Translations under genes and position numbers: made by a program
In this document: piece after piece, positions 1-32,137 of the stretch
Position numbering within the stretch: the stretch's first letter is position 1
How the letters are laid out: the number at the start of each line of letters is the position of its first letter
The notes under the pieces: model-generated
What the model saw: only the letters and a program-made list of their open reading frames with translations
Told to the model about the DNA's origin: nothing
The model's database searches: none
Source of the DNA: Lachnospiraceae bacterium
GTDB taxonomy: Bacteria; Bacillota; Clostridia; Lachnospirales; Lachnospiraceae
Direction: 5' to 3'
DNA length: 32,137 nucleotides
Assembly: GCA_022510605.1 (NCBI GenBank)
Contig: JAFLTB010000030.1
Coordinates: 1-32,137 of the forward strand

Positions 1-17
1 ATAGTATTGATGCACAG

Positions 18-45
18 CCGAGAAAATGCGAAGCATTTTTCTCGG
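18..45. repeat. Inverted repeat (hairpin) upstream of the first gene
   Basis: A 12-bp arm (18-29, beginning CCGAGAAAATGC) is followed by GAA and by its reverse complement with one extra T (33-45). No T run follows, so it is not a convincing terminator for the + strand. It could be the end of an upstream transcript or a dispersed repeat. The copy number elsewhere in the genome cannot be seen here. Confidence 0.4.
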
Positions 46-83
46 CGTGCTTCCTCCGCTTACGCTCCGGAATGGAGGTTATT

Positions 84-464
84 ATGCAGATTGCCACCAG
101 GCGTTTTGTCCGGCCCGAATTTATGAATCATCATCAGACGCTGTATGCGGGAACCATTTCAGAGTGGGCCACCGAGGCGGCCATGATTGGAATTACTGCG
201 GTGCTGGGACGCACAGATCATGTAGTTCTGGCTGCGCTAAAGGAAATTCGGGTGTTGAAGGAAGTGACCGCCGGAAGTATTTTGGAATTGCAATATGAAG
301 TGAAAAGTTATGGGACTACAAGTGTAGAAATACAAATTGAGGGGCGGGATTTTCTCTCCCGGAATATTCATTTTACCGGGAGTGCCGTGTTTGTAACTGT
401 GGATGATGAAGGGAAAAAGACACCCCACGGGCTAAGCCTTTCCAAAGCGGACAGGCAGGAATAA
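84..464 (+). CDS. Hotdog-fold acyl-CoA thioesterase family protein
   Basis: A 126-residue protein with the size and pattern of a single 4HBT hotdog domain. An N-terminal strand leads into NHHQTLYAGTISEWATEAAM, the usual loop plus long central helix, followed by alternating beta strands (LELQYEVKSYGTTSVEIQIE) to the end. Family members hydrolyse acyl-CoA thioesters in the cytoplasm; the substrate cannot be read from sequence. I chose the ATG at 84 because GGAGG at 74-78 is 5 nt upstream; the in-frame ATG at 72 overlaps that ribosome site. Nothing upstream in the window shows operon partners. A second, only distantly similar hotdog protein lies at 2568. Family call is good; precise function is open. 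Confidence 0.75.
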   Translation: MQIATRRFVRPEFMNHHQTLYAGTISEWATEAAMIGITAVLGRTDHVVLAALKEIRVLKEVTAGSILELQYEVKSYGTTSVEIQIEGRDFLSRNIHFTGSAVFVTVDDEGKKTPHGLSLSKADRQE

Positions 465-501
465 GATAAGTTTTTCCTATGAATCCAGGTCAGGATTATA
501 A

Positions 502-530
502 TTGCTTTTTGAAAAAGAAAAGCGTAGAAT
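502..530 (+). promoter_or_regulatory. Possible promoter for the cupin gene
   Basis: TTGCTT (502-507), a 17-nt gap and TAGAAT (525-530), in an A-rich gap between two genes. The -35 box is poor (3 of 6). The 465-617 gap also holds a 6-bp hairpin (559-575) without a T run. Weak call from pattern alone. Confidence 0.25.
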
Positions 531-617
531 AGAAGAAAATGATGTAAAAAAATGACCAGGGTGTTAAAGACACCCGCATCAAGAATAAAAATGATAAAAA
601 AATAAGGAGGAAGAAAC

Positions 618-1031
618 ATGAAATCATTGGAAGAATTCAGCAGGGAAAGCGTATTTGAAGTAGGAGGTAAAAATGATGCCTTTGCCCAGTATTTTGACGG
701 ACAGAGTTATCTGAACATGCTGACCACAGAGAGGGTAGGCATCGGTAATGTTACGTTTGAGCCGGGCTGCCGCAACCACTGGCATATCCACCACAAGGGA
801 GGACAGATACTGCTCTGCACCGCCGGACGGGGATATTATCAGGAATGGGGCCAGCCGGCAAGAGAACTTCATCCGGGGGATGTGGTGAATATTCCACCGG
901 AGGTAAAGCACTGGCACGGGGCGGCTCCCGACAGCTGGTTTGCCCATCTGGCAGTGGAGGTTCCGGCAGAAGGCGCTTCCAGTGAATGGTGCGAGCCGGT
1001 ATCCGACGAGGATTACGGAAAATGTAAGTAG
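618..1031 (+). CDS. Small single-domain cupin protein
   Basis: A 137-residue cytoplasmic protein with both cupin motifs. Motif 1 is around residues 53-63 (NHWHIHHKGGQ, with H54, H56 and Q63 as likely metal ligands) and motif 2 is around 87-100 (GDVVNIPPEVKHWHG, with H98). This resembles the small TM1459-like cupins often annotated next to carboxymuconolactone decarboxylases. Such proteins bind a divalent metal and may act as dioxygenases, isomerases or sensors; the sequence does not choose between these. AGGAGG at 605-610 is well placed for the ATG. It is followed 58 nt later by the SanA-like gene and may be co-transcribed, since no terminator is evident between them. Confidence 0.8.
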   Translation: MKSLEEFSRESVFEVGGKNDAFAQYFDGQSYLNMLTTERVGIGNVTFEPGCRNHWHIHHKGGQILLCTAGRGYYQEWGQPARELHPGDVVNIPPEVKHWHGAAPDSWFAHLAVEVPAEGASSEWCEPVSDEDYGKCK

Positions 1032-1089
1032 AGCAGATACGTACAGTGGGTTTTCAGCCATTTTTTGAAACACAGGAGGGAGAAAAGCG

Positions 1090-1809
1090 ATGGAGCGGTT
1101 ATGGTACGGAAAAGGTAAGTGGCTCAAACGGATTATTTTGCTGGCAGTGGCTGCTGGTATTTTGGGAATACTGGCCATACTGGGGATGAACGGCTATATA
1201 AAGGCTTCTGTGGCAGACTCCATTTATACAGAAGAGGAAGTGGAGGCAGTGCCACAGGTAGACTGCATTATGGTGCTGGGCGCCGGGGTAAAGGACGGAG
1301 AGCCAAGCCTGGTACTGAGGGACCGGCTGGACCGGGGAATTGAGCTGTACCAGCAGGGGATTTCCGAGCGCATACTGATGAGCGGCGACCATGGCCGGAC
1401 GGGATATGACGAGGTACATATTATGAAGCAGTATGCCATGGAAGCAGGAGTGCCGGAGGAGTGTATTTTCATGGACCATGCCGGATTTTCTACCTATGAG
1501 TCCATGTACCGGGCAAAAGAGGTTTTTGAGGTAAAAAGCCTGGCCATTGTCACACAGCCCTATCATGAGTACCGGGCGGTATTTGCGGCACAGAAGCTGG
1601 GCCTGACGGCTTATGGTACGCCATCCAAAAAGACGGTATATCAAGGGAGCTGGATGTTAGAGGTCAGGGAAATGCTGGCCAGAGCCAAAGATTTTGTCTG
1701 GCTGCTGGTAAAACCGAAGCCAACCTATCTGGGAGAAAAAATTCCCATCAGCGGTACAGGCTCCTCCACCGAGGATGAGACAACAGCCCAGACGGAAGAA
1801 GCAGATTGA
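1090..1809 (+). CDS. SanA/YdcF-like DUF218 membrane protein
   Basis: A 239-residue protein with a positively charged N-terminus, one membrane segment (about residues 14-36), then a DUF218 domain. Diagnostic stretches are VDCIMVLGAGVKDGEPS, LRDRLDRGIELYQQG, RILMSGDHG and VTQPYHEYRAVFAAQKLG. The domain should sit outside the membrane. Relatives (SanA, ElyC, YdcF) are linked to envelope integrity and vancomycin exclusion in enterobacteria, but the biochemical reaction is not settled. The C-terminal tail is Ser/Thr/Glu-rich and probably disordered. GGAGGG is about 10 nt before the ATG. The family call is firm; the role in this organism is inference. Confidence 0.82.
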   Translation: MERLWYGKGKWLKRIILLAVAAGILGILAILGMNGYIKASVADSIYTEEEVEAVPQVDCIMVLGAGVKDGEPSLVLRDRLDRGIELYQQGISERILMSGDHGRTGYDEVHIMKQYAMEAGVPEECIFMDHAGFSTYESMYRAKEVFEVKSLAIVTQPYHEYRAVFAAQKLGLTAYGTPSKKTVYQGSWMLEVREMLARAKDFVWLLVKPKPTYLGEKIPISGTGSSTEDETTAQTEEAD

Positions 1810-1882
1810 GAAAGTATAAAAGGAAGAGGATTTTTGTCATGAAGAGGGAAGGGATTTTCATATAGTAAAAGGAAAAAGACTT

Positions 1883-1905
1883 AGCATAACGGGCACCGTT
1901 ATGCT
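1883..1905 (+). promoter_or_regulatory. Perfect 10-bp inverted repeat before the SOD gene
   Basis: AGCATAACGG (1883-1892), loop GCA, then CCGTTATGCT (1896-1905), a perfect 10-bp stem. It ends 6 nt before the ribosome site (AAGGAG, 1912-1917) and 18 nt before the ATG. No T run follows, so it is not a terminator. It could be an operator or an mRNA hairpin affecting translation. Its function is inferred from position only. Confidence 0.5.
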
Positions 1906-1923
1906 GGATAGCAAGGAGATTTT

Positions 1924-2559
1924 ATGCACAATTATTATCCTTTTGTAAATTATCCACTCCCATATCCCTTTCAGGCAATGGAACCCTACATTGATATACA
2001 GACCATGTATCTCCATAAGACGAGACATCTGCAGACCTATGTGGACAATCTGAACCGCTCTCTGGAGCAGTACCCGCGGTGGCAGAGGGTGCCACTGGAA
2101 AAAATGCTGGCAGACATAGAAGCACTGCCAGAGGAACTTCAGACGCCGATTCGCCATAATGGCGGCGGTGTATACAATCATCGGTTTTTCTTTGCTGGCA
2201 TGTTAAATAACCGGCAGCAGCCTGCAGGCAGGATTTCCGGGAAAATAGGGAAACAATACGGAGGTCTTTCCGCCTTTTATACACAGTGGAAAAAAGTGGC
2301 GCTGTCCGTCTTTGGCTCCGGCTATGCCTGGCTGGTGCTGGATGGAGAGCAAAATCTCCGGATAATTACCACGGCGAATCAGGATACGCCTCTGGCCCTT
2401 GGCCTGAAACCACTGCTGACGATTGATGTGTGGGAGCACGCGTATTATCTGAAGCACCAGAACCGCAGGGCGGATTACATCGATGACTGGTTCCATGTGG
2501 TAAACTGGGACAGAGTGAACAGACGCTTGGAAGAAGCTGAAAGAGAATCAGAGAAGTGA
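1924..2559 (+). CDS. sod: Iron/manganese superoxide dismutase
   Basis: A 211-residue cytoplasmic enzyme converting superoxide to oxygen and hydrogen peroxide. All four metal ligands are visible: H31 (in YLHKTRH), H86 (in YNHRFFF), D168 and H172 (in DVWEHAYY). The gateway Tyr39 and second-sphere His35 are also present, as are the typical FGSGYAWLV, NQDTP and QNRRADYID motifs. The RHNGGGVYNH stretch has Gly where many MnSODs place Gln or His, and the linker between the helical and alpha/beta halves is slightly long, so iron versus manganese cannot be fixed. In an anaerobe it probably protects against transient oxygen. The hairpin at 1883-1905 may regulate it. Its stop overlaps the region feeding the PaaI-type gene, suggesting co-transcription. 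Confidence 0.92.
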   Translation: MHNYYPFVNYPLPYPFQAMEPYIDIQTMYLHKTRHLQTYVDNLNRSLEQYPRWQRVPLEKMLADIEALPEELQTPIRHNGGGVYNHRFFFAGMLNNRQQPAGRISGKIGKQYGGLSAFYTQWKKVALSVFGSGYAWLVLDGEQNLRIITTANQDTPLALGLKPLLTIDVWEHAYYLKHQNRRADYIDDWFHVVNWDRVNRRLEEAERESEK

Positions 2560-2567
2560 GGAAAACT

Positions 2568-3047
2568 ATGACAGAACAGGAAAAAATGGAAGCACATATG
2601 AAAGAAATCGGGGAATATTTTGCCAATTGCCCCCAGGGGAGTATAAACGAGATGATGCAGCCGGTATTTTCCCGGTGCGACAGCCAGGAAAAGACGTATA
2701 CAGCTGGTTTTGCCACCGATGACAGGGCCGCCAATCCCAACGGTGTACTCCATGGCGGGCTGATTGCCACCGCCATGGATAATGTCATGGGGATTCTGTC
2801 GAATTTTTATGGAGACTCCCGCCTGACACAGACAATTTCCTTCCAGGTGTCCTATCTCAGACCGGGAACGGTGGGCGGACGGCTGATGGTGCGGGCCCGT
2901 ATAACGAAACAGGGAAGAAATGTCCAGTATCTCAATGCAGAGGCATGGATGGAGGGAACACCGGACAAGCTGGTGGCCACCGCTACAGGAGTTTACTACA
3001 CTAAAGGAGAAAAAACAAATCTGCAAAAGCCAGACTTGCATAATTAA
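2568..3047 (+). CDS. PaaI-family hotdog thioesterase
   Basis: A 159-residue hotdog protein. The family signature NGVLHGGLIATAMDNVMG is clear: the HGG motif positions the thioester and the central helix follows. Beta strands after it include TISFQVSYLRPG and RARITKQGRNVQYLNAEAW. PaaI-type enzymes hydrolyse aryl- or acyl-CoA thioesters. A GTG at 2556 is also in frame, but I prefer the ATG at 2568, preceded by GAGGAAAACT. The gap from the SOD stop is only 8 nt, so the two are probably one transcript. The end of this gene contains the promoter of the downstream tRNA. Confidence 0.82.
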   Translation: MTEQEKMEAHMKEIGEYFANCPQGSINEMMQPVFSRCDSQEKTYTAGFATDDRAANPNGVLHGGLIATAMDNVMGILSNFYGDSRLTQTISFQVSYLRPGTVGGRLMVRARITKQGRNVQYLNAEAWMEGTPDKLVATATGVYYTKGEKTNLQKPDLHN

Positions 3048-3064
3048 GCAGAGAATAGTATAAT
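3036..3064 (+). promoter_or_regulatory. Promoter of tRNA-Gly
   Basis: TTGCAT (3036-3041), 17 nt, TATAAT (3059-3064). The predicted start is about 7 nt further on, just before the tRNA at 3077. The -35 box lies inside the last codons of the thioesterase gene. Confidence 0.7.
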
Positions 3065-3076
3065 TGGAATGTAAAA

Positions 3077-3148
3077 GCACGAGTGGCTCAGAGGTGGAGC
3101 ATCTGCTTCCCAAGCAGAGGGTCGCGGGTTCGAATCCCGTCTCGTGCT
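3077..3148 (+). tRNA. tRNA-Gly, anticodon CCC
   Basis: A full cloverleaf can be folded by eye. The acceptor arms GCACGAG/CTCGTGC pair perfectly. The D stem is GCTC/GAGC. The anticodon stem TCTGC/GCAGA carries loop TTCCCAA with anticodon CCC at 3109-3111. The T stem GCGGG/CCCGT carries loop TTCGAAT. The discriminator is T3148 and CCA is not encoded. A run of seven T residues (3148-3154) follows directly and probably ends transcription. Confidence 0.95.
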
Positions 3149-3190
3149 TTTTTATTGTGTAAAAAAGTCCGTTTTAATGGACAGATGGTG

Positions 3191-3199
3191 TGGTATAAT
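3191..3199 (+). promoter_or_regulatory. Extended -10 promoter for the WYL regulator
   Basis: TGG followed by TATAAT (3194-3199) is an extended -10 element without a good -35 box. A second candidate, TTGTTA (3239-3244), 16 nt, TATGAT (3261-3266), lies nearer the gene. Either would give a leader before the ATG at 3301; the second supports rejecting the upstream ATG at 3262. Confidence 0.45.
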
Positions 3200-3300
3200 A
3201 GGAAATGGAAATAAAAACCATATTATGAAAAAAATTCTTTGTTATTGTCGAGTTTAATGATATGATAGAGACAAAGAGATGGAATAAGGGGGGATTGTCT

Positions 3301-4302
3301 ATGGCCCGGGGGAGCAATCAAAAGTTAAAAATCTTGTATCTGATGAAAATTTTCCTGGAGAAATCAGACGAAAGCCACCCGCTGACAATGGAAGATATTT
3401 TAACAGAACTAAAAAGATATGGTGTAACAGCGGAGCGTAAGAGCATTTATGCAGATATTGAGGCACTGCGCAGTTATGGAATGGATATTGTGGGTGAAAA
3501 ACAGGGAAAGGCCTATCATTATTATACAGGCAGCAGACAGTTTGAACTGGCGGAACTAAAGCTTCTGGTAGATTCAGTGCAGTCGGCTAAATTTATTACC
3601 ACCAAAAAATCAAATGAATTAATTCGTAAACTGGAGTCTCTGTCCAGTATATATGAAGCCAAACAGTTACAGCGCCAGGTCTATGTTACAGGACGGATTA
3701 AGGCCGACAATGAAAGTATTTATTATAATGTGGACAAGATTCACACAGCCATTGCTACCGATGCTCAAATTACATTTCAGTATTTTCAGTGGAACGTGGA
3801 AAAGGAGCGGGAATTGCGTCGGGAAGGGGAAAAATATTGTGTCAGTCCGTGGGCTCTCTCCTGGGATGATGAAAATTATTATCTGATTGGATTTGACAGT
3901 GAAGCAGAAAAAATAAAACACTATCGTGTAGATAAAATGCTAAAAATTGATATTATACAGGAGAGAAGAGAGGGAAAAGAAAAATTTGAACAGTTTGATA
4001 TGGCAGCTTATGCGAGGAAAATGTTTGGGATGTTTTCCGGAGAAGAAGAAAACGTCCGGATTGAATTTGATAATGAGCTGGCAGGAGTGGTGATAGACCG
4101 CTTTGGCAGAGATACCATTTTTACCAAAACAGATAAAAATCATTTTGAAGCAGTGGTAAAGGTGGCTGTCAGCCGGCAGTTCTTAGGATGGATTATGGCG
4201 CTGGGGGAGGGAGTGAGAATACTGGCTCCGGAATCCGTCGTATGGCAGATGCAGGAGGAAGCAAAACGTCTGGCAAGGACGTACTCATTGCCGGACAAAT
4301 AA
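3301..4302 (+). CDS. WYL-domain transcriptional regulator (YafY-like), adjacent to cas9
   Basis: A 333-residue DNA-binding regulator. The N-terminal winged HTH is at about 5-65 (KILYLMKIFLEK, then ERKSIYADIEALRSYGMDI as recognition region). A linker is followed by the WYL domain at about 130-225; its core reads SPWALSWDDENYYLIGFD (182-199), then KIKHYRVDKM. A C-terminal WCX-like region follows. I chose the ATG at 3301 because AAGGGGGGAT is just upstream; an in-frame ATG at 3262 would overlap a likely promoter. WYL domains bind nucleic acids or nucleotides and several regulate CRISPR systems. No + strand terminator separates it from cas9, which begins 122 nt later, so it may be co-transcribed and may regulate the locus; that link is inference. 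Confidence 0.85.
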   Translation: MARGSNQKLKILYLMKIFLEKSDESHPLTMEDILTELKRYGVTAERKSIYADIEALRSYGMDIVGEKQGKAYHYYTGSRQFELAELKLLVDSVQSAKFITTKKSNELIRKLESLSSIYEAKQLQRQVYVTGRIKADNESIYYNVDKIHTAIATDAQITFQYFQWNVEKERELRREGEKYCVSPWALSWDDENYYLIGFDSEAEKIKHYRVDKMLKIDIIQERREGKEKFEQFDMAAYARKMFGMFSGEEENVRIEFDNELAGVVIDRFGRDTIFTKTDKNHFEAVVKVAVSRQFLGWIMALGEGVRILAPESVVWQMQEEAKRLARTYSLPDK

Positions 4303-4320
4303 AAAGGCCCTTCGCGGGCC
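4301..4320 (-). terminator. tracrRNA terminator
   Basis: Read on the minus strand: GGCCC, loop GCGAA, GGGCC, then five T. The T tract overlaps the TAA stop of the WYL gene (4300-4302). On the + strand no T run follows, so it works in one direction only. Confidence 0.8.
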
Positions 4321-4396
4321 GGTCCAAAAGGACGATTTGAATAAATTTTATTTGAACTTGTGGTGTAGTTTCATATGGTGGTCAATCATATGAACC
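4301..4396 (-). ncRNA. Type II-A tracrRNA
   Basis: Minus-strand RNA of about 96 nt. The anti-repeat (4350-4387) is complementary to the CRISPR repeat. The crRNA GUUUGA pairs with UUCAAAU, a GA/AAG bulge follows exactly as in SpCas9 duplexes, then GUAGUGUAG pairs with CUACACCAC with one mismatch. Downstream come an AU-only possible nexus stem (AAUAA/UUAUU), a GUCC-UUUU-GGAC hairpin (4333-4322) and the GC terminator hairpin. The motif TTCAAAT occurs twice (4350-4356 and 4335-4341). The 5' end also holds an 8-bp inverted repeat, TTCATATG/CATATGAA (4370-4377 and 4387-4394), that could fold back on the anti-repeat. Together with Cas9 it should form the guide complex; RNase III would trim the duplex. 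Confidence 0.88.
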
Positions 4397-4402
4397 AACT
4401 TC

Positions 4403-4431
4403 ACTATATAACAAAGAGGAAAGGATGTCAA
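4403..4431 (-). promoter_or_regulatory. tracrRNA promoter overlapping the cas9 start codon
   Basis: On the minus strand: TTGACA (4431-4426), exactly 17 nt, TATAGT (4408-4403), a near-consensus sigma-A promoter. Predicted start is near 4396. The -35 box overlaps the cas9 ATG at 4425-4427 and the spacer covers the cas9 ribosome site. Confidence 0.85.
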
Positions 4432-7400
4432 GTGATATGAGTAAAAAAAATGCAGAAGATTATTATTTGGGACTGGATGTGGGGACGGAATCCATAGGCT
4501 GGGCGGTGACGGACATGGAGTACCACGTTCTGAAATTTAATCAGAAAAATATGTGGGGCGTGCGTTTGTTTGAAGGAGCTAAGACAGCGGCAGAAAGGAG
4601 AGGATTCCGTTGCGCCAGAAGGCGTTTGGCACGTCGAAAGGAACGACTGGAACTTTTAGAGGAGTTATTGGCGGAAGAAATATGTAAGTTGGATGAAAAT
4701 TTTTTCCTGCGTCTAAAAGAAAGTAAATATTATCCAGAGGACAAAGATAAAAGACTGGGCGGAAAACAGGATACACTTTTTGCCGATACAGCCTACTCGG
4801 ATAAACAGTATCACGAGGAATACCCAACAATATATCATTTGAGAAAAGCGCTTATAGATGGAGAAAAATCTTATGATTTGCGCCTGTATTTTCTTGCCAT
4901 TCATCATATTCTGAAGCATCGGGGGCATTTTCTATTTGAGGGTTCTCTGCAATCAGCTACAGACTTTGATACAGTATACGGGGAACTGAGGGACCTTTTG
5001 CAGGATGAGTACGGCATTTCCTTTGTGTGTCAGAATGTGGAAAAGGTAAAAAATGTTCTGCAGGAGCGCTCTCTGGGAGTGACGAGAAAAAAGGCAGTAT
5101 TAAATACAGAATTTAATACGGAGACAAAACCGGAAAAAGAAATTGTTGTACTTTTGGCTGGGGGAAAGGCAAATCTGGCCACTATATTTGAAGATTCTGC
5201 TCTGGGGGAGAGTGAGATAAGCAAGCTATCCTTTTTGGATGGCAAGTATGATGAAAATATTGTTGCTGTGGAGGAACAATTTCCCGAATATGCCTATGCC
5301 ATTGAAAAGATGAAAGCCATTTATGACTGGGGAATTCTGGCAGATATTTTGGGTGAGGAAAAATATCTGTCCTATTCTAAGGTGAAATTATATGAAAAAC
5401 ATGGAAAGGACCTGCGGTTGTTAAAAGAGGTCATACGGGAACTGGATTGCTTTTCTGAACAGGATTATAAAAATATTTTTACGGTGCTAGATAAATCTTT
5501 GAAAAATTATGCGGCTTATGTGGGAAAAACCTTGTCAGGCCATAAGAGAAAGCCGGGAGAAAAAAATTATGTTACGCAGGAGGAATTATGTAGTTTCCTG
5601 TTAAAACACATGGAAAAAGTGCCAGAGGACATTGTGGATGAAAGGGTGGAGCAGATAAAAAAAGAGTTACAGGAAAAAACTTTTCTTCCCAAACAGACCT
5701 CCAAGGACAACGGCGTTATTCCGTATCAACTGCATCTGGTGGAACTGGAAAAAATTCTGGACACCATGGAAAAGGACTACCCATTTATTTTGGAAAAAGA
5801 TGGTGAAGGCTGGTCTGTAAAAGACAAAATCTTAAAATTGATGAAGTTTCGCATTCCTTACTATGTGGGACCTTTAAACGATGCCCACAGGAAAGAGGAT
5901 GATACAAAAGGAACCTGCTGGATTGTGAAAAAGGACATTCAGAAGATATATCCATGGAATTTTGACAAAATTGTGGATGTCGATGCTACTGCAGAGCGGT
6001 TTATTCGCAGAATGACAAACAAGTGCACGTATTTGGTAGGAGAAGATGTGCTGCCCAAAAATTCTCTGCTATATAGTGAATATATGGTTTTGAATGAATT
6101 AAATAATTTGAAAATCAATAATGAAAAACCATCTATAGAATTGAAGGAATGGATATATCACGAGGTTTTCAAAAAGCAGGGCATAAAAGGAAAAGTTACA
6201 TTGAAAAAGTTAAAAAATTATCTGAAGCAGGAGGGAAAGGTATCGGAGGCGGATGAGTTATCCGGCCTTGATGGCGAGTTTCAATCCAGTCTGAATTCCT
6301 ATCATGATATGAAGGAAATTCTGGGTTCCAAAGTGGATACAAACCCAGCGATGGCAGAGGACATTATTTTGTCTATTGTACTCTTTGGAGAAGATAAAAA
6401 GATACTGGAAAGAAGATTAGAGGCAAGATATGTGAAAGCAGGCAAGCTTTCCAAGGAGGAGGTCGCAAAAATTTTAAAGAAAAGGTATGCAGGCTGGGGA
6501 AGGATGTCCAGGAAATTCCTTAATGGAATCGAAGGAACGAGCCGGGAGACCGGTGAATGTGGAACGATAATTCATCTAATGAAAAAGACCAATGATAATC
6601 TGATGCAGTTACTCAGCACAAAGTATACTTTTTTAGAGGAAATGCAATCATTTAACGATGAGAGAAACGATGACCGTGGGACTTTTACATATGATATGGT
6701 GGATGAGTTGTACGTGTCACCTTCCGTAAAACGGATGATCTGGCAGACACTGCGTATTGTAAAGGAAATTACCCATATAATGGGACATTCCCCTAAAAAG
6801 GTATTTGTGGAAATGGCCAGGGAAAAGAGTAATTCTGGCCGTACTACCTCAAGAAAAAATCAGCTTCTTCAGTTATATGCCAACATTCAGGATGAGAGCC
6901 GTGAGTGGAAAAAGGAGTTGGAAAATACGCCGGAAAGTAAGTTCAGAAGTATTAAATTGTACTTGTATTACACACAGATGGGTAAGTGTATGTATTCCGG
7001 GGAGTCAATAGACTTGGAACAGTTGGCAAATACCAATATTTATGATCGGGATCATATTTATCCGCAGTCCAAGACAAAGGATGACAGCCTGGATAACCTT
7101 GTTCTGGTAAAAAAAGATATGAATGCTAAAAAATCAGATCAAATGCTTTCTGCGGAAATACAGAGTGAAAGGGCATCTTATTGGAGATTGTTGAGAGACC
7201 GGGGGTTAATCAGCAAAGAAAAGTATGAACGCCTGACAAGAAGGACTCCGTTGTCCGAGGAGGAACTGGCTGGTTTCATTAACCGTCAGCTGGTAGAAAC
7301 AAGGCAGTCCACCAAAGCCATTGCTGATGTGCTGGGAAGAGTAATGAAGGATTCGGAGGTAGTGTATGTAAAAGCCGGACATGTGTCCCAGTTCCGTCAG

Positions 7401-8531
7401 GAAAATGAACTGGTAAAGGTGCGTGAGGTAAACGACTATCATCATGCCCAGGATGCCTACTTAAATATTGTGGTGGGAAATGTTTACAATACAAAATTTA
7501 CAAAGAGTCCTGTTAATTTTTTGAGGGATAAAAATCACCCGGACTATAATTTGGCCAAAATGTATACCAAAGATATTGAACGGGGCGGAGTGACTGCCTG
7601 GCGGACCGGTACAGACGGCACAATTAAAGTGGTAATGGAAATGCTGAAAATGAATTTGTCCAGAAAGGGAGCCATACAGTTTACCCGCTTTGCCCATACA
7701 GTTAAGGGAGGATTTTTTGACCAGCAGTTGATGAAAAAAGGCAAGGGGCAGGTGCCAGTAAAAGGGAGTGACAACAGGCTGTCTATTGAAAAATATGGTG
7801 GATATAATAAGGCGGCGGGAGCTTACTTTTCCCTGGTAGAATCCAGGGGAAAGAAAGGACTGATACGGACTCTGGAGGCAGTGCCGGTGTATCTTGTCAA
7901 ACAATATGAAAGTAATGAGGGCGTTAGAAAGAAGTATTTAGAGGAAACCTGTAAACTGGTGGAGCCGCGAATTGTCATTCCTAAGATAAAGATAGATAGT
8001 CTGCTTGTATTGGATGGATATCCGGTGCATTTGTCGGGAAGAACAGGGAAGCAGATTGTATTTAAAAATGCAGTACAGCTGGTGCTGTTAGAGGAAGAAG
8101 TAAGATATTTAAAGAGAATAATCAAGTATCTGGCCAGAAGTTTGGAGCGTTCCGATAAAAGGAAGCCGCTTGCAATTACTGAATATGATGGGATTACGCC
8201 GGAAGGTAATATTGCGATATATGATAAATTGCTGGATAAGCACAAAAATACACTGTATTCGAAACGGGCGTCGGGACAGATAGAAACGTTGGAAAAGGGA
8301 AGAGATACATTTGGCGCGCTATCTGTGGAACAACAGTGTATAACCATAGGAGAGATGCTGGATTTGTTCCAGTGCAAACAGGTATCCAGTGATTTATCCC
8401 TGATTGGAGGAGCTGGCAAGGCAGGTGTGTTTCAAAAAAGTAATACTATTTCTAAAAATGAGACGGCCTATCTGATTCTTCAATCGCCAACAGGTCTATT
8501 TGAAAAGAAAATTGACCTGTTACAAGGATGA
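4425..8531 (+). CDS. cas9: Cas9 endonuclease, type II-A
   Basis: An RNA-guided DNA nuclease of 1368 aa that cuts both strands of targets matched by crRNA:tracrRNA. Visible in order: RuvC-I (YYLGLDVGTESIGWAV, D18); Arg-rich bridge helix (GFRCARRRLARRKERL); helical recognition lobe with HHILKHRGHFL; RuvC-II (VFVEMARE, E796); HNH (YDRDHIYPQS, D876 and H877, plus N900); RuvC-III (VNDYHHAQDAY, H1007 and D1010); and the PAM-interacting C-terminus ending QSPTGLFEKKIDL. No catalytic residue is missing. The C-terminus lacks the RKR segment with the two PAM-reading arginines of SpCas9, so its PAM probably differs from NGG recognition by that route. GAGG (4416-4419) serves the ATG at 4425; an in-frame ATG at 4437 (after AAAGG) is possible. 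The 4-nt overlap with cas1 shows an operon. No clear + strand promoter is visible immediately upstream. Confidence 0.97.
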   Translation: MSSDMSKKNAEDYYLGLDVGTESIGWAVTDMEYHVLKFNQKNMWGVRLFEGAKTAAERRGFRCARRRLARRKERLELLEELLAEEICKLDENFFLRLKESKYYPEDKDKRLGGKQDTLFADTAYSDKQYHEEYPTIYHLRKALIDGEKSYDLRLYFLAIHHILKHRGHFLFEGSLQSATDFDTVYGELRDLLQDEYGISFVCQNVEKVKNVLQERSLGVTRKKAVLNTEFNTETKPEKEIVVLLAGGKANLATIFEDSALGESEISKLSFLDGKYDENIVAVEEQFPEYAYAIEKMKAIYDWGILADILGEEKYLSYSKVKLYEKHGKDLRLLKEVIRELDCFSEQDYKNIFTVLDKSLKNYAAYVGKTLSGHKRKPGEKNYVTQEELCSFLLKHMEKVPEDIVDERVEQIKKELQEKTFLPKQTSKDNGVIPYQLHLVELEKILDTMEKDYPFILEKDGEGWSVKDKILKLMKFRIPYYVGPLNDAHRKEDDTKGTCWIVKKDIQKIYPWNFDKIVDVDATAERFIRRMTNKCTYLVGEDVLPKNSLLYSEYMVLNELNNLKINNEKPSIELKEWIYHEVFKKQGIKGKVTLKKLKNYLKQEGKVSEADELSGLDGEFQSSLNSYHDMKEILGSKVDTNPAMAEDIILSIVLFGEDKKILERRLEARYVKAGKLSKEEVAKILKKRYAGWGRMSRKFLNGIEGTSRETGECGTIIHLMKKTNDNLMQLLSTKYTFLEEMQSFNDERNDDRGTFTYDMVDELYVSPSVKRMIWQTLRIVKEITHIMGHSPKKVFVEMAREKSNSGRTTSRKNQLLQLYANIQDESREWKKELENTPESKFRSIKLYLYYTQMGKCMYSGESIDLEQLANTNIYDRDHIYPQSKTKDDSLDNLVLVKKDMNAKKSDQMLSAEIQSERASYWRLLRDRGLISKEKYERLTRRTPLSEEELAGFINRQLVETRQSTKAIADVLGRVMKDSEVVYVKAGHVSQFRQENELVKVREVNDYHHAQDAYLNIVVGNVYNTKFTKSPVNFLRDKNHPDYNLAKMYTKDIERGGVTAWRTGTDGTIKVVMEMLKMNLSRKGAIQFTRFAHTVKGGFFDQQLMKKGKGQVPVKGSDNRLSIEKYGGYNKAAGAYFSLVESRGKKGLIRTLEAVPVYLVKQYESNEGVRKKYLEETCKLVEPRIVIPKIKIDSLLVLDGYPVHLSGRTGKQIVFKNAVQLVLLEEEVRYLKRIIKYLARSLERSDKRKPLAITEYDGITPEGNIAIYDKLLDKHKNTLYSKRASGQIETLEKGRDTFGALSVEQQCITIGEMLDLFQCKQVSSDLSLIGGAGKAGVFQKSNTISKNETAYLILQSPTGLFEKKIDLLQG

Positions 8532-9400
8532 GCTGGCGTATTGTGGTTATTTCAAACCGTGCCAAATTGGATTTGAATCTGAATTATATGGTAGTTCGGA
8601 ATGAAGTAACCACAAAGATACATTTGAGTGAAATATCTATTTTGTTGTTGGAATCCACGGGGATTTCATTGACGACAAGCCTTATGAGTGAACTGGCAAA
8701 AAGAAAGATAAAGGTTATCATTTGTGATGAAAAACGAAACCCAATAGCGGAGACGGTGCCCTATTATGGCTCTCATGATACCAGCGCCAAGATAAGGCAG
8801 CAGATTGTATGGGATGAAAATATCAAAGGCCAGGTATGGACAGAAATTGTCTCGGAAAAGATTCGGAAGCAGGCTGGGGTTTTAGAAAAACTAAATCGGG
8901 AAGAAGCATCCCTGTTAAGGGGATACATATCAGAAATCCAATATCGAGACAGCACGAATCGGGAGGGCCATGCGGCTAAGGTATACTTTAATGCACTATT
9001 TGGTATGGATTTTACAAGAACCGAGGAGATTCCTATCAATGCGGCGCTAAACTATGGGTACAGCATTTTTCTATCGGCCGTAAACCGGGATATTGTAAGC
9101 AATGGATATATTACACAGCTTGGTGTTTTTCACAATAATATGTTTAATCCCTTTAATTTTGCTTCGGACTTGATGGAGCCCTTTCGGCCTGTTGTGGATA
9201 TGTGCGTATATCAGATGGGACCAGTGCAGTTTGAACATGAGGAAAAGATGGAATTAGTTGCATTATTAAATTCGGAGGTTATGATTGATGGAAAGAAGCA
9301 ATTTCTCAATAATGCGATAAAAATATACTGTAGGAGTGTTTTTGAGGCAATAAATGAGAGGGATGTTTCTTTAATACGGTTTTGTAAGGATGAATTATAG
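8528..9400 (+). CDS. cas1: Cas1 integrase, type II-A
   Basis: A 290-residue spacer integrase that, with Cas2, inserts protospacers at the leader end of the array. The catalytic triad is present: E146 (in NREGHAAK), H202 (in [11 protein letters not shown]) and E217 (in SDLMEPFRP). These lie three residues before the equivalents in Streptococcus pyogenes Cas1. The N-terminal beta domain (residues 1-85) and helical catalytic domain are of normal length. It begins inside the cas9 stop (ATGA overlap) and ends 11 nt into cas2, so translation is probably coupled. In type II-A systems Cas9 and Csn2 also take part in acquisition. Confidence 0.96.
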
Positions 9401-9710
9401 ATATATGCGGGTAATGGTGTTTTTTGACCTTCCAACTTTAACGTTGGAGAATCGGCGGGAATATACAAAATTTAGAAAGTTTTTAATACGAAACGGGTTT
9501 ATTATGGTACAGGAATCGGTCTATTCCAAACTGGCGCTTAATACTACGGTTGCCAATGCAGTGGTAGAAAATGTCAGGAAAAACAAACCATCGGAGGGGC
9601 TGGTTCAACTTCTGACCATAACGGAAAAGCAATATTCCAAAATGGAATTTATTCTGGGAGAAGGTCAGACCCTAGTATTGGAATCGGATGAAAGGCTGGT
9701 TATACTATGA
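9390..9710 (+). CDS. cas2: Cas2, type II-A
   Basis: A 106-residue ferredoxin-like protein forming the dimer that bridges two Cas1 dimers. The first strand VMVFFDLPT carries the conserved Asp13, followed by the helix with [16 protein letters not shown] and the [10 protein letters not shown] strand, as in other type II-A Cas2 proteins. The ATG at 9390 overlaps the cas1 end by 11 nt; another ATG at 9405 is possible. It overlaps csn2 by 4 nt (ATGA). Confidence 0.95.
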
Positions 9711-10375
9711 AACTGGTACATGCAATGCTGGAGAAAAATATAGTCTTTGAGGAGAATAAAATAAATGTGCTGGTAATTGAACAGGCAGACTTTTTTTCAA
9801 AATCCATACGGGAATTATTGCGTCAAATACAAGGTGAGCAAGGAGATTTTGTGCTGTCTGAGGCAGGAAAGGGCTTGGGACTGAAAAAATGTGCAGAAAT
9901 GATTATCAATCCTTTTAGTATGGATTTCAGCCAGAAAAAATTATTGAGTGCCTTGTATAAAGAAGCAGAAAAGGCTGCACTGGATGAGCAATTGTTTGTC
10001 AGCACGAAGGAAGTTCAGGGAATGATTGCCAGGTATTTGCAAAGATTGTGTGATGAACTTATTTATCCTGCTTGTTTTGATGAGGAAATATCCATTCCTA
10101 ATTTGCTCAAATACGGAAATTTTCGTATAGAGATGGAATTTGATTCTATGCTGGAAAGTGTTGTTGAATACATGAAACTGGCAGTAAATCTATTGCATAC
10201 AAAATTATTTATTTTTGTGAATATGAAAACTTATTTGGGAGAGGAGGAATTGGAAGCTTTTTATCAAATGATTAAGAACGAAAAATTTAATGTCCTGTTG
10301 ATAGAAAGAGGTATTGCTGGACGGAGAGAGGATGAAGATATTTGTCTTGTGGATAAGGACTTATGTGAGATATGA
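9707..10375 (+). CDS. csn2: Csn2 DNA-end binding protein
   Basis: A 222-residue protein, the defining adaptation gene of subtype II-A. Csn2 tetramers form a ring that slides on double-stranded DNA ends and assists spacer acquisition. The length and pattern fit the shorter Csn2 group: an N-terminal beta region ([14 protein letters not shown]), a helical arm with [29 protein letters not shown], and a C-terminal Rossmann-like part with [25 protein letters not shown] and NVLLIER. It starts within the cas2 stop, and its own stop (10373-10375) is followed at once by the -35 box of the array promoter. No other candidate fits this position. Confidence 0.92.
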
Positions 10376-10481
10376 GTTGACGATTTTCTGAAAAAGGGTT
10401 ATTGTGTAATTGGTAAAATTGTTATGCCATATGAAGTTGCACGGTGTTGTGGTGGCACTTTTCTTGAATTTGAGGTTTGAG
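10376..10481 (+). promoter_or_regulatory. CRISPR leader
   Basis: A 106-nt region between csn2 and the first repeat. Its end reads ATTTGAG (10468-10474) then GTTTGAG (10475-10481), directly before the first repeat, which itself begins GTTTGAG. ATTTGAG is the leader-anchoring motif known from streptococcal type II-A systems, where it directs Cas1-Cas2 to the first repeat. Here an extra 7-nt unit lies between that motif and the repeat. Confidence 0.75.
10377..10405 (+). promoter_or_regulatory. Array promoter in the leader
   Basis: TTGACG (10377-10382), 17 nt, TATTGT (10400-10405). Predicted start is near 10412, about 70 nt before the first repeat. It would transcribe pre-crRNA in the same direction as the cas genes, matching the tracrRNA pairing. 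Confidence 0.55.
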
Positions 10482-12175
10482 GTTTGAGAGTAGTGTAGTT
10501 TTATATGGTGGTCAAACTATATTTCTTTTTTTCTTCCTCTGCCTCTCGTTTGAGAGTAGTGTAGTTTTATATGGTGGTCAAACTGATTCGTCAGAATTTA
10601 TGGCTTCCCGCTTGTTTGAGAGTAGTGTAGTTTTATATGGTGGTCAAACATTGCCGATGATTGATATTATGCTGACTACTGTTTGAGAGTAGTGTAGTTT
10701 TATATGGTGGTCAAACCACAAACATTACTTAAAGCCACAGTTCTGGGTTTGAGAGTAGTGTAGTTTTATATGGTGGTCAAACTGCCCCCTGCATGGCAGA
10801 TGTAAAAAGGGTGTTTGAGAGTAGTGTAGTTTTATATGGTGGTCAAACTCAATCATAGGCAGTAAAGCGTCAATGTTTGTTTGAGAGTAGTGTAGTTTTA
10901 TATGGTGGTCAAACAAATATGAAGTATAGTATACGTGTTGAGTGGTTTGAGAGTAGTGTAGTTTTATATGGTGGTCAAACTTCACTTGCGCAATTGTTCC
11001 CGCAATCTCAGTTTGAGAGTAGTGTAGTTTTATATGGTGGTCAAACTTATCTTTGAAAATAACAACACAATTATTAGTTTGAGAGTAGTGTAGTTTTATA
11101 TGGTGGTCAAACTTTTTCAGAACACATGGTATAAGGGTAGGCTGGTTTGAGAGTAGTGTAGTTTTATATGGTGGTCAAACCCTTCCGCTATCATCTATCT
11201 TATGTTTTCCGTTTGAGAGTAGTGTAGTTTTATATGGTGGTCAAACTGATTCAAAACTCGGAACAGGACAAAACGGGTTTGAGAGTAGTGTAGTTTTATA
11301 TGGTGGTCAAACGTGCCATGGCCTGGACTAGTTCCCGGATTGTTTGAGAGTAGTGTAGTTTTATATGGTGGTCAAACTAGAAGAAAATCTTACCCCTGCC
11401 GACATTGGTTTGAGAGTAGTGTAGTTTTATATGGTGGTCAAACGCTTTATATGATACCGGGTATGTCTCTACAGTTTGAGAGTAGTGTAGTTTTATATGG
11501 TGGTCAAACTATAGTAATATACGTGCATAATTTATCCTAGTTTGAGAGTAGTGTAGTTTTATATGGTGGTCAAACCCCCCACAATTTCCTGTCGCCGAAC
11601 TGGCCCGTTTGAGAGTAGTGTAGTTTTATATGGTGGTCAAACTGTGGCGGTGCTATCGGATAAGATAGCGCCGGCGTTTGAGAGTAGTGTAGTTTTATAT
11701 GGTGGTCAAACTCAACGCTTGTTATGTAACAGTCAAAAACGGTTTGAGAGTAGTGTAGTTTTATATGGTGGTCAAACCGGGTGCCACTGTGTAGAAGAGT
11801 ACGCCCTGTTTGAGAGTAGTGTAGTTTTATATGGTGGTCAAACATGGTTCCCTTAATCACGTCTGGGTTGTCCGTTTGAGAGTAGTGTAGTTTTATATGG
11901 TGGTCAAACGCTGGCAAGAAAGAACGGCACAGAACTCCGTGTTTGAGAGTAGTGTAGTTTTATATGGTGGTCAAACCAAAGCGAAAACCACAATAAAAGG
12001 GAAGGGGTTTGAGAGTAGTGTAGTTTTATATGGTGGTCAAACAACACAAACACAGCGGAAAGAAGAGTATTAAGTTTGAGAGTAGTGTAGTTTTGTATGG
12101 TGGTCAAACTATTTCAATATCGGAGAGAATAAAATGAGGGTTTGAGAGTAGTGTAGTTCCATATGATGGTCAAAC
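10482..12175 (+). CRISPR. Type II-A CRISPR array, 26 repeats and 25 spacers
   Basis: The 36-nt repeat starts GTTTGAGAGTAGTGTAG and ends GGTGGTCAAAC. Repeats start at 10482, 10548, 10614, 10681, 10747, 10813, 10879, 10945, 11011, 11077, 11145, 11211, 11277, 11342, 11408, 11474, 11540, 11607, 11676, 11742, 11808, 11874, 11941, 12007, 12074 and 12140. The first 24 copies appear identical. Repeat 25 has one change (TTTTATATGG to TTTTGTATGG) and repeat 26 has three (TTCCATATGATGG), marking the old, leader-distal end. Spacers are mostly 30 nt, ranging from 29 (11313-11341) to 33 (11643-11675). No two spacers look alike. Orientation follows from the leader, the end degeneracy and tracrRNA complementarity. 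Targets cannot be named without a search. Confidence 0.98.
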
Positions 12176-12198
12176 AAAAAGAAAGGAGGTTAGAGTCG

Positions 12199-12312
12199 TT
12201 GGAGAAAAAATAAAAACGCTTACTTAAAAGGCTGAAAATTGTAGCATTACTAATAACCGTCATTCAAGGCATTATATCAATTACAGCAGCAATCGTAGCA
12301 CTTTTCAAGTAA
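12199..12312 (+). pseudogene. Small hydrophobic peptide with an in-frame stop
   Basis: AAAGGAGG (12182-12189) is 9 nt before a TTG at 12199. The frame reads Leu-Glu-Lys-Lys, then TAA at 12211, then continues without interruption as KRLLKRLKIVALLITVIQG and a second hydrophobic stretch to the stop at 12310. Together it would be a 37-residue one-helix membrane peptide with a basic N-terminus. The stop lies in an A6-T-A5 tract, so a point mutation, an indel or slippage is possible. No other start codon with a ribosome site serves the hydrophobic part. It probably belongs to a mobile-element remnant with the next three genes. Confidence 0.4.
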
Positions 12313-12377
12313 GCACAGGAGGGACGAAAGCCCCAACGCCTGTTTCTATTACACACTCCAATGGCGAGAATAGCAAT

Positions 12378-12539
12378 ATGAATAAAATTATCATTTTAAG
12401 TCAGATGGCGGCACTTGGTTCCCTGTGTCTGCTAATGATTAACACAGCGGAGGCTTGGTTGACAGTGCCAGTGGTATTCACCCTGTTATCAATCGTGTTG
12501 AACGTAATTGTTATACGTTCCAAAAAGAAGGGAGGTTGA
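12378..12539 (+). CDS. Small two-helix membrane protein
   Basis: A 53-residue open frame starting MNKIIILSQMAALGSLCLLM and ending IRSKKKGG. There are two hydrophobic segments (about 3-22 and 27-46) and a positively charged C-terminus that should stay inside the cell. The ribosome site is weak. A seven-codon frame starting at ATG 12361 ends in the ATGA overlap at 12378, so translation might be coupled. The gene's last codons contain the ribosome site of the next gene (GGGAGG at 12530-12535). I do not recognise the family. Position between an interrupted small peptide and a phage-like DNA-binding protein suggests a mobile-element origin. Confidence 0.55.
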   Translation: MNKIIILSQMAALGSLCLLMINTAEAWLTVPVVFTLLSIVLNVIVIRSKKKGG

Positions 12540-12546
12540 AATAATT

Positions 12547-12738
12547 ATGCCGAAAGGAAATCCGAATACACAGACCAGAGCAACGGATAAATACCAGAAA
12601 AAAGTTGGACTAATGTCAAAATCTTACAAACTAAAAAAGTCCTTAGTAGATGAATTTGCCAAGACTTGCGAAAAGAATGGCATATCACAGGCAAAGCAAC
12701 TTTCTATTCTCATGAGTGAGTATGTAAAAAATAATTAA
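12547..12738 (+). CDS. Small ribbon-helix-helix-like protein of mobile-element type
   Basis: A 63-residue basic protein. MPKGNPNTQT at the start, then QKKVGLMSKSYKLKKSLVDE, helix FAKTCEKNGISQAKQLSILMSEYVKNN. The strand-helix-helix pattern (KSYKLKKSLVDEFAKTC / SQAKQLSILMSEY) resembles Arc/MetJ-type small DNA-binding proteins found on Firmicute phages and plasmids, often mislabelled in annotations. I chose the ATG at 12547 because GGGAGG lies 11 nt upstream; the longer frame from 12508 overlaps the preceding gene. It may be a regulator or a relaxosome accessory, but no partner is present in this window. The following gene starts 36 nt later. Confidence 0.6.
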   Translation: MPKGNPNTQTRATDKYQKKVGLMSKSYKLKKSLVDEFAKTCEKNGISQAKQLSILMSEYVKNN

Positions 12739-12774
12739 TAAAATTTGAAATTTGCAAGGGGTGAGAGGTACAAG

Positions 12775-13317
12775 ATGGATAGAAATGTGAATATTATTGA
12801 AGATTTTGATAGAAAAAAGATAGTCGTTATCCGTGATATATACTTTCGAGGAAAGCGGAAGATAAATTGGAATGATGTAGAAGATTATCTAAAACAGTAC
12901 ATAGGAGACTTCTTTGAAGTAATAGAAACAGGGGATGTGATTTATCTGGGAACTGACTTGCCAGACGAATTTGCAGGATCAAAAGATACTTCACGACTGA
13001 GAGGGGCATTGGCAAAGGCAAAAGCGAACGCAAAAGCGAACGCATCACAAGGCTTGCCAGAATTGATTCAAATTGGTACGAAAAAGCGTTTTAAGGAAAA
13101 TTTGCAAAAAAAGCACAGCATAAATGCAAAATTTGGATGGTATCGTTACGATTCCAGATTTGCCTTGCCCGTTTTTAATCCAAATGGAGAGGTAGAACGT
13201 TATAATGTATTTCATGTAGAGCTGTTGGTTCGCCATGACAGAAACGGGAAATTGTATCTGTATGACGTTGTCAACATAAAAAAAGAAACGAGCACCCCGC
13301 CTGGCTGCAGAGAATAA
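12775..13317 (+). CDS. Phage/mobile-element protein resembling polyvalent-protein nuclease-associated domains, cut at the C-terminus
   Basis: A 180-residue protein. The N-terminal half (DFDRKKIVVIRDIYFRGKRK, then DVEDYLKQYIGDFFEVIETG) is followed by an Ala/Lys/Asn repeat coded by two perfect 12-bp units (13018-13029 and 13030-13041). The C-terminal half is AKFGWYRYDSRFALPVF, YNVFHVELLVRHD and LYLYDVVNIKKETSTP. From memory this resembles LPD3/BECR-nuclease-type domains of phage and conjugative-element polyvalent proteins; I cannot verify it. The frame ends PPGCRE just after the conserved ETSTP, which looks like a deletion junction near 13295. GAGAGG precedes the ATG at 12775; the TTG at 12745 has no ribosome site. 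Probably a remnant. Confidence 0.5.
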   Translation: MDRNVNIIEDFDRKKIVVIRDIYFRGKRKINWNDVEDYLKQYIGDFFEVIETGDVIYLGTDLPDEFAGSKDTSRLRGALAKAKANAKANASQGLPELIQIGTKKRFKENLQKKHSINAKFGWYRYDSRFALPVFNPNGEVERYNVFHVELLVRHDRNGKLYLYDVVNIKKETSTPPGCRE

Positions 13318-13359
13318 TCCTGCACGTACGGTAACCCATCCATTTCTCCAAACGCCTTA

Positions 13360-13388
13360 TGGACTTCCTTCCCGGTTTATGCTAGAAT
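13360..13388 (+). promoter_or_regulatory. Promoter of the hybrid sensor kinase
   Basis: TGGACT (13360-13365), 17 nt, TAGAAT (13383-13388), with TGC directly before the -10 (extended -10). Start would be near 13395, which places the in-frame ATG at 13379 upstream of the transcript and supports the GTG at 13427. Confidence 0.5.
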
Positions 13389-13426
13389 GGAAAAAGAAAA
13401 TGCAGTATGCCAAGGAGAGGATAGCA

Positions 13427-16400
13427 GTGGAAATTCGAGATTATGAGTCGATATTGGATTCTATGCAAAACACATGGGTGTATGTGGTACGGGAAGATAA
13501 TCATCAGCTTTTGTATTTTAATAAACGGGTCAAGGAAGTGACTCCGGAGATAGAAACAGGTATGGTATGCCACGAGGTATGGAAGGATACCTGTTCGGAT
13601 TGCCCCCTTCGTCAGATAGGAGATAGAAAAGCGAGCCGTACCATCAATTATGATACCCCTTTTGGCAGTGTGGTGAATATGGAGGCCAGCAGGATTCTGT
13701 GGAAGGAAAGCATTCCTGCTTTTTTGATTACGGTTACGCCTCATGCAGAGACAGCAGGATATACCTATAGCAAAATTTTGCGGGTGAATCTGACAACAGG
13801 CAGTTATGAAGTGATAAAGGATAATTTCGAGGGAGAGGAGCCCCCAAAGGACACCCATAACCTCGATGAATTAACAGAGAATTTTTTGAAGAGTGGGAAT
13901 ATTTACGGCAGAGATATGAACCGGTTTCGTAAATTTATCCAGTTGGAACACCTTCGCAAAGAGTTAAAAAGTGGGAAGGAAATGGTAGTTTGTACTTACC
14001 GAAGAAAACTGAGGGAAGGGTTCCGCTGGCATATCATGGAGATTTTCCCTGCTTATAATTATACGGACGAAGAGCAGCATGTCATGCTTTATGTCAAGGA
14101 TGTGCATGATGTTTATCGTAAGGGGCTGGAGCTGGAGGAGATTAATGTCCGGAATCAGGAGATAATCAAGGCACTGGCAGAGTTGAATTTTGGCATTTAT
14201 ATTATTGATTTACAGAATGGTATGATGAATGCGGTACGGACGTCTCCGGATGTGGAGAAGCTGATTCGGGCAGGAATCCAGAACTGGGATGTCGTGCTGA
14301 CAAGGATGCTTCCCCTTTTTCATGCAGATTATCATGAAAAATTGCGGAATAAGTATTCGCTGGACGCTTTGCGGGCCAGTGCAGCAAGGGGGGAGAAGGA
14401 AGCAGAACTTCTCTGCCTGAAGAGAATTGATGGGGAGTACCGCTATGTGTCGCTGACAACGCATTTTTATGAGTCCCAGGGAGATAACAGCCATGTGGTG
14501 CTTGCCATACAGGATGTGGATGAACGTACCAGACAGGAAATCCAGCACTCTCAGGATGACAGAAGAATGGCGGTGCTTATCAAATCCCGTTATGATACTT
14601 TGAACAGTGTGGATTTAGAGACGGGAGAGTGTCAGCGCAGTTATCTGGATTCTTCGGGCGAATTTGGACAGGCAAAGACTGGCTCTTATGAGGAATATAT
14701 CCAATGGATGGTAAAGGAAATTCTCTGTGAAGAAGATATTGAGGGCTTTCTGCGTATTTTATCTCTGGAGAATTTGCGCAAAAAGGCAGAAAAAGTCAGG
14801 GATTATGCAGAGGAAACCTACGTGTACCGGACAAAGGCTTCCCAACCTGTCTGGATGGAAATGCAGGTGTTCTTTATTCGTCAGGGCGATACGATTCTTG
14901 TCAATATACTGGGGCGGGACATCAGCAGGGAGAAGGAAGAGGAAGAGGCCAATGCGGCAGAAAAGAGAGAGCAGGAAGCGATTATTAACAGCATGAGCAG
15001 CCTGTTTTTTGCCACTTACTATATGGATTTGCAATCCGATACGTTCCGTGCCATTACCCAGAGAGAAGAAGTGGGTAAGAGGTTGGGGGCAGAAATAAAT
15101 GCAGAAAAGGCCTTTCGCAGTTATGCGGAAAATTTTGTACATCCCGGAGACCGGGAGGACTATCTTTCCGTTATGAACGCGACGAATTTCAAGGAAAAGC
15201 TGTCTAAAGAGCATCCTTTTATGGCCCTTGAATATCGCTTGATTAAACTGGAAGCGGAAGGATTTTCGGAGGAAGGATGGGTGCGGGCTACAGTAATTCT
15301 GGCGGGAGAGGCCGACGGAAAACCGTCGAAGGTCTTATATGTGGTGCAGGATGTCACCGAGAGTAAGGAAAAAGAGGAGCGGGAGAAGAAAGCCCTGCAG
15401 GAGGCCTGCGAGGCGGCTGTTTATGCCAATGCTTCCAAAAGTGAGTTTCTGTCCCGGATGAGCCATGACATTCGTACCCCGATGAACGCTATTATTGGTA
15501 TGACCACCATAGCCAGTAAGAATATGGAAAACAAAGAGAGGGTGGCAGATTGTCTGAATAAAATTACCGTTTCCAGTAAACATTTGCTTTCCCTTATCAA
15601 TGAAGTTCTGGATATGAGTAAAATTGAATCCGGCAAAATTGATTTGGCGGAGGAAGAATTTAATCTGTCAGATTTAATTCAGAATCTGCTCACAATGATT
15701 CGACCTACTGTCAAGGCCAAGAAACAGCAGCTGGAACTTCACATTTCCGGTGTTAAGCATGAAGATGTGGTTGGCGACGTGCTAAGGCTCCAGCAGGTAT
15801 TTATGAATATTCTTGGCAATGCGGTGAAATATACGCCGGAGGGGGGCCGGCTGGAACTGGCAATTTCGGAAAAAACCTCGAAGGAATATGGATATGGCTG
15901 TTATGAATTTATTTTCCGGGACACGGGAATCGGTATGTCCGAGGAATTTCAGAGAAAAATATTTGAGCCCTTCAGCCGGGCAGAGGATTCCCGAGTCAGT
16001 AAAATCGAAGGTACCGGCCTGGGTATGACCATAGCCCTGAACATTGTCCATATGATGAATGGAAGCATTCAGGTAGAAAGTAAAGAAGGAGAGGGCTCCC
16101 AGTTCACGGTAACCATATTCCTGAAACAGCAGTCCACAGATACACTTTCCGTAGAAAGCCTTGCCAATCTGCCCGTGCTGGTGGTGGATGATGACCTGTA
16201 TGCCTGTGAGACAACCTGCGCTCTTTTGGAGGATTTGGGCATGAAGGGCGAATGGGTGCAGAGCGGAAGAGAGGCTTTGCCTCGTATTATAGAGGCTCAT
16301 GAACGGGGGGAGGATTACTTTGCTATTATTCTGGACTGGAAAATGCCGGATATGGATGGTATTCAGACAGCACAGGAAATTCGCAGTCAGATAGGTAAAG

Positions 16401-16975
16401 AGATACCGATTATTATTCTGTCTGCCTACGATTGGAGCAGTGTGGAAGCCAAAGCACGCCAGGCAGGAATTGATGGATTTATCTCCAAACCGCTGTTCCA
16501 GTCACGTTTGCTTTATCTGTTTAAGAAATTTGTAGAGGGGGATACCGGAATAGAGTCGGAGGAGCCAGAAACTTCCGTTCCTGAAGAGTTTTTACAGAAA
16601 CGGATTCTTTTAGTGGAAGACAATGATCTGAATCGGGAAATTGCGGAGGAAATCATTGGTGACACTGGTATTACGGTGGAAAGTGTGGTAGATGGAAAAG
16701 AGGCACTGGAAAAGTACAAAGAGATGGGGCCGGGTTATTATGACCTGATATTGATGGATATTCAGATGCCGGTTATGAATGGCTATGAGTCCACCAGAGC
16801 AATCCGGGCCAGCGGTCAGGAGGATGCGGAGAGTATTCCGATTATTGCCATGACAGCCAATGCATTTATGGAGGATGTCATTGCCAGCAAGGAAGCGGGA
16901 ATGAACGAGCATATTGCCAAGCCGTTAGATGTGGAGCAGCTGATGGGCTGTATCCGGCGCTGGGTGAAGAAATAG
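13427..16975 (+). CDS. Hybrid sensor histidine kinase with PAS domains and two receiver domains
   Basis: A 1182-residue cytosolic-looking kinase without clear membrane segments. Order: an N-terminal PAS with a Cys cluster (CHEVWKDTCSDCPL, about 50-63), two or three more PAS-like domains (about 245-350, 525-650), a HisKA domain with the H box SHDIRTPMN (His680), and a HATPase with N box (LGNAVKYTPEGG), DTGIGM and GTGLGM. REC1 follows (VLVVDDD, phospho-acceptor Asp970 in ILDWKMPDMDG), then REC2 (ILLVEDN, Asp1111 in LMDIQMPVMNG). Phosphate should pass His to Asp; no HPt domain or DNA-binding output is present here. The Cys cluster could sense redox or metal. The GTG start has AAGGAGAG 9 nt upstream; an ATG at 13379 would add 16 residues but overlaps the promoter. 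Two short genes follow and may be its operon. Confidence 0.9.
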   Translation: MEIRDYESILDSMQNTWVYVVREDNHQLLYFNKRVKEVTPEIETGMVCHEVWKDTCSDCPLRQIGDRKASRTINYDTPFGSVVNMEASRILWKESIPAFLITVTPHAETAGYTYSKILRVNLTTGSYEVIKDNFEGEEPPKDTHNLDELTENFLKSGNIYGRDMNRFRKFIQLEHLRKELKSGKEMVVCTYRRKLREGFRWHIMEIFPAYNYTDEEQHVMLYVKDVHDVYRKGLELEEINVRNQEIIKALAELNFGIYIIDLQNGMMNAVRTSPDVEKLIRAGIQNWDVVLTRMLPLFHADYHEKLRNKYSLDALRASAARGEKEAELLCLKRIDGEYRYVSLTTHFYESQGDNSHVVLAIQDVDERTRQEIQHSQDDRRMAVLIKSRYDTLNSVDLETGECQRSYLDSSGEFGQAKTGSYEEYIQWMVKEILCEEDIEGFLRILSLENLRKKAEKVRDYAEETYVYRTKASQPVWMEMQVFFIRQGDTILVNILGRDISREKEEEEANAAEKREQEAIINSMSSLFFATYYMDLQSDTFRAITQREEVGKRLGAEINAEKAFRSYAENFVHPGDREDYLSVMNATNFKEKLSKEHPFMALEYRLIKLEAEGFSEEGWVRATVILAGEADGKPSKVLYVVQDVTESKEKEEREKKALQEACEAAVYANASKSEFLSRMSHDIRTPMNAIIGMTTIASKNMENKERVADCLNKITVSSKHLLSLINEVLDMSKIESGKIDLAEEEFNLSDLIQNLLTMIRPTVKAKKQQLELHISGVKHEDVVGDVLRLQQVFMNILGNAVKYTPEGGRLELAISEKTSKEYGYGCYEFIFRDTGIGMSEEFQRKIFEPFSRAEDSRVSKIEGTGLGMTIALNIVHMMNGSIQVESKEGEGSQFTVTIFLKQQSTDTLSVESLANLPVLVVDDDLYACETTCALLEDLGMKGEWVQSGREALPRIIEAHERGEDYFAIILDWKMPDMDGIQTAQEIRSQIGKEIPIIILSAYDWSSVEAKARQAGIDGFISKPLFQSRLLYLFKKFVEGDTGIESEEPETSVPEEFLQKRILLVEDNDLNREIAEEIIGDTGITVESVVDGKEALEKYKEMGPGYYDLILMDIQMPVMNGYESTRAIRASGQEDAESIPIIAMTANAFMEDVIASKEAGMNEHIAKPLDVEQLMGCIRRWVKK

Positions 16976-17004
16976 GACAAAGGAAGTTTGAAGGAGAGAA
17001 CGTA

Positions 17005-17739
17005 GTGGAAAAAGTGAAAGCCTGGATTGCTGTTATTGTCGGACTTGTTGTGGGATTGTTTGTCTTTACCCATTTTAGCCTGGAGGGCTTTCTCTGGGAG
17101 GGGGAACAGGAGGAGACGGTTTCTGAGAAGGAACTGGAAGAAAATCCCAGTGAGACCTTTATTGGCCGTCCGGCGTCAGAGGATGTAAAACAGATTACCT
17201 CAAAGGAGGAATTTGAAAATATGACGCCTTCTGTGGAGACGGCGTCAGCGTCGCCCAAATCCATTGTCTCCACAGGAGTCTACAGTCTGGGAAAATGGAG
17301 TGATGTCTATACCAAACGGAGAAACGGTACTTCCTGGCGCAGAAAGTCAGAAGTGCTTACCAGTGACTTCCTGGCGGGACTGTGGGGAGAGTATTCCCAG
17401 TATTATCTCATTGAACTGGAGGATGGAAATTATATACTGGCGCAGATGAATGCCTGTGTGGCAAAGGAAATTGCAAAGGGAAAGGAAACGAGACTTCCGG
17501 TGGGGCATAAGATTGGCTTTTCCCAGGAAGCAAAGAACAAACTGGCAGATATATGCCAGGAATATGGGGCGGATACCCAGTATGTTTTTTACGCTATCGA
17601 TGATACCTGGCAGGAGGAAAACTCCTTTCTTCTCTTTATCAGCCGGGCGGCAGTTGCCGTTGTGTGCTTTCTTGTAATAGCAGTAGTTTTGCTGCTGCTG
17701 TTGGGAAAGGTAATGGGAGAACGTACAGAGGAAAATTAG
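17005..17739 (+). CDS. Membrane protein with two flanking helices, unknown function
   Basis: A 244-residue protein I do not recognise. One hydrophobic helix at about 6-23 (WIAVIVGLVVGLFVFTH) and a second at about 212-235, so the central 190 residues should face one side, probably outside. The middle has an acidic Glu/Ser/Thr linker (about 35-90) then a folded part with WSDVYTKRRNGTSWRRK, YYLIELEDGNYILAQMN and LPVGHKIGF. The GTG start at 17005 has AAGGAGAG 10 nt upstream. It lies 29 nt after the kinase stop and 40 nt before the DUF4846 gene, so the three are probably one operon. A role in sensing or envelope work would be guesswork. Confidence 0.6.
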   Translation: MEKVKAWIAVIVGLVVGLFVFTHFSLEGFLWEGEQEETVSEKELEENPSETFIGRPASEDVKQITSKEEFENMTPSVETASASPKSIVSTGVYSLGKWSDVYTKRRNGTSWRRKSEVLTSDFLAGLWGEYSQYYLIELEDGNYILAQMNACVAKEIAKGKETRLPVGHKIGFSQEAKNKLADICQEYGADTQYVFYAIDDTWQEENSFLLFISRAAVAVVCFLVIAVVLLLLLGKVMGERTEEN

Positions 17740-17779
17740 AATACATGCGCAATCAAGGGGCGCAGGAATGAGGGGAATC

Positions 17780-18751
17780 ATGGCAAGAAGAAGGATAACG
17801 GAAAAAGATGCGATTGTGTGGTCAGGAGTACTGGGACTTGTAGTGCTTTTGCTTTTCATTTTAGCAATGAATCCATTTTCCGGTTTTGGAAGCGAAATAG
17901 CAGATAGCGGACAGAGTGACAATATGACGGCCAGCGGCTCAGGGGCGGCGCTTAGCGTGGCAGAAGAAACATCCCTGCCAGCTACTGGTTCTGCCGTGCT
18001 TATTAACGCCGAAGGTTCTACTCTGGCAGAACGGATTCGCGTGCCGGCAGGGTTTACACGCACTGAGGTCACGGAAGACAGCCTGGATGCCTTCTTGCGG
18101 GATTATCCTTTGAAAAAAGACGGCAAGCCGGTACTTCTTTATAATGGTGAAAAAAAGGATAACCAAGACGCTCATGTGGCGGTATTCAAACTTCCGCTGG
18201 AAAAGGAAGATTTACAGCAGTGCGCTGATTCCGTGATGCGGGTGTATGGGGAGTATTTCTGGAAAACCGAGCAATATGAAAGAATCTCCTTCCGCTTTGT
18301 AGATGGATTTCAGGCGGATTATATGAGATGGCGGGAGGGTTACCGTATTCAGACAGGAAACAGCAGGTCTTCCTGGATAGCCAGCGAAACCTACGACGAT
18401 ACGTATGAAAATTTTCAAAAATATATGCGCATGGTCTTTGCCTATGCCAGCACCATTTCCATGCAGGAAGAATCGAAAAAAATAAAACTGGCGAAAATCC
18501 AGACAGGAGATATCTTTCTGAAGGCCGGAAGTCCCGGCCATGTGGTGATGGTGGTGGATATGTGTGAAAACGAAGAAGGAAAAAAGGCCTTCCTGCTGGG
18601 ACAGGGCTATATGCCGGCCCAGGAATTCCATCTCCTGAAAAATCCGATGCATGAGGATGATCCGTGGTATTATGAGGAGGAGATAGTTTATCCATTGGAG
18701 ACACCGGAGTTTACTTTTGAAAAGGGAACGCTGCGGCGGCTGAAGTACTAA
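17780..18751 (+). CDS. DUF4846-family membrane-anchored protein
   Basis: A 323-residue protein with one N-terminal membrane helix (about 12-34), a Ser/Gly/Ala-rich linker (TASGSGAALSVAEE), then a DUF4846-like domain. Characteristic stretches are SFRFVDGFQADYMRWREGYR, IQTGDIFLKAGSPGHVVMVVDM, KAFLLGQGYMPAQEFHLLKN and DPWYYEEE. The domain has conserved His, Asp and Gln residues suggestive of an active site, but the activity is not established. I prefer the ATG at 17780, with GAGGGG 5 nt upstream, over the ATG at 17768. The linker resembles those of the lipoproteins from 20148 on. A strong terminator follows at 18791. Confidence 0.72.
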   Translation: MARRRITEKDAIVWSGVLGLVVLLLFILAMNPFSGFGSEIADSGQSDNMTASGSGAALSVAEETSLPATGSAVLINAEGSTLAERIRVPAGFTRTEVTEDSLDAFLRDYPLKKDGKPVLLYNGEKKDNQDAHVAVFKLPLEKEDLQQCADSVMRVYGEYFWKTEQYERISFRFVDGFQADYMRWREGYRIQTGNSRSSWIASETYDDTYENFQKYMRMVFAYASTISMQEESKKIKLAKIQTGDIFLKAGSPGHVVMVVDMCENEEGKKAFLLGQGYMPAQEFHLLKNPMHEDDPWYYEEEIVYPLETPEFTFEKGTLRRLKY

Positions 18752-18790
18752 AAAATGCAGTAATTTAAGAACGTTTTGCGCTACTACTTC

Positions 18791-18837
18791 CCAGAGGGAG
18801 TATTCCAGGAGAACCGGGATATTTCCTCTGGTTTTTT
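18791..18837 (+). terminator. Rho-independent terminator after the DUF4846 gene
   Basis: CCAGAGG (18791-18797) pairs with CCTCTGG (18825-18831), followed by six T (18832-18837). The inner part can pair further but imperfectly. It closes the kinase-membrane protein-DUF4846 block. Confidence 0.75.
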
Positions 18838-18871
18838 CGTCTAAATGGTGGGAATTTCGTCTGAATGATAG

Positions 18872-18900
18872 TGGATTTTTTCCCGCCTTCCCGGTATAAT
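18872..18900 (+). promoter_or_regulatory. Promoter of the Rpn nuclease gene
   Basis: Perfect -10 TATAAT at 18895-18900; TGGATT at 18872-18877 is a weak -35 with 17-nt spacing. Start would be near 18907, giving a leader of about 70 nt. Confidence 0.55.
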
Positions 18901-18977
18901 CAAAGGTAAGTAGGGAGATACTTTGCAGTTTTGAAAAATCAGCAATGGGCAACAGCGTAGATAAAGTGGGAGGAACT

Positions 18978-19946
18978 GTGGCAAAACTGGGATTGATAGA
19001 AAAAATTGAACAGGATGCCGATATGAGGCAGCTTTGGAATCAATTAGGTGAAAAGAGACGTCAGGAACTACGGGAGATTGATACGGGAAAACGGGTACCC
19101 AATTTTTTAAGTGATACAATGTTTAAGGGGATTTTTAATCCGGATATTAATGCGGAGCGGTTATCCCGTTTTATTAGTAGTATTTTGGGAAAGAAAATAA
19201 AGGTGATTCACTCTTTGGATAAAGAGGGGATGCGGCACAGTCAGTACAGCAAAGGAATTGTTTTGGATATTCTGGCAGAATTTGAAAATGGAGCCATTGG
19301 AAATGTGGAAATTCAGAGACAGGGGATTGCTTTTCCGCCGAAACGTGCCGCTGTTTATTCGGCAAATATGCTGACAAGGCAGTATACGTCAGGAGAGACC
19401 AGCAAAAAGTCCGAAGTGGACTACAATACAGTACAGCCAGTTTATACTATTATTATCATGGAGCAAAGTCCTGCAGAATTTCGAAAATCTGGAGCGTACA
19501 TACATCATTTCCGTCAGAGAAGTGATACCGGGCTGGAACTGGAATTATTACAGTATTACGATTATATCTGTCTGGATAATTTTTGCAGACAAAGGCCCTG
19601 TATCGTCGGAGAGTTGGAAAACTGGCTGACTTTTCTAAGCCTTCGTGATGTAGAGGGCATGAAAGAGTTTCTGGCAAGAGAAAAATCTTTTCAACCCGTG
19701 TATGATTGTGCTATAATGATGTTGGCAAATCGAAAGGAGTTGATGGCGATGCTGTCGGAAATGTTGGCAAATGAAGATATTGTAGCAAGCCTGAATCTTA
19801 CCAATGAATCAACCATAAAACGTTTGCAGCAGGAAAAGCAGGAGATACTTAAAGAAAGTGAGAGAGCGCTTCGAGAAAAAGAAGCAGAAATCCAAAGACT
19901 AAAAGAACAGTTAAAGCAGATACAATCGAATATATGCGGTCAGTAA
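18978..19946 (+). CDS. Rpn/PD-(D/E)XK_2 family nuclease (transposase_31-like)
   Basis: A 322-residue protein of the Rpn family. The N-terminal nuclease domain opens with FLSDTMFKGIFN (the conserved D-x-x-FK entry), then LDILAEFENGAIGNVEIQRQG: Asp and Glu of the PD-(D/E)XK core with ExQ in place of ExK, as usual in this family. PKRAAVYSANMLTRQY and PVYTIIIMEQSP follow. The C-terminus (about 255-322) is a helical coiled coil rich in Lys, Glu and Gln. E. coli Rpn proteins are DNA endonucleases linked to RecA-independent recombination and phage defence. GGGAGG (18968-18973) directly serves the GTG at 18978; the ATG at 18945 has no ribosome site. The gene stands alone between terminators and carries an internal start for its C-terminus. 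Confidence 0.82.
   Translation: MAKLGLIEKIEQDADMRQLWNQLGEKRRQELREIDTGKRVPNFLSDTMFKGIFNPDINAERLSRFISSILGKKIKVIHSLDKEGMRHSQYSKGIVLDILAEFENGAIGNVEIQRQGIAFPPKRAAVYSANMLTRQYTSGETSKKSEVDYNTVQPVYTIIIMEQSPAEFRKSGAYIHHFRQRSDTGLELELLQYYDYICLDNFCRQRPCIVGELENWLTFLSLRDVEGMKEFLAREKSFQPVYDCAIMMLANRKELMAMLSEMLANEDIVASLNLTNESTIKRLQQEKQEILKESERALREKEAEIQRLKEQLKQIQSNICGQ
19709..19717 (+). promoter_or_regulatory. Internal extended -10 promoter within the Rpn gene
   Basis: TGC followed by perfect TATAAT (19712-19717) inside the Rpn coding region. TTTTCA at 19688-19693 is a weak -35 with 18-nt spacing. The start would be near 19724, just before the ribosome site at 19733-19739. Confidence 0.5.
19749..19946 (+). 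CDS. Possible intragenic small protein (RpnS-like) from the Rpn gene
   Basis: An in-frame internal start giving the last 65 residues of the Rpn protein (MLSEMLANEDIVASLNLTNE, then a Lys/Glu-rich helix). AAAGGAG (19733-19739) is 9 nt before the ATG at 19749; another in-frame ATG at 19743 has only 3 nt spacing. An extended -10 promoter lies just upstream. In enterobacteria, rpn genes make a short C-terminal protein from inside the gene that blocks the toxic full-length nuclease. The arrangement here is what that model predicts, but expression is unproven. The product would be cytoplasmic and could bind the coiled-coil end of the long form. Confidence 0.45.
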   Translation: MLSEMLANEDIVASLNLTNESTIKRLQQEKQEILKESERALREKEAEIQRLKEQLKQIQSNICGQ

Positions 19947-19972
19947 GCGCAGGCGGTGTCCTGCGCTTTTTT
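19946..19972 (+). terminator. Rho-independent terminator after the Rpn gene
   Basis: AGCGCAGG (19946-19953), loop CGGTGT, CCTGCGCT (19960-19967), then five T. The first base overlaps the Rpn stop codon. A perfect 8-bp GC-rich stem makes this a strong terminator. Confidence 0.9.
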
Positions 19973-19983
19973 GTTTGTATATT

Positions 19984-20014
19984 CACTCATCACTTCTTTA
20001 GATGAGTGCTTTTT
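19984..20014 (+). terminator. Second terminator-like hairpin
   Basis: CACTCATC (19984-19991) pairs with GATGAGTG (20001-20008), followed by C and five T (20010-20014). It is a back-up terminator 11 nt after the first. The A-rich loop contains no T run for the opposite strand. Confidence 0.65.
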
Positions 20015-20057
20015 GTACATAGGAATATAAAACATGAAAACTCAAGCACATACCAGG

Positions 20058-20086
20058 TTGACAAATTAAACTTGTCACGCTATAAT
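20058..20086 (+). promoter_or_regulatory. Consensus promoter with internal dyad, start of the lipoprotein operon
   Basis: TTGACA (20058-20063), exactly 17 nt, TATAAT (20081-20086): perfect in both boxes and spacing. A dyad TGACAA (20059-20064), 7 nt, TTGTCA (20072-20077) spans the -35 box and spacer and could bind a repressor dimer. Start would be near 20093, leaving a leader of about 55 nt. Confidence 0.85.
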
Positions 20087-20147
20087 AAGGTTTACAAAGT
20101 AAATTAAAAAACATCTATGTGCGAAAATTGTTAGAGGAGGAACAGGG

Positions 20148-21326
20148 TTGATAGAGAAGGATAAGGGCCGATGTGCTAAAAAGAGCCTCCCAAAGCTGCT
20201 TTGCTGTATGCTGATGGCTTCTATGGCGTTGACTGCCTGTGGAAGCGGGCAAAACCGAAGGGCTGGAGCAGAGTATGATGACGGAGCGGAGAGGCAGGCC
20301 AGCAGCAGTGCCATAGGGGAAACAACTGTGCCGGGTGCGACGGTGGAAGGAACCTGGGTAGAGGAGGAGCACCCGGCTTGGAACAGTAACCTCTGGCCGG
20401 CGTATGTTACGGATGAGGAATTGTTTTATGTTGTGAATGGGGATAAATCCCTGGCAGAAAAGGATGAACTTTGGAGTATTCCATTGGAGGAGGAAGGCCA
20501 CCGGCCTCAGATGGACAGGGCAGAAAAGATACTGGAAGAAAAGGGGACAATAGAAGAATTTGTATATGCAGATTCCCAGTATATTGCCTATACCAGAAGG
20601 CAGTCTACTTATGTAGAATATGATAGAGGGGCCAAAAAGCGAATAGGAGTAGGAAGTGCGGATGAGAAAACCGGCAACTGGCAGTTGGCAGCAGGGGTAT
20701 CGGGAAATACTGTTTTGCTGACAGACTATCCCGTTACGGGAACTTATGCGCATACAGTGGGAAGTGGAAGGGTTCAGAAAATAGAAAAAAACAGGGTGAT
20801 AAATGCGGAACGATGCCTGGTGTCTGTCTGGGGGGACAGATTATTTTATACAGGTGTTGTAAAGTCAGTGGTACGGAACAGAGGCGATGCAGTAATGGAT
20901 GACAGTATATATGTCTATGATAGCGGAACGAAGAAAAAGAGCACATTTTTGAAAAAGGAAAAGTGGCAGGACTTTTTTGAAAAGGAAACGAATGCCGAGG
21001 CGGGAGAAATAGAAGCTCTTTTTACTGCCGGAGGCCGGTTGTATATCACTGCCGGTATTTGGGGGGAAGAGGATGTACTGGTGATGAGTTGTCCGCTGGA
21101 GGGCAGGAAGAAACTGCGGGCGGAAAAGGAACTGTCACAGTTTCTGGGACAATGTGAGGACGCCGATATCTATGATATGATTGGAAATCGATGTCTGATT
21201 TGGGAAGAAGGCGAAGAGGGGACGGAATTATATTCCTGGCGGCTTGACACAGGAGAATATAAGAAACTGGAAAGTACCGACCCGGAACGGTTTTTTTGGA
21301 GCTATGGTGATTATTTTACACTTTGA
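20148..21326 (+). CDS. Lipoprotein of the paralogous beta-propeller-like family, copy 1
   Basis: A 392-residue predicted lipoprotein with signal peptide and lipobox LTAC (Cys31). The body carries the family signature: DELWSIPLEEEGHRPQMDRA (about 106-125), YADSQYIAY, VEYDRGAKKR, HTVGSGRVQKIE, IYVYDSGTKKK, AGGRLYIT, VMSCPLEGRKKLRAEKELSQ and WRLDTGEYKKLE. These repeated read-out strands suggest a beta-propeller fold facing outward. It is the most divergent copy: it lacks the N-terminal CNDYHLYT motif and has its own linker. The start is TTG with AGAGGAGG 7 nt upstream; no better ATG precedes the signal peptide. It is first in an operon of nine genes. Function unknown. Confidence 0.78.
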   Translation: MIEKDKGRCAKKSLPKLLCCMLMASMALTACGSGQNRRAGAEYDDGAERQASSSAIGETTVPGATVEGTWVEEEHPAWNSNLWPAYVTDEELFYVVNGDKSLAEKDELWSIPLEEEGHRPQMDRAEKILEEKGTIEEFVYADSQYIAYTRRQSTYVEYDRGAKKRIGVGSADEKTGNWQLAAGVSGNTVLLTDYPVTGTYAHTVGSGRVQKIEKNRVINAERCLVSVWGDRLFYTGVVKSVVRNRGDAVMDDSIYVYDSGTKKKSTFLKKEKWQDFFEKETNAEAGEIEALFTAGGRLYITAGIWGEEDVLVMSCPLEGRKKLRAEKELSQFLGQCEDADIYDMIGNRCLIWEEGEEGTELYSWRLDTGEYKKLESTDPERFFWSYGDYFTL

Positions 21327-21371
21327 GCATTGGAATGACTTGTAAATAGATGAAAGGAAGACGGTGAGATA

Positions 21372-22727
21372 ATGAACAGGAGCAAGTATCTATTATCCAT
21401 ATTACTCTGCGTCAGCATGATAGCAGGGCTGGCGGGCTGCGGTATACAAAATAATGCCGGAAATGCTTCGGCCAGCGGAGCGGGCATTGACGATTCGGAT
21501 TCAGTCACGGGCTCTGCTACAGAGGCGGAGGCGCAGCAGCCAGATTTTGACAGCCAGTACCAGTTTTGTAACGACTGGCATTTGTATACAAATGCGGAAA
21601 ACGGCTTTGAGCAAAGGAACTTAGAGGGAGAGAAACTGGCCGATTTTGCTTATCCAAGGACAGATGAAGAGGGCTATACTCGTGTATGCCTGGTCAACAA
21701 TCGGGAGATTTTTTACGAGGTCTTTACAGAAAAAACGGAGTGGGAGCTGTGGAGTATTCCTCTGGAGAAGGGGAGTCATCAGCCTCGGGTAGATAAGGCG
21801 GAAAAAGTGCTGCAGGAAAACTCGCTGTGGTGGGAGGATGACTATGGGATGTATGCGGATTCCCGGTATATCGCTTTTGTTCTTACAGGCTCAGATGATG
21901 AGAGATATGGACACCATGATGGGAGATATGTGGAATACGACAGACAGTCCGGCAAGAGAATTGACATTGATGACCTCCATAACAAGGAAGGGTATTATGG
22001 TCTGGCAAATGAAAGGATTATGTCGGACACCGTCTGGCTTTATAGCGATTTGAATGAATATCCGGATGGAAAAGTAGAGGAGGTCAAAGGCTGTACATAC
22101 CGGCATGTGGTGGGAAGCGGCGAGGTTGAGAGAATGGACCGTATCGGGTGTTGGGATGATATGCGCAGCTTTTACTCTGTGTATGCAGGGGAGTATATGT
22201 ATTACTATATGGGGTGCTATGAAAAAGCAGATCTCTACAGACTGGATACCCGCACAGGGAAACGGGAGAAATTTCTCACCTGGAAGCAGCTAAGGCAGAA
22301 TTGTGAGAAAGAAGGATTTAGCGGGTTTGATGGGATTTATGGCCTTATTGCCGCAGGGGGGCGGTTATATATAGATGCCTCTGTGGATGGATGGGATTCA
22401 AACGGGGATGGGAGTATTGATGAAAGGGATTTTTCCTGGGCTGCGTTCAGCTGCTCTTTAACAGATGCCGGGGACCTGACTTATGAAAAGAAATTGCAGG
22501 AGTTTATGCTGAATACGGGCAATGGTTTCCCTGAGGCGGAGGAAGTAGTGGATACAATGGCCTTTTTTCCTATGGACCCTATCGATATGACGAATTACGG
22601 ATATTGCTATCATCTGGACACCGGAGAATATAAAAAGGTGAAAAAAAGTGACCCGGAAAGATGGATTTGGTATTACAACAATGAGTTAGACCCGGAGGAA
22701 GAGAAGGATGGCGTATGGTGGTGGTAG
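21372..22727 (+). CDS. Lipoprotein paralogue, copy 2, with an EF-hand-like loop
   Basis: A 451-residue predicted lipoprotein: signal peptide, lipobox LAGC (Cys23), a low-complexity linker (NNAGNASASGAGIDDSDS), then the family body with YQFCNDWHLYTN, ELWSIPLEKGSHQPRVDKAE, YADSRYIAF, VEYDRQSGKRI, HVVGSGEVERMD, LYRLDTRTGKREK, AGGRLYI and YHLDTGEYKKVKKSDPERW. Unique to this copy is DSNGDGSIDERD (residues 342-353), a textbook EF-hand/dockerin calcium loop, inserted after GGRLYIDASVDGW. It starts 45 nt after copy 1. The protein should be anchored to the outer face of the membrane. Calcium binding is inference; the overall role is unknown. Confidence 0.8.
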   Translation: MNRSKYLLSILLCVSMIAGLAGCGIQNNAGNASASGAGIDDSDSVTGSATEAEAQQPDFDSQYQFCNDWHLYTNAENGFEQRNLEGEKLADFAYPRTDEEGYTRVCLVNNREIFYEVFTEKTEWELWSIPLEKGSHQPRVDKAEKVLQENSLWWEDDYGMYADSRYIAFVLTGSDDERYGHHDGRYVEYDRQSGKRIDIDDLHNKEGYYGLANERIMSDTVWLYSDLNEYPDGKVEEVKGCTYRHVVGSGEVERMDRIGCWDDMRSFYSVYAGEYMYYYMGCYEKADLYRLDTRTGKREKFLTWKQLRQNCEKEGFSGFDGIYGLIAAGGRLYIDASVDGWDSNGDGSIDERDFSWAAFSCSLTDAGDLTYEKKLQEFMLNTGNGFPEAEEVVDTMAFFPMDPIDMTNYGYCYHLDTGEYKKVKKSDPERWIWYYNNELDPEEEKDGVWWW

Positions 22728-22776
22728 CGGCGATGGCAGAAAAGAGCATGAAATATTCATACTGGGAGGGAAATTC

Positions 22777-24171
22777 ATGAAAAAGAGAAATTATATATTA
22801 TCCATATTACTTTGTATCAGTATAATAACAGGACTGGCAGGCTGCGGACTGAAAAATAATGCCGGAAATACATCGGCCAGCGGAGCGGGCATGGATGGTT
22901 CGGACTCCGTTACGGGTTCTGGTGTGGGAGAGGGTAAGGCAGCTGGCACTGGCACGAATCAATACCGTTACTGTAATGACTATCATTTATACACCCAGAA
23001 TGGAAAAGGAAATCTGGAGCAGAGGACTCTGGCAGGTGAGAAAATAGAAGAATTTGCCTGTGGGATATCCGGCGCTGATTCCTACTGGGAAAGGGTGTTG
23101 ATGTATGTAGATAATCAGGAAATTTTTTATATTATCCGAAACCAGGATGAGGATGGTAATCCAGATGAACTATGGAGTGTTCCGCTGGAGAAGGACAGCC
23201 ATCGCCCTTTGATGAAGAATGCGGAAAAGGTACTGGAAGCAGAAAAAGGAATGTCCCTTGACTATCTCTATGCGGATTCTTCTTATATTGCCTATTGTGA
23301 TTTAAATTATGCCTTTACGGAGTATGACAGGGTGAAGAAAAAAGAAATTGCGGTTGACAAAAAAACGACGGAGGAGGAAAATGAAAGGGAGTGGTACTCT
23401 ACCCCTGATGACTGGGATGAAAAATTTGACGATAGTGAATTGTCTGGTCCATGGAGCAGGACGATACTGCTAAGCCGGAATAATGTATCGAAGAATAAAG
23501 GGCCAGAGGGATTGTATGTCCACACAATAGGGAGTGGAAAAGTAGAGAAAATAGAGGATTTCTGGGACGATGATTATATTGACCCATATCCGGCAATGGC
23601 TCCCCAGGGCGATAAGATTGCATATCTTTCGGCAGGGGATTTTGCCAGAGGAGATGACAGAAGAGACGAACTGGAAAATCACCGGATTTGTATTTACGAT
23701 TGCAAAACCGGGAAAAAGAGGAAGCTTGCTTCCTGCAAAGAGATAAAACAGCTGATAGAGAGAGAAGGCTCTGCAGAACTTGAGTTTATACGCAATCTTT
23801 ATATAATGGGAAATCGTTTATACATGGAGCTGGATGTGGATATGGGAGAAGATATGTTTGGGATAGGCCAGGTAGTAAGCTGTCCGCTGGAAGGAGAAGG
23901 GGAACTGCGTTATGAAAAAGAGTTAAATCAGTTTCTGATGAAGCTGGAAAAACAAAAGGAAGCGGATGAATTAGGCGCTTATGTCTATGACATATTGGAA
24001 AATCGCTGTCTGCTTTATCTGGTATCGAATGTGGGGGACACAGAGAAATATTATATATGGGATTTTGAGACAGGAAAGGGTAAAAAACGGGAGGAGGCAG
24101 ATTCTGACTTTTATCTCAGTTACTATAATGCAAGAACATCGGAATTACTGTTTCCTTATCTTTATCAATAG
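22777..24171 (+). CDS. Lipoprotein paralogue, copy 3
   Basis: A 464-residue predicted lipoprotein: MKKRNYILS signal peptide, lipobox LAGC (Cys23), linker NNAGNTSASGAGMDGSDS, then YRYCNDYHLYTQ, DELWSVPLEKDSHRPLMKNA, YADSSYIAY, TEYDRVKKKEI, VHTIGSGKVEKIE, ICIYDCKTGKKRK, MGNRLYMELDV, VVSCPLEGEGELRYEKELNQ, ILENRCLLY and WDFETGKGKKREEAD. The ATG at 22777 follows GGGAGG by 7 nt; a longer frame from 22708 overlaps copy 2 and would hide the signal peptide. Its first 130 bases closely match copy 2, whereas the body is clearly diverged. Function unknown. Confidence 0.82.
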   Translation: MKKRNYILSILLCISIITGLAGCGLKNNAGNTSASGAGMDGSDSVTGSGVGEGKAAGTGTNQYRYCNDYHLYTQNGKGNLEQRTLAGEKIEEFACGISGADSYWERVLMYVDNQEIFYIIRNQDEDGNPDELWSVPLEKDSHRPLMKNAEKVLEAEKGMSLDYLYADSSYIAYCDLNYAFTEYDRVKKKEIAVDKKTTEEENEREWYSTPDDWDEKFDDSELSGPWSRTILLSRNNVSKNKGPEGLYVHTIGSGKVEKIEDFWDDDYIDPYPAMAPQGDKIAYLSAGDFARGDDRRDELENHRICIYDCKTGKKRKLASCKEIKQLIEREGSAELEFIRNLYIMGNRLYMELDVDMGEDMFGIGQVVSCPLEGEGELRYEKELNQFLMKLEKQKEADELGAYVYDILENRCLLYLVSNVGDTEKYYIWDFETGKGKKREEADSDFYLSYYNARTSELLFPYLYQ

Positions 24172-24206
24172 GATTTCTGCCGGGAATTTTATGAGGAGGA
24201 GAGAGG

Positions 24207-25601
24207 ATGAAAAAGCGAAACGGCGTATTAGCGTTCTTAATTTGCGCCAGTCTGTTGACAGGACTGGCGGGCTGTAATCCTCAGAATACCGCAGGAAATA
24301 CAGGGGAAAATGCCACAGGGGCAGGAGTGGCAGATACGGCCAGCGGGGCAGGAATCGACGATTCTGATTCGGCTGTGAGCAGGACGACGGAAGTCAGTAT
24401 GAATGATAGGTATCGTTTCTGTAACGACTATCATTTATACACCCATACGGAAAAGGGAACATTGGAACAGCGGAAGTTTACAGGGGAGAAGATGGAGGAA
24501 TTTTCTTATAGCGGGAATGAGAAAGAAAAGGACAAGTACATAGAACTTCTTGCCGTCACCAATGAAGAAATTTTCTACAATATAGCGGTAGAAGAGGAGA
24601 AATTTGAACTGCGGTGTATTCCTCTGGAGGAGGAAAGCCACCGTCCCCAGGTGGACAGAGCAGAGAAAGTGTTATCAGGCGATGACCTGCCGGAGCATTT
24701 TTTAGGTCTCTATGCGGATTCACGTTATATCGCCTACTTTACCAGAAGTGGTAAATTTGTGGAATATGACAGAGAACAAAAGAAAATGAAAACCGTAGAT
24801 GAAAAGAATCCGTCCAATGGATGGTGCAGTCCTTATAGTGCTGATACTGCGCCGCAGGGAGCCTGGGGGAGTACGATACTGCTGTCCCGGGATAAAACAG
24901 AGAATAAGGGCCATAGGGAAGGGCTTTACCTTCACGACATAGGGAGTGGAACAGTTACGAAGATAGACAAGACAAAATATTGGAAGAGGGCCGGCGGGGC
25001 ATTCGCTTCCCAGGGAGATTTGCTTGTTTTTTCCGGAAGAAATTATAATGGGCCGGAGCCGGGAGTGGCAGATGATTCTACGATATATATCTGTGATGTC
25101 CGGACAAAGGAAAAGCGGGTACTGGTAGCGGAAAAGCAGGTGGCAGCAGAATTACAGGAGCGGATGCCAGGTTTTTCCTTCTTCGTGTCAAAATTGGAAA
25201 TGGCAGGAAGCCGATTATATATTACGATGTATGGAAACGATGGAGACACCACCTGCAACCGGGTACTCAGTTGTCCCCTGACCGGAGAGGGGGAGGTCAC
25301 CTATGAGCAGGGACTGAACCAGTTTTTGGAGGTGGTAGAGAAAGAAGGGGATACGGTGGCTTATCTATGGACGTTCCTTGAGGACCGGTGCTTTATCTAC
25401 TATGAAGACGAGGATAAATATGTATATGAAGAGGAAAAGGCACTGACAGAGGAACAAAAGGAAGCGGACGAGATAAATGAATGGGCAGAATGGCCATGGG
25501 GTTATTATGATATTTACTCGTACCGCTTTGATACAGGAGAGGCTGTCAAACTGGAAAAAGAAAACCCGGAATTCTATGTTACCTTTTATAATTCAATCTG
25601 A
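24207..25601 (+). CDS. Lipoprotein paralogue, copy 4
   Basis: A 464-residue predicted lipoprotein: lipobox LAGC (Cys23), linker NTAGNTGENATGAGVADTAS extended with a second SGAGIDDSDS block like that of copy 2. The body has YRFCNDYHLYTH, EEIFYN, LRCIPLEEESHRPQVDRAEK, YADSRYIAYF, VEYDREQKKMK, LHDIGSGTVTKID, IYICDVRTKEKR, AGSRLYITM, VLSCPLTGEGEVTYEQGLNQ, LEDRCFIYYED and YRFDTGEAVKLEKENPEF. A Glu-rich insert (YVYEEEKALTEEQKEADEI) precedes the last strand. GGAGGAGAGAGG is directly upstream of the ATG; the gap from copy 3 is 35 nt. Function unknown. Confidence 0.82.
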   Translation: MKKRNGVLAFLICASLLTGLAGCNPQNTAGNTGENATGAGVADTASGAGIDDSDSAVSRTTEVSMNDRYRFCNDYHLYTHTEKGTLEQRKFTGEKMEEFSYSGNEKEKDKYIELLAVTNEEIFYNIAVEEEKFELRCIPLEEESHRPQVDRAEKVLSGDDLPEHFLGLYADSRYIAYFTRSGKFVEYDREQKKMKTVDEKNPSNGWCSPYSADTAPQGAWGSTILLSRDKTENKGHREGLYLHDIGSGTVTKIDKTKYWKRAGGAFASQGDLLVFSGRNYNGPEPGVADDSTIYICDVRTKEKRVLVAEKQVAAELQERMPGFSFFVSKLEMAGSRLYITMYGNDGDTTCNRVLSCPLTGEGEVTYEQGLNQFLEVVEKEGDTVAYLWTFLEDRCFIYYEDEDKYVYEEEKALTEEQKEADEINEWAEWPWGYYDIYSYRFDTGEAVKLEKENPEFYVTFYNSI

Positions 25602-25632
25602 CATGAAATTTTTGTAGAGAGAGGAGAAGAAA

Positions 25633-26985
25633 ATGAAAAAGAAAAGCCGTGTAATAGCCGCAGCCCTGGCTGTCAGTCTGGTTATCGGTCTGGCGGGCTG
25701 TAATACTCAGAATACCTCAGGAAGTAAAGAGGGCAGTGCCACAGAAAATGCCACCGGGGCAGGTGTTACAGATACTGCCAGCGGGGAAATAAATGACAAG
25801 TACCGCTTTTGCAACGACTATCATCTGTATAGCGAGACAGCGGATGGTTTTGTGCAGCGGGATTTTACCGGAGAGCAGATAGAAACATTCACCTATGAAA
25901 AGCCAGAGACGGGAAAGGACAGCTTTATAAGGCTGTTTGGCGTTACCAATGAGGAGATTTTCTATGTGGAAAAGGGAAAAAAGGAGGACAAACTCTGGTG
26001 CGCTCCTTTGGATAAGGACAGCCACCGCCCGCAGATGGCAGAGGCGGGAGAGGTGCTGTCGGAGGAGACAATTGATGTATCCGGCGGCCTTTATGCGGAT
26101 TCCCATTATATTGCCTTTTTCACGGTATTTATGAATAAACTGGTAGAATACGACAGGGAAAAAGGGAAGAAAATACCGGTGGATAATACATCATCAGATA
26201 CCACATACGGCCCGCCCTATGGTCCCTTTACCTATCAGAAGGATGCCTGGGAAGATACGGTATTGTTATCCAAAGACACAGATGACCCGGTTGTTTATCA
26301 GGAGGGAATTTATCTCCATACCATAGGGAGTGGAAGGGTTACGAAGCTGGAAGAGTATAGCAGGGTAAAGGGCCAGAGGGAAAGTGTTTACGTTGCCTCC
26401 CAGGGGGACGTTATTGCCGTCTGCGATAGTGATGGATATTATGGAGCGCCTGCCATATATGTCTATGATACCGGGACGGGAGAGAGACGTGAAATTGTTT
26501 CCAGAAAGAAATGGAAGAAAAAACTAAAAGAAAACTTTGACTCCGCCTGTATCATAACAGACTTATATATGGTGGGGGAGCGGCTTTATTTTCTGATACA
26601 GACCCTGGGGGAAGTGGATTATGGACAGTATTATATATGGAGTTGTCCATTGTCGGGTGAGGGAGGATTGAGGATGGAAAAGGAAAGGAATCAATTTCTG
26701 AGGAATCTGGAGAAGCAGGCGGGAGAAGACGCTTCGGCCAATATTCAGAATATTTTGAAAGACCGCATATATGCTTACACGTATGAAGAAAATGAAGAAG
26801 ATGAGGAAGATGAGGAAGATGAGGATGACTGGGAGGACGAAATCTGGGGAGTTGAAACCTGGGAAGCGGAAAATGGATGGCAGAATGGGGATAACGTCCA
26901 GTTTTATATGTATCGCACAGATACAGGCGAGGTTGTCAAACTGAATCCGGATGACCCGGAATTGGCCCTTGCGTTCATGAAATAG
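25633..26985 (+). CDS. Lipoprotein paralogue, copy 5, with acidic C-terminal tract
   Basis: A 450-residue predicted lipoprotein: lipobox LAGC (Cys23), linker NTSGSKEGSATENATGAG, then YRFCNDYHLYSE, EEIFYVE, KLWCAPLDKDSHRPQMAEAG, YADSHYIAFF, VEYDREKGKKIP, LHTIGSGRVTKLEE, IYVYDTGTGERRE, VGERLYFLI, WSCPLSGEGGLRMEKERNQF and YRTDTGEVVKLNPDDPEL. Near the C-terminus lies a run of Glu and Asp (nt about 26790-26845, YEENEEDEEDEEDEDD) that is absent from the other copies and could bind cations. The coding GAAGAT repeats there are prone to length change. It starts 31 nt after copy 4. Function unknown. Confidence 0.82.
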   Translation: MKKKSRVIAAALAVSLVIGLAGCNTQNTSGSKEGSATENATGAGVTDTASGEINDKYRFCNDYHLYSETADGFVQRDFTGEQIETFTYEKPETGKDSFIRLFGVTNEEIFYVEKGKKEDKLWCAPLDKDSHRPQMAEAGEVLSEETIDVSGGLYADSHYIAFFTVFMNKLVEYDREKGKKIPVDNTSSDTTYGPPYGPFTYQKDAWEDTVLLSKDTDDPVVYQEGIYLHTIGSGRVTKLEEYSRVKGQRESVYVASQGDVIAVCDSDGYYGAPAIYVYDTGTGERREIVSRKKWKKKLKENFDSACIITDLYMVGERLYFLIQTLGEVDYGQYYIWSCPLSGEGGLRMEKERNQFLRNLEKQAGEDASANIQNILKDRIYAYTYEENEEDEEDEEDEDDWEDEIWGVETWEAENGWQNGDNVQFYMYRTDTGEVVKLNPDDPELALAFMK

Positions 26986-27046
26986 GTAATATGTTACTTT
27001 TTTGTTTCTTTGCATTAGCATTGTGAAAAGGAAAAGGAGGAGGAAA

Positions 27047-28465
27047 ATGAAAAAAGCGATATTAGCGGTTGCGCTGGGAATCAGCATGATAGCCGGTTTG
27101 TCCGGCTGTGGCCTGACAAACACGGCAGGGGACAGTGCCAGTGAAACGGCTACGGGTGCAGTTGTCAGTGGCAGTGGAGTAGTCAGTGGCAGCGGAGTTG
27201 TCAGTGACAGTGCTGTCAGGGAAGAAACGGACACAGATACAGTCATCCGTGATTCCGCAGCCAAGAAAAACAAACAGGAAAGCAAGGTAAAAGTCAATGC
27301 TGCCAGCGCATATCGTTACTGCAATGATTGGCATCTGTATGAAAAAACGTTATTTAAAAGCGCCATCATACAAAAGACATTGACTGGGAAAGTGTTGCAA
27401 AAATATTCTGCCTCTGGCCGTTCCGGTGGAGGTCCAGCCAGTTTCCTTCAAGGAGAAGAGGTAGAACTGTGCTATGTCAATAATGAGGAACTTATTTTTT
27501 CAAACTATGATGTATGTGAACCGGATGAACTGTGGAGCATTCCCTTGAGTGGAAAGAACCATAGTCCAGAGCTGGATAAGGCAAAGCTGGTGCTGGAGGA
27601 GGAAGAGGCCTATATATGCCCGGATGATGTAATTTATGCCGACTCCCGTTATATTGTCTATAAAGTATTGACAGGCAGTGATACCACCAGTGTATATATG
27701 GAATTTGACCGCCAGCAGAACAAGAAAGTAAAGATTGATGCCGAGGGAAATGAATATGAATGGATAAGCTGGAGTGAAGATCAACTGGTGAAGCAGAAAA
27801 AAGTTTTGTTGTCCAGAATAACCGAATGGGATACTTCCTCTATGTATTCTTTCGACACGAAAGGGAGTAGTATATCAGAAGGCCTTTATGTACATACAAT
27901 AGGGAGTGGGGAAGTGACCAGGATTGAAGAGGACTATAATACAGAGGTTTCTTATATATGGTGGACGGTAGAGGGAGAGAACGTATATTATACAGGACTT
28001 GCCCGGAAACCCTCAAATGAGATAGACAATTCTATATATGTCTACAACTGTAGAACCGCTGAGAAACATACTCTTTTGCAGGGGGAGCAATTGGAGAATC
28101 TGTGTAGGGAAGTATTGCCAGGGGAAGAATATAAAAGGGCAGGTTTTCTTTATGTGGTAAATAATCGGTTGTATATTGAGTCAGGTGCTTTTATTGCCAG
28201 TTATCCATTAGAGGGACAGGGTACATTGAAGTACGAGAAGAAACTGGCACAACTTATAAATGCCCATAATTCAAATTATTATGTTGTGAAATATGTTAAA
28301 GACCGCTGTTTACTTCAATTTGATACTGATTCTGGAAGAAAGGCGAATGAGGCAATTATAGATTATTCTTATAATTTTAGCAGTGGTAAATTAAAAAAGG
28401 TGAAAAAGGGGACCTCTGAAGAAGCCTTGTGGTATTATGAGTATGATTTGGATATGTCTCAATAG
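27047..28465 (+). CDS. Lipoprotein paralogue, copy 6, with 18-bp repeats in the linker
   Basis: A 472-residue predicted lipoprotein: MKKAILAVALGISMIAG signal peptide, lipobox LSGC (Cys21), a linker with three 18-bp tandem units (27161-27214) coding VVSGSG repeats, then YRYCNDWHLYEK, PDELWSIPLSGKNHSPELDK, YADSRYIVYK, MEFDRQQNKKVK, VHTIGSGEVTRIEE, IYVYNCRTAEKH, VNNRLYIESG, IASYPLEGQGTLKYEKKLAQ and VKDRCLLQFD. Cys in the SCPLEG motif is replaced by Ser-Tyr. The ATG at 27047 follows AGGAGGAGG; the 27002 start lacks a site. It lies 61 nt after copy 5. Function unknown. Confidence 0.8.
   Translation: MKKAILAVALGISMIAGLSGCGLTNTAGDSASETATGAVVSGSGVVSGSGVVSDSAVREETDTDTVIRDSAAKKNKQESKVKVNAASAYRYCNDWHLYEKTLFKSAIIQKTLTGKVLQKYSASGRSGGGPASFLQGEEVELCYVNNEELIFSNYDVCEPDELWSIPLSGKNHSPELDKAKLVLEEEEAYICPDDVIYADSRYIVYKVLTGSDTTSVYMEFDRQQNKKVKIDAEGNEYEWISWSEDQLVKQKKVLLSRITEWDTSSMYSFDTKGSSISEGLYVHTIGSGEVTRIEEDYNTEVSYIWWTVEGENVYYTGLARKPSNEIDNSIYVYNCRTAEKHTLLQGEQLENLCREVLPGEEYKRAGFLYVVNNRLYIESGAFIASYPLEGQGTLKYEKKLAQLINAHNSNYYVVKYVKDRCLLQFDTDSGRKANEAIIDYSYNFSSGKLKKVKKGTSEEALWYYEYDLDMSQ
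27161..27214 (+). repeat. Three 18-bp tandem repeats in the copy 6 linker
   Basis: Units start at 27161, 27179 and 27197, each GTWGTCAGTGRCAGYG followed by two variable bases. They code Val-Val-Ser-Gly-Ser-Gly-type repeats just after the lipobox and can change in number by slippage without shifting the frame. Confidence 0.75.
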
Positions 28466-28504
28466 TGAAAGTGCCAAACCAATGGAATCAGAGGAGGCTT
28501 GAAA

Positions 28505-29794
28505 ATGAGAAAAGCGATATTAGCGGTTGCTCTGGGAATCAGCATGATAGCTGGTCCGTCCGGCTGTGACCTGGCAAACACGGCGGGGAACAGCACCAGT
28601 GGAACGGCTGTGTCTATGGGTGCGGCTACGGATGCAGGTGTCAGCGGGAGCGCCGTGAAGGAGCAAAATGTCTCGGGTGAAGCAGTGGAGAGGGAGGAGA
28701 GCCGGGAGCCCTATTGTAACAGTACGAACTACTATGTAGATAACGGATTACAGGGAATTGAACAGAAAACACGGGACGGAAAGCATGTTCGTACCATTGT
28801 TCTAAAGGAAGATGGCTATGTGGAATTAAGGTATGTGACAGACCGTGAAATTTTTTATACAGTAACCGGTAATTGGGACGAGCCGGTGCCGCTGTGGAGC
28901 ATTCCCATCGAAAAAACAGAAAATGGGGATGAACCGATGCTGGAAAAGGCAGAAAAGGTGCTGGTGGAAGAAGAGGATATGATTGATGGCGCCAATGAGG
29001 CCCTTCCAGGCGATGGAATCTTTTATGCAGATGAAAATTATATTGTGTATCAAAGTTATTATGATATACGGGTATATGACCGCAGGAATAAGAAATTTAT
29101 TTCACTGAAGGGAGAGCCCCGGGATAAAATGGGGGTGGCTAACAATGCCATCAGCATAGCGGACGCCATGTGTGACGGACGAATTTTTATCAGTACAAAA
29201 AGCAAGGGACTTTATCAATACAAGCTGGGGACCGATAAAGTCCTGCCGGTGGATAAAAAGGTCTATGGAGCGGCGTCGGTGATAACCTGCGACAAAAAAA
29301 ATACCGTGTATTACTGGCGGTGGGAGGATAAAAAGGACAGCGAAGAAAATCTGTGGGTTTATGACTGTGAAACCGGGAAGAGGCAAATTTACCTTTCCCA
29401 GGAAAAATGGCATAAGGCCTTTGTGGAGGCGGGGCTGCTCCCGGCGGACAGCAGGGTCAGCGATGTGGATGCCATCGGTGATTTGTATGAAGATGGAGGA
29501 CGGTTATATAATGTGGTGGGCAGAGAAGTATTTTCCTGTGATTTGGAGAAGGGCACGATACAATATGAAAGAGGGTTAAGCAATTGCCTGAAGGATAAGA
29601 ACAGGAATGGTGAAAAATATTCGGTTCTGACCATGATAGATGGCATATGTTTGCTGGAAAATAATCAAAAGGATTTCTGGTACTATGCCTGCTATGATTT
29701 TTCCAGAGAAAAGCAGCAGTGGCGGGAACTGGATAAGGATGCTCCCGAAAGGAAGTATTTAGGCTGGATAGGGGCCGAGGCCCGCATGGAATAG
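28505..29794 (+). CDS. Lipoprotein paralogue, copy 7, with altered lipobox
   Basis: A 429-residue member of the same family: signal peptide nearly identical at DNA level to copy 6, but the lipobox reads PSGC (Cys21) because TTG became CCG at the -3 position. The linker is NTAGNSTSGTAVSMGAATDA. The body has diverged: NSTNYYVDNGLQGIEQKTRD, DREIFYT, PLWSIPIEKTENGDEPMLEK, FYADENYIVYQ, IRVYDRRNKKFI, LWVYDCETGKRQ, DGGRLYNVV and FSCDLEKGTIQYERGLSNCL. The SHRPQ and HTIGSG motifs are lost. GAGGAGG lies 7 nt before the ATG at 28505. Lipid attachment may be impaired. Function unknown. Confidence 0.78.
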   Translation: MRKAILAVALGISMIAGPSGCDLANTAGNSTSGTAVSMGAATDAGVSGSAVKEQNVSGEAVEREESREPYCNSTNYYVDNGLQGIEQKTRDGKHVRTIVLKEDGYVELRYVTDREIFYTVTGNWDEPVPLWSIPIEKTENGDEPMLEKAEKVLVEEEDMIDGANEALPGDGIFYADENYIVYQSYYDIRVYDRRNKKFISLKGEPRDKMGVANNAISIADAMCDGRIFISTKSKGLYQYKLGTDKVLPVDKKVYGAASVITCDKKNTVYYWRWEDKKDSEENLWVYDCETGKRQIYLSQEKWHKAFVEAGLLPADSRVSDVDAIGDLYEDGGRLYNVVGREVFSCDLEKGTIQYERGLSNCLKDKNRNGEKYSVLTMIDGICLLENNQKDFWYYACYDFSREKQQWRELDKDAPERKYLGWIGAEARME

Positions 29795-29815
29795 ACAAGG
29801 AGGAGTGAAGAAAGG

Positions 29816-31042
29816 ATGCAACAGAATACAAAGAAAAAAATAAAAATACTGGCTGGTATGTTCCTTTTTCTGTTACTGGCAGGAGTAAGCCATACAGCCG
29901 ATACAGCCCAGGCGGCAAAGGTGTATAATAACGGTGGGGAAATAGTAGAGACTGGCGGCCGGATTTACTTTTCTCAATACGGCAAGGGAAAGCAGAAGGG
30001 AATCTTTTCCTTTGACTTAAAAACAAAAAAGAAAAAGAAAATTGTAAGTGGTAAATACGAATCCGTATGGATTGCCGGAAATTCCCTGTACTATACCAGA
30101 GACAAGGAGCTGTACCGCAAAGGCCTGCGTGCCGGCGGCGAGGAAAGTGTATACCAGCATAGCAGTGACATAGATATTCTGGGCTTTGCCAACAAAAACA
30201 GTGAAATCCAGATTTTTGATGGAAAAGGAGTATATCAGCGTACCCTGTCGGGGGAGCAAAAAAGTTTTCGCAGTCTTTCCGACAAGGAAGACATAGGGCG
30301 TGCCGGCAAATTAGGGGAATATATGATTTTTGAAAAAGGTAAGGATATTATTTATGGCACATCGCCGGAGGAACTTCAGACGCTTTCCGGTGTAATGAAG
30401 AAAATTGCCAAAAAGTCCGGTCTGGCTCCTGACTGGTATAATTTCATGGGCGTATATGGGGATTACCTGTATGGCTACATATATGCCCAGCCGGGTACCA
30501 TTGGCTGGAGAATAGGATATCTGTTCCGGGTCTCTCTGAAAAATGGTGACGTGAAGGTGTATAAGAAGTATGAATCCCACTGGGAGGCCTGGGAGATGCG
30601 GGACGGCCGGATTTATACGGACGATTATTCGGCAGAGGGCAAATGGGCTAAAACCCATGTATTTACATTAGATAAAACGACCGGTGCCGTCAAACATAAT
30701 ACCTATCCGTGTTCTTTTAATGGAACCGATGGCAGATATATTTACCAGGCAGGCAGCAGTGCCATTTGCCGGTATGACCCAAAAACCAAAAAGCAAAAGG
30801 TACTGGACGCCCGGTATGAAAAGAAAAAGAATATGTATTATGCACCTCAGTCTACCGGAGCGTCCACGTATCTTCCTGTAATCAATGGGAAGCTGTTTTA
30901 TGCAGTCTACGATTGTAGAAAAGAAAAGTATGTAGGCTGGAGGCTGATGCCTGACCGCCTGGAAAAGAACTATATTGTGCTGAAAACAGGAAAAAGAGTA
31001 ACATATGCTACGACCAAAATGACAAAATATGGAGGATGGTAA
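29816..31042 (+). CDS. Secreted beta-propeller-like protein (DUF5050-like)
   Basis: A 408-residue protein with a cleavable Sec signal peptide (KKKIKILAGMFLFLLLAGVS, probable cut after TAQA) and no lipobox cysteine. The mature part is built of repeated blade-like strands: GGRIYFSQYGKGKQKGIFSF, DLKTKKKKKIVSG, GNSLYYTRDKELYRK, GDYLYGYIYAQ, LFRVSLKNGDVKVYKK, DGRIYTDDY, DGRYIYQAGSSAICRYDPKT and NGKLFYAVYD. Such alternation of read-out and label strands resembles DUF5050/TolB-type propellers. It shares the operon with the lipoprotein copies but not their signature motifs. The highly basic surface may bind the cell wall. The gap from copy 7 is 21 nt. Function unknown. Confidence 0.7.
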   Translation: MQQNTKKKIKILAGMFLFLLLAGVSHTADTAQAAKVYNNGGEIVETGGRIYFSQYGKGKQKGIFSFDLKTKKKKKIVSGKYESVWIAGNSLYYTRDKELYRKGLRAGGEESVYQHSSDIDILGFANKNSEIQIFDGKGVYQRTLSGEQKSFRSLSDKEDIGRAGKLGEYMIFEKGKDIIYGTSPEELQTLSGVMKKIAKKSGLAPDWYNFMGVYGDYLYGYIYAQPGTIGWRIGYLFRVSLKNGDVKVYKKYESHWEAWEMRDGRIYTDDYSAEGKWAKTHVFTLDKTTGAVKHNTYPCSFNGTDGRYIYQAGSSAICRYDPKTKKQKVLDARYEKKKNMYYAPQSTGASTYLPVINGKLFYAVYDCRKEKYVGWRLMPDRLEKNYIVLKTGKRVTYATTKMTKYGGW

Positions 31043-31046
31043 AGGG

Positions 31047-32063
31047 ATGACAGGAATTAGGATTCAGAGAGTTGTGCTTCTTTTGGCGCTGTCCGCTGTC
31101 TTATGTGCCGGCTGTGCCTTACAGAATACCGCAGGAAATGCAGGACAGGAACCAGCGGAAACAGCCAGCGGCAGTGTCGCAAGCGGCATCGCTTATGAGG
31201 CAGAATTGGGAGTAGAGCCAATCCATGTTTCCGATGTAACCAGTCCCGCCGCCGTTCAGGAAAAGTATGGTCTGGCCCTTCCGCAGCTGGAACAGATTTT
31301 AGAGGAATTTGAGTTTCAGGCCTACTGGTCGTACTGGATGAAGGGGAAGGGCGATTATTTAGATGAGGGTATGGTTCTGGAGGCGGCGGAAATATTTGAC
31401 CGGCCCCTGGATGTCAGTGTGTACTATCAGGAAGGCGGCAGTGACTATGCACAGGATTCCCGCTTTTATCGTATCATGTGTCCGGTAGAAACCAAGGAAA
31501 AAGACTTCTGGTTTGTCACCATGATATATGGGCCCAATGGATTTTTAAGTTATTTCAGGGGGGAGGATGCGGAATACATAGAGCCGGAGGATGATGTAAG
31601 GACGCCTAAGGGGAAGAAGCATTATACTTACTTAGGAACCGGGACGGTGTCTCTGGAAAAGGAAAAGGCAGAGGCTTTTGTCTATCAGCCAGGGAATACC
31701 CCCTATCGAAAGTTGGAACTCGAAAAGATAAAGACGGCGGTGGAAAGTAACTTTTCCAGGAAGGGGAAATATAAAATATACATCAAAGAGTTTTTAGAGG
31801 GTGATCACGTTGTTGAGGGGTGCATTGTAGCTCCCGATAATAGCCATACGGATGTTCCGACAGAAAACCAGGGGAATTATACCAAGAACACCCTGTTTTT
31901 AGACAGTATCTTTCAGGATGCGGTAAAATTGAAGGAGTTAGAGGGATTTTATGTGTTTCGGTTTGACGAACGTGAGGAAGGAAGCTATGAGGAAATGACG
32001 GAGCTGGCAGATGAAGAAAAGCCATCCGGGCGTATGGCTTTGATATGGGAATTTGAAAAGTAG
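31047..32063 (+). CDS. Lipoprotein with the operon's linker but an unrelated body
   Basis: A 338-residue predicted lipoprotein. Signal peptide RIQRVVLLLALSAVLCAGC (Cys23; the -3 residue is Cys rather than Leu), then ALQNTAGNAGQEPAETASGS, the same NTAGN linker as the paralogue copies. The body differs: PAAVQEKYGLALPQLEQILE, YWSYWMKGKGDYLDEGMVLE, FWFVTMIYGPNGFLSYFRGE and YTYLGTGTVSLEKEKAEAFV. I do not recognise it. I prefer the ATG at 31047 (GGAGG 11 nt upstream) over 31029, which would overlap the previous gene and add charged residues before the signal peptide. Last gene of the operon; no terminator is visible before the window ends. Confidence 0.72.
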   Translation: MTGIRIQRVVLLLALSAVLCAGCALQNTAGNAGQEPAETASGSVASGIAYEAELGVEPIHVSDVTSPAAVQEKYGLALPQLEQILEEFEFQAYWSYWMKGKGDYLDEGMVLEAAEIFDRPLDVSVYYQEGGSDYAQDSRFYRIMCPVETKEKDFWFVTMIYGPNGFLSYFRGEDAEYIEPEDDVRTPKGKKHYTYLGTGTVSLEKEKAEAFVYQPGNTPYRKLELEKIKTAVESNFSRKGKYKIYIKEFLEGDHVVEGCIVAPDNSHTDVPTENQGNYTKNTLFLDSIFQDAVKLKELEGFYVFRFDEREEGSYEEMTELADEEKPSGRMALIWEFEK

Positions 32064-32116
32064 CCATAAAGCAGACTTAACTAGCAAGAGAAAGAATCCA
32101 ATCGATTCGAACCGGC

Positions 32117-32129
32117 AACGCTTCGCGTT
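32117..32129. repeat. Short hairpin at the window end
   Basis: AACGC-TTC-GCGTT, a perfect 5-bp stem with a 3-nt loop. No T run follows within the window. It resembles in style the hairpin at 18-45 but is not the same sequence. Function unclear. Confidence 0.25.
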
Positions 32130-32137
32130 AAGGTTCT

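What the first reader, a model, noticed from the sequence alone, without database searches (positions are those of the whole stretch)
20058..32063. Nine-gene operon of tandem paralogous surface lipoproteins of unknown function
Seven consecutive lipoproteins share an ordered set of motifs (CNDYHLYT, WSIPLE..SHRPQ, YADSRYIAY, VEYDR, HTIGSG+V, YDCRTGKKR, GGRLYI, SCPLEGEGELRYEKELNQF, LDTGEYKKLE), likely a propeller fold, followed by a secreted propeller-like protein and another lipoprotein. Gaps are 4 to 61 nt. This is a lineage-specific expansion under one strong promoter and may be a surface-display, phage-receptor or signalling system not described before.
Basis: partly seen in the sequence, partly recalled or inferred. 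Interest (0 to 1): 0.75.

Follow-up and report, generated by a model that had tools for sequence, protein, structure and literature searches.

The report
Tandem propeller lipoproteins, likely toxin immunity
A gut bacterium carries seven related, fast-diverging lipid-anchored proteins, predicted to be propeller-shaped, in one operon; because relatives of them lie directly behind predicted Rhs toxins in sister genomes, the operon is probably a stockpile of immunity proteins, though this is not yet tested.

Summary
In detail: 20148-29794 encodes seven tandem lipoproteins (mature parts 23-41% identical), then a secreted DUF5050-type protein and a lipoprotein of another family, behind a terminator-like hairpin and a 12/12 promoter. 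The family profile shows seven internal repeats and matches DUF5050 propellers at 98%. In this Lachnospiraceae genus 25 of 39 genomes have 1-20 matches; 198 sampled genomes of other genera have none of full length. Copy number differs at shared loci, and 5' signal/lipobox segments are exchanged between neighbours. The functional clue lies outside the window: six of 19 scanned Rhs tips match zinc phospholipase C (one below cut-off), and all six Rhs genes are followed by propeller-class lipoproteins. One of these is a true family member, 50-67% identical to a tandem array of the same genome. Most likely the arrays are orphan immunity repertoires, working like S. aureus TilA/Lpl but with another fold. 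That the window's copies confer immunity is inferred: no toxin lies beside them, and most family loci lack one.

The parts
19945..19968 (+). terminator-like hairpin after the preceding gene
   Evidence: 9 pairs, 6 G-C, then TTTTGTTTGT
20058..20086 (+). promoter-like TTGACA-17-TATAAT at the head of the operon
   Evidence: 12 of 12, the only such site in 18700-32137; the orthologous G014 array also has a 12/12 site at its head
20148..21326 (+). lipoprotein copy 1 (TTG start, GGAGG upstream; lacks the CND block; N-terminus unlike the others)
   Evidence: 5' DNA identity to the other copies 0.26-0.36
21372..22727 (+). lipoprotein copy 2, groups with the second G014:C26 copy and a C80 copy
   Evidence: SH-aLRT 99
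22777..24171 (+). lipoprotein copy 3 (ORF open from 22708), groups with the first G014:C26 copy
   Evidence: SH-aLRT 99
24207..25601 (+). lipoprotein copy 4
25633..26985 (+). lipoprotein copy 5, sister of copy 4
   Evidence: SH-aLRT 98
27047..28465 (+). lipoprotein copy 6 (ORF open from 27002)
28505..29794 (+). lipoprotein copy 7 (ORF open from 28499): body of another subfamily, 5' end like copy 6; lipobox reads PSGC
   Evidence: with G034, G020, G013 and C58 copies, SH-aLRT 98; 109 nt at 89% with copy 6 around the lipobox; bodies 29% identical
29816..31042 (+). secreted DUF5050-type protein; a similar gene follows the array in G014
   Evidence: PF16472, 36.1 bits; (L061:9789-11042)
31047..32063 (+). 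ninth gene: lipoprotein of another family (ORF open from 31029)
   Evidence: relatives at 7 further places, two beside family copies
17768..18751 (+). DUF4846 protein upstream (context, not part of the family)
   Evidence: PF16138, 354.7 bits; in 32 of 39 genus genomes; beside an array in G000, G014 and G034 among the listed matches

Best explanation
The operon encodes a repertoire of lipid-anchored, seven-bladed beta-propeller proteins on the outer face of the cell membrane. It most likely works as an orphan immunity array: each propeller binds and neutralises the toxic tip of an Rhs-type toxin (phospholipase C or another surface-acting enzyme) made by related bacteria. New specificities arise by duplication, fast divergence of the propeller and exchange of bodies by recombination at the shared 5' signal-peptide/lipobox segment; some copies decay. 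Shown here from sequence: lipoprotein motif, internal repeats and DUF5050 kinship, genus restriction within the sample, copy-number differences at shared loci, 5' exchange, and family or related propellers directly behind Rhs genes in sister genomes (and a related propeller in this genome). Inferred: that these downstream proteins are immunity proteins, that the window's copies do the same job, and that they bind toxin tips.
For: Fold: internal-repeat score 26.8 against at most 14.1 in 20 column shuffles; the aligned units read as seven. hhalign to DUF5050 98.0%, E 1.5e-13 for 103 family members, 84.5% for the seven window copies alone, 97.6% with a smaller DUF5050 set; five unrelated families at most 16.5%. 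Toxin link: Rhs repeats in 13 of 25 family-positive and 2 of 14 family-negative genomes (Fisher p = 0.038). Of 19 Rhs tips scanned, six match Zn_dep_PLPC, five above the cut-off and L159 at 19.4 bits against 26.8. Among 18 loci whose downstream gene was compared by profile, 6 of 6 PLC and 3 of 12 other Rhs genes are followed by a propeller-class lipoprotein (Fisher p = 0.009). In G006:C89 the downstream gene begins within about 10 nt of the Rhs stop, is a true family member (body profile E 2e-72) and is 50-67% identical to three tandem copies on G006:C139; an orphan PLC tip (32.0 bits) follows, then the start of another family-like lipoprotein. The C139 array also holds a lipoprotein of the PLC-associated group (99.7%; E 4e-37). 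In G031:C279 a family-type lipoprotein (98.2%) follows an Rhs; its best BLAST match among 103 family members is window copy 7 (24%, E 4e-8). The window's own genome has a PLC-tip Rhs followed by a DUF5050 lipoprotein with the QNTAG motif of several array copies. Control: 1 of 60 random genes from the family loci reached 50%. Evolution as in known immunity arrays.
Against: No toxin lies beside the window array, and among the 25 most frequent families in 94 neighbours of 54 family loci none is a known toxin. 12 of 25 family-positive genomes have no PF05593 match; LXG toxins are nearly absent (4 of 39, weak). Five of the six PLC-associated lipoproteins belong to a related propeller group, not to the window's family (group against family 96.8%, body alone 92.2%). 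Two of them match weakly as single sequences (L168 21%, L182 35%) and were counted by homology to the group; in L182 both the Rhs and the lipoprotein are split into two ORFs. Seven of 18 Rhs genes are followed by proteins with no propeller match, and a nineteenth (L183) had no BLAST match. No pair has dN/dS significantly above 1. The genome association is not corrected for relatedness. No structure could be predicted.
Confidence: 0.5

Rival explanations
1. The propellers are diversifying surface binders or antigens: they bind variable host, dietary or neighbour ligands, or vary to escape antibodies, with no toxin involved.
For: Lipoproteins with fast divergence, variable copy number and 5' exchange; most family loci have no toxin neighbour.
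Against: It does not explain why family or related propellers stand directly behind Rhs genes, 6 of 6 with phospholipase C tips.
Confidence: 0.27
2. They are ligand-sensing subunits for the hybrid histidine kinase encoded at 13379-16975.
For: The kinase and DUF4846 precede the array in the window; G014 has a similar-looking long ORF and DUF4846 in the same order (its kinase identity read from the N-terminus only).
Against: G034 has DUF4846 and four copies with no kinase in the 1.3 kb that its contig holds upstream. DUF4846 occurs in 32 of 39 genomes, beside an array in three. Kinases are not among the frequent neighbours of 54 loci. The array has its own terminator-like and promoter-like sites.
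Confidence: 0.04
3. They are non-specific envelope scaffold or chaperone lipoproteins (BamB- or TolB-like) whose duplicates persist by drift.
For: The best PDB match is TolB (7mx5, E 0.0043); broken copies occur in G004 and G020.
Against: 14 of 39 genus genomes have no match at E 1e-10, so they are dispensable. dN/dS of 0.19-0.51 in 12 of 13 close pairs shows that copies are kept under selection.
Confidence: 0.1
4. They are receptors or decoys for phages and vary under phage pressure.
For: Likely surface location and variability; a Cas9 gene in the same window suggests phage exposure.
Against: No direct evidence. One copy each was searched in viral contigs and in phage records, without a relative. 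CRISPR spacers were not compared.
Confidence: 0.07

Closest known systems
S. aureus tandem lipoproteins Lpl/Csa1 (DUF576), with TilA as immunity to the T7SS lipase TslA (PMC10730906, PMC4470592, PMC7360770; passages read)
   Same: Tandem paralogous lipoproteins, variable copy number, recombination between copies; TilA, a member of the family, neutralises a secreted phospholipase
   Different: No DUF576 match; predicted beta-propeller of about 400 aa; shared block is 5' (signal peptide) instead of central; toxins are Rhs proteins, and LXG toxins are nearly absent
EsaG and TipC immunity gene arrays (PMC9484751, passages read)
   Same: Recombination between tandem immunity paralogues at homology blocks changes copy number and makes mosaics; TipC are predicted lipoproteins with a conserved 5' block
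   Different: Other sequence families; T7SS toxins
DUF5050 beta-propellers (PF16472), including TsgL of T7SSg (PMC11217815, one passage read)
   Same: Propeller-type repeats, profile match 98%
   Different: Window copies 1-7 give no PF16472 match; lipobox, Ser/Gly/Ala/Val-rich linker and tandem arrays; TsgL is listed as a secretion-system component
Polymorphic toxin immunity proteins (PMC3482391, PMC12419801; passages read)
   Same: Gene directly downstream of a polymorphic toxin; lipoprotein or membrane-anchored immunity proteins are known for toxins that act outside the cell
   Different: No propeller immunity protein appeared in the passages I saw; the 2012 survey names Imm65 as the only lipoprotein in its collection

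Membership tests
DUF5050 (PF16472) | score above the curated cut-off (27 bits) | tested here: not met
   Copies 1-7: no DUF5050 match at E<=1. Of 46 family bodies 6 match at E<=0.01, best 2.1e-7, and one relative (G005:C44) reaches 31.1 bits. The eighth protein meets it (36.1 bits).
DUF5050-like seven-bladed beta-propeller | homologous propeller repeats | tested here: met
   By sequence only: internal repeats read as seven, hhalign 98.0%, five control families at most 16.5%. No structure available.
Bacterial lipoproteins | signal peptide with lipobox Cys | tested here: met
   Cys in 101 of 101 rows with a residue in that column, 103 rows in all; copy 7 has an atypical PSGC.
Rhs-toxin immunity proteins | gene directly downstream of a polymorphic toxin | tested here: inconclusive
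   Met for a family member in G006:C89 and a family-type protein in G031:C279; not met for the window array and not seen for most family loci, as orphans would behave.
Rhs-toxin immunity proteins | neutralises the cognate toxin | not testable with these tools
   Needs a binding or killing assay.
S. aureus tandem lipoproteins (DUF576) | DUF576 sequence family | tested here: not met
   No such Pfam match up to E = 1.
Tandem immunity arrays evolving by recombination at homology blocks | mosaic genes and copy-number change with breakpoints in a shared block | tested here: met
   Between species only: L113:3189 (G020) is 97% identical to G017 copy 6882 up to +34, and 98% to G017 copy 5084 from -3, relative to the lipobox Cys codon.
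Phase-variable lipoproteins of mycoplasmas (recalled) | invertible or slipping promoter switch | not tested
   No dedicated search was made.

The most novel reading that the evidence does not exclude
A genus of gut Lachnospiraceae uses the beta-propeller as a recognition scaffold for surface immunity: lipid-anchored propellers intercept Rhs toxin tips that attack the membrane or wall from outside, and tandem arrays act as a cassette library in which a propeller body can be placed behind a shared lipoprotein leader by recombination at the lipobox. This would be a class of propeller immunity lipoproteins, and its arrays would help to explain which kin toxins each strain survives.
Probability: 0.4. 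Interest if true: 0.78.

Novelty: new variant of a known kind. Interest (0 to 1): 0.62.

Why it matters
If right, a large set of unannotated tandem lipoproteins in this genus can be read as resistance repertoires, toxin-immunity pairs can be proposed from sequence, and the exchange of 5' leaders gives a testable route by which new immunity genes are displayed at once at the surface. Lipoprotein immunity as such is known (TilA, TipC, Imm65, and others in the passages); a propeller class with large arrays in gut Lachnospiraceae did not turn up in my searches of the held papers, which miss most subscription journals.

Tried and rejected
Signalling link with the upstream kinase: not favoured, because DUF4846 mostly occurs without an array and kinases are not frequent neighbours. 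A shared regulator site (TTGACA-NNN-TAAAC): four hits in the own genome, one of them at the array, so not pursued; a small palindrome overlapping the -35 box is not present in the G014 promoter. A fixed disulphide: the most frequent further Cys is in 55 of 101 rows. Positive selection: one pair at 1.12 is not significant (p = 0.79), the other 12 are 0.19-0.51. Phage or plasmid carriage: no relative of the one copy queried in each collection, nor of a related propeller in plasmids. LXG toxins as partners: 4 of 39 genomes, weak. The first DUF5050 alignment contained wrong-strand sequences and was rebuilt. A 99.1% match between the PLC-associated group and DUF5050 was circular, one protein being in both; without it the match is 94.6%. 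HHalign self-comparison printed nothing. The first lipobox finder mis-set some Cys positions and was replaced by alignment columns; the 'SPid' values are therefore not used.
Full report
What is there. The window is the whole contig C48 of a 2.7-Mb, 123-contig genome. Seven same-strand lipoprotein genes run from 20148 to 29794; a secreted DUF5050-type protein (29816-31042) and a lipoprotein of another family (31047-32063) follow. The copies are 29-40% identical to copy 3, and their mature parts 23-41% to one another. A hairpin at 19945-19968 follows the preceding gene, and a 12/12 promoter-like site lies at 20058-20086. No window copy matches a Pfam or NCBIfam model above its cut-off. Three of the seven copies were given to PHROGs and PADLOC: no match below E 0.06, and none at all, respectively.

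Fold. From 134 family ORFs at E below 1e-3 in the fetched loci, 103 with E below 1e-40 and 370-700 aa were kept. Their profile compared with itself gives an off-diagonal score of 26.8 against at most 14.1 in 20 column shuffles; by my reading the aligned units are seven blade-like repeats. The profile matches a DUF5050 alignment with 98.0% probability (97.6% with a smaller set), the seven window copies alone with 84.5%; five unrelated families score at most 16.5%. A profile search of solved structures gives weak matches, best TolB at E 0.0043; 58 of the 60 rows shown are propellers by my recall, 44 of them WDR5 or its fly orthologue. No structure could be predicted. The lipobox Cys is present in 101 of 101 rows with a residue there; 61 of 103 copies have two or more units of a loose SG(x)AV linker pattern.

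Distribution. With a 46-member body alignment, 25 of 39 genomes of the genus match at E 1e-10, with 1 to 20 matches each, 15 in the window's genome (fragments may count separately). Of 200 genomes of the family, the two of this genus match strongly; 15 of the 198 others match weakly over at most 165 of 386 positions, best 1e-7, as generic propellers would. Of seven named records found through DUF4846, the four closest are Lachnospiraceae or Lachnoclostridium metagenome-assembled genomes. DUF4846 is in 32 of 39 genomes, but among the listed matches an array lies beside it only in G000 (7 copies), G034 (4) and G014 (2). A second locus, between a carboxylase operon and a methyltransferase/ylxM/ffh, holds 11 copies in G023, 3 in G017 and a mixture of whole and broken copies in G004 and G020. 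These are differences between species; strains of one species were not compared.

How it evolves. In the tree (103 rows, quick method with long-branch warnings) window copies 1-6, the C80 pair and the two G014 copies form one group (SH-aLRT 95). The G014 copies pair with different window copies, so at least two copies predate the split. Copy 7 belongs to another subfamily, yet shares 109 nt around the start and lipobox at 89% with copy 6, while their bodies are 29% identical. Among pairs whose bodies are 15-40% identical, adjacent copies have a median 5' DNA identity of 0.52 (n = 30, 6 of them at 0.80 or more) against 0.39 between genomes (n = 4443, 2 at 0.80 or more; pairs are not independent). 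The clearest case is G020 L113:3189: it is 97% identical to the first tandem copy of G017 up to 34 nt past the lipobox codon, and 98% identical to the second copy from 3 nt before it, as a deletion between tandem genes at the lipobox would leave. Body dN/dS of 13 close pairs is 0.19-0.51 in 12 and 1.12 in one, not significantly above 1. Whole-gene values of 12 pairs are 0.13-0.84, against 0.005-0.185 in eight comparisons of flanking genes; the two ranges overlap at the low end, where three of the family pairs have dS of 1.4 to 1.7. The bodies evolve fast under weak constraint.

Where the function shows. The window array has no informative neighbour. For 94 complete immediate neighbours (110-1250 aa) of 54 family loci, the most frequent Pfam families are methyltransferases (8), pyruvate oxidoreductase (6) and NYN (5), and no known toxin is among the 25 shown of 101. 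One odd protein in G034, in which the first part of a family propeller is joined to an Rhs tip with a lysozyme domain beside other Rhs genes, led me to search Rhs repeats: 15 of 39 genomes, 13 of 25 with the family and 2 of 14 without (p = 0.038, not corrected for relatedness). I fetched 27 stretches around listed Rhs matches (the list was capped) and used two fetched before (L145, L135). Eighteen loci had an Rhs C-terminus and a downstream gene that I compared by profile. Left out were L183 (downstream gene compared by BLAST only, no match), L179 and L180 (same Rhs as L169), three very large YD proteins at or near contig ends (L175, L178, L181) and partial or cut Rhs (L135, L161, L163, L184, L185). 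Of 19 tips scanned, five match Zn_dep_PLPC above its cut-off; the main tip of L159 reaches 19.4 bits against 26.8, and the orphan tip beside it 32.0. All six PLC Rhs genes are followed by a propeller-class lipoprotein. Five belong to one homologous group; five of its proteins from four loci, as a profile, match DUF5050 at 94.6% and the window family at 96.8% (body alone 92.2%) without shared members. L168 and L182 match weakly on their own (21% and 35%), and in L182 the Rhs and the lipoprotein are each split into two ORFs. The sixth, in G006:C89, is a true family member, 50-67% identical to three tandem copies of contig C139 of the same genome. Its ORF opens 8 nt inside the Rhs end; from the likelier internal Met it starts about 10 nt after it. 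After it come the orphan PLC tip and the beginning of another lipoprotein with the YANDRNIY motif seen in the last C139 copy; the contig ends there in a 55-base word shared with the end of C139. C139 also includes one member of the PLC-associated group. G006:C31 has a PLC Rhs followed by two lipoproteins of that group and a third, partial-looking member. Of the 12 other tips, three are followed by propeller-class lipoproteins (G016:C20, G018:C24, G031:C279), two by membrane-anchored proteins with 63% and 90% propeller matches (L162, L166), and seven by proteins without a match. The G031 protein is of the family type (98.2%), and its best BLAST match among 103 family members is window copy 7. 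Of 60 random genes from the family loci one reached 50%; it lies in the immunity-like cluster of G036:C21. The window's own genome has a PLC Rhs followed after 54 nt by a DUF5050 lipoprotein (29.8 bits, cut-off 27) with the QNTAG motif of several array copies.

Reading. A lipoprotein directly behind an Rhs toxin is in the position of an immunity gene, and a phospholipase acting from outside would need an immunity protein on the outer face of the membrane. Tandem, variable, recombining paralogues away from the toxin are what orphan immunity arrays look like: esaG and tipC (PMC9484751, passages), and the S. aureus DUF576 lipoproteins, of which TilA neutralises the secreted lipase TslA (PMC10730906, passages). 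The window copies fail the DUF576 test and give no Pfam DUF5050 match, but work, I think, like TilA. I put this at 0.5 for the window operon, higher for the toxin-adjacent proteins. Shown: anatomy, kinship, exchange, adjacency. Inferred: neutralisation, and that orphan copies share it.

Noticed in passing
window 4425-12000: Cas9 (PADLOC E 8e-273), then ORFs to 10375 that look like cas1, cas2 and a fourth cas gene, and repeats that look like a CRISPR array; apart from Cas9 this is read from the ORF list and not tested.
   Followed up: partly
window 18945-19946: A PDDEXK_2/Rpn-type nuclease gene stands just before the array and is absent at the same place in G014 (L061); it may be a recent insertion.
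   Followed up: partly
L135:5464-7392: G034:C59 ORF joins a lipobox and the first part of a family propeller to an Rhs core tip and a phage-lysozyme domain, beside other Rhs genes.
   Followed up: partly
window 31047-32063: The ninth gene has relatives at 7 further places; two of them (G000:C58, G030:C59) lie beside family propellers, so it may be a second immunity-type lipoprotein.
   Followed up: partly
L107:4894-12130: G036:C21 holds a family copy, a PLC-group lipoprotein and several membrane-anchored proteins together, and G036 has no Rhs match: it looks like an orphan immunity island.
   Followed up: partly
G000, 12 places: A QNTAG motif lies just behind the lipobox Cys in the copies I looked at and also in the ninth, non-homologous lipoprotein; the reversed control pattern gave none.
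   Followed up: partly
L118:6486-8525, L137:4517-6520: Some family members carry a C-terminal extension of about 200 aa with a DLDHNGRLE motif; others (L064, L066, L117; 731-819 aa) look like double propellers.
   Followed up: no
window 20059-20077: A small palindrome (TGACAA-N7-TTGTCA) overlaps the -35 box and could be an operator; it is not in the G014 promoter.
   Followed up: partly
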